Under the pieces are notes generated by a model. The model had not been told where the DNA came from. It saw nothing but the letters and a program-made list of their open reading frames with translations, and ran no database searches. Both the position numbers and the translations under genes were made by a program. From positions 1-64,000 of the forward strand of contig JAIQFD010000008.1 in the NCBI GenBank assembly GCA_020073495.1: a stretch of 64,000 nt of DNA, in the 5' to 3' direction. Shown in pieces: positions 1 through 64,000 of the stretch (positions are counted from its first letter, which is position 1; each line of letters opens with the position of its first letter). This DNA is from Terriglobia bacterium. Lineage in GTDB: Bacteria > Acidobacteriota > Terriglobia > Terriglobales > Acidobacteriaceae.

Positions 1-100
1 GGCATAAACGAGCAACCCGGTTCCCAATTCAGGCCCGCTCGATAGCTCTCGCAGTCAACTGGACGTGTAACGGGCTACTCAGAAACGAGTGCTCGGCGGC

Positions 101-190
101 TGACTGTTGAGAACAGACCATATCGCCAGTTACAAAATGCTCCTCCACAGATTGTGTATCCGATCTCAGGGACCACGAGAGGGGTGCGGC
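101..190 (+). repeat. dispersed repeat A, copy 1
   Basis: About 85-90 bases beginning TGACTGTTGAGAACAGACC align with 5781-5868. Shared blocks include AACAGACC, TCGCCAGTTAC, a CTCC(T/C)CCACA block and GATCTCAG(G/C)GACCAC. Its first 33 bases are a member of the short TAACTGTTGAGAACAG family described at 10771. Alignment was by eye, so the edges are approximate. Confidence 0.7.
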
Positions 191-224
191 CAGGCCAGAT
201 CCGCTCGGCTTCTTACCAGGACAG

Positions 225-313
225 GCATGGCCCGGAGACCATCTCCACAAGAGGCCGGGCACATTTGCGCAGACTGAATTTCGTTCTTCGACTTCTTCCT
301 CTTGCAGTCGCGT
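225..313 (+). repeat. dispersed repeat B, copy 1
   Basis: About 88 bases, from GGCATGGCCCGGAGACC to CTTGCAGTCGCG, match 7016-7105 in the same orientation with a few substitutions and a one-base indel. The indel shifts any reading frame between copies, so this looks like a non-coding or decayed repeat. No inverted ends were seen. Confidence 0.75.
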
Positions 314-547
314 GGCGGCTGGCGCACAAGCTCGGCCGCTGCCAACCTCAACCCATGGGTGAACCGGAACTCGAACTGTAGCTTGGGCCCTGGGCCCACG
401 CTCGGCTCACAGGTTCTGACGACGGACAATTTGGACAGGCCCAGTCTAAGACCGCCGACCTTTATTTTTCGACCCAGCGACGCTCATGGAGCGCCCCTCA
501 GGCCGCCGATTGTGGTGTTTGAATCGCGCAGCCAACGCGCACTCGCA

Positions 548-2659
548 TCAGTTCAGCCCGGACTGCGTGGCTTTGACCAGGGTCGCCCCGGTCTTGGTCG
601 CGTAGTAAATACTCGAAGCTTCGGAAAGACTGCTGTCGTTATCCACGATGATGCCGGTTGTGCCTCCAGCGGCGGCCAGCGCGGTGCTGCTGGCATTGAC
701 GGTTGGAAAGCCACCGGTGATGTCCAGGCTCATGACGCAGCCTGCGGTTCCGCCACCGGTGGTAGCTATACAATGGTCCGTGACCCCCACGAAAATGTAG
801 TCCTTCTGGAGCGCATCGTTGTAAAACTCCGTAACCGGCGACGAGTCCGCCGCGCCGGTAGCCAGAGCCGCCGTTGTAATGTCGCTGGGGTTCAACCGGC
901 CACTGCCGTCGAATCCGACGCTGTAGAGGGTCGGAAGCGTCCCGGTGCCGGTTCCGGCGACGTACATGAGCGGTGTCCCCGATCCGGTGTACCAGGCATG
1001 GTTAAAGTCCGGGAAGTACGGCCCTGTGTAGGTCGTGCTCTGCGTGCCCACGGGTACGGAGACGGTGCTCGCCATACTCGTGGGGGCTTGCACGACCAGG
1101 GCGTTGGTCCCGTCGGAATTGAAGGAAGCGTAGACCATCTGATTGGTGCTATCGATGGTTACGGGATTCACGGACGTGCTGCCGTTAGCCAGGACCGCGC
1201 TATAAACAACCGGCGGTGACGTGCCAGTGTCCGTCACATAATCGATACGACCGCTGCCATCCGTAAAAAAGATCTTATTCGATACCGAATCGTATACCGG
1301 AGTTGACGGAACTGCATTGATGGGGACGCTCCAAACGAGCGTTGGGGTTGCACTGCCGTTGAATACGTTGCTGATCTTGTATAGGTAGCCGGAGCCATTC
1401 CCGGCCGAATCATAGGTCGTGGCGTAGGCGACATCGTTGGCATCGTTCGGTGTGTAAACGACGAAAGCGGCATTTGTGGAGCTTTGGTTTGTGGTGCCGC
1501 CGTCCGGCGAAAGCAGCACCCTCCGGTCCACGGCGTCGTTCCCCCCGGCACCGCCCGGCACGACTGCCGCCGTCGGGCTGGTCCCGTTGGTTCCCGTGGT
1601 GCCAATGGTCAGCACGTGGAAGTAGGAGCTGCCCGTAGGGAGATTCTCAACGTAAGCAATTTGCGTTCCACTCTGTGAGAGCTCCACGGAAGCCGGCACC
1701 TGTCCGGTGCCTGAGGCGTAGGCGAACATCACCGTCGGCCCGTTCCCGGTGCAGTAACCGGTTGAGGCGGGCGAGCTATAGAGATTGTTCACTCCGATGA
1801 TGTTGGCTTGACCGCCCGACGCGGGGTTCGCTGGGATACCGATCACCACGAAGTCGCTCGCGCAGCTTGGAGCCGCGGTCACGTCAAACACAAATTTGGC
1901 GGGGAAGGTCTGGCCCCCGCCAGGAGCGACGTTCAGGGTGAATGGTTCTCCCGTGGCGTCATTGACATAACCAGTACCGTTCCACTGATCGAATTCATAA
2001 GCATTGGGACCGTTGCTCCAGATGTTGGTCTCCAACCCGCTGCCGATGAAGAGAAGCCCGTTGTTATCGATCGAGGGGTTGATGGAGGGGTAGAGAACAT
2101 CGTTGTACAAGAACCTCCCGCTGGGGCTTGTGGTTTGGGCGGGCCCACCTGGATACAGGGGATAGGCGCCAACGCCCCCTCCGGCGGTCACGGTGAGGGT
2201 GCCGGCGGTGGCGAGGTATTGGCCATTGCCAATGTCGGTTGTGCTGAGGCTGCCGTACCCGGTGTTGGGACCAATGGTGAATGTAAAGTCGAACCGCGGC
2301 TCGAACGCAGAGGTCGAAGGGGTCGCCGACAGGGGCATGCTCCAGTCTCTGCGGCTACGCTTGCCTGCCTTGCCGCGCCCGCCCTGCCGTTCCGGCCACC
2401 TGGCCTCCGGATGGCGGCGATACCAATGCTGCACCCAGCGGGGATCTCTTTGGATTCGGGCCATCACGGAACGGACGTTCGAATCCGGGTAGAGGATATG
2501 ATGGTGCGTCCAATCCGAAACGATTCCCTGCGGAACGTGCGGTGAAGGCGCTTGCCCTCCCATCAAAACCGATGGGACCAACACCAAGCAGAAAACCACC
2601 GCAGCGAGGGACAGCTTGTAAACCAAACTCATCTTGGCGCTCGTAGACTGCTCCTTCAA
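548..2659 (-). CDS. large secreted protein of unknown family
   Basis: 703 residues on the minus strand. The N-terminus has a short charged stretch, then a hydrophobic segment (about residues 12-34, LSLAAVVFCLVLVPSVLMGG), which fits a Sec signal peptide. A basic, proline- and arginine-rich stretch follows (about 60-105). The remainder is Gly/Ser/Thr/Asn-rich with repeated short beta-prone units and many aromatic/Asp patterns, which resembles a secreted beta-propeller or beta-helix protein. I recognise no catalytic motif. The start used is TTG, because GGGGAGAT lies just upstream. An ATG ten codons in (2632) has its nearest purine box too far away, but would also leave a signal peptide. It appears to be a single-gene unit with repeats on both sides. 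Function is not assigned. Confidence 0.8.
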   Translation of the reverse strand: MKEQSTSAKMSLVYKLSLAAVVFCLVLVPSVLMGGQAPSPHVPQGIVSDWTHHHILYPDSNVRSVMARIQRDPRWVQHWYRRHPEARWPERQGGRGKAGKRSRRDWSMPLSATPSTSAFEPRFDFTFTIGPNTGYGSLSTTDIGNGQYLATAGTLTVTAGGGVGAYPLYPGGPAQTTSPSGRFLYNDVLYPSINPSIDNNGLLFIGSGLETNIWSNGPNAYEFDQWNGTGYVNDATGEPFTLNVAPGGGQTFPAKFVFDVTAAPSCASDFVVIGIPANPASGGQANIIGVNNLYSSPASTGYCTGNGPTVMFAYASGTGQVPASVELSQSGTQIAYVENLPTGSSYFHVLTIGTTGTNGTSPTAAVVPGGAGGNDAVDRRVLLSPDGGTTNQSSTNAAFVVYTPNDANDVAYATTYDSAGNGSGYLYKISNVFNGSATPTLVWSVPINAVPSTPVYDSVSNKIFFTDGSGRIDYVTDTGTSPPVVYSAVLANGSTSVNPVTIDSTNQMVYASFNSDGTNALVVQAPTSMASTVSVPVGTQSTTYTGPYFPDFNHAWYTGSGTPLMYVAGTGTGTLPTLYSVGFDGSGRLNPSDITTAALATGAADSSPVTEFYNDALQKDYIFVGVTDHCIATTGGGTAGCVMSLDITGGFPTVNASSTALAAAGGTTGIIVDNDSSLSEASSIYYATKTGATLVKATQSGLN

Positions 2660-3146
2660 ATCTCCCCTGGCGAGAATGAATCCAGGCGTTCTTATCCGGT
2701 CACGCGCTTCATCTCTACCCTATATCCTGGCAGTTGGTTGAAAAACCCTGTGACAACCAGGCGTTGGCCGACTGCCTGCAATTTCCCGTCTCGTAGGTAT
2801 CTCCACCTCTTACGGTTGCGACTCCCCTTCGTCTAAGACGCGCATGTTTATACTCATGTATTAAACACGATGCGTGAAGGGTACTAGTACTTACTAAAGT
2901 ACCGTGAGGACGGCCGCCAGCCCACGGAGAACGACAGAGAGGGGGCTGGCGAGGGACGACAGGGGGAACATCGGCAAACGGCTATTTTCTACCCCAGAAG
3001 CCGAGTACAAGGAAGCCACGTTTTCCTCGAAGCACTTCTCTTGATATTCGAGACGAGCAGCCCCGTGAGTAAACCATGAAAATGGCCGCGCGTTTCATGA
3101 CAGCACTCTAGACCCACCTTATGACTACACTCGAGCGCCGTGGCGG
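2660..3146. other. intergenic region upstream of the secreted protein
   Basis: About 490 bases between the start of the minus-strand secreted-protein gene and the first inverted-repeat arm at 3147. It must contain that gene's promoter, but no clear -35/-10 pair stands out. I see no RNA gene or recognisable riboswitch. The AT content rises at about 2835-2910. Confidence 0.5.
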
Positions 3147-3504
3147 TAACTGTTGAGAACAGGCCTTCTCACCAGTAATCCCGAAACGGGAGCGCCGCGC
3201 CCTCTCAAGCTTGACCGCCACGTTTGTCAGCCGCCCGGTCGAGCAGGTCTGCAACCAGCAACAGCGCATTCCGCTGCTGGTCAGTCAGTCCCTTCCGCTC
3301 TGCCGCGATCTTCCGCAGGAGACCAGTGTCGCGTGATGCCAGCGCCGCCTCGATGCTGTGCCGGCCCGGCTTGTCGGAAGAGTCGGTCACCTTTCGGCAT
3401 TGTAATCGGGCGCGTCACTGTGACAGAGGTGAGAGCTGTGGCGGGGTTGGAGCGCCCCACGGGAAAGGCGATTACTGGTGAGAGGGGGATTTCGCAACAG
3501 TTAG
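3147..3504. repeat. inverted-repeat-bounded element, 358 bp
   Basis: The left arm at 3147-3178 reads TAACTGTTGAGAACAGGC and continues CTTCTCACCAGTAA. The right arm at 3472-3504 (TTACTGGTGAGAGGGGG, ending CAACAGTTAG) is its imperfect reverse complement, so the arms bound a 293-base interior. The interior carries a small minus-strand reading frame (3205-3390). The arms belong to the family seen at 10771-10860, 11605, 8262 and 101. No target-site duplication was found by eye, and no transposase is present. It could be a MITE-like element or a pair of REP-like units around a gene. Confidence 0.65.
3205..3390 (-). CDS. small protein, unknown (61 aa), inside inverted repeats
   Basis: 61 residues from a GTG start, with AAAG directly upstream on the minus strand. 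The sequence is rich in Ala, Leu, Arg and Asp with heptad-like spacing (for example RNALLLVADLLDRAADKR near the C-terminus), predicting two or more helices. No family is recognised. It is the only plausible gene inside the inverted-repeat-bounded segment 3147-3504, so it could be a passenger of that element. Alternatively it could be a normal small gene lying between two REP-like units. The small size keeps confidence modest. Confidence 0.4.
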   Translation of the reverse strand: MTDSSDKPGRHSIEAALASRDTGLLRKIAAERKGLTDQQRNALLLVADLLDRAADKRGGQA

Positions 3505-3510
3505 CGACTT

Positions 3511-3957
3511 CTAATCACACTTGCACCATGGTGCTTGCTTGGGTTCCCATAGCTGCGCCGTCCAATATAGGTCATTGAGGAAAAGGCACGCTTTCCCCGC
3601 CTTGTATTCAGACGAGCGGAACCTGAATGACTGATGCGGTTTGCCGTCGCATGTGATGAGAACGCGATGGCTACCCTTCAAGTCCAATCCTGCGATCTTG
3701 GTGCTCTTCTGTCTCGGCCAAGACACTGGCTTCTGGGAGTCAACCTTGAATGAGAAGTTCCCTGACTTGCAGAACAATCCGGGAGCTGAGGTGGACGGCG
3801 GTTCGTCGCGAATCGGTGCGACACAGATCGACCCGGAACCGTTCTGTCCCGCAAGTGTCGTGGGGATGCACAGAGCAACGGGTTTCAGCACTCCCACAGA
3901 GACCCCCAGCGTCGTAGTTCCTTGGTTACCTTGGAGCGGCAGGAAGTCACAGCCCAC
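3511..3957 (-). CDS. unknown protein, possibly N-terminally truncated (148 aa)
   Basis: 148 residues with a natural-looking composition. There are six or seven Cys and a C-terminal stretch with an ITCDGKPHQSFRF block, a CLFLNDLY block and a terminal APWCKCD. This looks like a conserved Cys-containing domain rather than a shadow frame. The only in-frame start is GTG at 3957, right after an in-frame TGA, with no ribosome binding site and no signal peptide. It may therefore be the 3' remnant of a longer gene disrupted upstream. It ends six bases before the right inverted-repeat arm at 3504. The antisense frame that extends the TPR gene upstream of 4001 overlaps this region and is judged spurious. 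Confidence 0.4.
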   Translation of the reverse strand: MGCDFLPLQGNQGTTTLGVSVGVLKPVALCIPTTLAGQNGSGSICVAPIRDEPPSTSAPGLFCKSGNFSFKVDSQKPVSWPRQKSTKIAGLDLKGSHRVLITCDGKPHQSFRFRSSEYKAGKACLFLNDLYWTAQLWEPKQAPWCKCD

Positions 3958-4000
3958 AATTCAGAGACGCAGGTATTCTGTAAGCTTCCGGGAGGCCTGG

Positions 4001-5737
4001 ATGCATCGAGTGCTACTGATCCTGTTCTTAACGTTCTCGTCATTCGTATTCGCGCAGCACGAGCCGTCGCCCGCTACCGATCTCGACTGGGAAGCTGAGA
4101 TGAATCTGTTCAACCGCTTCTACACCGGAGATGACCCGCAGGGAGCATACGCTCACGCCGAGAAAATGCTCGAAATCGCCAACCGAAAGAAGCTCGGTGC
4201 GCGGGAGGTCGGAGCCAGTGAATGGGCGATCGGAGAGGCACTCCGCAAAATGGAAAAATTCAGTGAGGCGGAACCGCGTCTGCGCCAGTCGTTGAAATCG
4301 CGCGAGTCGGTATTACCCCCGACGCATTATCGCGTCCTTCAGTCGGTCGACGCTCTAGCGAATATCCTTTACCTGGAAGGGAAGTACGACGAAGCGGCGC
4401 CTTTGACCGAACGCGCGATCGCCGGTTACGCGGCAATGACAGACCGCGACGGGCCCGACGAATGCCACTACGGCCTGGCGCTGCAGAATCTCGGTACGAT
4501 GGAAATGGCGAAGAAGAATGCCGATAAGGCAGAAGGCTTGCTCATCCGGGCAGCGAACTCCTTCGCGAACGTCAGCCTGGGATGCGGTCAGTTGCACGGT
4601 GTGTACTGGAGCCTGGCTTCGGTGTACTGGCTCGAGAACCGGAAGGACAAAGTCGAGGAGGTCTACCAGGCGGCCGTCAAGGTATTCGCGCCTGAAGCGG
4701 GCGAAGATGCCGATTACCACTACGGCTACTACCTAATGTGTCTTGCAGGCGTGTACACGTCCGAGAAGCGTTTCGACGAGGCGGACGCACTGTTCAAACG
4801 AGCGATCCAGGCGGCGACCCATGTCTCGACTTCCGAAGGTCCGGAAACGAGCGCGGAACTTCTGACAGCGGTTCTTCGTGAGTACAGGTACATGCTGGTC
4901 GCCGCCAACCGCACGGCCGATATCGCCGCTGTCGATCAGCAACTTCAAGCGTCGGCGGCCGCCACCGCCGCGGACGCGAAGCACCCTGAGATGCAGCTGG
5001 AGGTCCTAAGAGACGAAGCGCTCCGGGCGGAACAGGACCGGAGATTCGATGACGCGGAGAAGAGCCTCAGGCGGGAGGTGGAGGTCGCCCGCAGTCTAGG
5101 TCCGGGAGATGGCCGTGCGGTCTTGGCTGAAGTGGACCTGGCCTATTTTCTAGAACGCATGAAGAGGCCTGACGAGGCGCTCCGTACCGCAGAGCAAGCC
5201 TTCAACGAAGCAAAGCGCGGCTTCAGCGATGACCCGAATGTATTCGGCCGGGCTTGCGACGCCATGGCGTTCCTCTACGACGCTCGCCACAACGATCCGG
5301 CGCTGGAATCGATGCTGAAACTCTCCGTAAAGATCTGGGAGCCGTATCCGAATAAGGCCGATTTCCATTATCCAAGGGCGCTCACAGCGCTTGGGCGCTT
5401 CTACCTAACGCGGAAGCAGTACACGAAAGCTGAGCCCTTGTTTCTCGAGTCACTGAAGCTAGTGGAGCGAACGCAAGGGGCCGACAATTTCTCGATTGTT
5501 TCGGCGGTCGAGAGTCTCGGTTATCTATACGCGCAAATGGGAGCGTACGACAAAGCAGAGCCATACTACCGTCGAGACCTTGCGTTGTGGGAGAAACGGT
5601 TCGGGACGAATAGTCCGATGTTGAATGGCGTACTGTATACCCTGGCCGAGGTCATGCGTAATCTCGGCCGTCCCAAGGAAGCTGACGAGTTCATGGCCCG
5701 CCGCGAGCGGCTCACTACCCCAGCCACCCAGAAATGA
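4001..5737 (+). CDS. secreted tetratricopeptide-repeat protein
   Basis: 578 residues from the ATG at 4001, chosen because GGAGG lies six bases upstream and translation opens with a signal peptide (MHRVLLILFLTFSSFVFAQ). The open frame continues upstream to 3641 but has no start signal there. After the signal the protein is almost entirely helical TPR-type repeats. Recurring motifs such as EAxPLxxRAI, NLGTMEMAKKNADKAEGLL, EKRFDEADALFKRAI, YTKAEPLFLESLKLVE and KAEPYYRRDLALWEKRFG match the kinesin-light-chain/TPR_10-12 pattern with about 42-residue spacing. This implies a periplasmic or surface protein-interaction scaffold. No enzymatic domain is seen. It stands alone, with dispersed repeat A just downstream. 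Confidence 0.85.
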   Translation: MHRVLLILFLTFSSFVFAQHEPSPATDLDWEAEMNLFNRFYTGDDPQGAYAHAEKMLEIANRKKLGAREVGASEWAIGEALRKMEKFSEAEPRLRQSLKSRESVLPPTHYRVLQSVDALANILYLEGKYDEAAPLTERAIAGYAAMTDRDGPDECHYGLALQNLGTMEMAKKNADKAEGLLIRAANSFANVSLGCGQLHGVYWSLASVYWLENRKDKVEEVYQAAVKVFAPEAGEDADYHYGYYLMCLAGVYTSEKRFDEADALFKRAIQAATHVSTSEGPETSAELLTAVLREYRYMLVAANRTADIAAVDQQLQASAAATAADAKHPEMQLEVLRDEALRAEQDRRFDDAEKSLRREVEVARSLGPGDGRAVLAEVDLAYFLERMKRPDEALRTAEQAFNEAKRGFSDDPNVFGRACDAMAFLYDARHNDPALESMLKLSVKIWEPYPNKADFHYPRALTALGRFYLTRKQYTKAEPLFLESLKLVERTQGADNFSIVSAVESLGYLYAQMGAYDKAEPYYRRDLALWEKRFGTNSPMLNGVLYTLAEVMRNLGRPKEADEFMARRERLTTPATQK

Positions 5738-6244
5738 GACCCTGACCAAGCAAGATGTCGGCGTGCGTTACACCCGGCACAACCGGAGATAACAGACCTT
5801 CTCGCCAGTTACGAACTGCTCCCCCACATCTTGTGGTGGCGATCTCAGCGACCACTATCGGGATCGGGGGTACTCATGCCGCCCAATGCTGACAACACAA
5901 GAATCCCGGCCGCGTGCGCTGCTACAAGTCCCTGCGCCATGGGTTTTGGGGCACTCTATAAAAGGGGCGTTCGTTCGCTCAGAACAGCCGCGACTCCCCC
6001 AAATGAGATGCATAAACACAAGCACCCCGAGGCAGTTCTAATGGCCCATCTTCCAAGTTGGACCCCCTGTCGAACAACACCTACAGCCGGGCGGCTCCTG
6101 CGTGCAGCCAGGTGCTACTGACGACCGCAGGGGACGCCAAGTATCATTACTTTCTTGCCCTAGCGTGTTCTGCGTCCGGCGGTTTTCAGGGCTGTCCGCT
6201 TTCATCCGCGTCAACACGCGGCGACGAGGTTTAGGGAGAAGGGA
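5738..6244. other. intergenic region with repeat A copy 2
   Basis: About 500 bases. The first part (5781-5868) is the second copy of dispersed repeat A. The rest holds no convincing gene, RNA or terminator. GGGAGAAGGGA at the right end is the ribosome binding site of the next gene. Confidence 0.55.
5781..5868 (+). repeat. dispersed repeat A, copy 2
   Basis: Same orientation as 101-190. It starts ACCGGAGATAACAGACC and shares TCTCGCCAGTTACGAACTGC, a CCCCCACA block and GATCTCAGCGACCAC. The copies diverge at about 15-20 percent of positions by eye. It sits directly 3' of the TPR gene. Confidence 0.65.
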
Positions 6245-6919
6245 ATGTCCTGGCGGCAGCTGGCTAGCTTGCTGTGGCAGGCCGCACCGCGCACGCCGCG
6301 TGCGAGCGGCTGGCAGGCCGCTCTGCGCCATCTGGGCGGCTTCGGCCTGTTCGCGCTGGCCATCCTCGACGGCTCACCCGTCCCGACGCTCGGCGGTCTC
6401 GATCTGCTGACCGTCGTCCTGGCCGCGCGGCACCGCGAGCCCTGGTATTACTACGCGCTCATCGCCACCGCCGGAGGGCTGATCGGGTCCTTCATCACCT
6501 ATTCCATCGCGCGCAAAGCCGGTGAGGCTTACCTTACGCGCCATTTAGGCCAAGGCGGGGTCCGCCGCCTGCTCGACTTCGTCCGCCAGTGGGGAGGAGG
6601 CACCCTGATCATCGCCACCCTTTTTCCCCCACCGTTCCCGGCCACTCTGGTCTTCGCTGCGGCGGGCATTCTGAACTATCCCCCGCGGCGGTACCTCATC
6701 GCGATCGCGGCGGGGCGCGCCCTCCGCTACAGCCTGCTGGCCTGGGCCGCGGAGCACTACGGACGCCACTTTGTCCTGCTGGTCCGCCATCCCGAGCGCT
6801 ACCTGGGTTGGTCGATTCTGATAGGAGGCCTTGTCATCGCGATGGTGGCCGCAGCCTTGTTTACGTGGCGGTGGGTGCGCGAGGCCGCCCCGCTCGAGGA
6901 GCAGCGGTCGGGATCGTAG
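6245..6919 (+). CDS. DedA/YqaA-like membrane protein (VTT domain)
   Basis: 224 residues. The sequence shows the SNARE-associated/VTT (DedA superfamily) pattern: a first hydrophobic segment at about 29-48 containing DGSPVPTLGG, a second at about 64-85 with GGLIGSFITYSIARKAGE, then LFPPPFPATLVFAAAGILNYPPRRY at about 120-145. The last resembles the re-entrant loop motif of this family. A final transmembrane helix lies near 192-212, followed by a short acidic tail. The family is known as inner-membrane proteins linked to lipid carrier recycling and membrane homeostasis; this member's substrate is unknown. The start is supported by GGGAGAAGGGA upstream. It is a single-gene unit. Confidence 0.8.
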   Translation: MSWRQLASLLWQAAPRTPRASGWQAALRHLGGFGLFALAILDGSPVPTLGGLDLLTVVLAARHREPWYYYALIATAGGLIGSFITYSIARKAGEAYLTRHLGQGGVRRLLDFVRQWGGGTLIIATLFPPPFPATLVFAAAGILNYPPRRYLIAIAAGRALRYSLLAWAAEHYGRHFVLLVRHPERYLGWSILIGGLVIAMVAAALFTWRWVREAAPLEEQRSGS

Positions 6920-7510
6920 CCATTGAGAATCACATGACAATGGTTACAACGGAATCGGCGCCTGCTGGTGGCTGCTTTGCGTGACGGATGACCCTACGCA
7001 CGCGCGGAACTCATCATGGCCCGGAGACCATCTCCACGAAGAGGCCGGATGCATTTGCGCAGACTGAATTTCGTTCTTCGCCTTCTTCTTCTTGCAGTCG
7101 CGCGGCGGACCATACATTATCAACAGTTATCCCCTTACGCCTTGCACGTTCGCCACATACTGCTGCTGGTTCCCTCTGAATCTCGGGTCAGTCGTCGTGC
7201 GCGCCATTCGGCCACGCTGACCATGATTCAGATGACGGCGATCTGTGCTGCTCCAACCAAATAGGCCGACACTGACGACGCAGCGCAACCCTCCTGAATT
7301 CATGCACTTAGATCCCCGCGAATCTAAGTCGCAGGATCCGGGTTTCTCGTTACCTTCGTACATTGCCCTGAGGTCACATCCATATGACAATCTTGGCTGT
7401 GGGGAACATTGACCAGAGCAGTGAACGTCGGCGGCTGTGGCACGGGACTGCTGTGTTGGCCCTTGCAGCTTACAGATGCAGCGACCTCAACATAGTCCCT
7501 GCTGATCGGA
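6920..7510. other. intergenic region with repeat B copy 2
   Basis: About 590 bases without a convincing gene. It contains the second copy of repeat B (7016-7105). A partial inverted copy of the TAACTGTTGA motif (TTATCAACAGTTAT, 7117-7130) follows. The remainder shows no recognisable feature. Confidence 0.5.
7016..7105 (+). repeat. dispersed repeat B, copy 2
   Basis: About 88 bases starting CATGGCCCGGAGACCATCTC, matching 225-313 in direct orientation. Copy 2 has CACGAAGAG where copy 1 has CACAAGAG, a one-base difference that breaks any common frame. Confidence 0.75.
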
Positions 7511-7825
7511 ATGCCCATGGCTGAAATGATTGCCGAAAAGCGTTCGTCGGTTCGACAACCAATCGATATCCGGGTACGGATCACCCTTCCAGACGAGAAG
7601 AGGTCGGTGATTTTTGGCCGGGGAGAAGACATCAGCATCGGAGGAATGGCTATTTTTGTCGCGACAGATCTGAATGTCGGCGAGCGTGTAGTCATAGAGT
7701 TCGTACTGCTATCGGGGCGGCAACTTAAACTGGAAGCCATCGTGCGGAATCGGCACAGCTACAGGTACGGTCTCGCGTTCGCAACCTTGACAACCGAACA
7801 GAGGAGTGAGATTGAACGCTTGTAG
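7511..7825 (+). CDS. PilZ domain protein
   Basis: 104 residues forming a single PilZ domain. The N-terminal RxxxR motif is seen as RSSVR (about residues 11-15), and the second motif (D/N)xSxxG as DISIGG (about 39-44). A beta-barrel pattern follows with ERVVIEFVL and GLAFATLT. These are the residues that bind cyclic di-GMP in PilZ proteins, so a c-di-GMP-responsive adaptor role is likely. Its target is not shown. It overlaps the next gene by 20 bases, so the two are probably co-transcribed and translationally coupled. Confidence 0.85.
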   Translation: MPMAEMIAEKRSSVRQPIDIRVRITLPDEKRSVIFGRGEDISIGGMAIFVATDLNVGERVVIEFVLLSGRQLKLEAIVRNRHSYRYGLAFATLTTEQRSEIERL

Positions 7826-8186
7826 CATCGCGAATCAACTCCGACGGCGCACTCGGGAGAGACCTGCAGTCCGTCGCTGGCTTCATTTCGCGCTTGCTTC
7901 AACTTTAGTTGTAATCGTCTTGTCCCCGGGATGGAGCTGGGGAGGAACAAGAGATCGCAAGCTCACGGCGGGTACGGGACCAGCCTATCCCGCGCTGGCG
8001 AAGAAACTGAAAATCACCGGCACAGTCAAGGCTGACCTCTTCATAGCACCGAATGGGACGATCAAGAGAATCGACGCTCGCGGACATCCCTTGCTGGTTC
8101 AGGCAGTCGTGGAATCGGTGAAGGCCTGGAAGTATGAACCCGCCTCAACCGGAACGATCAATTCCGTAATCTTCGTATTCAAGTGA
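7806..8186 (+). CDS. TonB C-terminal domain protein
   Basis: 126 residues from a GTG start inside the PilZ gene. A basic N-terminus and a hydrophobic segment (about 27-46) give either a signal peptide or a membrane anchor. Residues about 55-126 match the TonB-C fold, with PAYPALAKKLKITGTVKADL, then GTIKRIDARGHPLLVQAVVESVKAWKYEPA. The motif 'yP..a....i.G.v.....i...G.v.......G.p.L..aa..a...W.f.P' is characteristic. There is no long Pro-rich linker, so this is a short TonB-C protein rather than a classical TonB. It may interact with outer-membrane receptors or act as a structural domain. Confidence 0.8.
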   Translation: MRLNACSIANQLRRRTRERPAVRRWLHFALASTLVVIVLSPGWSWGGTRDRKLTAGTGPAYPALAKKLKITGTVKADLFIAPNGTIKRIDARGHPLLVQAVVESVKAWKYEPASTGTINSVIFVFK

Positions 8187-8261
8187 CCCCACTGTGGTCG
8201 TAGAGCAGAAGTGTTGCACTCTGTCGCAACCCGCCGCGCGGCAAAGGCTTTTCCTGCCGGA

Positions 8262-8294
8262 TGACTGTCGAGAACAGCCCTTTTCAGCCCGACC
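8262..8294 (+). repeat. short TAACTGTTGAGAACAG-family unit
   Basis: TGACTGTCGAGAACAGCCC, followed by TTTTCAGCCC, lies between the TonB-C gene and aceA. It is a diverged copy of the arm at 10771-10800. It lies just outside the correct aceA start and explains why a spurious longer aceA frame begins here. Confidence 0.6.
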
Positions 8295-8446
8295 AGAGAC
8301 TGTCCCCCTCGGATGCGTGGCGCGCGTTCATTTGGGTGGTTGGTCGGGACCAGCGTGCAGGAGAGCGGACTGGGTGTACAATCTTTGCCGTTTTCGAGGT
8401 CAAGAAGCGAATCTCGGTCACCAGCACCGAGAGCCAGGAAACGACT

Positions 8447-10726
8447 ATGACGATGTTCGACCAGCAGGTCGCGGCTGCGAAGGTATGGTTCTCGAGCCCC
8501 CGGTTCGCCGGCATCGTCCGTCTCTACTCCCCGCGCCAGGTGGCCGAGCAGCAGGGCACGATTTCCGGCGACTACACCGTAGCGCGACGGGCAGCCGAGG
8601 GGTTCTACGCGCGGTTGCGCGAACTCTTCGAACAGCGCGGGCAGATCACTACTTTCGGTCCCTATTCGCCTGGCCAGGCGGTGATGATGAAGCGGATTGG
8701 GATGGAAGGCATTTACCTGGGCGGCTGGGCGACGTCGGCCAGGGGATCGTTGTCAGAGGATCCGGGTCCGGACCTGGCCAGCTATCCGCTCAGCCAGGTG
8801 CCGGACGAGGCCGCCGGACTGGTGCGAGCACTTCTTGCCGCCGACAAGAACCAACACTTCGCGCGCATGCGGATGACCGAAGAACAGCGCAAGGCGACCC
8901 CGGTCATCGACTATCGGCCTTTCATACTCGCCGACGCCGACACCGGTCACGGCGGGGACGCGCATGTACGCAATCTGATCCGCCGCCTGGTCGAAGTCGG
9001 GGTGCCGGCCTACCACCTCGAAGACCAGAAGCCTGGAGCGAAGAAGTGCGGCCACCAGGGCGGGAAGGTGCTTGTGGCCGAGGACGAGCAGATCAAGCGC
9101 CTCAACGCTGCCCGCCTGCAGCTTGACATCATGCGGGTCCCGGGCATCCTTGTGGCCCGAACGGATGCCGAATCAGCGACGTTCCTCGAGAATCGGAGCG
9201 ACGAGCGAGATCAGCCCTTCATCCTCGGCGCCACCAACGTCGAGCTGCCCAGCTACAAGGCCGGCTATCTAGCCATCTTGAGGAAGCTGTTCGAACTGGG
9301 GGTCGAGGAGGCCCGCGGACACCTGCTGTTTGCCGTGTCCGAGGCCGAATACTTGGCGGCCTTTGCCTGGCTCGAGCGGGTTGGGCTCATGGGGATGATC
9401 GCGGAGAGTGTCCAGGTCCTCAGGACTGGGTCGGCGACCGAATTCGACGCAGCACTGGACAGGATAGACACGCGCTATGTGGAGCTCTGGCAGGCGGAAG
9501 CCGGGCTGAAGACCTATGGGCTGGCGGTCGCCGAGGTAATGGAGTCCCGCACGGACGAGGGCGAGCGTTTCGACATGACCGTCGAGGAATGGCTGGCGTT
9601 CTCGAAACGGGCTTCTTTCTACGAGGTACACGAGCGAGCGAAGTCGATGGGCATCCAGGTGATCTGGGATTGCGAGCTGCCTACGACTCCCGAAGGCTTC
9701 TATCAGATTCAAGCCGGGATCGATTACGCCATCGCCAAGTCGCTGGCTGTGGCGCCCTTCGCCGACGTGCTGTGGATGGAGACCAAGACGGCGAATCTCG
9801 AGGACGCCACGAAGTTCGCACACGCCATCCACGCGGAGTACCCGGACAAGATGCTGGCGTACAACCTGTCGCCGTCGTTCAACTGGGACACCACGGGTAT
9901 GACCGACGAGGAGATGAAGCGGTTCCCCGAGGAACTCGGGAAACTCGGCTTCGTCTTCAACTTCATCACCTACGGTGGCCACCAGATCGACGGCTTGGCT
10001 GCCGAGGAGTTCGCGGCCGCATTGAAGCAGGACGGGATGCTGGCGATGGCGCGCTTGCAGCGCACGTTCAGACTGCTGGAGTCACCGTATCGGACGCCGC
10101 AGACCCTAGTCGGAGGACCACGGCTGGACGCCGCGTTGATGGCCTCGTCGGGCCGCACCGCGGCGACGAAGGCGATGGGCAAGGGGTCGACGCAGTTTCA
10201 GCACCTGGTTCAGACCGAAGTCCCGACCAGGCTGCTGGAGGAGTGGCTCGCGGAGTGGAGCAAGCACTGGGACTATCCGGCAAGAATTCGCGTCCAGCTA
10301 CGTCCGCACACAGCCGGTTTGGAGCTGTTGGAGCTGAGTGTGCTGAACGAGCCCAGCGGGGAGAGGCTCGCCAATATCATCTTCGCACACCTCCAAGATC
10401 GTCGCGGCCGCAGAATGCTCTCGATCCGCGACCAGAATACGCTCCCGCCGCTCCGAAAAAAGCGTCTGATGACGGTCGTCCAACTGTTCCTGATCCACCG
10501 CTACAATGCCAGCGCGGTGCACTACGTCACCCCGACCGAGGACAACGAGTTTCAGACACAAAAGATGAAGAGCTTGGGGATCTTCTCGGATGTGCATACC
10601 GAGATCGGACAAATCATCGTCGCGCAGGTCAGCAAGGAACGCGTCGCCGAACTGCTCAAGCCTGACCGGGTACTTCTCCTAGAGATGATCCGTAAGACGT
10701 CGCCAGCATTGCAAATCCAGGCTTAG
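8447..10726 (+). CDS. aceA: isocitrate lyase, long (ICL2-like) form
   Basis: 759 residues from ATG 8447 (CAGGAAACG upstream; the start at 8261 lies in a repeat and is rejected). It cleaves isocitrate to glyoxylate and succinate in the glyoxylate shunt. The catalytic KKCGH loop is at residues 199-203. Mg-site context DADTGHGG lies upstream of it, and SPSFNW lies at about residues 470-475. Standard bacterial enzymes have about 430 residues and classic longer ones about 530. This one carries about 150 extra C-terminal residues (roughly 605-759, from [17 protein letters not shown] onward). That layout resembles mycobacterial ICL2, whose C-terminal domain is known to bind acetyl-CoA and activate the enzyme. 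Regulation by acetyl-CoA is therefore an inference. No malate synthase gene is adjacent. Confidence 0.92.
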
Positions 10727-10770
10727 ATACGACGAGAAAAGTGAGCACAGAGCTTTCGCGATTTTGCTGA

Positions 10771-10860
10771 TAACTGTTGAGAACAGCCCTTCTCACCGGT
10801 TTGGCCGGCAACCCCGTGTCTCGCCCCGTAACTGGTGATAAGAGGATTTATCGACAGTTT
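10771..10860. repeat. inverted-repeat pair between convergent genes
   Basis: The left arm TAACTGTTGAGAACAGCCC (10771-10800, ending TCTCACCGGT) and the right arm TAACTGGTGATAAGAGG (10829-10860, ending TCGACAGTTT) are imperfect reverse complements around a 28-base spacer. The left arm also has internal symmetry (CTGTT-GAG-AACAG and GAGAA-CAGCCC-TTCTC). It lies 3' of aceA and 3' of the minus-strand gene at 10906. It could therefore fold as a long hairpin in both transcripts. Confidence 0.75.
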
Positions 10861-10905
10861 CGAATGCGGGAACCGTTCTTTCTGGTATCCAAACCGCAAC
10901 GGGTG

Positions 10906-11565
10906 CTACTTGGGCATAGGCACCGTTTTCCATGCGACGCGATGAAATTTGGCGCCAGTCCACCTGAAACTGACGATGTCGAGCTTCTCCGGACAGCAGT
11001 GCGCCCCGGAGCCGTAGCGCACCGACTTAATTGTGAGAACGCCAATACGTACGTCGTAGTTCACACCTCCCTGCAGGCCGTGCGCGTCGTTTGAGATTTG
11101 CTGGAGGACTACTAGGTGGTCATCTCTACATCCGAACACCTGAACGACATCCGATTGGCTCGAACTGCCGCCTACCCAGTCCCAACTGTACAACACAACG
11201 GCAAGTTCACTATCCGGTCTTGAGCTTCTTGGCACGCGAAGCCATACCAACTCAGCACCACTGTAGCCACGTGCAGGAGTCCATTTGCGCTCATACTTGC
11301 CGTGCCGCAGAGTCCCAGAATCTCTCACTCGATGCCCGTACCATATGTAAGTACGCATGTTGCGGAAATGCCGGAGAGTAAACGTGCAGGGCTCGGACGG
11401 ATATGTAAAGTCGGGGTAGCTCACGTCCACTGTGGGTACGTTTTCGCGTTCTTGCGCTGATGGCAAGACTGCTGGATAGCCGACAATGACCGCAGCCGTA
11501 ACGACCAGCAGCATCGCGGCATAACGCGACCCCAGTGTCGCGGGCTTCATCTGACGGAACGGCAT
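10906..11565 (-). CDS. secreted protein of unknown function
   Basis: 219 residues if started at 11565 (MPFRQMKP...), or 214 from the ATG at 11550; neither has a strong ribosome binding site. A hydrophobic stretch MLLVVTAAVIVGYPAVLPSAQ marks a signal peptide. The mature part contains an FTLRHFRNMRTYIWYG segment, a LAVVLYSWDWVGGSSSQSD segment and, near the end, GSGAHCCPEKLDIVSFRW. The HCCP...FRWxG pattern resembles the LppP/LprE-type periplasmic lipoprotein domain, but this is a weak similarity by eye. An open frame extends upstream to 11841 through the repeat at 11605 and into the next gene; that extension is judged spurious. Confidence 0.65.
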   Translation of the reverse strand: MPFRQMKPATLGSRYAAMLLVVTAAVIVGYPAVLPSAQERENVPTVDVSYPDFTYPSEPCTFTLRHFRNMRTYIWYGHRVRDSGTLRHGKYERKWTPARGYSGAELVWLRVPRSSRPDSELAVVLYSWDWVGGSSSQSDVVQVFGCRDDHLVVLQQISNDAHGLQGGVNYDVRIGVLTIKSVRYGSGAHCCPEKLDIVSFRWTGAKFHRVAWKTVPMPK

Positions 11566-11604
11566 TCCAACCGTATTATCCGCCAAAGGATGCCCATTGT
11601 GCGA

Positions 11605-11634
11605 TAACTGTTGAGAACAGCCCTTCTCACCGGT
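11605..11634 (+). repeat. short TAACTGTTGAGAACAG-family unit
   Basis: Thirty bases identical to the left arm at 10771-10800. It lies between two minus-strand genes, without a recognisable right arm nearby. Translation through it gives the peptide TVENSP, also seen in the false N-terminus of aceA. Confidence 0.75.
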
Positions 11635-11749
11635 TACGCATATCCGGATATACAACCGTCTTCGGAGAGGCTGACTCGCTTGAGCGGACGATTGGGTCCC
11701 CGAATGGTGGCTCAAGATTCGGGATTCCTTGTACGCCCTTGGGCGTTGC

Positions 11750-12823
11750 TCAGGATCCCGGCGCGAGCAGGACATTCGTGATCTTGGCCGAGTTGACCTC
11801 ATTGGGGTGGATGCCGTCGAAGAAGTCCTGGGGAAGTCCACCGAACGTGTCGAGCGTGCTCAAGTCGTGGAAGGGCACGCCGTACTGGGCGCACCGACTC
11901 TTGACAGCGGCGAGGACCTCCTCCTGGCGGTGAGCATAGTCGCGGGCCTGGAGGGCGGCGATGAGGCGCGGGTGCGTGGGGGTGAGGAAGACGATCATGC
12001 GGAAACCGTGATCGCGACCGTAGCGGAGCGTCCGGTCGAAGTAGTCGAGACGCTCGGGCGAGAGCTTGTCGAAGCCCTCGTAACGGCGGAGATACTGCTC
12101 CACGTTGGCCGAGATCTTACCCTCGAGATCGTAATGGCCGGTGGCCCGCTCGGCTTCGTACTGGTCGAAATGCAGGTATCCGTCGGCCTCGAAGTGGTAG
12201 GCCGCCTTGCGCTTGTGGATAAGCGAGTCCCACAGGGAAACGAAAGACAGCTTGGTCTGATAGCCATTGAACAGCGTGGTGAAACGCTTCCACTGGGCGT
12301 GGCGGGCCTCACCCTTCTGCAAGTAGCTGGCGAGAGGATTGGGCTGGAGGAGGTAGTTGTCGAGGGGTTCGCGATTGTGGAAGGCGTCCACATCCACACC
12401 GATGATCACCAGCTTCAACGGGAGGTGGGCGCGCTCGACGGCGTAGCGCAAAAGGATGTAGTAGTCCTCCGTCATGGCGGTGTTGACGCCGACATTGAAG
12501 GCGGGCAGGCCGGTGAGGCGCTCGACCATGGCGGGCTCGATCTTCATGATGCGCGACGATCCCAGGATCAGCGCCTGCGAGCGCGGCTGCGCCTGCTCCA
12601 TCATGCGCGCCTTGGCGGGACGGGTGTTCCAGGTGAGCGGTGGGAGAATCTCGATGGAGTAGTTGGACTCCGGATTGACCAGGTAATTGAGACCGGCGGT
12701 AAACAGCAGGGCTGCGGCCAGCGTCCCCAGGAAGCGGCGAACAAACGCGCGCCAGGGCACATCATGGCCCGGGACAGAGGCAGCCGCTGGGGGGCCATGC
12801 TCGATCGAGGTGGAGGAGCGCAT
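11750..12823 (-). CDS. membrane-anchored SGNH/GDSL-like protein
   Basis: 357 residues. One transmembrane helix at about 28-48 (FLGTLAAALLFTAGLNYLVNP) is followed by an extracytoplasmic domain. The SGNH-like features are LILGSSRIMKIEP (about 86-98, nucleophile Ser context), LVIIGVDVDAFHN (about 138-150), MIVFLTPTHPR and the late DGIHPN motif (the Asp-x-x-His pair). This arrangement resembles AlgJ/AlgX/DltD-like proteins that modify or transfer acyl groups on surface polysaccharides, often beside an MBOAT acyltransferase. No MBOAT gene is present here, so the substrate is unknown. It appears to be transcribed alone. Confidence 0.7.
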   Translation of the reverse strand: MRSSTSIEHGPPAAASVPGHDVPWRAFVRRFLGTLAAALLFTAGLNYLVNPESNYSIEILPPLTWNTRPAKARMMEQAQPRSQALILGSSRIMKIEPAMVERLTGLPAFNVGVNTAMTEDYYILLRYAVERAHLPLKLVIIGVDVDAFHNREPLDNYLLQPNPLASYLQKGEARHAQWKRFTTLFNGYQTKLSFVSLWDSLIHKRKAAYHFEADGYLHFDQYEAERATGHYDLEGKISANVEQYLRRYEGFDKLSPERLDYFDRTLRYGRDHGFRMIVFLTPTHPRLIAALQARDYAHRQEEVLAAVKSRCAQYGVPFHDLSTLDTFGGLPQDFFDGIHPNEVNSAKITNVLLAPGS

Positions 12824-12993
12824 CCCCAGCGATTATAGGGGTAGGATGGTTACTTTTCGCGTACCGGTAATGTTGACACCCCTGGTGGAGGGGCGCAGTA
12901 TCAACCGATAGGCCTGCTGCATCCACAGCGTGGGCAGGAGAACCCGTTCCCACAAGGTACATCGAGCAGGCAGGAAAGGCACAAGGGAAGACG

Positions 12994-13902
12994 GTGGCGG
13001 AAGATAAGAAACCGATGCCGGGTCCCCCGCCAGGGAAGGACCTGGCTTCAAAGATCGCGGCGGCGTACCGCAGCGTGCCGCCTGAGCAGCGGGAAAAGAC
13101 GGTTCGCGGGGAGGATGACGTCCAGAATCCCGAACTGGACCGCGCCTTCAACAAGATGGTGGAGATGTACCGGACACGCCGTCCGGAGAAGGACACGGCG
13201 GTCGTGCCGTTCCCCAGGACGCCGGTGCTGCGTGCGGAAGCGCCGGAAGGGGAGGCTGGCGAGGGCTATGCTGGCGAGGGCTATGAGTGTGCCGAGTGCG
13301 GGCACACGAATCCGCCCGAGAACCAGTTCTGCGGTATGTGTGGCGCGGCGAAGGAAGATGCGGTGGTGCCGCAGCGGCGCTCGACTGACCCGGAGCCGCA
13401 GCCCGCGACCATGACGGCCACGGAAACTAACGTAAAGCACCACCACCATCACTACCACCATCACCATTACCAGAATAATCCGTACCTTCTGGTGGCCATC
13501 CTGCTGCTGCTGGGAGTGATCGCGTGGCAGCAGTGGCGAGAATATCAGTGGGCAATGACGGCGCCGACAGCACTCCCGCGTTTCACGCAACCGCTGGTGC
13601 AGCCGGGCGCGCAGCCGGCACATAGTCCGGCGGTGAATGAGGCAAAGCCGGTCTCGGATGCGTCCCAGCCAGCCCCGGCAAAAGCAGCGGCGAGTCCGGG
13701 CGTGAGAGCGGCGAAGCCGGCGGCGCGGCCAGCGGCGCTGGAGCGTCGAGCGGCGGGGGCGCCGCAAAAAACGGAGTCGCCACCGCCGCCGGAAGCGGTT
13801 GCGAAAAAGATCGCAAGCGATCTCCTGCCCAGCCTGGTTCCTCCGCCCAACAATCCCCCGCAGCCTCCTGCTTCGACCAGCACGCCCGCTCCCCAGCAGT
13901 GA
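12994..13902 (+). CDS. zinc-ribbon, His-rich single-pass membrane protein
   Basis: 302 residues from GTG. The N-terminal cytoplasmic part is charged. A CxxC-x10-CxxC zinc ribbon at about 98-117 (CAECGHTNPP...FCGMCG) follows. A natural histidine tract HHHHHYHHHHY (about 150-160) sits immediately before a transmembrane helix (about 164-180, PYLLVAILLLLGVIAW). The remainder is a low-complexity Pro/Ala/Lys-rich tail. Zinc ribbon plus His cluster suggests metal binding or sensing at the membrane surface, but no family is recognised. The His tract lies in the middle of the native reading frame and is not an engineered tag. It stands between the SGNH gene (divergent) and an aminotransferase. Confidence 0.75.
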   Translation: MAEDKKPMPGPPPGKDLASKIAAAYRSVPPEQREKTVRGEDDVQNPELDRAFNKMVEMYRTRRPEKDTAVVPFPRTPVLRAEAPEGEAGEGYAGEGYECAECGHTNPPENQFCGMCGAAKEDAVVPQRRSTDPEPQPATMTATETNVKHHHHHYHHHHYQNNPYLLVAILLLLGVIAWQQWREYQWAMTAPTALPRFTQPLVQPGAQPAHSPAVNEAKPVSDASQPAPAKAAASPGVRAAKPAARPAALERRAAGAPQKTESPPPPEAVAKKIASDLLPSLVPPPNNPPQPPASTSTPAPQQ

Positions 13903-14054
13903 GCGCGGATGGCGGGCGCTGAGTCGCTCGTCATCGCCACCGGCGATCGCCGGACCCAACACACAACGACAGAACGGCACGATGTTGAGGGGCGCGGCAG
14001 CCTGGGCCAGGGTTGCCGGGGGAGCCGCTTGACGAGTACAGTGCGGGTTGCGCC

Positions 14055-15209
14055 ATGTTCGCCGACCGCACGGGATGGGAGCTCGCGCCCAACCGCTTCA
14101 GCGCCGCGCTGGAGCGAGCGCGGAACGCCGGACGCGAGCTGCTCGATCTGACCGAATCGAACCCGACGCGGGTTGGGCTGCGGTATCCGGGGGGTCTACT
14201 GCAGAGCCTGGCGGACCCCCGCGGCCTGGAGTACCGGCCGGAGGCGCTGGGCCTGGCGGCGGCGCGGGAAGCGGTGGCGGGGTACTACGGCGAGATGGGC
14301 GCCAACGTCCCGCCACACACGATCGTTCTGACTTCCAGCACCAGCGAGGCCTACTCGTTTCTCTTCCGCCTGCTCTGCAATCCGGGCGACGAAGTGCTGG
14401 TCGGAGTGCCCAGCTACCCGCTGTTCGACTATTTGGCCTCCATTCAGGATGTGAGGCTGGTTCTGTATCCCCTGCTGTATGACCACGGCTGGCAGCTCGA
14501 CTTCCATTCGCTGGAGCAAGGGCTGGGGACGCGGACGCGAGCGCTGATGCTGGTGCACCCGAACAATCCGACCGGTTCGTACGTGCAGCCGGCAGAGCGC
14601 GACCGTCTCAGCAACATCAGCGCGGAGCGCGGGTTAGCACTGGTTGCCGACGAGGTGTTCCTGGATTACGCCATCGCCGGCGCTGCCCCCTTCACGTTTG
14701 CGGCCAACCTGGGCGCCCTCACGTTCACCATGAGCGGGTTGTCGAAGGTCGCAGCGCTGCCGCAGGTCAAGCTATCATGGATCGTGGTAAGCGGCCCAAA
14801 AGCCGCACGGGACGAGGCTTTACAACGGCTGGAGGTGATCGCGGATACCTACCTGTCGGTGAGCACGGCGGTGCAATTGGCTCTCCCCGAGCTGCTGCGA
14901 GATCGGCGGCAGGCGCAAGGACAGATCGGTGATCGCGTGCGGACCAACCTGGCGGAGTTGGATCGCCAACTGGCAGGGCAAAAAGCGTGTCGGCGGCTGG
15001 AGATGGAGGCGGGCTGGTACGCCGTGGTGCGGGTACCAGCCACTCGTCCCGATGAGGAGTTGGCGATCCAGATCCTGGAGCGGGAGGGCGTGGTGGTGCA
15101 CCCTGGCCATTTCTACGATTTTCCCTCTGAGGGATACATTGTTCTGAGCCTTATCCCGCGGGTGGAGCTGTTTGCGGAAGGAGTGCGAAGAGTGTTGATT
15201 CATCTCTAA
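14055..15209 (+). CDS. PLP-dependent aminotransferase, class I/II
   Basis: 384 residues from the ATG at 14055. The earlier TTG at 14013 adds 14 residues that do not fit the family start. Fold-type I aminotransferase signatures are present: LTESNPTRVGL near the N-terminus, LTSSTSEAYSFLF, the substrate/PLP segment HPNNPTGSY, VADEVFLDYA, and SGLSKVAALPQVKLSW with the PLP-binding Lys in SKV. A C-terminal domain with EGVVVHPGHFYDF completes the family. The sequence does not decide the amino acid substrate; alanine- or aromatic-type activity is possible. It is followed by 379 bases before the signalling operon. Confidence 0.88.
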   Translation: MFADRTGWELAPNRFSAALERARNAGRELLDLTESNPTRVGLRYPGGLLQSLADPRGLEYRPEALGLAAAREAVAGYYGEMGANVPPHTIVLTSSTSEAYSFLFRLLCNPGDEVLVGVPSYPLFDYLASIQDVRLVLYPLLYDHGWQLDFHSLEQGLGTRTRALMLVHPNNPTGSYVQPAERDRLSNISAERGLALVADEVFLDYAIAGAAPFTFAANLGALTFTMSGLSKVAALPQVKLSWIVVSGPKAARDEALQRLEVIADTYLSVSTAVQLALPELLRDRRQAQGQIGDRVRTNLAELDRQLAGQKACRRLEMEAGWYAVVRVPATRPDEELAIQILEREGVVVHPGHFYDFPSEGYIVLSLIPRVELFAEGVRRVLIHL

Positions 15210-15588
15210 GTAACCGGGGCCGAGGGTTACGCTTCGAGACACAACTCTCAAGGGCGATTCCGGGTGTAAGAGAGGGGGCTGCCAAGGCTTGTGCGGGGCC
15301 CATGCTCCCCGGGGTAACCAGTTGGAGACAAGAGAGATACCCGGATGGTTACGAAAGTCCGAGGGCTGGTGAAAGGGCGCAATATTGCTTTTAAGTGCTA
15401 TATTTCCATGGTATTTTAGGCCACACAAGTGAGTGCCGTGACGCTCCTCCGGCTGTGCATTCACGGGGGTCAGCGGGAGAAGTCTGCGGGTCCCCACGAT
15501 GCCGGAGCATCGCGGCGCACAAGTGTTTGGGCTCAACGAGGTAGTGATTCAAGCGACAGCGCCGTCCCCCGGGCGTAGAAGCGGAACC
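15210..15588. other. intergenic region before the signalling operon
   Basis: About 380 bases. No gene is supported. The frame of the downstream cyclase is open back to 15499, but those 30 codons lack a binding site. The stretch probably holds the operon promoter; AT-rich DNA at about 15380-15420 (ATATTGCTTTTAAGTGCTA) is the most promoter-like part. Confidence 0.45.
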
Positions 15589-16887
15589 ATGCCACAGGAA
15601 AGCGTCACCCAGATCATCCAGTCGTCGAAGGCGCAAGCCGAGATGCAGGCGCAACTGGAGAAGTTCCGCCGCACGGTGGTGGTGATGTTCACCGACATCA
15701 AGGGATCGACGGCGTACTTCGAGAAATACGGTGACGTGGCCGGCCTGATGATGGTGCACCAGTGCAACGACAATCTGCGCCAGATCGTGGAGAAGCATGG
15801 GGGACGCGTAGTCAAGGAGATCGGGGACGCCATCATGGCGATCTTCGACGACTGCACGGAATCGGTGCGGGCCTCGATCGAGATGCAGAAGTCGCTGATC
15901 GGGTTCAACGCGCCCAAGCCGGAACAAGACCACGTATTCATCCGGATCGGGCTCAATCACGGGACGGGGTTGGTGAAGTCCAACGATGTGTTCGGCGACG
16001 TGGTGAACGTGGCGTCGCGCGTGGAAAGCGTGGCATCGCCGGAACAGATCGTCATCTCCGACACACTGAACGTGCAGGTCGCCCCCCTGAACCTGTTCAA
16101 GATCGCCTACCTGGGACGTTACGCGCTGAAGGGCAAGGAAGGCGACCGCGACCTGTTCGAGGTCATCTGGGACGAGAAGCGGAAGGCGCGGCCGGCGTCG
16201 GCGCACACGGTCGTCACCAGCGACGCGAAGTTCAAAGTCGTGATGCCGCAGTTCAAGCTGCAGCACATCCGCAAGGACGGCTCGGTGGGCTCGGAGCACG
16301 ATCTGAAGAACGGCAAGCTGACCATCGGAAGGGTGGAAGGCGACCTGAAGTTTGCCGGGGACCCGCAGATGTCGGAGGCGCACGCCAAGTTTTTCGTGGA
16401 GCGCGGACAGCTCTACGTCGAGGATATGAGCGGGGGCAAGGGCATCTTCGTGCGGCTGATCGCCACCTACATGATGCAGAACAGCGACGTGATCATGATG
16501 GGCCGGCAGGTATTCCAGTTCCGCGAAAAGACCGAAGCGTTGGCCGCGGCGACGGCGACCGGCACCGCCATCACAGAGATCTCGTCGATCATCAAGGAGC
16601 CGGTGGCGGAGTTCGTGGCGGTGACACCGCAAGGCGTGGACGAAAATAGCCGTTTTCCGCTGCTGGACCAGGAAATCACCTGGGGGCGCAACCGGGGGAC
16701 GTACATCTTCCCGGAGGACGGATTCATGAGCCGGGCGCACGCCAAGGTGTACCAGCGGGGGGAGAATTTCTTTCTCGAGGACGTGGGAAGCCGGAACGGA
16801 ACGTTCATCAAGGTGAGGGGCAAGGCCCCAGTGCCTACGGGAGCGACGGTTCTGGTTGGGGGACAACTTCTGAAGGTGGCCCAATAG
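15589..16887 (+). CDS. class III nucleotide cyclase with two FHA domains
   Basis: 432 residues from ATG 15589. Residues about 28-195 form a class III adenylate/guanylate cyclase domain. The metal-binding aspartates are D36 (FTDIKGST) and D80 (EIGDAIMAIF), and the transition-state Asn and Arg are N140 and R144 (FGDVVNVASRVES), so it should be active. Residues about 221-312 form a first FHA domain (TIGR at 245-248, SEAHAKF), and 345-430 a second (WGRNRG, SRAHAKV, SRNGTF), both for phosphothreonine binding. The protein appears soluble. The kinase gene starts six bases downstream, so the natural model is that the FHA domains dock onto the phosphorylated kinase and couple kinase state to cyclic nucleotide production. 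Confidence 0.9.
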   Translation: MPQESVTQIIQSSKAQAEMQAQLEKFRRTVVVMFTDIKGSTAYFEKYGDVAGLMMVHQCNDNLRQIVEKHGGRVVKEIGDAIMAIFDDCTESVRASIEMQKSLIGFNAPKPEQDHVFIRIGLNHGTGLVKSNDVFGDVVNVASRVESVASPEQIVISDTLNVQVAPLNLFKIAYLGRYALKGKEGDRDLFEVIWDEKRKARPASAHTVVTSDAKFKVVMPQFKLQHIRKDGSVGSEHDLKNGKLTIGRVEGDLKFAGDPQMSEAHAKFFVERGQLYVEDMSGGKGIFVRLIATYMMQNSDVIMMGRQVFQFREKTEALAAATATGTAITEISSIIKEPVAEFVAVTPQGVDENSRFPLLDQEITWGRNRGTYIFPEDGFMSRAHAKVYQRGENFFLEDVGSRNGTFIKVRGKAPVPTGATVLVGGQLLKVAQ

Positions 16888-16893
16888 GCAGTC

Positions 16894-19800
16894 ATGGCAG
16901 GTCCAACAGTCACCAAAATCGGTAAGTATGACGTCATCGAAGTCCTGGGCAAGGGCGGCATGGGCGTCGTCTATAAGGCGATGGACAACCGCATCGGCCG
17001 CCTGGTCGCCATCAAGATGATGACGGGGGGCTTCGCCGATAACCCCGACCTGCTGAAACGGTTCTACCGCGAGGCCCAGGCCACGGGCATGCTGGAGCAC
17101 CCCAACATCGTGATCGTGTACGAGTTGGGCGACCAGGACGGCAACCCGTACATGGTGATGCAATACCTGGAAGGCGAGCCGCTGGACAAGATGATCCAGC
17201 AGCGGCGCGAACTCTCCATGGTGGAGAAGCTGGGATACATCATCCAGGCCTGCAACGGACTGAACTACGCGCACCAGCGCGGCCTGGTGCACCGCGACAT
17301 CAAGCCGGCGAACCTGATGGTGCTGAAGGACGGCACCTGCAAACTGGTGGACTTCGGCATTGCCCGGCTGGGCGACACCAGCCTGACGCGCACCGGGCAG
17401 GTGGTGGGCACGATCCACTACATGTCTCCGGAGCAGATCAACGCGCAGGTGGTGGACGGGCGGACGGACATCTGGTCGACCGGAGTGATGCTGTTCGAAC
17501 TGCTGACCTACACGCTGCCGTTCGAAGGCAACGACATGGCGTCGACGCTGCTGAAGATCATCCACGAGCAGCCGCCCTCGCTGAACAAGTTCCTCACCAA
17601 CTACCCGCCGGACCTCGACGAGGTCATCCAGAGAGCGCTGGCCAAAGATCGCGAAGAGCGGTACGCGACGGCGGAGGACTTCGCTTTCGACCTGGGCCGG
17701 GTCCAGGAACAGCTCAAGAAACAGGTGGTGAGCGAGTACGTGGACCGGGCGCGCAACATGATGGAGCGGCAGGACCTGCAGAAGGCCAAGGAACTGCTGC
17801 AACAGGTGTTGCGCGTGGACACGCAGCACACCGTGGCCAAGGAGCTGATGCACGAAGTGCAGCAGCGCATGCAGAAGCAGGTGCGCGGCGAGCAGATCCG
17901 GCAGCTCCGGTCGAATGCGGAAGACGCGTTTGCGCAGAAAATGTACGACGACGCGCTGGCGTACGTCGAACAGGCGCTCTCGCTGGACAAGACCAACACC
18001 GAGCTGATCAACCTGCGCGAGCTGGTCAAGTCCGCCAAGGACAAGAGGGACAAGGCGGTGGCGGGGCTGCGCAAGGCGGAAGCGGCGCAGCAGGCCGGAG
18101 ACCTGGAAATGGCGATTAAGGCGGTGGAAGAGGCCATCGCGGTCGATCCCGACAACACCCAGGCCAAGGCGCTGCAGGCGGCGATCACACGCGAACTGGC
18201 CGAGCACTCGAAGCAGAGGCAGTTACAGGGCCTGTTGGACGGGGCGCGCCGCGACATCACGTCGCGCAAATACACGGCCGCGTTCGAAGTGCTGAAGCAA
18301 GCGGAAGAGATCGATCCGGCGAGCCCGGAGCTGCACACGCTGATGAGCCTGGCGTCCTCGGGGCGGGACCAGGAGAGTCGCCGCCGGGAGCTGGAAAAGG
18401 CGGCCGCGGAGATCGAAGACGCGCTCAACCGGGATGACCACGTCCTGGCCTGCGCCAAGGCGGACGAAGCGTTGCAGCGCTTCCCCAGCGATCCCGGCCT
18501 GCTGAAGCTGAAATCGCTCGCCGACAAACAGCGCGAAACGAGCGAAAAGAAGAAGTTCGTCGAGGAACAGATCGTCAAGGCGCGCAAGCTGTTGGATTCG
18601 GGGAAAGCGGCGGAGGCGCTGTCGCTGCTGGAAGGCGCTGCGCAAAGAGCGGCGGGCGACTCGCGGCTGCAGTCGCTGCTGGCGATCGTGCGCGAGAGCG
18701 CCGAGCGCGAGAAGAGCGATCGCACCAAGGACGAATTCATCGCCAAAGCCAAGGAGTGCCTGCGCAAGAAGGATTACGACGGGGCCGTGATGGTGCTGGA
18801 GATGGCGCAGGCGCAGATCGAAGGCTCGGCCGAGATCAACGACCTGCTGCAGTACGCCCGGGACGAAGCGGTGCAGCAGGCGCGCAACCGGAAGGTAGAA
18901 ACGGCGACGACGGAAGCGCAACGGCTGATGGCGGAGGAGGAGTACGACCGGGCGGTCGTGGTGCTGGAAGCGGCGCTCAAGGAGGCCCCGGTCGACGAGC
19001 TGAAGGTGCTGCTGGCGGACGCCAAGCGGCACATGGAGGAATCCAGCAAGAAGATCCATACAGCGATCGCCAAGGCGCAGAAGCTGCTGGAAACGCGCAA
19101 GGTGGACGATGCGGTTGCCTTCATGGAGGGGCTGCCGAAGTCCTACGCACGCTCGCCTGAGTTCACCAACCTGCTGGAGAAGGCGCGCAGCGAGCAGGAC
19201 ATGGTGCGCGCGGTGGGCGGCGCGGTGAAGCAGGCGAAAGGGGCGATCGAGAAGGGCGACTTCGCCCGGGCCATCGACATCATCGACGCCTGCAAGAAGA
19301 CCTACGGGGAGACGCCCGACATCAAGGCTGCGCTGGCCGACATCGAAAGCAAAAAGGTCTCCATGGCGCGGCAGGTCGTGGACAAGGCGGTGCGCGATGC
19401 GCGCACCCTGCTGCTCTCGAGGCAATACGGGGCGGCACTGAGATCGCTGCATGCCGCCGGGCCGCTGGTGCCGGCGGCGCCGGCCGACCTGCAACAGCAG
19501 TACAACGCCCTGAAGGCGGACGCGGAGAAGGGCGCCTCGCGCCTGCAGAAGGAACAGGAACTGATGGGCAAGACCATGGTCGCCGGCTCTGTAGACATGT
19601 CGCAGACCATGGTGGCGGGGTCGGTCGATGCTGCAACGGCCCCGGCAGCGGCGCGCGGCGCCGCGGCACCCCATCGCGCGCCAGTGGTCGTGCCGCCGCC
19701 GCCAAAGAAGTCGCCGGTGATGATGATCGTCATTGGCGTGGTCGTTCTGGCTGTTATTGGGGTGCTTGCCTATCTTCTCAGGGACAGGATTGCGCCTCCC

Positions 19801-20103
19801 CCTCCCAGTACGGCTTCGGTGAAAGTCAACGCCATTCCTTGGGGTGCCGTCAAGTTAGCCCGCTGTACAAGCCAGGCGGCGCCCGGCGCCTGCAAACCGG
19901 GATACGTGAAGTCGTACGAAAAGGAACCGAATAACCAAACCCCCATTCTGTTAAGGCTCCCGCCGGGCGAGTACGAGATCGTCGTTTTGGGTCCTGGCGG
20001 TCAGGAGAAGATGGAGAAGACCAAGATTTCGGAGACGTCGACGGGATCGGTCACGCCAGTGTTCGAGCAACTCGATGTGGAGAAGATCGTCAATGCGAAG
20101 TAA
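16894..20103 (+). CDS. membrane Ser/Thr protein kinase with long repeat region
   Basis: 1069 residues. The N-terminal kinase domain (about 11-275) has the Gly-rich loop GKGGMGVVY, Lys41 in VAIK, catalytic HRDIKPANL (D135), DFGIA (D153) and the SPEQ activation-segment end: a Hanks/PknB-type kinase with all key residues. About 660 residues of Ala/Lys/Glu-rich helical TPR-like repeats follow (about 280-900; for example QKAKELLQQVLRVD, YDDALAYVEQALSLDK). Next come two TMVAGSVD repeats, a Pro-rich linker, a transmembrane helix (about 941-963) and a C-terminal extracytoplasmic domain with PEGA-like beta structure (PPGEYEIVVLGPG). Catalysis is cytoplasmic. The repeats may bind other proteins and the outer domain may sense the envelope. 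Confidence 0.92.
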   Translation: MAGPTVTKIGKYDVIEVLGKGGMGVVYKAMDNRIGRLVAIKMMTGGFADNPDLLKRFYREAQATGMLEHPNIVIVYELGDQDGNPYMVMQYLEGEPLDKMIQQRRELSMVEKLGYIIQACNGLNYAHQRGLVHRDIKPANLMVLKDGTCKLVDFGIARLGDTSLTRTGQVVGTIHYMSPEQINAQVVDGRTDIWSTGVMLFELLTYTLPFEGNDMASTLLKIIHEQPPSLNKFLTNYPPDLDEVIQRALAKDREERYATAEDFAFDLGRVQEQLKKQVVSEYVDRARNMMERQDLQKAKELLQQVLRVDTQHTVAKELMHEVQQRMQKQVRGEQIRQLRSNAEDAFAQKMYDDALAYVEQALSLDKTNTELINLRELVKSAKDKRDKAVAGLRKAEAAQQAGDLEMAIKAVEEAIAVDPDNTQAKALQAAITRELAEHSKQRQLQGLLDGARRDITSRKYTAAFEVLKQAEEIDPASPELHTLMSLASSGRDQESRRRELEKAAAEIEDALNRDDHVLACAKADEALQRFPSDPGLLKLKSLADKQRETSEKKKFVEEQIVKARKLLDSGKAAEALSLLEGAAQRAAGDSRLQSLLAIVRESAEREKSDRTKDEFIAKAKECLRKKDYDGAVMVLEMAQAQIEGSAEINDLLQYARDEAVQQARNRKVETATTEAQRLMAEEEYDRAVVVLEAALKEAPVDELKVLLADAKRHMEESSKKIHTAIAKAQKLLETRKVDDAVAFMEGLPKSYARSPEFTNLLEKARSEQDMVRAVGGAVKQAKGAIEKGDFARAIDIIDACKKTYGETPDIKAALADIESKKVSMARQVVDKAVRDARTLLLSRQYGAALRSLHAAGPLVPAAPADLQQQYNALKADAEKGASRLQKEQELMGKTMVAGSVDMSQTMVAGSVDAATAPAAARGAAAPHRAPVVVPPPPKKSPVMMIVIGVVVLAVIGVLAYLLRDRIAPPPPSTASVKVNAIPWGAVKLARCTSQAAPGACKPGYVKSYEKEPNNQTPILLRLPPGEYEIVVLGPGGQEKMEKTKISETSTGSVTPVFEQLDVEKIVNAK

Positions 20104-21643
20104 AGGGCGAATCTGGATGCTGCTGGTCCTGGTGGCCATGGCGCCGCTGGCGGCCTATGCGGACAAAAAATCCGAACTAGACCAGAAAGGGAAAGCCGCG
20201 GCCGCGGCGGGAAATGTCTTCGAGGCGAAAAACGCCTACTGCGAGCTAGCCGATCTGGATCCGAACTACCCGCAGGCGAAGATGATGTGTTCCGTCATGA
20301 CGAAGGAGGCGGACAAGGAACAGGCGCGCTGCGAGAGTCGATTCAGCGATGCGATGCAGGACATCAATCAGAGCAAGTTCGATGATGCCGAGCAGAAGCT
20401 GAGGAACGTCAAAGCCGGTTGCAAACGATACGACGAAGCCCAACAGTACGTGAAAGTGAAGATCCCCCAGATGAAGACGGAAGGGGATCGGGACAAACTG
20501 GCGGCGCAAAAACTACAGGAAGCCAAGCAGGGTTACGCCAAGAACGACTTCACGGGAGCGAAGGCTGCATTGAGTCAGATTCCCGGATCGAGCTCCAAAG
20601 CCGGAGAAGCACAGGATCTGCTGAACAAGATCAAGCAGTACGAGCAGGCAATGGCCGAGGGTGACAGGCTCCTGAACGGCAAGAATTACGGTGCTGCCCG
20701 AAATAGTTATCAGGAAGCCGCGAAACTGAAGGCCGACGGTCCCGGAGATCCGACCGGCAAGATCCAGAAGGCGGTGGATGCAGAAAAGGTCTCGATCGCC
20801 CTAGTGGACGAACAGAAGCGGAAGGAAGAGGAAACAAGGAAGGAAGCCGAGCGCCGGGCCAAGAAGCCGACGCTCGCATTGCAGGTCAGTCCGAACAGCG
20901 GCCAGGCCGCGCTCACGGTCAATGCCAAGGCGAACCCGACCGAGGGCGGTACGAAGCTCATCGGCACTCTGATCCAGTGGGGAGACGGATCGGTCACGAA
21001 CGATGCCACTGGTTCGCACGTGTACAAGAACGCGGGCACGTACGACGTGGTGGCGTGGGTCACGGATGAGGCCGGGAACAAGGTGTCGCAGATCCAGACG
21101 GTGCGGGTGATCGAAGCGGCAGTCAAGCAGATCGCGCCCGAGGTGGACGTCGCCCAAACCCTTGCTGAAGCCAGGGCGGCAAAGGCCAAGGGTAACATCA
21201 GCTTGGCCCGCGGCAAGTACATGAAGGTCCTGACCGCGGACAAGACCAACGCCGAGGCGATCGCGGCGCTGGACGAACTCTCCAAACAGGCCGCAACCAC
21301 TCCTGCCCAGCCGACGCCGGAACCGCAGACGCCGGGCGTGATCTCGGATTCTGACCAGTTGCTTGCCAAAGGCATCACCGAGTATTACACGGGGAATTTC
21401 GATGACGCCTACAGCGACCTCAAGGACTACCTCAAGTTCAAGGGCGAGAAAGTCGGCCTCGCCAACTTCTACATGGGAGCATTGAAGGCGACACAGTACC
21501 ACCTGGGCGGCGCCACCGAATCTAGTTTGCTGGACGCAGCGACGAATGCATTCCGCGTCGCCAAGAAGACCCCTAACTTCAAGCCTCCCACGAAGTACAT
21601 TTCGCCGAAGATCCTCGACATGTATAACAACGCCGGCATGTGA
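20093..21643 (+). CDS. secreted PKD-domain protein of the kinase operon
   Basis: 516 residues. The ATG at 20093 overlaps the kinase stop by 11 bases, indicating translational coupling. A signal peptide (MRSKGRIWMLLVLVAMAPLAAYA) leads into helical TPR-like repeats (about 24-245) with alternating Lys/Glu. A PKD/Ig-like domain sits at about 260-345, with ALTVNAKANPTEGG, WGDGSVTND and HVYKNAGTYDVVAWVTDEAGN, the WGDG and hYxxxGxYxV patterns being typical. A second helical repeat region reaches the C-terminus (YYTGNFDDAYSDLKDYLKF). It probably works in the periplasm with the extracytoplasmic domain of the kinase. A strong terminator follows at 21670. Confidence 0.85.
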   Translation: MRSKGRIWMLLVLVAMAPLAAYADKKSELDQKGKAAAAAGNVFEAKNAYCELADLDPNYPQAKMMCSVMTKEADKEQARCESRFSDAMQDINQSKFDDAEQKLRNVKAGCKRYDEAQQYVKVKIPQMKTEGDRDKLAAQKLQEAKQGYAKNDFTGAKAALSQIPGSSSKAGEAQDLLNKIKQYEQAMAEGDRLLNGKNYGAARNSYQEAAKLKADGPGDPTGKIQKAVDAEKVSIALVDEQKRKEEETRKEAERRAKKPTLALQVSPNSGQAALTVNAKANPTEGGTKLIGTLIQWGDGSVTNDATGSHVYKNAGTYDVVAWVTDEAGNKVSQIQTVRVIEAAVKQIAPEVDVAQTLAEARAAKAKGNISLARGKYMKVLTADKTNAEAIAALDELSKQAATTPAQPTPEPQTPGVISDSDQLLAKGITEYYTGNFDDAYSDLKDYLKFKGEKVGLANFYMGALKATQYHLGGATESSLLDAATNAFRVAKKTPNFKPPTKYISPKILDMYNNAGM

Positions 21644-21669
21644 TCCGGAGCAGCCTCAGGAGAACGATG

Positions 21670-21703
21670 CCCCGGTCCAGCCGCACGGCGGACCGGGGTT
21701 TTT
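21670..21703 (+). terminator. rho-independent terminator of the signalling operon
   Basis: Perfect nine-base stem CCCCGGTCC / GGACCGGGG (21670-21678 and 21690-21698) with an 11-base loop, followed by TTTTT. It lies 27 bases after the PKD-protein stop and ends the + strand unit just before the minus-strand MBL gene. Confidence 0.9.
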
Positions 21704-21711
21704 GTTTGCGC

Positions 21712-22347
21712 TCAGGGGCGGCGGAGGAGGAAGGGGTTGGTCTCGCGCTCATTACCGATGGTGGTGAGCGGACCGTGTCCCGGGACGACGATGGTGTCGT
21801 CGGGCAGCGACAGCACGGGACCGTGCAGCGAGGCCATGATCTTGTCGAAGGAGCCGCCGGGCAGGTCGGTGCGGCCGATGCTGCCGGCGAACAGGGTGTC
21901 GCCGGCGAAGAGCATCTTCTCGGCGGGGAAATAGAGGCAGACGCTGCCCTCGGTGTGCCCCGGCGTGTGCAGAAACGTGCCGGAGAGCATGCCGGCGCGG
22001 ACCGGATCGGCATCGGCGATGGGCTGGTCGATGGCGACCGGCCCGGGAGGGCGCATGCCCGTCCAGGCGGCCTGCACGTCCAACATCTTCAGAAGGGCAT
22101 AGTCGTTCTGGTTGAGCAAAATGGGCGCGCCGGTCAGGCGCTTGAGCTTCATCGCCCCGCCCACGTGGTCGATGTGGGCGTGGGTGATGACGATCTGCTT
22201 GACGGTGAGGCGGTGGCGGCGCACCAACTCCATGACGTCGTCTACGTCATCGCCGGGGTCGATGACGATGGCCTCGCGTGTGCCCTCGTCCCCGATGACG
22301 GAGCAGTTGCACTGGAGAGGGCCGACGGCCAGGATCTCGTGGATCAT
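21712..22347 (-). CDS. metallo-beta-lactamase-fold hydrolase (glyoxalase II-like)
   Basis: 211 residues. It has the full zinc ligand set of the family: HAHIDH at 56-61, HTPGHTEGS (metal His) near 129, GDTLFAGSIGRTD (bridging Asp) near 150 and VPGHGP (last His) near 189. The length and the order LGRTD-PGHG are typical of YcbL/glyoxalase II-like thioesterases acting on small-molecule thioesters such as hydroxyacyl-glutathione or bacillithiol analogues. The true substrate is not shown. It is the last gene of the minus-strand run after secG, but a terminator separates it from secG, so it likely has its own promoter near 22350-22395. Confidence 0.88.
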   Translation of the reverse strand: MIHEILAVGPLQCNCSVIGDEGTREAIVIDPGDDVDDVMELVRRHRLTVKQIVITHAHIDHVGGAMKLKRLTGAPILLNQNDYALLKMLDVQAAWTGMRPPGPVAIDQPIADADPVRAGMLSGTFLHTPGHTEGSVCLYFPAEKMLFAGDTLFAGSIGRTDLPGGSFDKIMASLHGPVLSLPDDTIVVPGHGPLTTIGNERETNPFLLRRP

Positions 22348-22395
22348 AAAGAAGTACCCAGTACTCGGTACTAAGTACCCAGCAAAGACAGGATA
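22348..22395. repeat. AGTACC/AGTACT short repeat cluster
   Basis: GTACCCAGTACTCGGTACTA followed by AGTACCCAG is a set of overlapping GTAC-centred near-palindromes between the MBL gene and the secG terminator. A very similar cluster lies at 50893-50930. Confidence 0.55.
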
Positions 22396-22428
22396 AATGA
22401 AAAGGGCCGCGTGAAAACGAGGCCCTTC
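22396..22428 (-). terminator. rho-independent terminator of secG
   Basis: On the minus strand AAGGGCC-(13 bases)-GGCCCTT is followed by TTTCATTT. It lies about 20 bases after the secG stop codon and should end the gapA-to-secG transcript. Confidence 0.75.
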
Positions 22429-22446
22429 GACGATTCAAGCTGGAAC

Positions 22447-22821
22447 TTACTTCGACGGCGGCGGAGGGGCGGCCGGCTGGTTCTGCTGCGGCTGTCCCTG
22501 CACCGGGTTTTGCGCCGGCGGCTGGGAGGAGGGTTGCGTCTGGCCCTGGGTTTGCGCGGGCTTGGCGCCGCCGAGAACGGAACTGGCCTTCCTCTTGGAG
22601 GCGATGATGGCCAGCGAGAGGGAGGTGATCATGAAGATCACCGTGGCCCAGGTGGTCGCCTTGGTAAGCACGGTGGCTGCGCCGCGGGGGCCGAAGGCGG
22701 TCTGGCTGCCCATGCCGCCGAAGGCGGCGGCGATGTCGGCGCTCTTGCCGCTTTGCAGCAGTACGACGACGATCAGGAAGAAACAGACGACGACGTGGAG
22801 AATGGTGAGCAGGACAACCAT
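22447..22821 (-). CDS. secG: preprotein translocase subunit SecG
   Basis: 124 residues from ATG 22821. The longer open frame to 22998 runs through the tRNA gene and is rejected. Two transmembrane helices (about 2-20, [22 protein letters not shown], and 52-71, [19 protein letters not shown]) flank the conserved loop [25 protein letters not shown], the SecG signature. The C-terminal about 45 residues are a Gln/Pro-rich tail ([13 protein letters not shown]) longer than in many bacteria. It forms part of the SecYEG channel in the inner membrane. Lying downstream of tpiA with tRNA-Leu close by is a common bacterial arrangement. Confidence 0.93.
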
Positions 22822-22897
22822 GCTGTGTACAAACCCGGGCGCAAACGCGCCTCGACCTTTCTGAAAACTCTTTCTTTGCCCGTTGTAAGGGGACGGA

Positions 22898-22982
22898 TGG
22901 TGCGGAAGGCGGGACTTGAACCCGCATGCCTTTCGGCGCCACCCCCTCAAGATGGTGTGTCTGCCAATTCCACCACTTCCGC
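22898..22982 (-). tRNA. tRNA-Leu (anticodon GAG)
   Basis: 85 nt on the minus strand, including an encoded CCA (22898-22900). The acceptor stem GCGGAAG/CTTCCGC pairs over 7 bp. The D arm contains GGAATTGGCAGAC. The anticodon stem CCATC/GGTGG encloses TTGAGGG, giving anticodon GAG. A long variable arm (CGCCGAAAGGC) and the T arm GCGGG-TTCAAGT-CCCGC complete a class II leucine tRNA. It sits between tpiA and secG in the same orientation. Confidence 0.96.
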
Positions 22983-23049
22983 ACACGCAGACGGACACTT
23001 GCTAGAGGGCCAACAAATTATAGCAGAAGAGCTTATTGCCTCGGCCCGC

Positions 23050-23802
23050 TCAGTATTTGACGATGGCGGTGAAGCTGTCGGGCTTGAGGCTGGCGCCGCC
23101 GACCAGGGCGCCATCGATCTCCTCTTCCGACATCAATGCCTTGGCGTTCTCCGGCTTGACGCTGCCGCCGTAGAGGATGCGCAGGTTGTCGGCGAGTTCC
23201 TGTCCCATGGCCTTGGCGACCTCGGCGCGGATGAGGGCGTGGGCTTCGGCGGCCATCTGCGGGGTCGCGGTCTTGCCGGTGCCGATGGCCCAAACGGGCT
23301 CGTAAGCGACCACCAGCCTGGCAGCCTTCTTGCCGGAGATCTTGCGGAAGGCGCGGGCACACTGGCGGCGCAGAACTTCCTCGGTCATGCCCGACTCGCG
23401 CTCCTCCAGCACCTCGCCGACGCAGACGATGGGTGTAAGGCCGGCTTCGAGGGCGGTTTTGAGGCGGGCGTTGACCGTGTCGTCGGTCTCGGCGAAATAC
23501 TGGCGGCGCTCGGAGTGGCCGATGATGGCGTGGGTGCAGCCGATGGCCAGCAGCATGTCCGCAGAGATCTCGCCGGTGAAGGCGCCTTCCTTTTCCCAGG
23601 CGACGTTTTGCGCGCCCACGGCAACGTTGGAGCCCTTGGCGGTTTCGACCACGGCGGCGATGTCCACGAAGGGCGGGCAGACGACGATCTCGTCGCGGTC
23701 GTGGCCGGCGACCATGGGGAGAAAGGCGCGCACGAACTCGCGGGCCTGGTCGGGAGTCTTGTACATCTTCCAGTTAGCGGCGATGAGTTTTTTTCTTGGC
23801 AT
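23050..23802 (-). CDS. tpiA: triosephosphate isomerase
   Basis: 250 residues, the usual family length. It interconverts glyceraldehyde-3-phosphate and dihydroxyacetone phosphate. Catalytic residues are visible: Lys12 in AANWKMYK, the electrophilic His in IGHSERR (about 95) and Glu in AYEPVWAIGTGKTA (about 167), and the phosphate-binding GGSVKPEN and GGASL loops. The ribosome binding site AGGAAC overlaps the stop codon of the upstream macro-domain gene, so the two are coupled. It is the third glycolytic enzyme of the cluster after gapA and pgk. Confidence 0.97.
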   Translation of the reverse strand: MPRKKLIAANWKMYKTPDQAREFVRAFLPMVAGHDRDEIVVCPPFVDIAAVVETAKGSNVAVGAQNVAWEKEGAFTGEISADMLLAIGCTHAIIGHSERRQYFAETDDTVNARLKTALEAGLTPIVCVGEVLEERESGMTEEVLRRQCARAFRKISGKKAARLVVAYEPVWAIGTGKTATPQMAAEAHALIRAEVAKAMGQELADNLRILYGGSVKPENAKALMSEEEIDGALVGGASLKPDSFTAIVKY

Positions 23803-23810
23803 GAGTGTTC

Positions 23811-24368
23811 CTAGGAGGCGGCGCGAACGACGTGGCGCGCTGCATCAGTAAAAGCGTCGAAGGTGGATTGGTCGAAGAGGACGAAGCGCACAGTCTCCAC
23901 GTGCTGGAGCTTGGGCAGGATCTCGGCGACGGTCTTCAGAGCGACCGCGGCAGCCTCGGCTACGGGATAGCCGAAGATGCCGGTGGAGATGGCGGGGAAG
24001 GCGATGCTCTTGAGCTGCAGGCCGTCGGCGACGTGGAGTGATTCGCGGTAGCAACTGGCCAGGGAATCACGCTCGCCGCGGCGGCCTCCTTCCCAGATCG
24101 GTCCCACGGCGTGAATGACGTGCCGCGCGGCAAGTTTGCCGGCGGTGGTGGCGACAGCGCCTCCGGTCCGGACCGGACCGCGCTCGCGGCGCAGGGTGCC
24201 GCACTCTTCGGCGATCGACGGTCCCCCGGCGCGATGGATGGCGCCGCAGACCCCGCCGCCGGGCAAAAGCTCGGAGTTGGCCGCGTTGACGATCGCATCC
24301 ACGGTCTCGCGTGAGATGTCGCCCTGGGTGAATTCGATGCTACGGGTTGGGGTCAGGGAAATCTTCAT
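23811..24368 (-). CDS. macro-domain protein, O-acetyl-ADP-ribose deacetylase family
   Basis: 185 residues from ATG 24368. A single macro domain with the ADP-ribose-binding motifs TQGDISRETVDAIVNAANSELLPGGGVCGAIHRAGG (about 12-46, shown in part) and the late loop IAFPAISTGIFGYP (about 122-135). These match the YmdB/MacroD group, which removes ADP-ribose esters from O-acetyl-ADP-ribose or proteins; the Asn in NAAN and the Gly-rich loop are intact. It lies between pgk and tpiA, eight bases upstream of tpiA, so it is likely expressed with the glycolytic genes. Confidence 0.9.
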   Translation of the reverse strand: MKISLTPTRSIEFTQGDISRETVDAIVNAANSELLPGGGVCGAIHRAGGPSIAEECGTLRRERGPVRTGGAVATTAGKLAARHVIHAVGPIWEGGRRGERDSLASCYRESLHVADGLQLKSIAFPAISTGIFGYPVAEAAAVALKTVAEILPKLQHVETVRFVLFDQSTFDAFTDAARHVVRAAS

Positions 24369-24443
24369 CCAACTTACAATTTGCGATTTGTGATTAAAGA
24401 CGGAACTGATGGTGACCGTCACGAATCACCAATCGCGAATCAC

Positions 24444-25655
24444 TCACTTGTCGGTCAATGCTTCCACTCCCGGCAGTTTCTTGCCTTCCAGGAACTCCAG
24501 CGAGGCGCCGCCGCCGGTGGAGATGTGCGTGATCTTGTCGGCGACGCCGGCCTGCTGCACGGCAGCCACCGAGTCGCCGCCGCCGATGATGGAAGTGGCA
24601 GCGCGGTTCGCGGCCACCGCCTGAGCGATCTTCACCGTGCCCTGGGCAAAGGGCGCCATCTCGAATACGCCCATGGGGCCGTTCCACACGATGGTGCGGG
24701 CGCGGTCGATCTCGGCCGCGAAAAGCGCCACGGTCTTGGGACCGATGTCGAGGGCCATCTGGTCGTCGGCGAGCGCGTGGTCCGCGGGAACGATCTTGGT
24801 ATGGGCGTCGGCGGACATGCTGGTGGCGACGACGTGGTCCACCGGCAGCAGGAACTTGACCCCGCGGGCCTTGGCGTCGGAGAGCAGGCGCTTGGCCAGG
24901 TCGAGCTTGTCATCCTCGACCAGCGATTTGCCCACCTTGGCCCCGTGCGACTTCAGGAAGGTGTAGGCCATGCCGCCGCCGATGAGCAGGGTGTTGACCT
25001 TGCCCAGGAGGTTCTGGATGACGGCGATCTTGTCGCTGACCTTGGCGCCGCCGAGGATGGCGACGAAGGGCTGCGCCGGATTATGCAGCGCCTTGCCCAG
25101 ATAGGTGAGCTCCTTCTCCATCAGCAGGCCGGCGGCGCATTTCTTGACGAACTTGGTGATGCCGGCGGTCGAGGCGTGGGCGCGGTGGGCCGAGCCGAAT
25201 GCATCGTTGACGTAGAGGTCGCAGAGCTCGGCGAGCTGCTTGGAGAAGTTCTCGTCGTTGGCTTCCTCTTCGGCATGGAAGCGAAGGTTTTCCAGCAAAA
25301 GCGTCTGGTGCTTCTCGAGACGCGAAGCCAGCTCCTTGGCCTGCTCGCCGACACAGTCCGGAGAGAAGCCGACGTTGAAGCCCCGGCCCAGCTTCTCGTC
25401 GAGGAGGATGCGCAGGCGCTCGCCGGCGGGCTTCAGGCTCATCTTGGGATTGGGTTTGCCCTTGGGACGGCCCAGGTGCGACGCCAGGATGAGTCTCGAC
25501 CCGTGCTTCAGTGCATACTCGATGGAAGGCAGGGTCTCGCGGATGCGGGTGTCGTCGGTGACGTTGCCGTATTCATCCAGCGGGACATTGAAATCGACGC
25601 GCATGAAGACGCGCTTGCCGCTCAGGTCGAGATCTTTGATCGAAAGTTTCGCCAT
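24444..25655 (-). CDS. pgk: phosphoglycerate kinase
   Basis: 403 residues from ATG 25655 with GGAG upstream. It transfers phosphate between 1,3-bisphosphoglycerate and ADP. The N-terminal substrate domain has [13 protein letters not shown] (about 14-26), [11 protein letters not shown] and the basic patch residues. The nucleotide domain has [21 protein letters not shown] and GGGDSVAAV. All are canonical. gapA lies 79 bases upstream on the same strand and the macro-domain gene 75 bases downstream. Confidence 0.97.
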
Positions 25656-25734
25656 AAGGACTCCATCCGTGAAGGATTGTGGATGGCGGGAGACGCGGGA
25701 CGATGTGCGCCGCGTCTCCCCTCCTTGTGATGAG

Positions 25735-26745
25735 CTACAGGCCCTTACTGCCCAGGAAAATGATGAGGTCACGCACGCGGCACGAGTATCCCCACTCGTT
25801 GTCGTACCAGGAGATGACCTTCACACAGTTGCCGGCCACGACACGCGTGAGCGGAGCGTCCACGATGGACGAGCGGGAATCGTGGCGGAAATCCATAGAG
25901 ACCAGCTCCTGCTCCTCGTAGCCCAGGTACTTGGCGAGGCGGCCGGACTCGCTGGCCTTCTTCATGGCCGCATTGACCTCTTCGACCGTGGTCTTCTTCT
26001 CCACGAATACCACCAGGTCGACGACCGAAACGTTTGGCGTGGGTACGCGCATGGCAAAACCGTCGAGCTTGCCCTTCAGCTCGGGGATGACGAGGTGCAC
26101 GGCCTTGGCAGCGCCGGTGGAGGTCGGGATCATGGAAAGTGCGGCAGCGCGGGCACGACGCAGGTCCTTGTGGGGGAAGTCGAGGATGACCTGGTCATTC
26201 GTATAAGAGTGAATGGTGGTCATCGTGCCCGACTGGATAGTGAAGTTGTCGTTCATCACCTTGGCGATCGGCGCCAGGCAGTTCGTCGTACAGGAGGCGT
26301 TGGAGATGATGTGGTGCTTGGCCGGGTCGTACTTGTCTTCGTTGACGCCCAGCACGATGGTGAGATCCTCGCCTTTCGCCGGGGCAGAGATGATGACCTT
26401 CTTGACCGTGTCGTGCAGGTGGGCCTTGGCCTTGTCCGCTTCCGTGAAACGCCCGGTGGATTCGACGACGACCTGGGCGCCCACGGACTTCCAGTCCAGC
26501 TTGGCGGGGTCCTTCTCGGCAAATACGCGGATGCGCTTGCCGTCGACCTCGATGTAGTCCGCGCCGTGCGTGACCTTGTTGGTCAGGTTGCCGAGCACGG
26601 AATCGTACTTCAGCAGGTGGGCCAGCGTTTTGGCGTCGGTCAGATCGTTGACCGCGACGAAGTCGAGGTTCTTATCGTTGAGGGCGGTGCGCAGAATGTT
26701 GCGCCCGATACGGCCAAATCCATTGATGCCAACTTTGATTGCCAT
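25735..26745 (-). CDS. gapA: glyceraldehyde-3-phosphate dehydrogenase, type I
   Basis: 336 residues. The N-terminal Rossmann motif is [11 protein letters not shown], with NDLTD (Asp34) suggesting NAD preference. The catalytic Cys152 lies in [12 protein letters not shown]. The Arg-containing segments and the C-terminal [12 protein letters not shown] are intact. It oxidises glyceraldehyde-3-phosphate to 1,3-bisphosphoglycerate in the cytosol. It is the promoter-proximal gene of the minus-strand run gapA-pgk-macro-tpiA. The promoter should lie in 26746-26881, shared with the divergent P-loop kinase gene. Confidence 0.97.
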
Positions 26746-26881
26746 TTTGCCTCCGGCGGAATGTAAGAGCGGGATAATGGGCCGATGTCGAAACTCAAAA
26801 TGCTAACACCGGGGTAAGGCAGGCGCAAATGAAGCTACTCCCTCATTGCCGTGTCATGCGCCCTTGTGTTACAAGCGCAAC

Positions 26882-27628
26882 ATGCGCAAGTGGATGAAAG
26901 ATCGCCTGCGCCGGCGGAAACGCAAAGGCGTGTCCCCGGAATCAGAGTCCACCGGCAAGGTGGGACAGGAGAAGCAGGCGCCCGAAGCAGGACAGCCGGC
27001 TCCGATTCAGCCGTCGTACCTGGATGCCTTTGAGAAGGAGCGGCGCGCGGCCGCGACCAGCCAGGGCGAGCAGAAATTCGAAGTCGAAACCCAGCCGGAG
27101 ACTCCGGCGGTGCCGCCGGCAGCGCCCGCCGACGCCATGGGCGCGCAGCCGAAGAAAAAGCCCCAGGGAGTGGTCATCCTGGCCATCGGGCTGCCCGGAT
27201 CGGGCAAGACCACCTGGTTCAAGCGGCGGGGCGTGACCCCGCTCTCCAGCGACCTGCTACGCACCATGCTGTTCGACGACATCGAAGAACAGCGGTACCA
27301 GGGGCTGGTGTTCTCCACCCTCCGCTCGCTGCTGCGCGCGCGCCTGGTGGCCCGCATGCCGTGGAATTACGTGGACGCCACCAACCTTTCTCCCAAGGAA
27401 CGCAAGCAGTGGATCGGCATGGCCCGCAGCTTTGGCTACGAGGTGCAAGCGGTGTTCTTCGACGTCCCGGTGGAGCTGTGCATGGAGCGCAACCGCAAGC
27501 GCGAGCGCGTGGTCCCGGAAGACGTCATGCGCCGCATGGCGGCGAAGCTGCGCCCGCCTAGCTTTTCGGAAGGATTCTCCAAGATCGTAGTGGTGCGGGT
27601 GAAACAGAAGGGCGAAGAGGCGCAGTAA
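26882..27628 (+). CDS. P-loop kinase (AAA_33/zeta-toxin-like)
   Basis: 248 residues from ATG 26882. The first about 95 residues are charged, Pro/Glu-rich and probably disordered. The C-terminal domain begins GVVILAIGLPGSGKTTWFKRR (part shown), with Walker A GLPGSGKTTW. SSDLLRTMLFD then places the typical early Asp, and YVDATNLSPKERKQW and a CMERNRKRERVV region follow the pattern of polynucleotide-kinase or zeta-type phosphotransferases. It has no antitoxin partner beside it, so a housekeeping nucleotide or RNA kinase is as likely as a toxin. Its stop lies three bases from the stop of the convergent gene. Confidence 0.8.
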   Translation: MRKWMKDRLRRRKRKGVSPESESTGKVGQEKQAPEAGQPAPIQPSYLDAFEKERRAAATSQGEQKFEVETQPETPAVPPAAPADAMGAQPKKKPQGVVILAIGLPGSGKTTWFKRRGVTPLSSDLLRTMLFDDIEEQRYQGLVFSTLRSLLRARLVARMPWNYVDATNLSPKERKQWIGMARSFGYEVQAVFFDVPVELCMERNRKRERVVPEDVMRRMAAKLRPPSFSEGFSKIVVVRVKQKGEEAQ

Positions 27629-27631
27629 GAG

Positions 27632-28150
27632 CTACAGAAGTTCGCCTCTGAGTTTGTTGGGTACGAGCTCTTTGTGTCTTCGATAAATCGGGTACAGGAA
27701 GTGGTCCCCGATTTCGGTGAGCACATGACCCACAGCGGTTGTGAATTTCTTGTGCTCGTCCACGGGTTCGCGCTCTTTCGATGTGTCGATCAATCGCAGC
27801 AGACGTGACTCGAAATCCGAAACCAGTTCGGTCAACTCTCTTGCCATCTCAGGATGTGAGAACAGGTTCTGGGGCGATTCGGACGACTTTCGTACAGCGC
27901 TGGGAACATCGCTTTCCCCCTCGTTCAGCACCCGGATCTCCACTCTGTCACCGACCTCTAAGTCGAACTTCGGCCATTCGAGGTACACCGTCTCAGTTTC
28001 CAGCGTCTCAATCCCGGAGACTCTTACGGACTTTGAGTAGTCGTCGTCCTTCGGCCTCTCAGCTAGGTTCAAATGTGTGCTGAGGTAGCCGGGGCCGCAC
28101 ACCGCCGCGACCACGCGAGATACTCCGTTGATGTGGAGAGCAAGTCGCAT
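27632..28150 (-). CDS. unknown protein (172 aa)
   Basis: 172 residues with a good binding site (GAAGGTG, about seven bases before ATG 28150). The N-terminal half looks like a small beta domain (MRLALHINGVSRVVAAV..., WPKFDLEVGDRVEIRVLNEGE). The C-terminal half is helical (LTELVSDFESRLLRLIDTSKERE, HVLTEIGDHFLYPIYRRHKEL). I recognise no family. It has no signal peptide or membrane helix, so it is probably cytoplasmic. It sits between the P-loop kinase (convergent) and the thiolase (same strand, upstream, 58 bases). Confidence 0.7.
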   Translation of the reverse strand: MRLALHINGVSRVVAAVCGPGYLSTHLNLAERPKDDDYSKSVRVSGIETLETETVYLEWPKFDLEVGDRVEIRVLNEGESDVPSAVRKSSESPQNLFSHPEMARELTELVSDFESRLLRLIDTSKEREPVDEHKKFTTAVGHVLTEIGDHFLYPIYRRHKELVPNKLRGELL

Positions 28151-28208
28151 ACGTACACCTTCATAGAAAGATACGCCGCGGAATGCGGCGCATTTCTTCT
28201 CTTAGCGA

Positions 28209-29417
28209 TTACGACGCGCGGCGCAGCACCGTGCACACCGAGGCGCAGATCGGGCCGCCGATGTTGAACGTCGCGGCCAGCTTCGGGTTCTTCTGCTGCA
28301 GTTCCTGGGGAGCGCGGCCCAGCAACTGCTGCGCGGCCCAGCCGACCATGGCGACGCCGGTGGCGCCCACCGGATGTCCCTTGGCGATCAGCCCGCCGGA
28401 GGTGTTGATGGCGCACTCGCCGCCGACATTGGCCTTGCCTTCCACCCAGTATTTCGCGCCCTTGCCGGGTTGCGCCTTGCCGATGACCTCGGTCCCGATC
28501 GCGCCCATGACGGTAAAGCAGTCATGGACCTCAGCCACATTCACGTCGGCGGGCTTGGCGCCGGCCATCTCGTAGGCCTTGTTCATGGCGCGGTAAGCGC
28601 CAGCGGCGTGCAGGACGTCGCGTCCTTCTTTCTTCAGCGGATCGGTGGCCTGGGCGTAGCCGGCGACCTCGACACACTCGGCCTTGGGGACGCCGAGCTT
28701 CCTGAGGCCTTCCTCGGTGGCCAGGATCATGGCGGCGTAACCGTCTGTGATCTGGGAGCAGTCATAGGTCTTGAGCGGCAGGCCGTCCACCAAGTAGCGG
28801 TTGATGCCCTCGATCTTCAGCGCCTGGTCGAGCGTGATCTGTACCTTGCTCATCTGGGCGCAGGAGTTGTACTTGGCGTTCCCGTACTCGGTGACCGCGA
28901 TCTGCGCCAGATCGGCTTCGGTCGCTCCCCACTTGGCCATGTAGTCACGCATGACCTCGGCGAAGAGGTGAGGGAAAACGAAGACCTTGCCTTCGCGCTC
29001 GTCCGGGTGGGAGAAGTAGCCGAGCACCTTACCGACCAGCTTGCCGTCCATCTTGCCTTCGTTGTCGCGCATCTTCTCGTAGCCGACAGCGAGGCCCACG
29101 TCGCCCAGGCCGAACTGCATCTTGTAGATGGTGGAGAGGATGGCCTGTCCGCCGGAAGCGCAAGCGTTCTCCACCGCCTCGATGGGCTTGCCTTCGAGGC
29201 CGGGGACCATGGCCATCAGGCCGGAAAGCAGGCCCTGCTCGTTGAGGGTGAAGCCGCAGGCGGCGCCAACGGACCCGACGTCGATGGCGGAAGGTTGGAC
29301 GTTGATCTTGCGGCAGACGCTTTCGACGGCGTTGCGCAGGATCTGAGGAACGGTGAGCGCCATCAGCTTGCCGAACTTGGATTGATCGTAGGCGGCGATA
29401 TAAATGCGCTTGGCCAT
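28209..29417 (-). CDS. thiolase family protein (SCP-x/acetyl-CoA acetyltransferase-like)
   Basis: 402 residues from ATG 29417, with a strong AAGGAG. The thiolase nucleophile Cys is in VENACASGGQAIL (about 88-100). The catalytic His is in INTSGGLIAKGHPVGATG, and a late Cys-containing GGPICASVCTVL ends the protein. The DCFTVMGAIGTE segment and the overall sequence resemble the SCP-x/nonspecific-lipid-transfer thiolases more than the classical biosynthetic thiolase. It probably cleaves or condenses acyl-CoAs in fatty-acid or sterol-like side-chain metabolism. No acyl-CoA dehydrogenase or OB-fold partner is adjacent, which leaves the substrate open. Confidence 0.88.
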   Translation of the reverse strand: MAKRIYIAAYDQSKFGKLMALTVPQILRNAVESVCRKINVQPSAIDVGSVGAACGFTLNEQGLLSGLMAMVPGLEGKPIEAVENACASGGQAILSTIYKMQFGLGDVGLAVGYEKMRDNEGKMDGKLVGKVLGYFSHPDEREGKVFVFPHLFAEVMRDYMAKWGATEADLAQIAVTEYGNAKYNSCAQMSKVQITLDQALKIEGINRYLVDGLPLKTYDCSQITDGYAAMILATEEGLRKLGVPKAECVEVAGYAQATDPLKKEGRDVLHAAGAYRAMNKAYEMAGAKPADVNVAEVHDCFTVMGAIGTEVIGKAQPGKGAKYWVEGKANVGGECAINTSGGLIAKGHPVGATGVAMVGWAAQQLLGRAPQELQQKNPKLAATFNIGGPICASVCTVLRRAS

Positions 29418-29575
29418 AAGTATCTCCTTCTCAGAGTGCAATCTTGGGCGGGGCCGATGTAACCCTGTATTGTAGAACATCAGGTGGGGAAGTCACTCCG
29501 AGGCCGGGCCGGGCGCGGCGCCGTGGGCTTCACCCTGACGTGATTTTCGTCACAGGGGTAAGTGACAAATTCCCT

Positions 29576-29604
29576 TTGACATGCGCCGCCCCCGCGGCTA
29601 CGCT
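29576..29604 (+). promoter_or_regulatory. predicted sigma-70-type promoter of the his operon
   Basis: TTGACA (29576-29581) and TACGCT (29599-29604) are separated by exactly 17 bases. The -35 box is perfect; the -10 box is moderate. Transcription would start near 29611, only about three bases before the leader-peptide ATG at 29614, so the leader may be translated from an almost leaderless message. Confidence 0.6.
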
Positions 29605-29613
29605 TTACGGGAA

Positions 29614-29685
29614 ATGAGAACGCTGACCCATCGCCACCACCACCATCACCACGTGGCCAATGTGTCAGCGGAGGTACGTTCGTAG
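29614..29685 (+). CDS. hisL: histidine operon leader peptide (HisL-like)
   Basis: A 23-codon reading frame: [23 protein letters not shown]. Seven of its codons 6-13 are His, six of them consecutive. It precedes hisI and ends at 29685, inside the 5' side of the antiterminator. This is the arrangement of the enterobacterial his leader: ribosomes starved for charged tRNA-His stall on the His run and leave the antiterminator free. The start has GGGA just upstream, or may be leaderless. The peptide itself is not expected to have a function beyond sensing. Confidence 0.9.
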
Positions 29686-29718
29686 AGTAAAGAGCACTCA
29701 TAAAACGAACCCGCTGAC
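29664..29718 (+). promoter_or_regulatory. his attenuator: antiterminator stem
   Basis: GTCAGCGG (29664-29671) and GTTCGT (29678-29683) can pair with the contiguous ACGAAC plus CCGCTGAC (29705-29718), a 14-bp duplex with a six-base bulge on the 5' side. Its 3' strand overlaps the left arm of the terminator (29708-29720), so the two structures exclude each other. The 5' strand begins 12 bases after the last His codon and is covered by a ribosome at the leader stop codon. Confidence 0.85.
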
Positions 29719-29747
29719 GCGAAAAGCGCAGCGGGTTTTGTGTTTTT
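29708..29747 (+). terminator. his attenuator: intrinsic terminator
   Basis: AACCCGCTG-A-CGC, loop GAAAA, then GCG-CAGCGGGTT with TTGTGTTTTT after it: a 12-bp stem with one bulged A and a U-rich tail, lying 17 bases before the hisI start at 29765. It is placed to stop transcription when histidine is plentiful. Confidence 0.9.
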
Positions 29748-29764
29748 GCGGAAAGGAACCGGTG

Positions 29765-30103
29765 ATGTCCAACATCGACTTCGAAAAAATGCAGGGTCTG
29801 GCGCCGGCCATCGTGCAGGATGAGGCGACGGGCGAGGTGCTCATGCTCGGCTTCATGAACCGCGAGGCTTACGAGCGGACGCTGCGCACCGGCTACGCGA
29901 CATTCTTCAGCCGCACCCGCAACGGGCTCTGGACCAAGGGCGAGACCAGCGGCAACCGCCTGCTGGTGACCTCGGCCACGACCGACTGCGACCGCGATAC
30001 GGTGCTGCTGCGCGTGCGCGTGGAAGGCAAAGGAGTGGTCTGCCACGAGGGCACGCGGTCCTGCTTCACCAAGCCGCTTCCGCTGGCCGGAGGTGGGCGA
30101 TGA
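29765..30103 (+). CDS. hisI: phosphoribosyl-AMP cyclohydrolase
   Basis: 112 residues from ATG 29765 (AAAGGAACC upstream). It opens the purine ring of phosphoribosyl-AMP, the third step of histidine synthesis. The family signatures [32 protein letters not shown] and the metal-ligand segment [13 protein letters not shown] with CHEGTRSCF are all present. It ends after this domain: the HisE (phosphoribosyl-ATP pyrophosphatase) domain that is fused in some bacteria is absent. First structural gene of the operon; its stop overlaps the hisG start by four bases (ATGA). Confidence 0.96.
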
Positions 30104-30969
30104 AGCTGCGCCTCGGCATCCCGAAAGGAAGTCTGCAAGAGGCCACACTACAGCTATTTGCAGCAGCAGGTTTAAAGGTTTACACGAACGGGCGGTCGTA
30201 CTCGGCGACCACCGACGATCCGGAGGTCGAGTGCATGCTGATCCGGGCGCAAGAGATGGCACGCTACGTGGAGCACGGCGCGCTCGATGCCGGACTGACC
30301 GGCTTCGACTGGGTGCAGGAGAGCGGACTGGAAGTGGTGCCGGTCGCCGACCTCATCTATGCCAAGCAGAGCCGGGGCAAAGTGCGCTGGGTTCTGGCCG
30401 TCCCGGAGGATTCGCCGTTCAAACGCGCGGAGGATCTCAAGGGATGCATCATCGCCACCGAGCTGGTGAGCGTCACGAAGGACTACTTCGCCAAGAAGAA
30501 GGTGCCGGTGGAGGTGGAATTCAGTTGGGGCGCCACCGAGGTCAAGCCGCCGGTGCTGGCGGACGCCATCGTCGAGGTCACGGAGACCGGATCATCCCTG
30601 AAAGCCAACCGCCTGCGCATCATCGACACCGTGCTGGAATCCAACACGCAGATCATCGCCAACCGGAAGGCATGGGCGGAGCCGGGCAAACGGCAGAAGA
30701 TCGAGAACCTGGCGCTGATGCTGCGTGGGGCGATCGACGCACAAGGGCGCGTCGGCCTGATGCTGAACGTGCGCAAGGCCGATCTGCCGGGCGTGATCGC
30801 CGTCCTGCCGGCGCTGAACAGTCCGACCATCGCGACCCTCAGCGATCCCGAATGGGTGGCGGTGAACACCATCATCGAGGAGTCGCTGGCGTGGGAGCTG
30901 ATCCCCCGGCTGAAGGCGGCGAACGCGACGGGGATAGTCGAGTATCCGCTGAACAAGGTGGTGCTGTGA
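30100..30969 (+). CDS. hisG: ATP phosphoribosyltransferase, long form
   Basis: 289 residues, the long HisG form. The two-lobe catalytic part has [23 protein letters not shown], the PRPP-binding region [16 protein letters not shown] (about 160-175), then a C-terminal ACT/PII-like regulatory domain (about 215-289) that binds histidine in this family. It therefore does not need HisZ. It catalyses the first, feedback-inhibited step. It is coupled by ATGA overlap to hisI and by TGATG to hisD. Confidence 0.97.
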
Positions 30970-32213
30970 TGATGCGCATCGTCGCCGGCGGCGCAGCTGA
31001 AAAGCGCGTGGCGGCACTGGCCCGCCGAGGCAGCAGGCTGGACCAAGTGGAGCCCGCGGTGAGGCGGATCGTCGAAGATGTGCGCAAGAACGGCGACCGC
31101 GCGCTACGGCGCTACGCCGAGCGCTGGGACGGCCTGAAGCCGAAGCAGGCGCTGCGCGTCGCGGAGAAGGAGATGCAGGCAGCGCAAGACGCGGTGTCGC
31201 AGGAATTCCGCAGCGCGCTGGAGAAGGCTGCGGCCAGGATCCGGCGCTTCTGCGAGTGGCAGAAGCCGCAGGAATGGCGGCGCGAGGCGGACGGTGTCGC
31301 CGTGGGCCAGCTCGTCCGGCCGCTGGATTCGGTCGGCTGCTATGTGCCGGGCGGACGCTACCCGCTGCCGTCGACCGTGCTGATGACCGTGATTCCCGCG
31401 CAGGTCGCGGGCGTGCGCAACATCAAGGTGGCCTCGCCGCAGCCGCGACCGGAGACCTTAGCAGCCGCGGCCATGCTCGGGGTGAAGGAGTTCTACCGCA
31501 TCGGCGGTGCGCAGGCGGTCGCGGCGCTGGCTTACGGCACCAGGAGCGTGCCGCGCGTGGACAAGATCGTCGGGCCGGGGAACCTGTATGTGACCGCGGC
31601 CAAGAAGAGGGTCGCATTCGATTGCGCAATCGACATGCTGGCGGGACCGACCGAGGTGGCAATAGTCAGCGACACCGGCGAGGCGCGGTTCATCGCCGCC
31701 GACCTGGTAGCGCAGGCCGAGCACGATCCCGAGGCGATCGCGGTGTTCATCACCAGCAGCCGCGCGCTGGCCAAGGAGGTCCGCGAAAAAGTGGAGAAAG
31801 CTGCGGCTGGAAACGCGACGGCGCAGGTGTCGCTGCGCGCCAATGGCGCCGTGCTGCTTGCGTCTTCACGGCAGCAGGCGATGGAGTGGGCGAATCGGCT
31901 GGCGCCGGAGCACATCACGGTCAGCCGCGAGAATGTGCCGTACGTGACGAGTGCTGGTTCGATCTTCGTGGGGGACTATTCGCCACAAGCTGCCGGCGAC
32001 TACGCATCCGGCCCGAACCACGTGCTGCCGACAGCCGGAGCGGCGCGCTATCGCGGGGGCCTTAGCGTCTTCGACTTCGTGAAGCTGATCACCTTCCAGG
32101 AACTGACGGCGCAAGGAATGCGCCGGATCGCGCCCGTGGTGGTGCCGCTAGCCGAGGCGGAAGGCCTGCGGGCGCATGCGGAATCCATTCGCGTGAGGTG
32201 CGCCAATGCTTAG
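30969..32213 (+). CDS. hisD: histidinol dehydrogenase
   Basis: 414 residues from ATG 30969, overlapping the hisG stop by one base (a second ATG follows directly). It performs the last two oxidation steps, histidinol to histidine. Signatures include YVPGGRYPLPSTVLM, IVGPGNLYVTAAKK, DMLAGPTEVAIVSD, AQAEHDPEAIAVF (zinc-site Gln/His) and LAPEHITVS with catalytic Glu-His. The end overlaps the hisC start by eight bases. Confidence 0.97.
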   Translation: MMRIVAGGAAEKRVAALARRGSRLDQVEPAVRRIVEDVRKNGDRALRRYAERWDGLKPKQALRVAEKEMQAAQDAVSQEFRSALEKAAARIRRFCEWQKPQEWRREADGVAVGQLVRPLDSVGCYVPGGRYPLPSTVLMTVIPAQVAGVRNIKVASPQPRPETLAAAAMLGVKEFYRIGGAQAVAALAYGTRSVPRVDKIVGPGNLYVTAAKKRVAFDCAIDMLAGPTEVAIVSDTGEARFIAADLVAQAEHDPEAIAVFITSSRALAKEVREKVEKAAAGNATAQVSLRANGAVLLASSRQQAMEWANRLAPEHITVSRENVPYVTSAGSIFVGDYSPQAAGDYASGPNHVLPTAGAARYRGGLSVFDFVKLITFQELTAQGMRRIAPVVVPLAEAEGLRAHAESIRVRCANA

Positions 32214-33279
32214 CGCCCGCGCGGCTGTGCGCAATCTCAAGGAATATCACCCGCCGTTGGGCGGCCGCGCCGGCCTGCGGCTGGACTTCAACGAGAACAC
32301 GGTCGGCTGCTCGCCGCGAGTGCTCGACGCGCTGCGAAAGATAGACTACGAACAGCTCGCACGATATCCCGAACGTGAGCCGGTGGAGCGCGCGGTCGCG
32401 AGCTTTCTCAGCCGCGATGCATCGGAAGTTCTGCTCACAAACGGAGTGGACGAAGGCATCCACCTGTTGTGCGAAACGTACCTGGAAGCGGGCGAAGAAG
32501 TGCTCGTCGTCGTTCCGACCTTCTCCCTGTATGAGATCTACGCCGCGGCGACCGGGGCGCGCGTGGTCGCCGTGCAGGCCAAGGACGATTTCAGTTTTCC
32601 CACGACTGACGTGCTGTCGCGGATCAGCGAGCGCACGCGGTTGATCGCGGTCGCCAACCCGAACAATCCCACCGGCACGGTGGCGAGCCGGGAAGACCTG
32701 CTGAAGATCGCCGCGGCTGCGCCGGATGCGGCCCTGCTGGTGGACGAGGCGTACTTCGAGTTCTACGGCCAGACGGTGCTGGACGCGGTCCGTACCGCAC
32801 CGAACCTCTTCGTGGCGCGGACCTTCTCCAAGGCGTATGGGCTGGCAGGGCTGCGGACCGGTGTGCTGGTCGGCGCCGGTGACCAGATGAAGATGGTGCG
32901 GCGCGTCAGCTCGCCTTATAACGTGAACGGCGTGGCGCTGGCCTGCCTGCCCGCGGCGCTCGCCGACGCGCAGTACGTCCAGAGTTACGTGGCCGAGGTA
33001 CGCCGCGGGCGCGAGAGCCTGGAGAAAGAGTTGGCAGCCCTGAACTTGAGGTACTGGCCCAGCCTGGCGAATTTCGTGCTGGCGCGCATCGGCGCGGAGA
33101 GCGGCCGCTTCGTGCGCGCCATGCGGGAGCGCGGCATCCTGGTGCGCGACCGCTCTACCGACCCGGGATGCCAGGGCTGCGTGCGCATGACGCTTGGCTC
33201 GACTGAACAGACGGAGCGGCTCATCGAGGTGCTGCGCGCGGTGGTCGGCGAGCTCAAGAACCCGGGGGTGTCGGCATGA
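32206..33279 (+). CDS. hisC: histidinol-phosphate aminotransferase
   Basis: 357 residues, a fold-type I PLP enzyme converting imidazole-acetol phosphate to histidinol phosphate. Visible are [12 protein letters not shown] near the N-terminus, [22 protein letters not shown] and [15 protein letters not shown], with the PLP Lys in FSK. The order inside the operon supports HisC over other aminotransferases. It overlaps hisB by four bases. Confidence 0.96.
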
Positions 33280-33863
33280 GGAAAGCGTCGCTGCGCCGCA
33301 AGACGAATGAGACCGACGTCAGCATCGCGCTGAACGTGGATGGCCGGGGCCGTTACGATGTCTCGACCGGCATTCGCTTCTTCGATCACATGCTGGAGCT
33401 GTTCGCGCGACACGGCGGGTTCGATCTCACGCTGAAGGCCGACGGCGATCTCGACGTGGACCAGCACCACACGGTCGAGGATGTGGGCATCGCGCTGGGC
33501 GAAGCCTTCGACCGCGCCCTCGGGCAAAAGAAGGGTATCCTGCGCGCCGGCTACTTCCTGATGCCGATGGACGAAACGCTGAGTTTGGCGGCAGTGGATT
33601 TCGGCGGGCGCGCCACCGCGGTGGTGGAGACAAAAGTCCGCAGCCGGCTGGTGGGAGACCTCCAGGCGGAACTGGTGCACGATTTCTTCGACGGCTTCGC
33701 CCGCGGCGCTCGCGCCAACGTCCATGCGCGCGTACAGTACGGGCGCTCCAGCCACCACAAGATCGAAGCGCTGTTCAAAGCCTTCGCGCGGGCGTTGCGC
33801 GGGGCCTGCTGGCAGGACCGCCGCATGCGCCAGGTACTGCCCAGCACAAAAGGATTGCTGTGA
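33276..33863 (+). CDS. hisB: imidazoleglycerol-phosphate dehydratase
   Basis: 195 residues, the monofunctional dehydratase without the N-terminal histidinol-phosphate phosphatase found in enterobacteria. The metal-binding repeats are visible as [17 protein letters not shown] with [14 protein letters not shown], and again near the C-terminus as [18 protein letters not shown] separate histidinol-phosphatase must exist elsewhere. It is linked to hisC and hisH by four-base overlaps. Confidence 0.97.
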
Positions 33864-34444
33864 TCGCGATCGTCGATTACCGCGCGGGCAACATCGCCTC
33901 GGTGAAGAAAGCGTTGGACCGCCTGGGCTGCGAGTCGGTCATCACATCGGACGCGCGGGCGATCGCGCGCGCCGGGCGCATCGTGTTGCCGGGCGTGGGA
34001 CACTTCGCCGCCACCCGGGCGCTCGATCCACTGCGCGACACGATCGCCGAAACGATCGGGCGCGGCACGCCCTTCCTGGGCATCTGCGTGGGCATGCAGT
34101 GGATGTTCGAGAGCAGCACGGAGGCGCCGGGCGTCGCCGGCCTGGGCCTGTTTCCCGGCGAGGTGACGCGCTTTCCCGGAAACGTGAAGTCACCGCACGT
34201 GGGCTGGAACCAGCTCGCCATCGGCGACGGCTCGCGATTGCTGCGCGGGGTCGCTGCGGACCCTTTCGTGTACTTCACGCACAACTACCGCGCGCCGGTG
34301 TGCGCCGGAACCTCCGCCGAGTGCGAGTACGGCGGGAGGTTCGCCGCGGCGATCGAGCGCGAGAATCTTTTCGGAGTGCAATTCCACCCGGAGAAATCGG
34401 GCGACGTGGGCCTGGAGATCCTGAGGAACTTCGTCACATGCTGA
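33860..34444 (+). CDS. hisH: imidazole glycerol phosphate synthase, glutaminase subunit
   Basis: 194 residues of a class I glutamine amidotransferase. The nucleophile Cys is in [11 protein letters not shown] (about 78-88), and the catalytic His/Glu pair is in [10 protein letters not shown] (about 172-181). VLPGVGHF marks the oxyanion region. It supplies ammonia to HisF. The last seven bases overlap hisF, as expected for the two halves of one complex. Confidence 0.97.
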
Positions 34445-35217
34445 GCAAGCGCATCATCGCCTGCCTGGACGTGGACCGCGGCCGCGTGGTCAAGGGCGTG
34501 CAATTCCAGGAGCTGCGCGATGCCGGCGACCCGGCGGAGCTGGCGGCGGCGCACAGCCACGCGGGCGCCGACGAGGTCGTGCTGCTCGACATCTCGGCCA
34601 CCCACGAGGGGCGCAAGACGCTGCTCGACGCGGTGCGCCGCGCGGCGCGCGAGTTGTTCATCCCGTTCACCGTGGGCGGCGGCATCCGTTCGCTGGAGGA
34701 TGCGGCGGCGATCATCGAAGCGGGCGCCGACAAGATCTCGATCAACTCCGCCGCCGTGGCCGGGCCGGCGCTGATCACGCGGATCGCCGAGCGCTTCGGA
34801 TCGCAGGCGGTGATCGTGGCGGTGGACGCAAAACGTGCGCCACAGCCGCCCTCGGCGGCCGCTGATTTCGAGGTCTACGTCAGCGGCGGACGCAAGCCGA
34901 CCGGACGCAAGGCGGTGGAGTGGGCGAGGGAAGCGGAAGCTCGTGGCGCAGGCGAGATCCTGCTGACCTCGATGGACCGCGACGGCACGGGTGCGGGCTT
35001 TGACTGTGAGCTGACCGCCGCCGTCGCCGCGGCCGTCAATATTCCCGTCATCGCCTCCGGGGGCGCGGGCGGGCCGCAGCACTTCGTCGAAGTGTTCCGG
35101 CAGGGAAGGGCCGACGCGGCGCTCGCCGCCAGCATCTTCCACTTCGGGTTGAACCGCATCACGGACTTGAAAGAAGCACTGCGCGCCGCAGGCGTGCCGG
35201 TGAGGTTGCCATGCTGA
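34438..35217 (+). CDS. hisF: imidazole glycerol phosphate synthase, cyclase subunit
   Basis: 259 residues from ATG 34438. A TIM barrel with catalytic Asp in [18 protein letters not shown] (D11 region) and the second Asp in [13 protein letters not shown] (about 180). [13 protein letters not shown] and PVIASGGAG are the phosphate-binding loops. It closes the imidazole ring and releases AICAR. It overlaps hisH by seven bases and hisA by seven bases. Confidence 0.97.
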
Positions 35218-35885
35218 TCCCCTCGATCGACCTGATGGGAGGGCGCATCGTCCAGCTGGTGCAGGGCGAAAAGAAGGCGCTCGAATTCGACGATTTCGAC
35301 CCGTGGATCGAGCGCTTCAAGAAGTGTCCGCTGGTCCAACTGATCGACCTGGACGCGGCCATCGGTACGGGCAGCAACCGCGCGCTGCTGGAGCGGTTCA
35401 CGCGCCGGCTGACTTGCCAGGTGGGTGGCGGTATCCGCGACGTTGCCACGGCGCGGCGGATCCTCGAGCTGGGCGTGCGCGCCGTGATCATCGGATCGGC
35501 GCTGGTGAAGGATGGGGCAGTGAACACGGGCTTTGCCGAACAGCTCGCCCGTGAGGCCAGCGCCGACCGGCTGGTCTTCGCGGTGGACTCAAAGCGCGGG
35601 CACGTCGCCACCCACGGATGGCGCCGGGCGACCGAGCTCACCGCCGAGGAGATGATGCGGGAGCTCGATCCATGGTGCAGCGCCTTCCTTTATACGCACG
35701 TAGACACGGAAGGGCTGATGGAGGGCATCCCACTCGACATGATCAAAAAGCTGCGCCTGGCGACCAAGAAAAAGCTGATGGCGGCCGGCGGCATCAACAG
35801 CCTGGACCAGGTCTCGGAACTCGACCGCATGGGAGTGGATGCGGTCGTGGGCATGGCCATCTACACCGGCCGGATCGACGTCTAG
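35211..35885 (+). CDS. hisA: phosphoribosylformimino-5-aminoimidazole carboxamide ribotide isomerase
   Basis: 224 residues. A half-barrel-duplicated TIM barrel related to HisF, with [17 protein letters not shown] (Asp general base), [15 protein letters not shown] and [13 protein letters not shown]. It is a little shorter than the usual 240-250. Being last in the operon, its stop shares the tetranucleotide CTAG with the stop of the convergent F420-enzyme gene, so no terminator fits between the operons. Confidence 0.95.
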
Positions 35886-36280
35886 CCCATGCTGCTGACG
35901 TGCTCCGGCTGGATGCGCAGCAGCATGCGCACCTCTCCGGGCTGCGCATAGGGGTACTTGTCGACGCCGAGATATTTCTTGGCCATCTTATCGATGTGGT
36001 TTTTCGCGCCCTGCTCCGTCGTCTCCACCACGCGGCCGCGGATCTCGAGGTACCGGTACGGATTTTCGGGATCGATAAGGGTGATAGACACGCGCGGGTC
36101 GCGCTTGATGTTCTTGTCCTTCTGGCGGCCGCGGGCGGTGTTCACCATCACGGTGTCTCCGTCGCGGTCCACCCAGACGGGCGTGACCTGCGGGCTGCCG
36201 TCGGGCATCAAGGTTCCCAGGCTGCCGAATGCCTTTTTGTCGAACAGGTCAAGATACTTTTGCGGGATCTTTGCCGCCAT
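35882..36280 (-). CDS. PPOX-class F420-dependent enzyme
   Basis: 132 residues from ATG 36280 (AAAGGAATG upstream). A split beta-barrel of the pyridoxamine-phosphate-oxidase superfamily: FGSLGTLMPDGSPQVTPVWVDRDGD, then VNTARGRQKDKNIKRDPRVSITL and YRYLEIRGRVVE. This pattern is the short F420-binding PPOX type (FDOR-B-like). Proteins of this group reduce or oxidise small organic substrates using F420, and the location at the end of an F420 biosynthesis operon supports that cofactor. The substrate is unknown. It overlaps the upstream npdG-like gene by 32 bases. Confidence 0.85.
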   Translation of the reverse strand: MAAKIPQKYLDLFDKKAFGSLGTLMPDGSPQVTPVWVDRDGDTVMVNTARGRQKDKNIKRDPRVSITLIDPENPYRYLEIRGRVVETTEQGAKNHIDKMAKKYLGVDKYPYAQPGEVRMLLRIQPEHVSSMG

Positions 36281-37001
36281 GGGACATTCCTTTCGCGTGT
36301 GACGCAGGGCGGTCCACCGAGGGCTCGGGAATGCCTAGCCCGGTGATCCGCAGGCCTGCGGAATGGCTTTTGTAACGCATGTTGATTTGGATGAGCAGGG
36401 CAGTGAGCTGCTCGACGGTGCGGGAGTTCTCCAGCTTGCCGCCATCCACCGCGCGGACGCCCGGGATGCAGCGCGCCAGTTCGAAAGCCACCTCTTTGGC
36501 GGGCGCATCGTCGCTGCACACGATGACGTCGCACTCGACCGGCGTATCGGAGAGCAGCGCCTTGGCGCCGATGTTCTGGAACGCGGCGGCGAGCTTGGTC
36601 CCTTCCGGAAGCAACTCCGCTGTGGCCTGGACCGCGGAGCCTTGCCAGACGCCGAGCGTCCGCGTCGGCTTGCCGCCGATCCCCGCGGCTAGCGGGACGG
36701 TTGTGTCCAGCACCACGGTGCCGGGCGCGAAGCAGTCCCTCAAATGCTTCAGCGTGTCCGCGTGGGCGACGAAGGGGATGGTCAGGACCACGATGCGGGC
36801 GGCCTTCACCGCCGAGGCATTGTCCATGCCCTCGACGTGCGCCTTGTCGCCGGCGAGAGTGGAGATCTCCTGGGCGACGGTGCGCGCGCGTTCGGCGTCG
36901 CGCGAGCCGATGATGACGTGCTTGCCGGCGCGCGCCCAGCGCAGCGCAAGCCCGCGTCCCTCCGGTCCGGTGCCTCCGACGATGGCGATCGGTCCCTTCA
37001 T
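36249..37001 (-). CDS. npdG: NADPH-dependent F420 reductase
   Basis: 250 residues from ATG 37001. It has an N-terminal Rossmann motif IAIVGGTGPEGRGLALRWA and GSRDAERA, the arginine after the second strand matching NADP use. VLTIPFVAHADTL, DTTVPLA and AAFQNIGAKAL are typical of F420H2:NADP oxidoreductase, which passes hydride between NADPH and F420. The C-terminus has about 25 extra residues after ITGLGIPEP. It is coupled to cofH by four-base overlap, so making F420 and reducing it are encoded together. Confidence 0.9.
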   Translation of the reverse strand: MKGPIAIVGGTGPEGRGLALRWARAGKHVIIGSRDAERARTVAQEISTLAGDKAHVEGMDNASAVKAARIVVLTIPFVAHADTLKHLRDCFAPGTVVLDTTVPLAAGIGGKPTRTLGVWQGSAVQATAELLPEGTKLAAAFQNIGAKALLSDTPVECDVIVCSDDAPAKEVAFELARCIPGVRAVDGGKLENSRTVEQLTALLIQINMRYKSHSAGLRITGLGIPEPSVDRPASHAKGMSHGGKDPAKVS

Positions 37002-38218
37002 GCGGTGCGTTCTCTCTCCGGCGGGGGCTCGGACGCAGGTCCTGCCATCCGCCGGATCTCCGTATACGTTGTATTGCGTTCGGCGGGGACGCGCCCCAGC
37101 TCCAGGATGCGTTCCTGCATCTCCGCCACGCTCAGACATTGGCCGGAGGTGGCGCCCGCAAGCCGCGAGATGTTCTCTTCCATCAGCGTTCCGCTGTAGT
37201 CGTTGGCGCCCGCCCGCAGGCAAAGCTGCGCGACCGTCCGGCTGAGCTTCACCCACGAGACCTGCACATTGGGAATGGCGCCGGCCAGCAGCACGCGGCC
37301 CAACGCGTGGATCTTCAGGTGCTCCTCGAACGTCGGGCCGGGGCGCGAAAGATCCTGGTGGAAAAGCAGCGTGTTCTGGTGGATGAATCCCAGCGGCACG
37401 AACTCGGTGAAGCCGCCGGTCTCGCGCTGGATGCCGCGGATCATTCGAAGCTGGTCCACCCAGTGCTCAGGCGTCTCGCGGTGCCCGTACATCAGGGTCG
37501 AGGTGCTGCGGATGCCGAGTTGGTGCGCCGTGGTGATGACCTCGCGCCATTGCGCCGTGGAGAGCTTGTTCGCCGACAGCACCTGGCGGACCTGGTCGTC
37601 GAGGATCTCGGCGGCAGTGCCGGGCAGCGTGTCCAGCCCGTTATCGCGCAGCATGGCGAGATAGTCGCGCAGCGGCATGCCCGTGAGTTCCACGCCGTAG
37701 ACGATCTCCATGGGAGAGAAGGCGTGGATGTGCATCTCGGGCACCGCGCGTTTCACCGCACGCAGGATGTCGCGGTAGTAGAAGGGTGGGAGATCGCGCG
37801 GCAGCCCGCCCTGGATGCAAACTTCGGTCGCGCCTTGCTCCCATGCTTCCACTGCTCTCACCGCGACATGGTCAAGCGAGAGGAAGTAAGCGTCTTCGGA
37901 GCGAGGTCCGCGGCTGAAGGCGCAGAACTTGCACCCCACGAAACAGACGTTGGTGAAATTGATGTTGCGGTTGACGACGTAGGTGATGACGTCGCCGACG
38001 ATCCGGTGCCGCAAGCGATCGGCGGTCGCGAGCAGCGCGACGAGATCATCGCCGCTGGAGGACGCCAGGCGCAGGCATTCGTCGCGGGTGAGCGCGCCGC
38101 CATCCCCAGCCGCCAGGACTGTCTCCAGCACGGAGCGCACTGGCGCCGAAGCGCGTGCCGCAGCCTGCTCCCAGGCGACCTCGTAGAACCGCTCCAGTTG
38201 TGCCGATCCGTTCATCAT
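36998..38218 (-). CDS. cofH: FO synthase subunit 2 (radical SAM)
   Basis: 406 residues. Radical SAM enzyme that joins tyrosine to the ribityl-uracil precursor for the deazaflavin FO. The cluster-binding CxxxCxxC is C92-C96-C99 (VCFVGCKFCAF). NRNINFTNVC, VCIQGGLP, HAFSPMEI, GTAAEILDD and LLMxGH-like LMYGHRETPEHW are CofH-specific blocks. The start codon is shared with the cofE stop (TAATG). CofG and CofH are separate genes here, unlike the fused FbiC of actinobacteria. Confidence 0.95.
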   Translation of the reverse strand: MMNGSAQLERFYEVAWEQAAARASAPVRSVLETVLAAGDGGALTRDECLRLASSSGDDLVALLATADRLRHRIVGDVITYVVNRNINFTNVCFVGCKFCAFSRGPRSEDAYFLSLDHVAVRAVEAWEQGATEVCIQGGLPRDLPPFYYRDILRAVKRAVPEMHIHAFSPMEIVYGVELTGMPLRDYLAMLRDNGLDTLPGTAAEILDDQVRQVLSANKLSTAQWREVITTAHQLGIRSTSTLMYGHRETPEHWVDQLRMIRGIQRETGGFTEFVPLGFIHQNTLLFHQDLSRPGPTFEEHLKIHALGRVLLAGAIPNVQVSWVKLSRTVAQLCLRAGANDYSGTLMEENISRLAGATSGQCLSVAEMQERILELGRVPAERNTTYTEIRRMAGPASEPPPERERTA

Positions 38219-38988
38219 TATCGGAACAGGTCCCGCTTGGCGGGACGGACCAGGTCGCGGGCGTGTCCGCGTCCCGGCTCGTAAGCGAACCCCCGAATGA
38301 TACACGCGGGGCAGCGGGAAAGTTTCCCACAGACGACTCCGGCAAATGCTGCCAGCGAATCGGCAACCGCTTCCAGGCTCACCCGCAGCAGGTAGCCGTG
38401 CGGATCGCGCTGCTTTCGGAAGTCGCGATACGCCTTCATCCCGGCCACGCCGATCGCCACCTCGGTGAGGCCGTCGCGCCAGGGGCGGCCGAAGGTGTCG
38501 GTGATGATCACGGGAACGGACAGGCCGAGTCTTTTCCGGATTCCGCGATGCAGGCGCAGCGCGCTGCCGTCCGAATCCTTGGGCAACAACACGGCGTGTG
38601 CGCCGCCGTCGACATTGGACAGGTCCACGCCGCTATTGGCGCAGACCAGGCCGTGCGCGGTCTCGGTGATCAGGACTCCGTTCTTCATGCGCACCACGCG
38701 GCGCGCTTCCTTGAGCGCGAGCTCGACCACGCGCGCGTCCACGGGATAGCGCCGGGCCCATGCACGGGCACGCGAAGACGGCCTGACTTTCGCCAGTTCG
38801 ACCAATCTCCCTTCCGCCTTGGAGACCACCTTGTGAGTGACCACGAGAATGTCGCTGCCCACGAGCGGAGTGCCCTGGCGGGCGCACGCGAGGAGGATCT
38901 CGTCGAGCAGGGGAACGTCCGGATGGATCTCCGGGATCCCCCGCACGGGGATGGCGCGCACTTCGCTAGGTTCAGGCACGTTGCGCAT
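38218..38988 (-). CDS. cofE: coenzyme F420-0:L-glutamate ligase
   Basis: 256 residues from ATG 38988. It adds glutamates to F420-0. Visible motifs are VVTHKVVSKAEGR, RMKNGVLITETAHGLVCANSGVDLSNVDGG (part shown) and VIITDTFGRPWRDGLTEVAIGVAG, the hallmark CofE stretches. There is no C-terminal nitroreductase-like domain, so this is the stand-alone CofE and not the two-domain FbiB of mycobacteria. It overlaps cofC by 17 bases and touches cofH. Confidence 0.95.
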   Translation of the reverse strand: MRNVPEPSEVRAIPVRGIPEIHPDVPLLDEILLACARQGTPLVGSDILVVTHKVVSKAEGRLVELAKVRPSSRARAWARRYPVDARVVELALKEARRVVRMKNGVLITETAHGLVCANSGVDLSNVDGGAHAVLLPKDSDGSALRLHRGIRKRLGLSVPVIITDTFGRPWRDGLTEVAIGVAGMKAYRDFRKQRDPHGYLLRVSLEAVADSLAAFAGVVCGKLSRCPACIIRGFAYEPGRGHARDLVRPAKRDLFR

Positions 38989-39628
38989 CTGCCAGACGGT
39001 CCGCGATGTCCCACTGGGCCAGCAGTGCCTGCGTCCGCGAGCGCGCAGGAGCGGCCATGAGCGCGGCCAGGTCGGAAGGCGTGTCGATGTCCAGGCCGAT
39101 GCCCGGAAGTTCGAGGACGACCACCGGCTTGCCGGTGGCAAGCGCTGCGTCGCGATGGGGAACAAAGCTGTCGTTGCCGAAGCGCAGGGGCATGAGGCTT
39201 GCGGGCCGGCGCAGGACGGCGTTGGAGCCGCGGCCATCGGCGGAAGGCACGAGCACGATGCCTTCCCGCGGCGCGGCGGCATAGACGGCGCTCAATTCCT
39301 CGCTCGTTACCAGCGGCATGTCTCCGGGGATGACGAGGGTTTCGGTGGCGCCGCGCTGCACGGCGGTCCGCGTGCCCATGGCGATCGCCCCGGTTTCGCC
39401 GGGATTGTCACGGTCCTCGATGACTTCGAAGTGGTGCCGCCGCGCCAGTTCGACGGCGCGGGGGTAGCTGGTCACCAGCGCAACCGGCGGATGCCCGCGC
39501 CAACCGGCCACCGCCGCCAGCACGTCGTCGAGCATGGTTTCGGCGAGCTGCGTCCGCTGTTCCTGAGGCAGGATGTCGGCCAGGCGCTGCTTGGCGCCGC
39601 GCAGGTCTTTTACCGGGACCAGGATCAT
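38972..39628 (-). CDS. cofC: 2-phospho-L-lactate/phosphoenolpyruvate guanylyltransferase
   Basis: 218 residues from ATG 39628. A nucleotidyltransferase that activates the phospholactate-type side-chain precursor with GTP for CofD. MILVPVKDLRGAKQRLADIL, IPGDMPLVTSEEL, PSADGRGSNAVLRRP and the late DIDTPSDL match the CofC/FbiD family. Whether it uses 2-phospholactate, phosphoenolpyruvate or 3-phosphoglycerate cannot be told by eye. Coupled to cofD by four bases. Confidence 0.93.
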   Translation of the reverse strand: MILVPVKDLRGAKQRLADILPQEQRTQLAETMLDDVLAAVAGWRGHPPVALVTSYPRAVELARRHHFEVIEDRDNPGETGAIAMGTRTAVQRGATETLVIPGDMPLVTSEELSAVYAAAPREGIVLVPSADGRGSNAVLRRPASLMPLRFGNDSFVPHRDAALATGKPVVVLELPGIGLDIDTPSDLAALMAAPARSRTQALLAQWDIADRLADAQRA

Positions 39629-40590
39629 CGCCGCTCCGCTCCCACTGGTTCTTGCTTGTGGCTGGCTGCAAGGGTCGCCTGGAGCGTGGCAGAGGCGAGC
39701 GCCGCCTTGTCTGCCGCGCTCTTCATGATCGTGTTCGTGCACAGCGCGCGCACGCCCAGCTTCTGAACGTCGGGCGCAAGCGCGGCGTCGCGCTCATCCA
39801 TGACTAACACGTCAAGGAAGTCTCGATACGCCTGGACAATCCCCAGGGGTGAGACTTCGAGCCCGCGGATGGCCATAAGATCGCCCGCCGGGCCGGATAC
39901 TGGCGCTCCGCCGACAATGGGGCTCACTGCGCCCACCGGCGCTGCCGTGGCCAGCAGTGCTTGCTTGATGGCCGGGACAGCAAGGATCGGGCCGATGCTG
40001 GTTATGGGATTGCTGGGCGCGAACAAGACGGCATCCGCGGACAGGATGGCATCCACAACGCCGGGCGCTGCCTTGGCGGTTGCGGCGCCGTCGAAGCGCA
40101 CCGCGTGCGCCGGCACCTGGTAGCGCTCGCGCACGAAATATTCCTGGAAGCTCAACTCGCGGTGGTCGGTGGCGATGCGCGTCTCCACATGCGCATCACT
40201 CATGGGCAGGATGCGGGAGCGAATGCCGAACGACGACGCGATGGCGGCCGTGGCTTCGGTAAGGGTCTTGCCTTCGCCGAGCATCTCGGTGCGCGTGATG
40301 TGTAGCGCAAGATCGCGGTCGCCGAGCTGGAACCAGGACGGGGCGCCCAGCCGCTTCATGACCTCCAGGCACTCGAAGGTGTCGCCCTCCACGCCCCAGC
40401 CGCGTTCCTGGCTGAGCAGCCCGGCAAGGGCGTAGGTGATGGAGTCGAGATCGGGAGACACGTGCAGCCCCCACCACTCGAGATCGTCGCCGGTGTTGAC
40501 GATGCAGACCAGGTTTTCCGCGGGCACGCACGCCTGCATACCCTGCACGAATTTGGCGCCGCCCGTGCCTCCGGTAATGACGACGATCAT
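39625..40590 (-). CDS. cofD: 2-phospho-L-lactate transferase
   Basis: 321 residues. It transfers the activated phospho-side-chain to FO, giving F420-0 (or dehydro-F420-0). The N-terminus VVITGGTGGAKFVQGM, VNTGDDLEWWGLHVSPDLD, MSDAHVETRI and APSNPITSIGPILAVP are diagnostic of CofD/FbiA. The start overlaps the cofG stop by four bases. Confidence 0.96.
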   Translation of the reverse strand: MIVVITGGTGGAKFVQGMQACVPAENLVCIVNTGDDLEWWGLHVSPDLDSITYALAGLLSQERGWGVEGDTFECLEVMKRLGAPSWFQLGDRDLALHITRTEMLGEGKTLTEATAAIASSFGIRSRILPMSDAHVETRIATDHRELSFQEYFVRERYQVPAHAVRFDGAATAKAAPGVVDAILSADAVLFAPSNPITSIGPILAVPAIKQALLATAAPVGAVSPIVGGAPVSGPAGDLMAIRGLEVSPLGIVQAYRDFLDVLVMDERDAALAPDVQKLGVRALCTNTIMKSAADKAALASATLQATLAASHKQEPVGAERR

Positions 40591-41780
40591 GCAGCAGCCC
40601 CCTGCGCGTAGCCCTCGCTGTCCGTCGCCGCGGAAACGCGTTCGGCGAGCATCCCGCCGCGGGACAGAACCCGGGAAAGAAACTCAGGATACACGGTCAG
40701 GCGGTGACGCAGCGTGAAGCCGGCGGCTGCGGTCCGGGCCTGTAGGTCTTTCAGGTGCGGCCAGGGCGCCTCGGGATTGATGTAGTCCGGGGTCAGCGGG
40801 GAGATGCCACCCCAATCGTTGATGCCGGCGCGCAGCAGATCGGAGTAATCCGGCGAGGAGAGGTTCGGTGGTGCCTGCAGATTCATGTCGCGCAGCACCA
40901 GGCGCGCCACGGCAATGGTGCGCAGCATCTCGCCGCGGCCGGGTTCCGGCGACGCGGCCATCGGAATGTCCGGCTTGCTGCGAAAGTTCTGCACGATGAC
41001 TTCCTGGATGTGACCGTGACGCTCGTGCAATCGGCGGATCGCGAACAACGTTTCCACTCGATCGTCGAGCGTCTCGCCGATGCCGATAAGCAGTCCGGTA
41101 GTGAAGGGAACGCCACGCTTGCCGGCCTCCTCCGCGACCTGGAAGCGTTTGGCAGGGATCTTGTCGGGCGCATTGTCATGTGCCGCTTCGGGACGAAGCA
41201 ACGCGTCGGTGGTCGTCTCCACCATCAGCCCGAGGCTGGGGCAATACCGCGCGAGACGCTCGATCCATTCGCCGCTCATCAGCCCGGGGTTTGCGTGGGG
41301 CAGAAGTCCGGTCTCGCGCAGGACCAGTTCGCACATCGCTTCCAGGTAGTGCAGGGTGGACTTGTAGCCGAGCCGCTTCAGGGAGCCTCGCATCTCGGGA
41401 AAGAGCAGCTCCGGCTTGTCGCCAAGGCTGAACAGCGCTTCGCGGCAGCCCAGCTTCTCGCCCGCGCGCGCTACCTCCAGCACTTCGTCTGGGATCATCG
41501 TATGTGCTCCCGGCTGACCAGGATCCTTGCGAAAAGTGCAGTAGCGGCAGTAGTCGCGGCAGAGGTTGGTCAGCGGGAGGAAGACCTTCCGCGAATAAGT
41601 GATGATCCCCGGCCGGAACTGTTCTTTCAGAGCGGTGGCTGCCTTGAGCAGGAGGGGAAGCTCCTCGTCGCTGCAAGCTATGAGGCGGCAGGCCATTTCT
41701 GTGCTCACGGGCACGCCATGGCGCACCTCATCCAGGTACGACCCAAGCTGCGCCGGCGTCCGCTCTGGTGCTGATTTCAT
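40587..41780 (-). CDS. cofG: FO synthase subunit 1 (radical SAM)
   Basis: 397 residues. It is the partner radical SAM enzyme of CofH in FO synthesis. The cluster motif is C74-x3-C78-x2-C81 (TNLCRDYCRYCTF). GCREALFSLGDKPE, HANPGLMSGEW, TTGLLIGIGETLDDR and NDWGGISPLTPDYINPEAPWP are typical CofG blocks. It is the first gene of the F420 operon. Its start faces the molybdenum-hydroxylase operon across 130 bases, a shared divergent promoter region. Confidence 0.96.
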   Translation of the reverse strand: MKSAPERTPAQLGSYLDEVRHGVPVSTEMACRLIACSDEELPLLLKAATALKEQFRPGIITYSRKVFLPLTNLCRDYCRYCTFRKDPGQPGAHTMIPDEVLEVARAGEKLGCREALFSLGDKPELLFPEMRGSLKRLGYKSTLHYLEAMCELVLRETGLLPHANPGLMSGEWIERLARYCPSLGLMVETTTDALLRPEAAHDNAPDKIPAKRFQVAEEAGKRGVPFTTGLLIGIGETLDDRVETLFAIRRLHERHGHIQEVIVQNFRSKPDIPMAASPEPGRGEMLRTIAVARLVLRDMNLQAPPNLSSPDYSDLLRAGINDWGGISPLTPDYINPEAPWPHLKDLQARTAAAGFTLRHRLTVYPEFLSRVLSRGGMLAERVSAATDSEGYAQGAAA

Positions 41781-41910
41781 CTGTCCTGTTTTCGTTGTTG
41801 GGGACGTTCATTCTACACGGCGTGTTAATTATTGGTCGGAGTGCTGATGACCTCCCTCTGAATTAGAATGTTCGCCCACTGGGAGAGGATGGCGGTACCA
41901 AAAGGGGACC
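41781..41910. promoter_or_regulatory. divergent promoter region, cof operon and Mo-hydroxylase operon
   Basis: 130 bases between the divergent starts of cofG and the coxM-like gene. An AT-rich core (GTTAATTATTGG, 41824-41835) lies between a seven-base inverted repeat, CATTCTA (41809-41815) and TAGAATG (41864-41870). No known operator is recognised and no regulator gene is adjacent. Confidence 0.5.
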
Positions 41911-42804
41911 ATGTATCCACGCACATTCCAGTACCACCGTGCGGCTTCGCTGACGGAAGCGGCCGGCTTGCTGGCCGGCCTGGGGGAAGACGCCAAGCTG
42001 CTGGCCGGCGGGCAAAGCCTCATCCCGCTGATGAAGCTCCGGTTCGCCAATCCCGCGCACCTGATCGATCTGAACTTCATTCCTGGCACATCTTTCATCA
42101 AGCAGCAGAACGGCGCCCTCCACTTCGGGGCCATGACGCGCCACGCGGAGATCGAGGATTCTCCGGTCGCGGCCGTGGTTCCCATCATTCAGGACTGCGC
42201 CGCCGGCATCGCTGACGTGCAGGTACGGAACCGCGGGACCATCGGCGGCTCGATCGCTGAAGCCGATCCCAGCGGTGACTGGGCGGCATGCCTGCTGACC
42301 CTGCCGACCGAGGTGCGCTGCGTCAGTCCTCGCGGCGAGCGCACTGTGCCCCTGGCGGAGTTCATCACCGACGCCTACACCACGGTGCTGGCGAAGGATG
42401 AGGTGGTGAGCGAGATCGTGGTGAAGGTCCCCACGAAGAACAGCGGCGGGTGCTACCTGGCGTTCAAGCGAGCAGCACCCGTGTACCCCAGCGCCGCAGT
42501 CGGTGTGCAGCTCGCGCTGGAAGACGGCGTCTGTAAAGACGCGGCCATCATGCTCAGCGCCGTCGGGCTGACCGCCATCCGCGCACGCGAGGCGGAGAAC
42601 GCGCTGCGCGGCCAGTCGGTCAATGCGAAGAGCATCGAAGCCGCTGCCGAAGCCGCGCGCGCCGCCGCCGATCCTCAGCCGGACATGCGCGGGACGGCCG
42701 AATACAAGCGCCAGCTCGTGGCTGCACTGACCCGGCGCGCCATCCAGATCGCCGAGCGCCGCAGCCGTGGCGAGCGCGTCGAAGGAGGCCACATCTATGC
42801 CTGA
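41911..42804 (+). CDS. molybdenum hydroxylase FAD subunit (CoxM-like)
   Basis: 297 residues. The FAD-binding subunit of xanthine dehydrogenase/CO dehydrogenase-type enzymes. FAD motifs are [21 protein letters not shown] (about 28-48) and [24 protein letters not shown] (about 104-127); the C-terminal CO-dehydrogenase flavoprotein domain follows. It passes electrons from the Fe-S subunit to an acceptor. AAGGGGA precedes the start. It overlaps the Fe-S subunit gene by eight bases. First gene of a ten-gene co-directional run. Confidence 0.9.
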
Positions 42805-43294
42805 CGCGCAGCGCATCGCCATCAAGCTGAAGGTCAACGGCAAGGAATACTCGGCGAAGGTCGAGCCGCGGCTGCTGCTGGTCGAGTTGTTACGCGACGA
42901 GCTCGACCTGACGGGCACGCACGTGGGCTGCGATACCACCTACTGCGGGGCGTGCACGGTCTTATTCAACGGCGCGACCGTCAAATCCTGCACGATGTTC
43001 GCGGTGCAGGCCGACGGGGCGGAGATCGTGACCGTCGAAGGTCTGGCCAAGAACGGCGAACTGCATCCGCTGCAGCAGACCTTCGTGGACGACCACGGCC
43101 TGCAGTGCGGATACTGCACGCCCGGCATGCTCGTTTCCGGCGCGTACCTGCTTTCCAGGAACCAGCAGCCGACGGAGAAGGAGATCCGCAAGGGCATCGC
43201 CGGCAACACCTGCCGTTGCACCGGATACCAGAACATCTTCAAGGCGATCAGCGACGCTGCCGAGCGCATGAGGTCGAGCACGCATGGCGATTAA
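42797..43294 (+). CDS. molybdenum hydroxylase [2Fe-2S] subunit (CoxS-like)
   Basis: 165 residues from ATG 42797 (GGAGG upstream). Two [2Fe-2S] clusters: the plant-type ferredoxin set C45, C50, C53, C65 and the second set C104, C107, C139, C141 (CGYCTPG, TCRCTGY). All eight Cys are present. It links the Mo site of the large subunit with the FAD subunit. It overlaps the CoxG-like gene by 11 bases. Confidence 0.94.
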
Positions 43295-43724
43295 GTTTGG
43301 CGGGGAGTTCACGGTCAAGAAAACGCCCGACGAGGTCTACGACTTCCTCACCGATCCAAACCGGTTTGGGCCGCTGATGCCCGAGTTCCAGGGCCTGAGC
43401 GTGCAGGACCCGCAGCACTTCACGATCAAGGTGAACGTCGGAGTGTCGTACATCCGTGGCACCGCCGACGTGAAGATGCACCTGGCCGAGGCGGAGCGCC
43501 CGCGCCGCGCGAAATACGAGGGCAAGGGCGATGTCGCGGGCGGCGGCGCCACTCTGGTCGCGGGCTTCGACCTGGCGGGGGCGCCGGAAGGCACAAAAGT
43601 GGCGTGGGCTGGCGAGGCGCAGATCTTTGGCCGCTTGACCTCGCTAGCCGGCGGACTGCTGGAGCCGCTGGCGAAGAAGAACGTCCAAAAGTTGATCGAC
43701 GGCCTGCAATCGGCGCTGAGCTAG
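43284..43724 (+). CDS. CoxG-like SRPBCC-domain protein
   Basis: 146 residues of the CO dehydrogenase subunit G family: [28 protein letters not shown] near the N-terminus and [33 protein letters not shown] toward the end (parts shown). In carboxydotrophs CoxG helps dock the enzyme on the membrane or carry quinone. Its presence inside this operon suggests the hydroxylase delivers electrons to the respiratory chain. It lacks the C-terminal transmembrane extension found in some members. Confidence 0.85.
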
Positions 43725-43731
43725 GGAGCAC

Positions 43732-46197
43732 ATGCCAGACGAGAAAAAGAACGGGAACTGGGTGGGCAAGCCCATCAAGCGCAAGGAAGAGGCGCGGCTG
43801 GTGCGCGGCCGGGGGAAGTTCATCGACGACCTGAAGCCGGAGCGCTGTCTCTCCATGCGGCTGGTGCGCTCGCCCTACGCCCACGCCACCATCGATCGCG
43901 TGGATGTCTCGGCGGCCACAACGCTGCCTGGGGTCGTGTGCACGCTTACCGGTGAGCAGCTCGCGGGGCTGTGCGCACCTTTCATGGAGATTGGTCCCGG
44001 TGTCTGCGGCAAGATCAAGGACCTTCCCATGGCGCACGAAAAGGTCCGCTACCAGGGCGAGCCGGTCGCGGCCATCGTCGCGGAGTCGCGCTACATCGCC
44101 GAAGACGCGGCCGAACTGGTGCAGGTGGAGTACACGCCGCTCGAGCCGGTCATCGACGCTGAGTTCGCCGCGACCGATAAAAGCATCGTCCACGAAGGCG
44201 CAGGCTCGAACGTCATCTGGAATGGCACGTGGGAGTTCGGCGACGTCGAGAAAGCCTTCCGCGAGGCGGCGCACGTGGTCGAGATCGACCGAATGCACTT
44301 CCATCGCTTCTCCTCCACGCCGCTGGAGAACAACGTCATCATCGCCAAGTGGGACCTGAAGGAAGACCGCATCTACTTCCAGTGCAACAACTCCTTTCCC
44401 ACGATCGGTATTCAGCTTCTGGCGCCCTCGCTGGGCGTGCACATCGACCAGATCCGGGTAGAAACCTTCGACATCGGCGGCAGCTTCGGCATCAAGATCA
44501 ACAATTACCCGCAGATGGCCGTGGCGGCGCTGGCCTCGCGCAAGGCCGGCGGACGCTGGATCAAGTGGACCGAGACACGCTCCGAGCACATGAATTCGAG
44601 CGCGCACGGCAACGAGCGCACTTTCCGCGACACCAAGATCGCCCTCGATAAGGACGGCGTGATCACCGCCGTGGTTTCGAACCATCTCGACGATTGCGGC
44701 GCTTTCCCGCGCTACGAGCCGCTGGGAGCGGTGATCTGGTCGCAGGTGTTTCCCGCGACCTACCGCTTCAAGAGCGCGCGCATCGAGTTCACCCAGGTGG
44801 TCACGAACAAGACGCCGGTGGGACCGAACCGCGGCTACTCGCGCATGCAGCACCTGTGGTTCCTGGAGCGCTGCGTGGATCTCTGCGCGCATGAGCTCGG
44901 CATCCCCGCCGACGAGATGCGCCTGCGCAATTACATCCAGCCCAACGAAATGCCCTACACCACGCCCAATGGCTGTGTGTACGACTCGGGGAATTATCCG
45001 GGGATGCTGGCGCTGGCGAAGAAGCTGATCGACTACGACGGCTGGCGCAAGAAGCAGGCCGAGGCGCGCAGGGAAGGCCGGATGATCGGCATCGGGATCG
45101 GCACCACGCTCGATTCCGGCACCAATAATTTCGGACAGGCGCGCATCGTCAATCCCGACGCGCCCTTCAGCGGCAACTCGCAGGCGGCGAACGTCAAGCT
45201 CGACATGTTTGGCGAGGTGGTGGTCGCGGTCGGCTCCGTGCCGCAAGGCCAGGGCCATGAGACGGTCGCGTCGCAAGTCGTCGCCGACGTGCTCAACGTT
45301 CATCCCAACCAGGTCACCGTCCGGGCGGGCTTCGACACCGACCGCAATGTTCACACCGGCTTTACCGGCACCTACGCCAGCCAGTTCGCTGTTTCCGGAC
45401 TTTCGGCGGTGCACGGCGCAGCACAGAAGGTCAAGAAGGAGATACTCAGGTTGGCCGCGTTCGCGCTGCAGGCGAAAGAAGAAGATCTGGAACTCGGTCA
45501 CAACGAGCAGGGCGGCCTCGTGCGCGTGCGCGGCACCGAGAAGATGATCCCGTACATCGGGCTGGCGAACATCGTGAACACGAATTCGGCGGTCCTGCCC
45601 GAGGAGCTGTACGAACTCACGCTCAACTGCCGCTACACCTGGCGCGCGCCCTTCAAGCTGCCCGACATCGCGAAAAAGTACGGCAACCTGACGCTCACCT
45701 ATTCGGCGCAACTGCACATCGCTGTCGTCGAGGTGGATCGCGACACGTACGTGCAGAAGATCCTCGACTACGTCGCCATCGACGACTGCGGCAAGATGAT
45801 CAATCCGCTGATCGTCGAGGGGCAGGTGCACGGAGCGACGGCGCATGGCATCGGCGCCGCGCTGATGGAGTCCTGCGTGTACGACGAGTCCGGCAACCTG
45901 CTGACCGGGACGTTCAGCGACTACACCCCCATCACCGCGATGAACATGCCGGCGATCAAGTTCGGCTCCATCGAAACGCCGTCACCGCACACCTACAGTG
46001 GCGCCAAAGGCATGGGCGAGGGCGGCGCGGCGCCGATCCACGCCCTATCGGCCGCGCTCCAGGACGCGCTGTTCGAGCACGGCGTGATCGTCGACGACTC
46101 GCACAACACCGGCACCAGCATCTATCACGCGCTTCAGCGCGCGCGGGCAGGGCAAAAGTCGCAAAACGTCAAGATCGCGAGACGAGCGACCGCATAA
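43732..46197 (+). CDS. molybdenum hydroxylase large subunit (xanthine dehydrogenase family)
   Basis: 821 residues. The N-terminal hammerhead domain starts GKPIKRKEEARLVRGRGKFIDD. The Mo-cofactor domains contain FDIGGSFGIK, QGQGHETVASQVVAD and near the C-terminus GAKGMGEGGAAPI with the catalytic Glu. The active-site loop that reads AYxCSFR in true CO dehydrogenase (form I) and AYRGAGR in form II reads PNRGYSRMQH here (about residues 365-374). CO oxidation is therefore unlikely and another substrate, for example an N-heterocycle or aldehyde, should be expected. The panE-like gene starts at the next base after the stop. Confidence 0.92.
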   Translation: MPDEKKNGNWVGKPIKRKEEARLVRGRGKFIDDLKPERCLSMRLVRSPYAHATIDRVDVSAATTLPGVVCTLTGEQLAGLCAPFMEIGPGVCGKIKDLPMAHEKVRYQGEPVAAIVAESRYIAEDAAELVQVEYTPLEPVIDAEFAATDKSIVHEGAGSNVIWNGTWEFGDVEKAFREAAHVVEIDRMHFHRFSSTPLENNVIIAKWDLKEDRIYFQCNNSFPTIGIQLLAPSLGVHIDQIRVETFDIGGSFGIKINNYPQMAVAALASRKAGGRWIKWTETRSEHMNSSAHGNERTFRDTKIALDKDGVITAVVSNHLDDCGAFPRYEPLGAVIWSQVFPATYRFKSARIEFTQVVTNKTPVGPNRGYSRMQHLWFLERCVDLCAHELGIPADEMRLRNYIQPNEMPYTTPNGCVYDSGNYPGMLALAKKLIDYDGWRKKQAEARREGRMIGIGIGTTLDSGTNNFGQARIVNPDAPFSGNSQAANVKLDMFGEVVVAVGSVPQGQGHETVASQVVADVLNVHPNQVTVRAGFDTDRNVHTGFTGTYASQFAVSGLSAVHGAAQKVKKEILRLAAFALQAKEEDLELGHNEQGGLVRVRGTEKMIPYIGLANIVNTNSAVLPEELYELTLNCRYTWRAPFKLPDIAKKYGNLTLTYSAQLHIAVVEVDRDTYVQKILDYVAIDDCGKMINPLIVEGQVHGATAHGIGAALMESCVYDESGNLLTGTFSDYTPITAMNMPAIKFGSIETPSPHTYSGAKGMGEGGAAPIHALSAALQDALFEHGVIVDDSHNTGTSIYHALQRARAGQKSQNVKIARRATA

Positions 46198-47178
46198 ATG
46201 AAGAGGATATGCATCATCGGGGCGGGCGCCATCGGCAGCTTGTACGCCGCGCACCTGGCGCGTGTGGCCGAGGTGTGGTGCCTGGTCCGCCGCGAGGATC
46301 ATGCCCGTGCGCTCAATGAGCGCGGATTGCGCGTCTCCGGCACACACGAATTTTCCGCGAAAGTGAAGGCGGAGACACGTCCGGAGCGCCTACCCCAGTT
46401 CGACCTGGGCATCGTGGCGACCAAAGCGACACAGACGGACGAGGCGTTTCATCCGGTCGGTCACTTGTTCGACAAAGGCGCGGTGATCTCAGCACAGAAC
46501 GGGCTGGGCAGCGAAGAGATCATCGCCGCCCACACCAGTGGCAAAGTGATCCGCGGCACCACGTTCATGAGCGGAACCCGCCACAGCGACACGCACGTGC
46601 AGTACGAGCTCGATACCGCCACCTGGCTCGGACCATTCGAGCCGACCGGGACGCCGTTCTCCATGGTGAAGGAGGCGGCGGAGCTGATCATCGCCGGTGG
46701 TCTGAAGGCCGAGGCCCTCGAAGACTGCAAGCCGGCGCAGTGGTCGAAGCTGATCTTCAACGCCTCCGTCAATGCGGTCTCCGCGCTCACCGATCTGCCG
46801 CACTGCCGCGAGTTCGGCGACGAGAAGGACCTTGCGTCACTCGGCCATCTGATGCGCGCCTTGATCGAGGAAGGGAAGCGGATCGCCGCGGCTGCCGGCG
46901 TGCAGCTTCACGACGACCCCTGGGAGATGAACAAGATCGGCTGCCAGACCGACCATCCGACCTCGATGCTCTACGATGTCCGCCATCGGCAGCCGACCGA
47001 GGTGGATTTTCTGTGCGGCGCGATTGCTCGTGAAGCCGAGCGTCTCAACGTGCCCGCGCCGCTGAATACGGCCCTCTACCGGCTGATCAAGGGCCGGGAA
47101 CTCTCGTGGGATTGGGAGGGGGACACGCGCAAGACGACGGCCAAACACGCACTCGAATCGTACAGGATAGCCAAGTGA
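46198..47178 (+). CDS. ketopantoate reductase-like dehydrogenase, copy 1
   Basis: 326 residues of the PanE/ApbA fold. The Rossmann motif IIGAGAIGSLYAAHLA opens the protein, GIVATKATQTDEA and SAQNGLGSEEII follow, and the C-terminal helical domain has KLIFNASVNAVSALTDLPH and EVDFLCGAIAREAERLNVPAP, which contain the family's catalytic Lys/Asn/Ser/Glu positions. In this operon it is unlikely to serve pantothenate synthesis; a related 2-hydroxy or beta-keto acid step of a catabolic route is more likely. A second copy lies at 50948. The start follows the upstream stop directly (TAA-ATG). Confidence 0.85.
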   Translation: MKRICIIGAGAIGSLYAAHLARVAEVWCLVRREDHARALNERGLRVSGTHEFSAKVKAETRPERLPQFDLGIVATKATQTDEAFHPVGHLFDKGAVISAQNGLGSEEIIAAHTSGKVIRGTTFMSGTRHSDTHVQYELDTATWLGPFEPTGTPFSMVKEAAELIIAGGLKAEALEDCKPAQWSKLIFNASVNAVSALTDLPHCREFGDEKDLASLGHLMRALIEEGKRIAAAAGVQLHDDPWEMNKIGCQTDHPTSMLYDVRHRQPTEVDFLCGAIAREAERLNVPAPLNTALYRLIKGRELSWDWEGDTRKTTAKHALESYRIAK

Positions 47179-48428
47179 TGCCGACCACCGCCGGATGGCC
47201 CATCGACCGCATCAAGCTCCAGCGCGTCCACTCGTTGATGAAGCAGCAGGACCTGTCGGCGCTGGTCTGCCGCGCGCCCGACAACATCCTCTACCTGACG
47301 AACTATTGGTGCATGAAGGGATATGACGCTGTCGTATTTCCCGCCGAGGGCGATCCCGTGCTGTGTGTCATCGAGCCTCAGCTCGCCGACGCCGAGCGCA
47401 CCGCCTGGACCAAGAACATCCAGCTCTTCAAGGGGTACGACGAGAAGGACCCGCGTCCACCCAACTTCCGCTGCGTGGACCTGTGCGTCGAAGTGCTGCG
47501 CAAGAACGGGTGGATCGACAAGGTCGGGATCGAGTTGACGCAGGGGACACAAGCCGCCGACCGGATGGTCGGCGAGCCGACCGTCTTCTCGCAGACTTAT
47601 TTCGACACCTTCCGCGCCAAGATGGGGCAGATCGCCGACGCCACGCCCCTGCTGATCGAAGCCCGCGCCATCAAGACCGACCAGGAGATCGAGCGCATGC
47701 GCCTGGCCAACGAGCTGGCCGCCGAGGCGATGGATTACACCCGCGAGCGCATGAAGCCGGGCATGAAGGATAGCGAGGTCGCCGCTCTGTTCGAGGGCTA
47801 CGTCCACGGCGTCGGCGTCGGTTACAAGGGCAAGGTGGAGATGGCGCGCGCGTTCACGCTGGTGTGGTCGGGGCCGGGGATTGCGACCTTTACCGCGACG
47901 CGCGACCGCCCGGTGGTCGAGCACGAACCCACGCTGTTCGAGATCTGGGTGTGCGTGGACGGCTACTGGAACGATCTGACCAAGAATGTCTGCATTGGCG
48001 AGCTGACGAAGGAGTACAACCAGCTCCTCGATCTGCTGCTGAAGGTCTTTCACGAGGCCATCGCCTACGCCAAGGACGGCGCGGATTTCCCCGAGCTCGA
48101 CCGCATGATTCGCTCGCGCATCGCCGAAGGTGGATACCCCGGCCAGCCGTCGCATCCGGTCTGCCATGGGGTCGGGGCGCGAGCGCACGAACCGCCGTAC
48201 GCGCACCAGGCGGGAAAGGGGACCATCCGCAAGGGCATGGTGCTCGCCATTGAGCCGGGCATCTACTGGCCGGGCGGCGGCGGGCTGCGCCTGGAGGACA
48301 ATTTCCTGATCCAAAAAGAGGGCAACGAGAAGCTTTGCCGCTATCCCGACGATTTCCGGGTGTACAGCGCGGCGCGGCCCCCTCGGGCGCGCAGCGCGCA
48401 GAAGCCGCGCAGGAAACCGAGCAAGTGA
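47178..48428 (+). CDS. M24 family protein (Xaa-Pro peptidase/creatinase-like), copy 1
   Basis: 416 residues. N-terminal creatinase domain (about 10-155) and C-terminal pita-bread domain (about 165-400). The usual metal ligands D-D-H-E-E align with E255, D266, H330, E359 and E373, so four are kept and the first is Glu in place of Asp. Other landmarks are CHGVGARAHEPP and IEPGIYWPGGGGLRLEDN. It may still bind metal but may not be an ordinary peptidase; an amide or amidine hydrolase role is possible. The C-terminus is a basic Arg/Pro/Lys tail. It shares one base with the upstream stop (TGATG). Confidence 0.85.
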   Translation: MPTTAGWPIDRIKLQRVHSLMKQQDLSALVCRAPDNILYLTNYWCMKGYDAVVFPAEGDPVLCVIEPQLADAERTAWTKNIQLFKGYDEKDPRPPNFRCVDLCVEVLRKNGWIDKVGIELTQGTQAADRMVGEPTVFSQTYFDTFRAKMGQIADATPLLIEARAIKTDQEIERMRLANELAAEAMDYTRERMKPGMKDSEVAALFEGYVHGVGVGYKGKVEMARAFTLVWSGPGIATFTATRDRPVVEHEPTLFEIWVCVDGYWNDLTKNVCIGELTKEYNQLLDLLLKVFHEAIAYAKDGADFPELDRMIRSRIAEGGYPGQPSHPVCHGVGARAHEPPYAHQAGKGTIRKGMVLAIEPGIYWPGGGGLRLEDNFLIQKEGNEKLCRYPDDFRVYSAARPPRARSAQKPRRKPSK

Positions 48429-49708
48429 AAAACTCAATGAAGAAGGCCGCACAACAAAGATCACTCTCTCCTGCGCTGGTGGCGCGCATCCTCGCCCAGA
48501 TCGACGAGAGCGAGATCGTGCAAATGTCGTCCGATGTTGTGGACATTCCCAGCCCAACCGGCGAAGAGCTAGCGATGGCGGAGTATATGCGCCGCACCTT
48601 TAACGATCTCGGCCTGAACGTCACCTGGCAGGAAGTGGAGGAGGGCCGTGCCAACGTCGTCGCTCGCTGGGAAGGCCACGGTCGCGGCAAGAACCTGATG
48701 TTCAACGGCCACATGGACACGTCGAACACCGGCAAGGAGCCCTTCCTGACGGGCATCGGATACAAGCCGCACGCCATCGTGCGCGACGGATTCATCTACG
48801 GCCTCGGCATCTACAACATGAAGGGCGCGCTCGTCTGCTACACCCACGCGGTGAAGGCGCTGATGAAGGCGGGCGTGAAGCTCGCAGGCGATGTCATCAT
48901 CGGCTGTGTCGCCGGCGAGATCGAGAAGACGCAATGGGGCGAATACACCGGCCGGCAATATCGCGGCTACGGCGCCGGCACGCATTATCTCGTTAACCAC
49001 GGCATCCTGCCGGACATGTGCATCCTGGGCGAGCCGACGGACATGAAGCTGGTGCTGGAGCACAGCGGCTCCATGTGGGCGCGCATTTCGACCAAGGGCA
49101 TCTACGTCCACACCGCCTTCGCCGAGGGACGTGAGCAGCAGAACGCGCTGAACCGCATGTACGATGTCCTGGGCGACGTCAAGAAGTTCGCGCAGGAGTG
49201 GGCGAAGAAGACCGCATTCGGCGGCCACAAGGGCATCATCAACCTGGGCTGCCTGCGCGCTGGCGATCCCTGGCGCGCCAGCCGCACCCCTTCGTCCGCC
49301 GACCTGTTTCTTGACGTTCGTGTTCCGCCGCACATGGCGATGACGGAGGCGCGCCACCAGGTGCGGGACCTTGTCCGCGGGTTGCAGAAGAAGTTTTCCG
49401 ACTATGGCATCGAGTTCGAGACCTACGTCTCAGTTCCCGGCGCGACCATCAGCGAAGACCACGAGATGGTGAAAGCCATCGAGGCCAGCCACAAGCGCGT
49501 GCTGGGCAAGCTGCCCGGGCGCGACACCGTGCTGTGGTGCTCGGACGCGTCCGTCATGTCGCGCTTCGGCATCCCGACGGTGAACTACGGCCCATCGAGC
49601 GGCCCGCGCGACCACCAGGGGGAGAAGGTCGCGATCAAAACGCTGGTGGACATCACCAAGGTCTACGCGCTCACCGCGGCCGAGATCTGCGGAGTGCATT
49701 CATCCTGA
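48425..49708 (+). CDS. M20 family amidohydrolase (ArgE/DapE-like)
   Basis: 427 residues from the GTG at 48425, chosen because AGGAAA precedes it and it overlaps the upstream stop (GTGA); an ATG four codons later is possible. Metallopeptidase family M20 features: VVDIPSPTGEE, LMFNGHMDTSNTG (first metal His/Asp), YGLGIYNMKGALVCY (bridging Asp replaced by Asn in this position), VAGEIEKTQWGE (Glu pair), ILGEPTDMKLVLEHSG and the late YGPSSGPRDHQGEKV. The enzyme probably removes an acyl or carbamoyl group from an amine intermediate. Confidence 0.87.
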   Translation: MKNSMKKAAQQRSLSPALVARILAQIDESEIVQMSSDVVDIPSPTGEELAMAEYMRRTFNDLGLNVTWQEVEEGRANVVARWEGHGRGKNLMFNGHMDTSNTGKEPFLTGIGYKPHAIVRDGFIYGLGIYNMKGALVCYTHAVKALMKAGVKLAGDVIIGCVAGEIEKTQWGEYTGRQYRGYGAGTHYLVNHGILPDMCILGEPTDMKLVLEHSGSMWARISTKGIYVHTAFAEGREQQNALNRMYDVLGDVKKFAQEWAKKTAFGGHKGIINLGCLRAGDPWRASRTPSSADLFLDVRVPPHMAMTEARHQVRDLVRGLQKKFSDYGIEFETYVSVPGATISEDHEMVKAIEASHKRVLGKLPGRDTVLWCSDASVMSRFGIPTVNYGPSSGPRDHQGEKVAIKTLVDITKVYALTAAEICGVHSS

Positions 49709-49725
49709 GGCCCTGAACGAACCGA

Positions 49726-50892
49726 ATGTTCCCATCGCAAGCTGAGATCGGCCGCCGCTACAAGAACCTGCGCGCGACCATGCAGGCGCAGAAGGTGGAC
49801 GCGCTGCTCGTCTGCGGCAACCAGTACGCCGGGTTCGAAGGAGCGGTGCGCTACGTTTCCGGGTTCGAGATCGTTCACCGCTACGCGTACGTCCTGCTGC
49901 CCCTCGAAGGCGAGCCGACGCTGATCTTCCCGCGCGAGGCCCGCTGGATCGGCGACAAGAAGAAGCCCTGGGTGCGCGACCAGGTTTGGCCCGACCTCCC
50001 CGGCCGCTGGCTGCGCGAAAAAGCCGAAGAGAAGAAGTGGAAGCGCGTCGGCGTGTATGGTCTCGACCACATCCTTACGGTGCGTGACTTTCGCGAGATG
50101 GTGCAGGCAAGTACGGAGTGGGTGGGTTTCGATTTCCATTTCGACATGGCCCGCGCGGTCAAGAGCGACGAAGAACTCGTCCAGGTACGCGACGCCATGG
50201 ACATCATCGAGGACGGTTTCTGGGCGCTGGTCGCCGCCTACAAGCTCGGCCGCACCGAGGCCGAGATCATGGCCCCCGCGGTCGAGCGTTTCTTCGCCCG
50301 CGGCGCCGGATCGCGCATGATGAACATACTGCTCTCGGGCACGAACGGCGAGGCCGAAGCTGCGTTCAAAGTCCCCGGCCACCGCGTGGTCGGGCGCGAC
50401 GACCTCATGCTCTACTCGCTGGAGATCACCGGCTCAGAAGGCTACTGGGTCGAGTTCTCTCGCGCGCTCATCCAAGGCAAGCCCAGCAAGCGCACGCTGG
50501 AGATGAAGGCGGCATACCCCGAAGCGACGGAGGCTGCGCGTTTGCTCATGCGCGAAGGAGAACTTGCCAGCACCGTGCACAAGGCGGTGGCGGATACCTT
50601 TGCCCGGCACGGTTTTTCCCTCGGGCACCTCTCCGGGCATTCCATCGGCCTTACCATGCTGGAGCACCCGGCGGTCGGTGCCAAGAGCGACATCGAGCTC
50701 AAGGAAAACATGATCTTTTCGCTGCATCCACAAGTCGTGGACCAGGATGGCGCCGTTTGCCTCTACACCCAGGACACCTTCCGCATCGGCAAAAAGGTCG
50801 GTGAAAATCTTTCGGAGATCGAGTGGAAGTTTTACGACGGGAGCGAGAAGGCCCCTCAGAAAAAGGCAGCTGCTCGCGCTAGGCGCAGTTAA
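49726..50892 (+). CDS. M24 family protein (creatinase-like), copy 2, metal ligands lost
   Basis: 388 residues with the creatinase N-domain and a pita-bread C-domain. The ligand positions align with E233, E243, H305, H334 and Q349, so only the His is kept; SLHPQ replaces the usual EPG and YTQDTF replaces RxEDT. Loss of the metal set is known in creatinase itself, which hydrolyses creatine with a His and no metal. This points to a metal-free C-N hydrolase or a non-catalytic partner. GHLSGHSIGLTMLEHP keeps the substrate-binding His pair. The gene is 17 bases after the M20 gene. Confidence 0.83.
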   Translation: MFPSQAEIGRRYKNLRATMQAQKVDALLVCGNQYAGFEGAVRYVSGFEIVHRYAYVLLPLEGEPTLIFPREARWIGDKKKPWVRDQVWPDLPGRWLREKAEEKKWKRVGVYGLDHILTVRDFREMVQASTEWVGFDFHFDMARAVKSDEELVQVRDAMDIIEDGFWALVAAYKLGRTEAEIMAPAVERFFARGAGSRMMNILLSGTNGEAEAAFKVPGHRVVGRDDLMLYSLEITGSEGYWVEFSRALIQGKPSKRTLEMKAAYPEATEAARLLMREGELASTVHKAVADTFARHGFSLGHLSGHSIGLTMLEHPAVGAKSDIELKENMIFSLHPQVVDQDGAVCLYTQDTFRIGKKVGENLSEIEWKFYDGSEKAPQKKAAARARRS

Positions 50893-50932
50893 CTGAGTAC
50901 CGAGTACCGAGTACCGAGTACTGAGTACTTCA
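50893..50932. repeat. AGTACCG tandem repeat
   Basis: Five near-identical seven-base units (GAGTACC or GAGTACT) run between the second M24 gene and the second panE-like gene. The related cluster at 22348-22395 has the same GTAC core. Possibly a hypermutable or structural spacer. Confidence 0.6.
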
Positions 50933-50947
50933 GTTTTGAGAGCGGAA

Positions 50948-51871
50948 ATGACACGCATCTGTGTAATCGGTTGCGGAGCCGTAGGCAGTCTCTTCGCCGC
51001 GCATCTGGCGCGGCTGGAGGGAGTCGAAGTCTGGGCTTACGACGTCAGCAAGCCGCATGTGGACGCCATCAACCGCGCCGGCCTGCGTTTGAGCGGCGCG
51101 GAGGACTTCACCGCCAAGCTGCGCGCCTCTAACGACGCTGCACAGATTCCCCGTTGCGACTTCGGTATCGTGGCCACTAAGGCCATACACACTGCCGGCG
51201 CCATAAGGCAGGCGGCCCGCGTATTCGACGACAAGAGCGCGATCTGTTCCGTCCAGAACGGCGTGGGTAACGAGGAGCTCATCGCGGAGCACGTGAAGTA
51301 CGTCATCCGCGGCACCACATTCCCCGCCGGGCACCTGGTCGAGCCGGGTCACGTCGGCTACGACATCAAGGGCGATACCTGGATCGGCCCCTTCGAGCCC
51401 GCCAACACGCCCATGGACATGGTCGAGCAACTCGGCGCGGTGATGACGCGCTCCGGCATGAACACCATCGTGCTGTCCGACGCCCGCGGCGCGCAGTGGA
51501 CAAAATTGATCTTCAACGCCGCAACAAATCCCGTTGGCGCGCTTACGCGCCTGCATCACAGCGCGGCCACGCGCTTCGGCCCGACCGGCGATCTGTTCGA
51601 GGCCCTGATCCGCGAAGGCGAGGCGGTCGCGAAAGCGCAGGGCATCACTCTGCACGGAGATCCGCGCGAGATGGTTCGGAAGGGCGCGCAGGCCCCGGGC
51701 GAGCACAAGGCCAGCATGCTTCAGGACGTCGAAGCCGGACGGCAGACGGAAGTGGATTTCATGAACGGCGCCATCGTGAAGTGGGGAGAGAAGTTCGGCG
51801 TCCCGACGCCGTTGAATAAGATGGTTTGGCAGCTGGTGAAAGGCCTGGAGCGCTCGTTCACAAACCCGTGA
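50948..51871 (+). CDS. ketopantoate reductase-like dehydrogenase, copy 2
   Basis: 307 residues from ATG 50948. Same fold as 46198: CVIGCGAVGSLFAAHLA, FGIVATKAIHTAGA, CSVQNGVGNEELIAEH, KLIFNAATNPVGALTRLHH and EVDFMNGAIVKWGEKFGVPTP. It is moderately similar to copy 1, including shared RGTTF and WIGPFEP / WLGPFEP segments that suggest an old duplication within the pathway. It may act on a different intermediate of the same route. The 55-base gap upstream carries the AGTACCG repeats. Confidence 0.85.
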   Translation: MTRICVIGCGAVGSLFAAHLARLEGVEVWAYDVSKPHVDAINRAGLRLSGAEDFTAKLRASNDAAQIPRCDFGIVATKAIHTAGAIRQAARVFDDKSAICSVQNGVGNEELIAEHVKYVIRGTTFPAGHLVEPGHVGYDIKGDTWIGPFEPANTPMDMVEQLGAVMTRSGMNTIVLSDARGAQWTKLIFNAATNPVGALTRLHHSAATRFGPTGDLFEALIREGEAVAKAQGITLHGDPREMVRKGAQAPGEHKASMLQDVEAGRQTEVDFMNGAIVKWGEKFGVPTPLNKMVWQLVKGLERSFTNP

Positions 51872-51943
51872 TTTGAAGGGGCGCAGCTTCAGCTGCGCCG
51901 TAGTGGCAAGCACAAAAATGGGGCTTTAGCCCCTGAGGGAACA
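51872..51943 (+). repeat. two adjacent hairpins between panE-like and LLM genes
   Basis: GGCGCAGCTTCAGCTGCGCC is a near-perfect 9-bp inverted repeat, and GGGGC-TTTA-GCCCC is a second short hairpin about 28 bases later. Neither has a U-run, so they look like intergenic structural repeats or mRNA-processing/stability elements rather than terminators. Confidence 0.6.
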
Positions 51944-53044
51944 ATGTCGGTCCCATTCCGCATCGGTGTACTGCAACTGAGCATGGAGCCGCTGGACCAG
52001 ACGGTCCGCATGGCGAAGGCCTGCGACGCAGCCGGCTTCGACATCTTCTGGCTGGCCGAAGCCTATCCCTGGTGGCGCAAGCACGGCATGGAGGCGCGCT
52101 CCTCCACCGCCATGACCGCTGTGATCGCGCATGAGACCAAAAGACTCGCCATCGGCTGGGGCATCATCTCGCCCTACACTCGCCACCCCGTGCAGATCGC
52201 CATGGAAGCGCGCGTGCTCCAGGACGCCGCCGGCCCGGACCGCTTCATCCTCGGACTCGGGGCGTCGAAGATCTTCATGAAGGAGATCGGCGAGGGCGAG
52301 AAGGGCAAGGAAGTCGGCCCCGCCACCGTCATGCGCGAGAGCCTCGATATCGTGAAAGCCGTGCTCGACGGCGGGGAGGTGAAGTACGAAGGCAAGGCCT
52401 TCCAGGCCTATGCGCCACCGCTCCACTCCGATGCGCACGTGCGTCGCGAGCGCATCCCCATGTACATCGCAGGCACCGGCCCTGTCCTGCAGAAACTGGC
52501 GGGCTCGCACCCGGCTTCCGACGGCCTGCTCACCGCCAGCATCACCACTCCCGCATTCGTCCGCTACTCCAAGCAGAACTTGGACGAAGGCGCGAAGAAA
52601 GCCGGGCGCGACCCTGGTTCGCTCGACCTTGGTTCAGTGATCGTTGGCAGCGTAGACCGCGATTCGAAGAAAGGCAAGGAAGGCGCGCGCGAGATGGCGG
52701 CTATGTACCTGGCCAACAAGGTGCAGAACATCAAGGGCTCGGCTGACGTGCTGCTGCAGAGCGCGAATCTCACGTTCGAGGAGCTGCAACCGATCGCAGA
52801 TGCCATGGAACGCGGCGGGCGCAAAGCTGCCGCTCAGGCAGTGACCGATTCCATCCTGGCCAAGGCCTGCGCCATCGCGGGAACGCCCGATGAGTGCATC
52901 CAGCGTATCGAGGAGTACCGCGCCGCCGGATGCACCAACATCATGCTCGAGATCTGGGGCGACAACCGCGAGCAGCAGGCGCGCCTGTTCGGCGAGGCCG
53001 TTCTGCCCCACTTCCGCAGGTACGGCGTTGGGCAGGGAAGATAA
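51944..53044 (+). CDS. luciferase-like (LLM) F420/flavin-dependent oxidoreductase
   Basis: 366 residues with GAGGGAAC upstream. TIM barrel of the luciferase-like family: IGVLQLSMEPLDQTVRMAKACDAAGFDIFWLAE at the N-terminus (part shown), GWGIISPYTRHPVQIAMEARVLQDAAGPDRFILGLG, PMYIAGTGPVLQKLAG and the C-terminal IAGTPDECIQRIEEYRAAGCTNIML. This pattern is nearer to methylene-H4MPT reductase and other F420-dependent LLM proteins than to monooxygenases, so F420 is the likely cofactor. It is the last gene of the run that diverges from the F420 biosynthesis operon. Substrate unknown. Confidence 0.88.
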   Translation: MSVPFRIGVLQLSMEPLDQTVRMAKACDAAGFDIFWLAEAYPWWRKHGMEARSSTAMTAVIAHETKRLAIGWGIISPYTRHPVQIAMEARVLQDAAGPDRFILGLGASKIFMKEIGEGEKGKEVGPATVMRESLDIVKAVLDGGEVKYEGKAFQAYAPPLHSDAHVRRERIPMYIAGTGPVLQKLAGSHPASDGLLTASITTPAFVRYSKQNLDEGAKKAGRDPGSLDLGSVIVGSVDRDSKKGKEGAREMAAMYLANKVQNIKGSADVLLQSANLTFEELQPIADAMERGGRKAAAQAVTDSILAKACAIAGTPDECIQRIEEYRAAGCTNIMLEIWGDNREQQARLFGEAVLPHFRRYGVGQGR

Positions 53045-53116
53045 AAAAATCTCGCCACAGAGATACACAGAACACAGCGAGATCATGGAATGACTTCCTC
53101 TGTGACTCTGCGGTGA
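53045..53116. other. convergent intergenic spacer with hairpin
   Basis: 72 bases between two convergent genes. ATCTCGC...GCGAGAT (7-bp stem around about 21 bases) and CACAGAGATACACAGAACACAG-type sequence are seen. It may work as a weak bidirectional terminator. Confidence 0.45.
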
Positions 53117-54325
53117 TCATTTCGTTGCAGACTTGGCGGAAGTTCGGCGAACGATCTCGCGAAATTCGTCGTCGGTCACCAGCCCGCGCTTCTCGATGCC
53201 GCGTTGCTTGACGGCGGCGAGCACAGCCATCCGTTGTTCCTGCGGGACCTGCAGGTCCAGTTCCTTGGCTTTGATGTCGATCGAATCGATTCCGCTCTTC
53301 TTGCCCAGGACCAGCTCGCGCCGGGCCTGCACCAGCTCGGACGAATAGGGCTCGATGGCCTCGGGGATGTGGAACTGCGTGGCCACCGCGCCGCTCTCGC
53401 GCATGAACAGCGTTTCGCCGACCACGGGCTTCCACGGCTCGAGCTGGTATCCGGAGAGCTTGCGCACCGTCTCCGAAACCTCGCGCGCCTTGGCCAGGTT
53501 CAGCGCCACCGGCACGCCGTACACGCACTTCAGGGCCAGCGCGACCTCCGCAATGTCCGCATTCCCGGCGCGCTCGCCCATGCCGTTGATCGTTCCCTGG
53601 ATCCAGGACGCGCCCGCGCGCACCGCGGCCACCGCGCTCGCCGTCGCCATGCCGAAGTCGTTGTGGCCGTGGAAGTGGATGGGCATCTCCGGCCCCACCC
53701 ACGACCGCACCTGGCTGACCAGGTAGAACACCGCCTCCGGCCCGCAGACACCGATGGTGTCCACCACCACGATCTCGGCCGCTCCGGCTTCGATCGCTGT
53801 GAGATACGCCTTGCGCAGGAATTCGAGATCGGCGCGTGTGCCATCCACGGGGAAAAAGGCCACCCGGATCCCGTGTTCCGTGGCGAACTTGATGGCGTTG
53901 GTCAGCCGCTGCAGGGCCTGTTCGCGGCCGATCCCGTATGCGTTCAACTTGAGGTCGCTGGTCGGGACCTCGATCACCGTTGCCTTTACCCCGAGCTTGA
54001 TGAGTTCCTCGATGTCGGCGGCGACGGCGCGCGCAAAGCCCCATACCTCGGCCTTCAGGCCGGCGTGCGACACCAGCTTGATGGCCTCGGCATCGTCCGC
54101 CGACACGCGCGGGAAGCCGGCCTCGATGCGGCCGACCCCCAGTTCGTCCAGCTTGCGCGCGATCTCCAGCTTCTGCTGCGGTGTGAGCACAACGCCAACA
54201 GTCTGCTCGCCATCGCGCAACGTGGTGTCGTAGAAGCGCACCGGGCCGCCGTAGGCGAACTCCGGTCGGATGCCGGGTCGGCGGTTCAGTTCGCTGGTCC
54301 AGATCTTGTCTCCCACGTTGGCCAT
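53117..54325 (-). CDS. DRE-TIM metallolyase (homocitrate/isopropylmalate synthase family)
   Basis: 402 residues. The DRE-TIM signature FYDTTLRDGEQTVGVVL (about 31-47), IEAGFPRVSADD and the metal-binding HFHGHNDFGMATA (about 218-230) followed by INGMGERAGNADIAEV place it with homocitrate/2-isopropylmalate synthases. These condense acetyl-CoA with a 2-keto acid. There is no C-terminal LeuA allosteric domain. The C-terminal segment GKKSGIDSIDIKAKEL resembles homocitrate synthase-like proteins. It is the last gene of the minus-strand operon and lies one base after the FAA hydrolase stop. Exact substrate unknown. Confidence 0.82.
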   Translation of the reverse strand: MANVGDKIWTSELNRRPGIRPEFAYGGPVRFYDTTLRDGEQTVGVVLTPQQKLEIARKLDELGVGRIEAGFPRVSADDAEAIKLVSHAGLKAEVWGFARAVAADIEELIKLGVKATVIEVPTSDLKLNAYGIGREQALQRLTNAIKFATEHGIRVAFFPVDGTRADLEFLRKAYLTAIEAGAAEIVVVDTIGVCGPEAVFYLVSQVRSWVGPEMPIHFHGHNDFGMATASAVAAVRAGASWIQGTINGMGERAGNADIAEVALALKCVYGVPVALNLAKAREVSETVRKLSGYQLEPWKPVVGETLFMRESGAVATQFHIPEAIEPYSSELVQARRELVLGKKSGIDSIDIKAKELDLQVPQEQRMAVLAAVKQRGIEKRGLVTDDEFREIVRRTSAKSATK

Positions 54326-54326
54326 G

Positions 54327-55346
54327 TTACGAGCCCGCCCTGGCGGCCTTCGGCGGAGGCCCGCCGTGTGCCTGCTCCCAGGAGATCACGGGATTGCGCA
54401 GCACGCCGATCTTCTCGATCTCGCACTCCATCACGTCGCCCGGTTTCAGGTACCAAGCCTTGGGATCGCTGCTGAAAGCGGCCACACCGGAGACAGTGCC
54501 GGTCGAGAGCACGTCACCGGCGCTGTAGCCCATGGCCGAGTAATGCGCCAGGATCTGCGGGATCTTCACTGCCATCTTGTTGGAGTGCGAGCGCTGCCGC
54601 ACTTCGCCGTTCACACGAAGTTCCATGGCCAGGTTGTGCGGGTCGGGGATCTCGTCTGGCGTCACGATGTGCGGCCCCAGCGGGCAGAAGGTATCGATGC
54701 CCTTGCAGAAGCTGAACACCCCCGACTTCATCTCCTGGCGCTGGATGTCGCGTGCGGTCACATCGTTGAAGATCACGTACCCACCGATGTAGTCCGCCGC
54801 TTCCTTCTCCGTGAAGTGCTTGCCCGCCTTCTTGATCACCACCGCCAATTCGAGCTCGTAATCCAGTTCCTGGGTCAGGTGGGACGGGTACACCACCGGC
54901 TCGTCGGGGCCGATGATGGCGTCGATGTTCTGGAAAAAGACGATCCAGGGCAGCACGGGATGCGAGAAGCCTGCCTTCTGCGCCTCTTCGTCGTGCTCGC
55001 GGAAATTCCCCGCGGTGTGGAAGAACTTTCGCGGGATGATGGGCGCTTTGATCTTCACTTCCTTCGCGCCATAGAGGATGCGTTCGCCCGCGGGGCTCTG
55101 TGCCTGCGGGCCGCGCTTCAGGGCGTAATCGAATGCCTTGCGGGCATCCTCGACCGCGCCCTCCATGAACAACTTGCGCATGTTCGGCGGGACGTGCCGC
55201 TCGGCCGCGCGCTGCTCGTCTTTCTGCTCCTCGACATCCTTGAGATACAGCGCATAGGCGGCGGTCAGGTCCACGATCTCGCCCGATGGCGTGCGGGCTC
55301 CGATACGTCGGCGTTTCGACGGGTCTTCGAAGGTGACGAGTTTCAT
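54327..55346 (-). CDS. fumarylacetoacetate hydrolase family protein
   Basis: 339 residues. The FAH C-terminal domain shows KFFHTAGNFREHDEE, the metal-binding ELDYELELAVVIKKAGKH (Glu-x-Glu), IFNDVTARDIQRQEM, FSFCKGIDTFCPLGP and LSTGTVSGVA. These enzymes hydrolyse or decarboxylate acylpyruvates and ring-fission products. The partner genes (a tryptophan-dioxygenase-like oxygenase upstream and a DRE-TIM lyase downstream) suggest an aromatic or indole ring-cleavage route. It is three bases from the upstream gene. Confidence 0.87.
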   Translation of the reverse strand: MKLVTFEDPSKRRRIGARTPSGEIVDLTAAYALYLKDVEEQKDEQRAAERHVPPNMRKLFMEGAVEDARKAFDYALKRGPQAQSPAGERILYGAKEVKIKAPIIPRKFFHTAGNFREHDEEAQKAGFSHPVLPWIVFFQNIDAIIGPDEPVVYPSHLTQELDYELELAVVIKKAGKHFTEKEAADYIGGYVIFNDVTARDIQRQEMKSGVFSFCKGIDTFCPLGPHIVTPDEIPDPHNLAMELRVNGEVRQRSHSNKMAVKIPQILAHYSAMGYSAGDVLSTGTVSGVAAFSSDPKAWYLKPGDVMECEIEKIGVLRNPVISWEQAHGGPPPKAARAGS

Positions 55347-55349
55347 CGT

Positions 55350-56090
55350 TTAGCTGTGTCCTTGGGTTTGCTTTTCCAGCGCGGCATTCATCTTGGCGGT
55401 GATCTCGTTGCGCACGTCCCACAGTGGCTTGTACAGGACACCGTGTTCCATGCGCTGCTTGAGGATCTCGACGGGCGTTCCCATCGTTCCGACTACCTGC
55501 CCGCCGATGATGCGCTGCGCCAACTTCAGATGCTTGTAGCGGAACAGCTGCATGCGGGAATCGAACTCGAGCATCTGCTCGGCCGCGTCGTGCAGTCCGA
55601 AGAATTCCGCGTGGCGCCGATAAAGCTCGTCCGGAGTCAGCCCGGCCTTTTCCAATTGCGTGAAGAAAGCTTCCCCCAGGCGCGGCCCCACGTGCAGCAG
55701 GGCGACAAACCCCGGCGAATCCAGGCCGCTGCCGTGCCCCAGGCCGGCACGGATCACGTGGTAGTCGTAGGGCGTGATCGTCTCCAGGATGTGCAGCATG
55801 TTGATAGTGAAGTCGAGCTCGAAATCGGCGCGCCGGATCAGCCGCCCTGCGTTCGCGTAATCGCCCTGTTCGACATACTCGCGCGCCCGATCCAGCTCCC
55901 ACGCCGCCGCCTTCATCAACAGCTCGGAACTCTGGTGGGTGACCTGGAATGTCAGTTCGTCGGGATGAAGCATCTCCTCCGGCGGCTTTTGCAGCGCCAG
56001 CAGGTCGTCGGTCCTCAGGTAGCGTTCATAATCCGATGCGCCCTTGCCGGGCAAAATGGGCTTGGTCTGGTCCTGTTCGTGCAATAGCAC
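55350..56090 (-). CDS. tryptophan 2,3-dioxygenase family protein
   Basis: 246 residues from GTG 56090. The heme dioxygenase pattern is present: ELTFQVTHQSSELLMK (distal His), ILETITPYDYHVIRAGLGHGSGLDS (the conserved Arg and SGxxS) and YKHLKLAQRIIGGQVVGTMGTP (proximal heme His and the GTxGT loop). SGFQS is replaced by SGLDS, and the protein is shorter than classic enzymes (about 270-280), so the substrate may not be tryptophan. It heads the operon with the FAA hydrolase and DRE-TIM genes; no kynurenine formamidase or kynureninase is adjacent. Confidence 0.78.
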   Translation of the reverse strand: MLLHEQDQTKPILPGKGASDYERYLRTDDLLALQKPPEEMLHPDELTFQVTHQSSELLMKAAAWELDRAREYVEQGDYANAGRLIRRADFELDFTINMLHILETITPYDYHVIRAGLGHGSGLDSPGFVALLHVGPRLGEAFFTQLEKAGLTPDELYRRHAEFFGLHDAAEQMLEFDSRMQLFRYKHLKLAQRIIGGQVVGTMGTPVEILKQRMEHGVLYKPLWDVRNEITAKMNAALEKQTQGHS

Positions 56091-56177
56091 CCCCGATCGA
56101 TCGCACTATGGTACACGCTGGCGGAAAGAGCTGAACAGACCGGCGATTCCCATTGCACGACGGCTTACAATCAGCTC

Positions 56178-57419
56178 GTGCCTGCCCCGCGCACGATCTT
56201 TCACGTGGACATGGACGCCTTCTTCGTTTCAGTCGAGGAATTGTTCGACCCTTCGCTGAAGGGGAAGGCAGTGGTGGTCGGCGGACGCCCCAACGAGCGC
56301 GGCGTGGTTTCGGCCGCCTCCTACGAGGCGCGCAAGTTTGGCGTACACTCCGCCATGCCTTTGCGGACCGCCTACAAGCATTGTCCCCACGCCGTCTTCG
56401 TGGACGGTCATCCCGACCGCTACCGCGAGTACTCGGAAAAGGTGTACGACGTGCTCGGTCGCTTCTCGCCCAAGGTCGAGATGGCCTCCATCGACGAAGC
56501 CTACCTCGACATGACCGGCACCGAGCGCCTGCACGGCCCGCCCTTGCGCGCCGCGCACGCGCTTCACCAGGCCATCAAGAGTGACACTCAGCTCAATTGC
56601 TCGATCGGCATCGCAGCCTCGCGGCTGGTGGCCAAGGTTTCCTCCGACCAGGCCAAACCGAACGGCGTGCTCTGGGTCCTGCCCGGGCTGGAGGCGCGTT
56701 TCCTGGCGCCTCTGGATGTCCGCAAGGTCCCCGGTGTCGGCAAGGTCACCGAGAAGCACCTGCACGACCTCGGCATCCACAAGGTCGGCGACCTGGCCAG
56801 GCTGGAGGAAGATTTTCTCGAAGAGCGCTTTGGCAAGTGGGGTATGGCGCTGGCAGGGAAGGCGCGCGGAGAGGATGCGGGCGGTTGGTTCGACTCCGAA
56901 GTCGGCGAGGGCGAGGGCCCCAAGTCCATCAGCCACGAGCACACCTTCAGCCACGACACCGCCGACCAGCAGCAGCTCGAAACCACCCTCGCGCACCTCT
57001 GCGAGCTGGTCGGCCGGCGCCTGCGCGAGCACAAGCTGTTCGCTCGCACCATCCAGCTCAAGCTGCGCCACGCGGATTTTTCGACCATCACCCGCGCCCA
57101 TTCCGTCGACACCGCCACCCAGCTCGATACCGAGCTCTTCGAGCACGTGCGCACGCTGTTCCGCGCTAACTGGTCCGCTGGAACGCTGGTCCGGCTGCTG
57201 GGCGTGCATGCCTCCGGACTATGCGGCAGCGAAGGGCAGCTCGACCTGATTGATGGCCAGCGCCACGACCGCTGGAAGCAGGCGCTCTCCACCGCCGACC
57301 GCCTGCGCGACAAGTTCGGAGATGGTGCCGTCGGCCTGGCCAGCGGCATGCGCGGCGGCTTCCGCGAGCGCACCCACGAGAACCCCGCCGGACTGCCCGG
57401 CAAGCGGCCCAAGAAGTAA
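56178..57419 (+). CDS. dinB: DNA polymerase IV
   Basis: 413 residues from GTG. Y-family translesion polymerase: FHVDMDAFFVSVEELFDP (first catalytic Asp), SYEARKFGVHSAMPLRTA, MASIDEAYLDMTG (catalytic Asp-Glu), CSIGIAASRLVAKVSSDQAKP, the helix-hairpin-helix VPGVGKVTEKHLHDLGI and the little-finger domain with TFSHDTADQQQLE. All key residues are kept. The C-terminal tail is basic (GKRPKK) and has no clear sliding-clamp motif. It diverges from the dioxygenase-like gene; no obvious LexA box was identified in the 87-base gap. Confidence 0.95.
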   Translation: MPAPRTIFHVDMDAFFVSVEELFDPSLKGKAVVVGGRPNERGVVSAASYEARKFGVHSAMPLRTAYKHCPHAVFVDGHPDRYREYSEKVYDVLGRFSPKVEMASIDEAYLDMTGTERLHGPPLRAAHALHQAIKSDTQLNCSIGIAASRLVAKVSSDQAKPNGVLWVLPGLEARFLAPLDVRKVPGVGKVTEKHLHDLGIHKVGDLARLEEDFLEERFGKWGMALAGKARGEDAGGWFDSEVGEGEGPKSISHEHTFSHDTADQQQLETTLAHLCELVGRRLREHKLFARTIQLKLRHADFSTITRAHSVDTATQLDTELFEHVRTLFRANWSAGTLVRLLGVHASGLCGSEGQLDLIDGQRHDRWKQALSTADRLRDKFGDGAVGLASGMRGGFRERTHENPAGLPGKRPKK

Positions 57420-57476
57420 GCAGTTTGTGCGCTTTTGCTGGGGCACGGCGCATCCAATCCGTGAGGGCATGAACGA

Positions 57477-58847
57477 GTGAGCGCGACCACACCGGCTGAT
57501 TCTGGGATGGAGCCTGAGCCGTCGCGCCTGGCCGCCACCTTCCGCGCCCTCGCCCACCGCAATTTCCGGCTCTTCTTCAGCGGCCAGTTCGTCTCGCTGG
57601 TCGGGACTTGGATGCAGCAGGTCGCGCAATCCTGGCTCGTCTACCGGCTCACCGGTTCCGCCCTGCTTCTGGGCATGGTCGGCTTCGCGGGACAGTTTCC
57701 CGTCTTTCTCTTCGGCCCTTTCGGCGGCGCCATCGCCGACCGCGCCAACCGGCACCGCGTCGTCATCGCCACTCAGACCGCCGCCATGATGCTGGCGTTC
57801 GTGCTGGCCGCGCTGACGCTGATGGGCACAGTGCGCGTCTGGCATGTCTTCGTGCTCTCAGCTCTGCTCGGCGTGGTCAACGCCGTGGACATCCCTGTGC
57901 GCCAGGCCTTCGTGGTGGACATGGTGGGCAAGGACGACCTGATGAACGCCATCGCCCTGAACTCCTCCATGGTGAACGGCACGCGCATCGTGGGCCCGGC
58001 CATCGCTGGCGTTCTGGTCGCGGCCTTCGGAGAGGGCTGGTGCTTCTTCGGCAACGGGGTCAGCTACATCGCGGTCATCATCAGCCTGCTGTTCATGAAT
58101 ATCCGTCCCGTGGTGCGCTCCCGCGGCGAGCGCTCGGCGCTGGCCGACATCATCGAAGGGGTTCACTACTCGGCGCGCACCGCGCCCATCCGCGACCTCC
58201 TGCTGCTGCTCGGCCTGATGAGTCTGATGGGGATGCCCTATGCCGTGCTCATGCCCATCTTTGCCGACCAGATCCTGCACGGGGGCGCGCGCGGCCTCGG
58301 CATCCTGATGGGCGCCACCGGCGTCGGCGCGCTGCTCGGCGCCCTGACGCTGGCCACGCGGCGCGGTCTAACAGGCCTGGGGAAGTGGGTCGCAGTCTCC
58401 GCGGCGGGCTTCGGCGCCTGCCTGATCCTGTTCGCTTTCTCGCGCAACTTCTGGCTGTCGGCGGCGCTGCTGCTGCCTGTCGGATTTTGCTTCATGTTGG
58501 AGATGGCGTCGTCCAACACGCTCATTCAGGCCATGGTCCCCGACGAACTGCGCGGCCGCGTGATGGCCCTCTACGCCGTGATGTTCATGGGCATGGCGCC
58601 TTTCGGCGCGCTGCTGGCGGGCGCCCTGGCCCACGGCCTGAGCGCCCCGGTCACGGTCGCCATCGGCGGGGCAGTGTGCGTCGTCGGCGGCATCGCGTTC
58701 GCTGTCCGCCTGCCGCAACTGCGCGCCGAGGCACGCCAGTTGATCGTCGCCCAGCAGGCGTCCGGGGGCGCCCTCTCGGAAGAAGTCACCGGCACCACGC
58801 CCCAGGGCGAGATCGCCCGCGAGATTCCCAGCCCCGCCTCGGGCTGA
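57477..58847 (+). CDS. MFS transporter (EntS-like, MFS_3)
   Basis: 456 residues with about 12 predicted transmembrane helices. FRLFFSGQFVSLVGTWMQQVAQSWLVY (about 22-48, part shown), FGGAIADRANRHRVVIATQ (MFS motif A-like), and INAVDIPVRQAFVVDMVGKDDLMNAIALNSS-type sequence are typical of the MFS_3/enterobactin exporter group. Function is probably export of a small molecule; the substrate is unknown. The start GTG lies 58 bases after dinB, so the two may be co-transcribed. A hydrophilic Gln/Gly-rich tail ends the protein. Confidence 0.87.
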   Translation: MSATTPADSGMEPEPSRLAATFRALAHRNFRLFFSGQFVSLVGTWMQQVAQSWLVYRLTGSALLLGMVGFAGQFPVFLFGPFGGAIADRANRHRVVIATQTAAMMLAFVLAALTLMGTVRVWHVFVLSALLGVVNAVDIPVRQAFVVDMVGKDDLMNAIALNSSMVNGTRIVGPAIAGVLVAAFGEGWCFFGNGVSYIAVIISLLFMNIRPVVRSRGERSALADIIEGVHYSARTAPIRDLLLLLGLMSLMGMPYAVLMPIFADQILHGGARGLGILMGATGVGALLGALTLATRRGLTGLGKWVAVSAAGFGACLILFAFSRNFWLSAALLLPVGFCFMLEMASSNTLIQAMVPDELRGRVMALYAVMFMGMAPFGALLAGALAHGLSAPVTVAIGGAVCVVGGIAFAVRLPQLRAEARQLIVAQQASGGALSEEVTGTTPQGEIAREIPSPASG

Positions 58848-59043
58848 CCCCCTACCCCTTGGTCCCACCCTAAAACCACGCCGTAAAGGATGGGGCACCT
58901 TCGCGATCTCATTGCGGCAGAGCTATGAGATACAGAAACCCGTGACACTGGGGAGCAGGAGCTGGTGCACGCGGCCGGAGAAGCGCAGTGATCTTGTCGG
59001 CGGCTGGCGAGCTCGCGCCTGGGTTCTCGCTCTTCAGGAAGCA

Positions 59044-60558
59044 TCAGTCGATCGTAGGAGCTCTTGCGCCTGTAAGAGCTTCATAAGGAGAGAAGTACTT
59101 CAACTTCAGGACCTTCTGCTCACGCAGATACAGGAGAAGAACATCGTCCTCGCTCTCCTGGAGAGCGTCGAGGATCTGCGGAGCAGCGGGGCTAGGCAAA
59201 CCAGTCAATACGTGCCCCGCTTTCGTAAGGCGCTCGAATGTTTGCTTCTGCGCTTCTGTCGCCACCCTGGTTTGATTCAACAACCTCTTGAGACTGAACA
59301 GCCACTCCATGGGAGCGTCTTCCTTCAATTCACTCCGGGCAAGGAAGCGCACGTAGCTTCTCGCAACCGCTGGCATCATCTCGGGGGGAGTGGAATCGAT
59401 GAGAAAAAGATACATCGCCGTCTTGAGGTGAAACGTGCAGGCCGAACATGGGCCTGAACGGTCCGGAGTGCTCTCTAGCTTGTTCCTGAATTCCTCGATC
59501 GCATCGCGCAGTGCTTCCCGGCTGAAGTCGGTTCCCCGCATCGAGCGAAGGTCCTCGACTGATTTCATTAACCGCAGGAAGTCCTTTCCCTCCGGTAAGC
59601 GTTCGATCACAGCGACTCCCGATGCTCCCGACGGACGAAGATCAGTGAAATCGAGATGTGGTGATCCCCCCGATTGCGAAAAATCCGCTGCCACCTGATT
59701 GAAGCGTGCGGCAACCAAGTCACGATCTGCCGAGCGATCTGCGCATGCCTGGCCGCTCAGGCTGCGTCGCAGAAAGGAGGAGTAGGACAACAGAATGTCA
59801 TTTCTTGAAAGCTGCTTCTCCCGCGCATGATGCGCCAGCTCTGCCACCGCGTTGGTAAGGCGCGTGTCGAACTCCAGGAAGCCCGCTTCGCGGTCGGTTG
59901 CGGTCAGCTGGTTGAGTGCTGCTACGTATAACGAGATTGCCCTGCGCAGCTCTTCTCCCGACAAGTTGGCGCCGATGATCGTCTTCGCAGCGGGAATCAA
60001 TTCCATGGGCGAAGCGATGCGCCGCAGTCGTTCCTCAAGAATGTCGAGCACGGGTGCACCTTGGTTAGCTCGCACCGAATCATTGTTACCGATCAGCTCA
60101 CCCAATAGCTCGTAATAGTCGGCCGGATCATAGACGACTGGCGAGGAGCAATCGGTTGAGGGGATTCTGAAGTCGATCGTTCGATACAGCGCAAGCGCCC
60201 TGTGTGCTGGCATGAGCATCCGAACGGCGCGTACCTGGATATCAAGACTGGTAAGGTTGAGTACCACTTCAGCCCTGGCAATCTCCCTGTGCCGTACTCG
60301 CCCGATCCAGAGCGCGTCTTTCTCCTTGAGCTTCTTCTTAGCGCCGGGCGCAGCCTGGAACAAGGACCGCAAGGTCTGGACCTTCAGCGCATCGTCCGTC
60401 ACGCGATTCAGAATCTCAAACTCAAGGTCGGCCCGATATTCGATCGGAAGGCGGTCTGCAGCATGAATGAGGTCCCGCAGATCTTTCTGACTCGAAGGAG
60501 TTGCTTGGGCAAGAAGTGTGCCCATCAGGACGAGACAGGCAACCATACTGCGGATCAT
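59044..60558 (-). CDS. secreted protein of unknown function (504 aa)
   Basis: 504 residues from ATG 60558, chosen because GGAGGG lies eight bases upstream and the protein opens with a signal peptide (MIRSMVACLVLMGTLLAQA). The rest is predominantly helical with charged repeats and no known domain: DLRDLIHAADRLPIEYRADLEFEIL near the N-terminus, a segment ACADRSADRDLVAARFNQVA and a CxxC (CSAC, about residue 387) pair. It is probably periplasmic. The small Cys-rich secreted protein gene lies 73 bases upstream on the same strand. Confidence 0.72.
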   Translation of the reverse strand: MIRSMVACLVLMGTLLAQATPSSQKDLRDLIHAADRLPIEYRADLEFEILNRVTDDALKVQTLRSLFQAAPGAKKKLKEKDALWIGRVRHREIARAEVVLNLTSLDIQVRAVRMLMPAHRALALYRTIDFRIPSTDCSSPVVYDPADYYELLGELIGNNDSVRANQGAPVLDILEERLRRIASPMELIPAAKTIIGANLSGEELRRAISLYVAALNQLTATDREAGFLEFDTRLTNAVAELAHHAREKQLSRNDILLSYSSFLRRSLSGQACADRSADRDLVAARFNQVAADFSQSGGSPHLDFTDLRPSGASGVAVIERLPEGKDFLRLMKSVEDLRSMRGTDFSREALRDAIEEFRNKLESTPDRSGPCSACTFHLKTAMYLFLIDSTPPEMMPAVARSYVRFLARSELKEDAPMEWLFSLKRLLNQTRVATEAQKQTFERLTKAGHVLTGLPSPAAPQILDALQESEDDVLLLYLREQKVLKLKYFSPYEALTGARAPTID

Positions 60559-60631
60559 TGAGCGGCCCTCCGGCGTGCGCAAGAAAAAGGGTGAAGCGGG
60601 AGGGCTAAGTGCGCTCTCCCGCTCGCAAGGT

Positions 60632-60850
60632 TCATTTTCCATAGCAGTAGGTAACGCCGCAAAGCGGACACCTCGGTGGTGCATGCTCTTCACAGTACCA
60701 ATCGCCAACCTGCCAGCAACTCTCCGAACAGATTGGGTATTCAACCGGTGGAGCTGCCACTGCTGCCGGAACCGACAGCGATACCGACAACAGGCACAGT
60801 CCTGCCACGAGAATTGAGACTCGGCCCAGAGCCTTTATTTTGCTTTGCAT
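60632..60850 (-). CDS. small Cys-rich secreted protein (72 aa)
   Basis: 72 residues from ATG 60850 with a strong GGAGG. A signal peptide (about 1-32, ending AAVAA) leaves a mature peptide of about 40 residues with six cysteines in a C-x3-C-x7-C...C-x2-C-x5-C arrangement (ICSESC, WYC, RCPLCGVTYC). The pattern could form three disulfides or bind zinc. No family is recognised. It has very good start signals for so small a gene and is probably co-transcribed with the 504-residue secreted protein. Confidence 0.7.
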   Translation of the reverse strand: MQSKIKALGRVSILVAGLCLLSVSLSVPAAVAAPPVEYPICSESCWQVGDWYCEEHAPPRCPLCGVTYCYGK

Positions 60851-61530
60851 ATTGGAACTACCTCCATCTTACGATACGAATGAGGCCTCAATAACGCCAT
60901 TACTGCGCACCTAGTCCCACTCTGATCTGACGCATGTCATCTGACGTGAGTACCCCGACCCACGCTCCGTCTACACGGCCGCCCGGGCCGAGGAGGACCG
61001 TGGTCGGCGTTACCAGGGGGCTGGCCCACCCTTTCGGTACTCCGAAAGATTCGGGGGTGCCCCGCCCTTGTCGCTCGCGCCTTTCGAGCGACAGGGTGGG
61101 GATTGTCCTTACAGTGTGAGTCCTTTCTCCCACCGCAACTCCCTGAAAACAATGACACGCGCACAATCTGGATTTGTATAGCTTTAAGCTATGTCAAGAA
61201 CTTTATTTTTCGTGCCTCCAACCCACTGATCCTACAGGCCTAACCGCCCCGCCCCACCGCGTTCCCTCCTCTTGAACTTGCTATTCTGGATGTAGCGGCC
61301 CCATGCGCCGCCGAGCCGCCGGCATATCCGGCGGCCCTAAGCTCTTTGAAACGACATACCTCACATATTTCCGGTCCTAAGTCCTTTGTTTCGACATATC
61401 GAGGCAGGGGGGAGGGGGACTGAAATCTGTACCGGACCTCCTGATCCCCTTGATATCAAGCGCTAACCCCTTTATTTCGCCTGATGAGGGGGAGGGGGTA
61501 GAAAGAAAAGATAAGAGCGTGGCATCCGCG
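60851..61530. other. long intergenic region with degenerate repeats
   Basis: About 680 bases without a supported gene. The left part is GC-rich. Around 61341-61500 three degenerate units resemble CTAAG(T/C)CCTTTGTTTCGACATAT, followed by a G-rich run such as GGGGGGAGGGGG. No tRNA or riboswitch is recognised. Confidence 0.5.
61341..61500. repeat. degenerate CTAAGTCCTTTGTTTCGACAT repeats
   Basis: Three imperfect units start near 61341 (CTAAGCTCTTTGAAACGACA), 61378 (CTAAGTCCTTTGTTTCGACA) and 61463 (CTAACCCCTTTATTTCGCCT). The second and third are followed by a run of G and A with GGGGGAGGGGG. Spacing is irregular. They lie 3' of the CsgG-like gene. Confidence 0.55.
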
Positions 61531-61535
61531 CAAAG

Positions 61536-61563
61536 GAAAAAGGCCGGCAGAAGCCGGCCTTTG
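61536..61563 (-). terminator. rho-independent terminator of the CsgG-like gene
   Basis: AAAGGCCGGC-TTCT-GCCGGCCTTT with TTCCTTTG after it on the minus strand: a 10-bp stem with a four-base loop, ending 18 bases after the stop codon. The + strand also reads as a hairpin followed by a weaker T run. Confidence 0.85.
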
Positions 61564-61580
61564 CCATTCGTGCGCTGCGT

Positions 61581-62558
61581 TCACTGGGTCGTGGTCTTGG
61601 CCATGTCGCCGACCTTGAAGCCGGAGCCGCTGACGATTTTCGCCTCGGCCGAGTTGTCGTCGACCGTGGTGATCTGGATGACGCCGATCTTATCGCTCAT
61701 GCGGCGCAGGATCTTGCCCGTCGCAGGGTCCTTGATCTCGCGGGTGACCCGCTCGACCGAGAGCTGATCGCCTGATTTCAGGCCCGACTTAGCGCCCACG
61801 TTCAACACGACGGTACTGCGATCCACGAACGCAACCAGGCCCTCGACCGTGATGGTGCGGGCCGACAGCTTTTCCGCGCCCTGGATGAGTCCGGAAGCCA
61901 TCTGCTCGGTGGCGCCCTTGACGGCCTCGCCCAGGATGGTCTGCTGGAAATCGCTGGAGCCGAAGTCGACGGCGCCGCCGCCAAATCCGTGCCAGTTCCC
62001 ACCGCCGCCCAGCATCGAGGTGCTCTCGCGCGAGGATTCACCCTTGCCGTCGGCCACCAGCAGGATCTCGGCGGTATCGATGTCCACGACGCGCGCGTCC
62101 ACGGTGACGATAGCTTTCGATTTCTTGTGAGAGAAGCCGCCGATGCCGAAGCCGCCCCAGCCGCCTCCTCCACCCCCGACTTTGGTCTGCTTGTTGTCGT
62201 AGCCAAACTGCGTGATGCTGCCGAAGACCATGGCGTCAACGCCCAGGAGCTTGCCGATCTTCGCGGCGCTGGCCGGGTTGGCACGATCGCTGTTGGAGAA
62301 ATTCTGCTCAGCCAGGATCTTGTCGAGCGCAGCGCGCTCGATGACGGAGTAGGTGCCGTCCTTGACCAGGTATTTGACCAGCAGGTCGCGGATGCCGCGG
62401 CCCACATCCACGTCGGTGCCGAAGATGCCGGCTACGGCCGATCGCACCGTCCCGTACTCAAAATCCATGATGGCTACACGCTTCCTGCGCTGTTCCGCTG
62501 CCTGCACCAGCAGGGATGCAAGCAACACCACCAGTGCCACCCTGAACACGTTCCTCAT
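61581..62558 (-). CDS. CsgG-like lipoprotein-type assembly protein
   Basis: 325 residues from ATG 62558 (AGGAG seven bases upstream; two earlier ATGs lack this). A signal peptide (MRNVFRVALVVLLASLLVQA) lacks a lipobox Cys. The CsgG/curli-production-like domain follows: KRVAIMDFEYGTV, GIRDLLVKYLVKDGTYSVIERAALDKILAEQNFS (part shown), LLGVDAMVFGSITQFG and TVDARVVDIDTAEILLVADG. A Gly-rich insertion (GGGGGGWGGFGIGGF) is unusual. The C-terminal about 90 residues have GLKSGDQLSVERV, a flagellar-assembly/DUF-like domain. It may be outer-membrane or periplasmic. Confidence 0.82.
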   Translation of the reverse strand: MRNVFRVALVVLLASLLVQAAEQRRKRVAIMDFEYGTVRSAVAGIFGTDVDVGRGIRDLLVKYLVKDGTYSVIERAALDKILAEQNFSNSDRANPASAAKIGKLLGVDAMVFGSITQFGYDNKQTKVGGGGGGWGGFGIGGFSHKKSKAIVTVDARVVDIDTAEILLVADGKGESSRESTSMLGGGGNWHGFGGGAVDFGSSDFQQTILGEAVKGATEQMASGLIQGAEKLSARTITVEGLVAFVDRSTVVLNVGAKSGLKSGDQLSVERVTREIKDPATGKILRRMSDKIGVIQITTVDDNSAEAKIVSGSGFKVGDMAKTTTQ

Positions 62559-62695
62559 AACCACGCTCCTCATGGCCCACAACTTGGGGAAGAGTCATTG
62601 TACCTCCGCCTGTCAATCCGAGTGGTGTCACGCCGTGAAAACGAAAACGGCGGCGGGAGCAACCCGCCGCCAGAATATCGTGAAACGATAATACG

Positions 62696-63763
62696 TCAAG
62701 CCCCGACCTTTTCCAGCTTGTCGTGCAGGCCGAGCGCAACCTCCACCAGGTCCTGGTCCACGAAGCGGGTGCGAAGGATATCCTCGTTCAGCGGGACGCA
62801 GACGATCTGGGTGCCGCGCAGGGCCATCATCACGCCGAATTCCGAGCGGTGGATGGCGTCGATGGCCGCCATGCCGTAGCGGGTGGCGAGCACGCGGTCG
62901 AAGGCACTGGGCGAGCCACCGCGCTGGATGTGGCCGAGCACGACGGCGCGGGTCTCAAAGCCGGTGCGCTTCTCGATCTCGCGCGCCAGGATGTTGCCGA
63001 TGCCACCCAGGCGCACGTGGCCGAATTCGTCCTTGCCCATCTCGGTCACCACCGGGGCGCCGTGGTTGGGGTCGACGTCGCTGATCAGCTTGGCGCCTTC
63101 GGCGACCACTACGATGCTGAACAGGCGGCCGCGTTCGTAACGCTTGCGGATGACCGCGGTGACGTCTTCGATATCGAACGGGCGCTCGGGGACGAGGATG
63201 ACGTCAGCGCCGCCGGCCAGGCCGCTGTAGATGGCGATCCAGCCGGAGTCGCGTCCCATGACCTCGACCACCATGACGCGCGCGTGCGCCTCAGCGGTGG
63301 TGTGCACGCGGTCGATGGCGGAAGTCGCCACGTTGACGGCGGTGTCGAAGCCGAAGCAGAAGTCGGTGCCGGAAAGATCGTTGTCGATGGTCTTGGGCAC
63401 GCCCACCACCTTCACGCCCATGGCGTTGAGCTTGGTGGCGATGCGCATGGTGTCGTCGCCGCCGATGGCGATGAGCGCATCCAGTTCGTGCTTCTTCAGG
63501 TTCTCCGCGCAGCGGTTCACGCCACCCTCATGCTTGTCGGGATTGGTGCGCGAGGTGCGCAGGATGGTCCCTCCGCGGGGCAGGATGCCGGCGACCTGGT
63601 CGAGCCCGAGCGGCATGGTCTTGTCTTCCAGCACGCCCCGCCAGCCCTCGAGGAAGCCAAGGAACTCGTCGCCGAAGTGAAAGATGCCCTTGCGGACCGC
63701 AGCGCGGATCACCGCGTTGAGTCCCGGGCAGTCGCCGCCGCCGGTGAGAATGCCGATCTTCAT
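62696..63763 (-). CDS. pfkA: 6-phosphofructokinase, pyrophosphate-type active site
   Basis: 355 residues of the PFK family (GILTGGGDCPGLNAVIRAAV). At residues 101-105 it reads GGDDT, with Asp104, where ATP-dependent enzymes have Gly104. At 123-128 it reads PKTIDND with Lys124, where ATP enzymes have Gly124. In the E. coli numbering these two changes define pyrophosphate-dependent PFK, as in Amycolatopsis. The catalytic Asp in TIDNDLSGT is intact, as are RVMVVEVMGR and LGHIQRGGSPSAFDR. It probably makes fructose-1,6-bisphosphate from PPi reversibly. It stands alone; gapA, pgk and tpiA lie about 37-40 kb away. Confidence 0.93.
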   Translation of the reverse strand: MKIGILTGGGDCPGLNAVIRAAVRKGIFHFGDEFLGFLEGWRGVLEDKTMPLGLDQVAGILPRGGTILRTSRTNPDKHEGGVNRCAENLKKHELDALIAIGGDDTMRIATKLNAMGVKVVGVPKTIDNDLSGTDFCFGFDTAVNVATSAIDRVHTTAEAHARVMVVEVMGRDSGWIAIYSGLAGGADVILVPERPFDIEDVTAVIRKRYERGRLFSIVVVAEGAKLISDVDPNHGAPVVTEMGKDEFGHVRLGGIGNILAREIEKRTGFETRAVVLGHIQRGGSPSAFDRVLATRYGMAAIDAIHRSEFGVMMALRGTQIVCVPLNEDILRTRFVDQDLVEVALGLHDKLEKVGA

Positions 63764-63909
63764 GCCACACTCCTACGAATCCAGATGAATGCCCAACTCC
63801 AGAGTATGACCGCCTGCGGCGCTATAAACGGTGACTCACATCACAATTCCGAGCTAAAATCGAACCCCGCGAGCCTCCGCAGGATGCTCAATTCTACTGC
63901 GGATTTCCT

Positions 63910-64000
63910 ATGGCCGACCAATCGCCTCCGAATCGCGACCTTCCTCCCAGCCTGTGGCACAGCGGCATCGGGAGTATCTTCTTCACCCTCCTGGGCCGTG
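63910..64000 (+). CDS. partial gene cut by the window end
   Basis: 30 codons from ATG 63910: MADQSPPNRDLPPSLWHSGI and then GSIFFTLLGR. The acidic-polar start followed by a hydrophobic stretch suggests the first membrane segment of an inner-membrane protein. Too little is visible for a family. Confidence 0.5.
   Translation, partial: MADQSPPNRDLPPSLWHSGIGSIFFTLLGR

Follow-up and report, generated by a model that had tools for sequence, protein, structure and literature searches.

A conserved F420-linked operon of Acidobacteriota as a strong candidate for a breakdown pathway not yet described

Pathways for nicotinate and other N-heteroaromatic compounds of the Eubacterium barkeri type combine a molybdenum hydroxylase, reduction of the ring, hydrolytic opening and a 2-hydroxy/oxo acid dehydrogenase, with the reduction running via ferredoxin and the ring being opened by an enamidase. 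LLM proteins include both F420 and FMN kinds, and isopropylmalate-synthase-like chain elongation as well as F420-dependent reduction occur in biosynthesis. Passages of a 2021 review list Acidobacteria among the phyla with F420 genes and describe the role of F420 in bacteria outside Actinobacteria as unaddressed by experiment (PMC8498797). In the titles and abstract openings among the literature matches listed, none dealt with F420 function in Acidobacteriota.

The window analysed here is a stretch of 64,000 nucleotides (positions 1-64,000, forward strand) of contig JAIQFD010000008.1 of Terriglobia bacterium GCA_020073495.1. Its relevant genes are the following.

36249-37256, minus strand: npdG (Pfam)
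36998-38305, minus strand: cofH (Pfam)
38218-39282, minus strand: cofE (Pfam)
38972-39742, minus strand: cofC (Pfam)
39625-40590, minus strand: cofD (Pfam)
40587-41780, minus strand: cofG (radical-SAM family PF04055 and the gene's place)
41911-42804, plus strand: coxM, FAD subunit of a xanthine-oxidase-family molybdenum enzyme (PF00941, 157 bits; PF03450, 75 bits)
42797-43294 (alternative start 42767), plus strand: coxS, 2x[2Fe-2S] subunit (PF01799, PF00111)
43284-43724, plus strand: coxG (PF06240, 82 bits)
43732-46197, plus strand: coxL, molybdenum subunit (PF02738, PF20256, PF01315)
46198-47178, plus strand: panE1, ketopantoate-reductase-fold dehydrogenase (TIGR00745, 228 bits, cut-off 141)
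47178-48428, plus strand: m24a, creatinase/prolidase-fold hydrolase (PF00557, 133 bits)
48437-49708, plus strand: m20, ArgE/DapE-type M20 amidohydrolase (PF01546, PF07687)
49726-50892, plus strand: m24b, creatinase-fold protein lacking the M24 metal set (PF00557, 78 bits)
50948-51871, plus strand: panE2, ketopantoate-reductase-fold dehydrogenase (TIGR00745, 220 bits, cut-off 141)
51944-53044, plus strand: llm, Mer-type LLM oxidoreductase, presumed F420-dependent (PF00296)
53117-54325, minus strand: hmgl, isopropylmalate/homocitrate-synthase-like (PF00682)
54327-55346, minus strand: faah, fumarylacetoacetate-hydrolase-fold enzyme (PF01557, 229 bits)
55350-56090, minus strand: tdo, divergent tryptophan-2,3-dioxygenase-like heme protein (PF03301, 73 bits over a cut-off of 35)

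Pfam families were assigned for all ten genes between 41911 and 53044 and agree throughout with those named in the first-pass annotation. With the starts as listed, the nine junctions measure -8, -11, 7, 0, -1, 8, 17, 55 and 72 bases, so that seven of them fit its description of genes mostly overlapping or less than 20 bases apart. The F420 genes cofG, cofD, cofC, cofE, cofH and npdG run from 41780 down to 36249 on the opposite strand, 130 bases from coxM, which bears out the divergence it had reported. The ten named genes are real, but the set was incomplete, as hmgl and faah, convergent to the operon in the window, had been omitted, and perhaps tdo also. No transporter lies inside the window's cluster, and the core set is without a ring-cleaving dioxygenase.

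Searching relatives with m24b yielded 63 loci, all in metagenome-assembled genomes titled Acidobacteriota. The gene order is complete in 34 of these and departs in six, while the remaining 23 are cut by contig ends and do not contradict it. The ten genes form one evolutionary unit, and because of this conservation the cluster is not a product of chance; checking relatives for scattered genes, named beforehand as the observation that would count against a unit, did not refute it. The distances of the cluster genes were only moderately correlated (median Spearman 0.52, lowest 0.005). Among the literature matches listed there was no characterised pathway with a matching gene set, in keeping with the earlier statement that none was known.

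To relate the cluster to F420, we compared 249 genomes of the same taxonomic order, 29 with and 220 without m24b. CofE was present in 27 of the 29 carriers and in 31 of the 220 other genomes (Fisher p ~8e-18, a value that ignores the relatedness of the genomes), and in each of the remaining two carriers CofG sits no more than 1 kb from the end of a contig. All 29 carriers checked thus have F420 genes, and the proposed connection of the cluster with F420 is strong across them. The 31 genomes with CofE and without m24b imply that F420 does something else there. In 11 of the 27 carriers, CofE and m24b are at most about 30 kb apart, and in 16 they are on different contigs; in L099 and L103, cofD directly follows m24b, in line with the cluster.

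The candidate F420 enzyme itself is llm. Its nearest family and nearest solved structures are those of the F420-dependent methylenetetrahydromethanopterin reductase Mer (TIGR03555, F420_mer; 1ezw, E 1.7e-36), although its score of 146 bits is well below the family cut-off of 349. F420 enzymes are its best matches among solved structures, and Mer-like stretches are kept, with GIISPYTRHP in 11/11 rows; llm is presumed to be F420-dependent. It could instead be an FMN monooxygenase whose proximity to F420 genes is a regional coincidence, given that both kinds exist among LLM proteins, that no NCBIfam family exceeded its cut-off for llm among the 25 matches listed, and that the F420 genes lie on another contig in 16 of the 27 carriers. 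We consider this quite unlikely, as the kinship with F420 enzymes, the presence of CofE or CofG in every carrier and the two loci with cofD in line with the cluster all speak against it.

Aerobic CO dehydrogenase (CoxMSL) resembles the molybdenum enzyme of the cluster in that subunits L, M and S are accompanied, according to Pfam, by CoxG. The two differ in the cysteine-bearing active-site loop, which we take to be AYxCSFR in aerobic CO dehydrogenase: in a PDB alignment it is present in M. smegmatis CoxL and absent from the CoxL of the cluster. Across the CoxL rows of the cluster, the loop reads PVGPNRGYSR in 9/10 rows and PVAPNRGYSR in G026, and KGMGEGGAAP, with the GEGG glutamate, is kept in 10/10. 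The NCBIfam scores for NF040766 (518 of 950 bits) and TIGR02416 (423 of 991) are both under cut-off. The nearest NCBIfam families of CoxM and CoxS are the beta (267 bits, cut-off 350) and gamma (259 bits, cut-off 290) subunits of glyceraldehyde dehydrogenase, which leaves aldehyde oxidation as open as ring hydroxylation.

The first-pass annotation had counted two M24 proteins and two PanE-like dehydrogenases. Both pairs stand, but their members are unlike. The metal ligands of M24 metallopeptidases are, as we assume, D, D, H, E and E; read by spacing and not by structural alignment, m24a appears to keep the second D, H, E and E and to have E for the first D. In m24b, most ligands are lost: aligned to 2zsg, the five places read S, E, H, H and Q in 11/11 rows. 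Its structure matches include creatinase (1chm), presumably a metal-free enzyme, to which m24b may be likened. Among solved structures, m24a is closest to Xaa-Pro dipeptidases, with ectoine hydrolase DoeA also among the matches, and m20 scores 191 bits against TIGR01910 (cut-off 218). The PanE-like proteins both pass the TIGR00745 subfamily cut-off, and no PanE equivalog lay over cut-off for either among the NCBIfam matches listed. Their cofactor motifs differ in the aligned rows: VRR in 10/10 rows of panE1 is read as NADP type, and AYD in 11/11 rows of panE2 (AFD in L102) as NAD type. The kinship of m24a with Xaa-Pro dipeptidases could suggest an operon for scavenging peptides or amides; its M24 and M20 proteins would then be ordinary peptidases, accompanied by redox genes as unrelated passengers. 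This is very unlikely, and the least probable reading considered here, as the redox genes flank the hydrolases in fixed order and the metal site of the peptidases is not preserved in m24b.

Downstream of the ten genes, hmgl and faah are both present in 24 of the 39 loci with room and both absent in 12 of these and in G011; they belong to the evolutionary unit in most loci. Isopropylmalate and homocitrate synthases are the nearest relatives of hmgl, but it reaches the cut-off of none of them; the best equivalog is TIGR02660 (299 of 463). Its RDGEQ motif is kept in 9/9 rows. The solved structures nearest to faah are FAA-hydrolase, 5-oxopent-3-ene-tricarboxylate decarboxylase and diketo-deoxyrhamnonate hydrolase, with acylpyruvase further down. 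Any route must now also place an acetyl-CoA-condensing enzyme type and an FAA-hydrolase, both missing from the route proposed earlier. The synthase-like motif of hmgl, together with a passage describing an F420 LLM enzyme in lanthipeptide biosynthesis (PMC8498797), would suit a cluster that builds or tailors a metabolite, for instance an unusual amino acid or cofactor, and involves no degradation. We regard this as unlikely: among the genes profiled at 30-64 kb, a part of all genes there, none encodes an NRPS, PKS or carrier protein, in relatives the operon begins with genes for a GntR regulator and a TonB-receptor-like protein, and three hydrolases with an FAA-hydrolase suit breakdown better.

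In the genomes checked, the operon is always accompanied by genes for F420, a rare cofactor, which makes the cluster a strong candidate for a so far undescribed route of breakdown in which F420 has a job. In our preferred reading, to which we give an even chance, its genes specify a catabolic pathway that is aerobic and depends on F420. We infer the substrate and the order of steps, the likeliest substrate class being a carboxylated N-containing aromatic or heterocycle. CoxMSL would oxidise the substrate at a ring carbon next to nitrogen or at an aldehyde and, with CoxG, pass electrons to the quinone pool. NpdG of the neighbouring operon would make F420H2 from NADPH, with which the Mer-type LLM protein could break aromaticity by reducing either a C=N or a C=C bond. 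C-N bonds would then be hydrolysed by m24a, m24b and m20, and panE1 (NADP) and panE2 (NAD) may interconvert 2-oxo and 2-hydroxy acids. An acylpyruvate-type product might be cleaved by faah, and hmgl could condense a 2-oxo acid with acetyl-CoA.

The neighbouring tdo is perhaps part of the unit. It scores 101 bits against the tryptophan 2,3-dioxygenase equivalog TIGR03036 (cut-off 391). TDO-like genes adjoin the cluster in the window, in G001 and in 6/63 loci, in several arrangements. This would fit a narrower form of the preferred reading, the breakdown of an indole- or tryptophan-type compound, with TDO-like ring opening, formyl or amide removal by the M20/M24 proteins, cleavage of an aroylpyruvate by the FAA-hydrolase and the PanE-like pair acting on aryl-2-oxo/2-hydroxy acids. 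A region of G542, a genome with no m24b match, points the same way: among cluster-associated membrane genes it holds a TDO-like gene (69% identical), along with a salicylyl-CoA 5-hydroxylase/oxidoreductase (1301 bits, cut-off 1078), an indolepyruvate oxidoreductase beta family member (680 bits, cut-off 348) and a benzoate-CoA ligase family protein (381 bits, cut-off 375). However, TDO-like genes occur in only 5 of the 39 loci that extend by more than 3 kb past llm, tdo is far under the equivalog cut-off, and the cluster has no recognised kynureninase or anthranilate gene; this route is possible, though doubtful.

In relatives the operon can be longer, with further genes for a GntR regulator, a TonB-receptor-like protein and a membrane protein of three units. 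The regulator and receptor head the operon in many relatives and were found in 8/15 and 11/15 superloci, respectively, which were hand-chosen, partly for linked F420 genes; neither was found beside the cluster in the window, G001, G005 or G523. The membrane protein, absent from the window's genome, is split 2+1 into mem390 and mem164, with eight main and four predicted helices in three homologous repeats, each with an HxH motif. Its predicted fold appears to resemble heme-copper oxidases and styrene oxide isomerase. Comparison with heme-copper oxidase subunit I, which we take to comprise three four-helix units and twelve helices, gave Z scores of 19.4 (mem390) and 12.3 (mem164), with a best Foldseek E of only 0.045. 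With E values up to 5 allowed, the only PDB match of mem390 was the isomerase structure 30tw (E 2.4), and mem164 had none. Passages in PMC11374702 give H58 as the heme-binding histidine of styrene oxide isomerase and N64 and Y103 as positioning the epoxide. The first HxH histidine of repeat 2 aligns with the isomerase histidine taken, from the H-to-N spacing, as H58, so that this place is kept in repeat 2, and the same HxH recurs in repeats 1 and 3. Unlike in the isomerase, F stands at the N64 place in repeat 2, and repeats 1 and 3 have no N at +6. We tentatively consider, as a rather improbable extension, an undescribed F420-dependent route by which Acidobacteriota would degrade indole- or anthranilate-type compounds aerobically. 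In its long form, the split heme protein would form a bridge between styrene oxide isomerase, whose single units assemble as a homotrimer, and subunit I of heme-copper oxidase, in which three units are fused. It would serve the molybdenum enzyme either by feeding it as an epoxide isomerase or by taking up its electrons. If the predicted likeness holds, the protein would be a step between heme epoxide isomerase and respiratory oxidases. The operon as such offers a testable target for the role of F420, with defined genes, one candidate F420 enzyme and few substrate classes, in bacteria that are uncultured.

Among known systems, the pathways of the Eubacterium barkeri type share with the route proposed for the cluster an initial molybdenum hydroxylase, ring reduction, hydrolysis and a 2-hydroxy/oxo acid dehydrogenase, whereas the Mer-type LLM and the M24 and M20 proteins set the cluster apart. 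Creatinase-fold C-N hydrolysis is common to ectoine hydrolase DoeA and creatinase, but m24a and m24b (70.5 and 33.7 bits) are not members of TIGR02993 (cut-off 613). On pNG700 of Haloarcula marismortui, an LLM gene (26.9% identical) lies near molybdenum-hydroxylase-type and Zn-hydrolase genes, yet this region has a nucleobase permease, amidohydrolases and BMP transporters and does not share the gene order. Only the long operon can be compared with the styrene upper pathway StyAB-StyC-StyD (PMC5874493): some loci have a monooxygenase and a flavin reductase (132 bits against StyB, cut-off 200), besides the membrane protein, StyC-like in predicted structure, and then an oxidising enzyme. In contrast to that pathway, the long operon has an LLM-type monooxygenase and a molybdenum-dependent oxidising enzyme, and its membrane protein, unlike StyC, is split 2+1 with HxH motifs and does not keep N64.

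The ten co-directional genes of the cluster have the positions and Pfam families that the first-pass annotation had given them, and the F420 genes cofG, cofD, cofC, cofE, cofH and npdG diverge from them on the opposite strand, starting 130 bases upstream. The close packing also described there (overlaps or gaps of less than 20 bases) applies to seven of the nine junctions and not to the last two, which measure 55 and 72 bases. The arrangement in the window is as follows.

30100-35885, genes for histidine biosynthesis, located upstream of the F420 genes
36249-41780, minus strand, F420 operon
41911-53044, plus strand, coxM, coxS, coxG, coxL, panE1, m24a, m20, m24b, panE2 and llm
53117-56090, minus strand, convergent with the cluster: hmgl (isopropylmalate/homocitrate-synthase-like), faah (FAA-hydrolase) and tdo (divergent, tryptophan-dioxygenase-like)

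A search of the window's own genome and 60 relatives identified CoxL orthologues with 66-91% identity in ten relatives, nine from the same family and one (G055) from another family within the class, and the remaining matches among those listed (E up to 1e-60) did not exceed 38% identity. Order and direction of all ten genes are identical in nine of these ten relatives, of which G019 and G026 have insertions. The exception is G004, whose locus spans two contigs and has no panE1 or m24a between coxL and m20. Furthermore, hmgl and faah adjoin the cluster in the own genome and in eight of the ten relatives, with gaps of 2.5 and 1.3 kb in G026. The contig of G010 ends inside hmgl, and neither gene was found in about 7 kb downstream of the cluster in G011. 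In G019, faah and hmgl stand in line between panE2 and llm, which ties both genes to the unit.

Next to this, m24b was searched with two exact short peptides across 84,980 species, each represented by a single genome. This revealed 63 loci, all labelled as Acidobacteriota-group metagenome-assembled genomes, although with such patterns distant relatives, including those of other phyla, would escape the search. The order is complete in 34 loci; another 23 are truncated at a contig end without contradicting it, and the following six depart from it.

L051, same contig as in the case of G004
L098, coxG not found
L099 and L103, cofD directly after m24b
L100, no cluster gene in the 3.5 kb before m24b
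L102, m24b oriented away from panE2 and llm

As these loci overlap with the relatives described before and with the 249 genomes of the order considered below (e.g. the contigs of L051, L053, L055, L064 and L083 equal in length those of G004, G005, G011, G015 and G010), the counts are not independent. In L103 (8068-11201) and L099, the F420 genes lie right behind m24b in the same direction, in stretches where neither panE2 nor llm was found. Six loci, among them L086 (17203-18498), encode a third M24 protein directly after faah, which is apparently exported judging by its N-terminus. Across the phylum, m24b was present in 5 of 396 genomes, the own genome included. Plasmid records searched with m24b, m24a, llm and panE2 contained only places below 60% identity, and the six neighbourhoods that were examined represent other gene sets, so that plasmid-borne relatives were rejected. 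The distance matrices of the cluster genes correlated moderately (median Spearman coefficient 0.52, lowest 0.005 for m24b versus llm), hence strict co-inheritance is not strongly supported. Among the papers listed from the literature searched, which covered few subscription journals and preprints, no description of this gene set was found.

The cluster, a defined gene set in a conserved order, is also linked to F420 at the level of whole genomes. Among 249 genomes of the order, m24b was present in 29, CofE (PF01996) in 58 and both in 27. The two carriers of m24b without CofE (G481 and G004) have CofG less than 1 kb from a contig start. F420 genes were consequently detected in all 29 carriers (CofE or CofG), compared to 31 of the 220 other genomes (CofE alone), and Fisher's test for CofE versus m24b yielded p ~8e-18, a value that ignores kinship among the genomes. 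CofE is located on the contig of m24b, within about 30 kb, in 11 of the 27 genomes and on another contig in 16. Since the window's F420 operon includes NpdG, a presumed F420:NADP oxidoreductase, F420H2 can derive from NADPH.

Two further genes were considered as parts of the pathway and rejected. An OsmF/ProV-type ABC transporter lies beside the F420 operon in L123 (684-2979), L142, L148 and others, that is, in carriers and in some genomes without the cluster. This quaternary-amine transporter also follows the F420 genes in two of ten loci from genomes without m24b (L142 and L148; L149 shows only a 39% match to the ATPase) and therefore belongs with the F420 operon. Likewise, a flavin reductase is not specific to the cluster, as it occurs near cofG in six of ten loci from genomes that have F420 genes and no m24b (L140-L143, L148 and L149).

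In relatives, the unit can be longer. In the fullest order, seen where the F420 genes are linked, a GntR regulator, a TonB-receptor-like protein of the outer membrane (OMP_b-brl_4), the flavin reductase and LLM2 (an LLM monooxygenase) diverge from the F420 operon and are followed by two membrane proteins, mem390 and mem164, and then by the ten genes. Tblastn against 15 superloci, whose selection partly favoured linked F420 genes, detected the receptor and the membrane pair in 11 each (the pair of G026 being inverted and set apart from the cluster), GntR in 8, and the flavin reductase and LLM2 in 6 each. Where more than 1 kb of sequence precedes coxM, the pair was detected in 32 of 38 loci. Of the 23 genomes of the order (249 searched) with mem390, 21 are among the 29 carriers. 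A search of the own genome and its sister G001 did not find mem390.

The membrane pair (L058:478-2141 and equivalents) comprises three homologous four-helix repeats, 28-32% identical, with an invariant HxH in each; the input alignments for hhalign were of low diversity. Neither protein belongs to a Pfam family or scored over the cut-off of an NCBIfam family. In profile searches against the PDB, styrene oxide isomerase was the sole match of mem390 at E up to 5 (E 2.4, not significant alone), and mem164 had none. The predicted models were rated good (mean pLDDT 82.5 for mem390 and 92.0 for mem164), and Foldseek returned no match at E up to 0.001 with either; styrene oxide isomerase ranked second for mem164 (E 0.47). 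Z values were computed on the Foldseek-ranked chains. The mem390 model matched a cbb3 oxidase with Z 19.4 over 271 residues, and all 50 structural matches listed are terminal oxidases, nitric oxide reductases or their supercomplexes. For the mem164 model, Z was 12.3 over 129 residues with cytochrome c oxidase subunit I, at positions 376-525 of that protein, and 11.2 over 131 residues with styrene oxide isomerase. The latter match alone proves little, as unrelated four-helix membrane enzymes (mPGES-1, LTC4 synthase) reached up to Z 10.4. Given the weak Foldseek E and the fact that Z below about 13 is common among helical bundles, both matches of mem164 are suggestive only. Together, the pair is predicted to have a fold like that of heme-copper oxidase subunit I, with a likeness to styrene oxide isomerase. 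The structural report on the latter describes a homotrimer with heme b at the interfaces and a DALI search without substantial similarity (PMC11374702). A literature search joining the names of styrene oxide isomerase and heme-copper oxidase found no paper.

Outside the cluster, the pair points to aromatic catabolism as its setting. Within the order, mem390 occurs without an m24b match in two genomes, G542 and G557. In G542 (L172, G542:C50), it adjoins a TDO-like gene and a salicylyl-CoA 5-hydroxylase/oxidoreductase region that also holds indolepyruvate oxidoreductase and benzoate-CoA-ligase family genes; an F420 cluster is absent. The pair of G428 (L176, G428:C52), a genome likewise without an m24b match, has as neighbours a protein that combines UbiD with metallo-beta-lactamase domains, molybdopterin oxidoreductase genes accompanied by Fe-S and NrfD-family proteins, and an LLM2 gene (79% identity). 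TDO-like genes occur near the cluster in the own genome, in G001 and in 6 of the 63 loci. By association, these settings and the TDO-like genes favour an indole- or anthranilate-type substrate. L174 and L175 also contain distant copies of the membrane protein (35% identity for that of L174), near a TonB-receptor-like protein and what reads from the sequence as a metallo-beta-lactamase-like protein.

Enzyme features were read from 9 to 11 aligned rows per gene, leaving out rows in which the extension of reading frames had introduced internal stops (e.g. m24a of G012), the coxL fragments of G004 and the hmgl fragment of G010. In m24b, S, E, H, H and Q stand in 11 of 11 rows where the aligned structure 2zsg has D, D, H, E and E, the M24 ligand pattern. 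Because of these replacements, m24b is probably a metal-free enzyme, like creatinase, which is not known to use a metal. The second strand ends in VRR in panE1 (10 of 10 rows) and AYD in panE2 (11 of 11 rows; AFD in L102), motifs which suggest that panE1 would prefer NADP and panE2 NAD. The RDGEQ of hmgl, a pattern of Claisen-type synthases, is kept, as is the histidine-glutamate stretch of faah (9 of 9 rows).

The best explanation is F420-dependent aerobic catabolism of a nitrogen-containing, probably aromatic or heterocyclic acid. While the gene set, its order, its conservation and the link to F420 are established, the route itself is a proposal. The molybdenum enzyme would oxidise the substrate first, and an F420H2-dependent reduction would follow. 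C-N bonds would be hydrolysed, 2-oxo or 2-hydroxy acids handled and C-C bonds cleaved. CoxG would serve electron transfer to quinone.

Compared to known systems, CO dehydrogenase was rejected, since CoxL lacks the cysteine loop and the scores were below the cut-off; the glutamate of the family is kept. Ectoine degradation was also rejected, as m24a, which appears to keep most M24 metal ligands, matches DoeA only weakly. For a trigonelline-type pathway, the literature search found no paper that combined all of the terms. The protein closest to llm is Mer, and Mer-like stretches are present. On plasmid pNG700 of Haloarcula marismortui (L158), an LLM gene lies among genes for molybdenum-hydroxylase-type proteins, a Zn-hydrolase, an amidohydrolase, a BMP transporter and a nucleobase permease, a region that possibly serves purine use.
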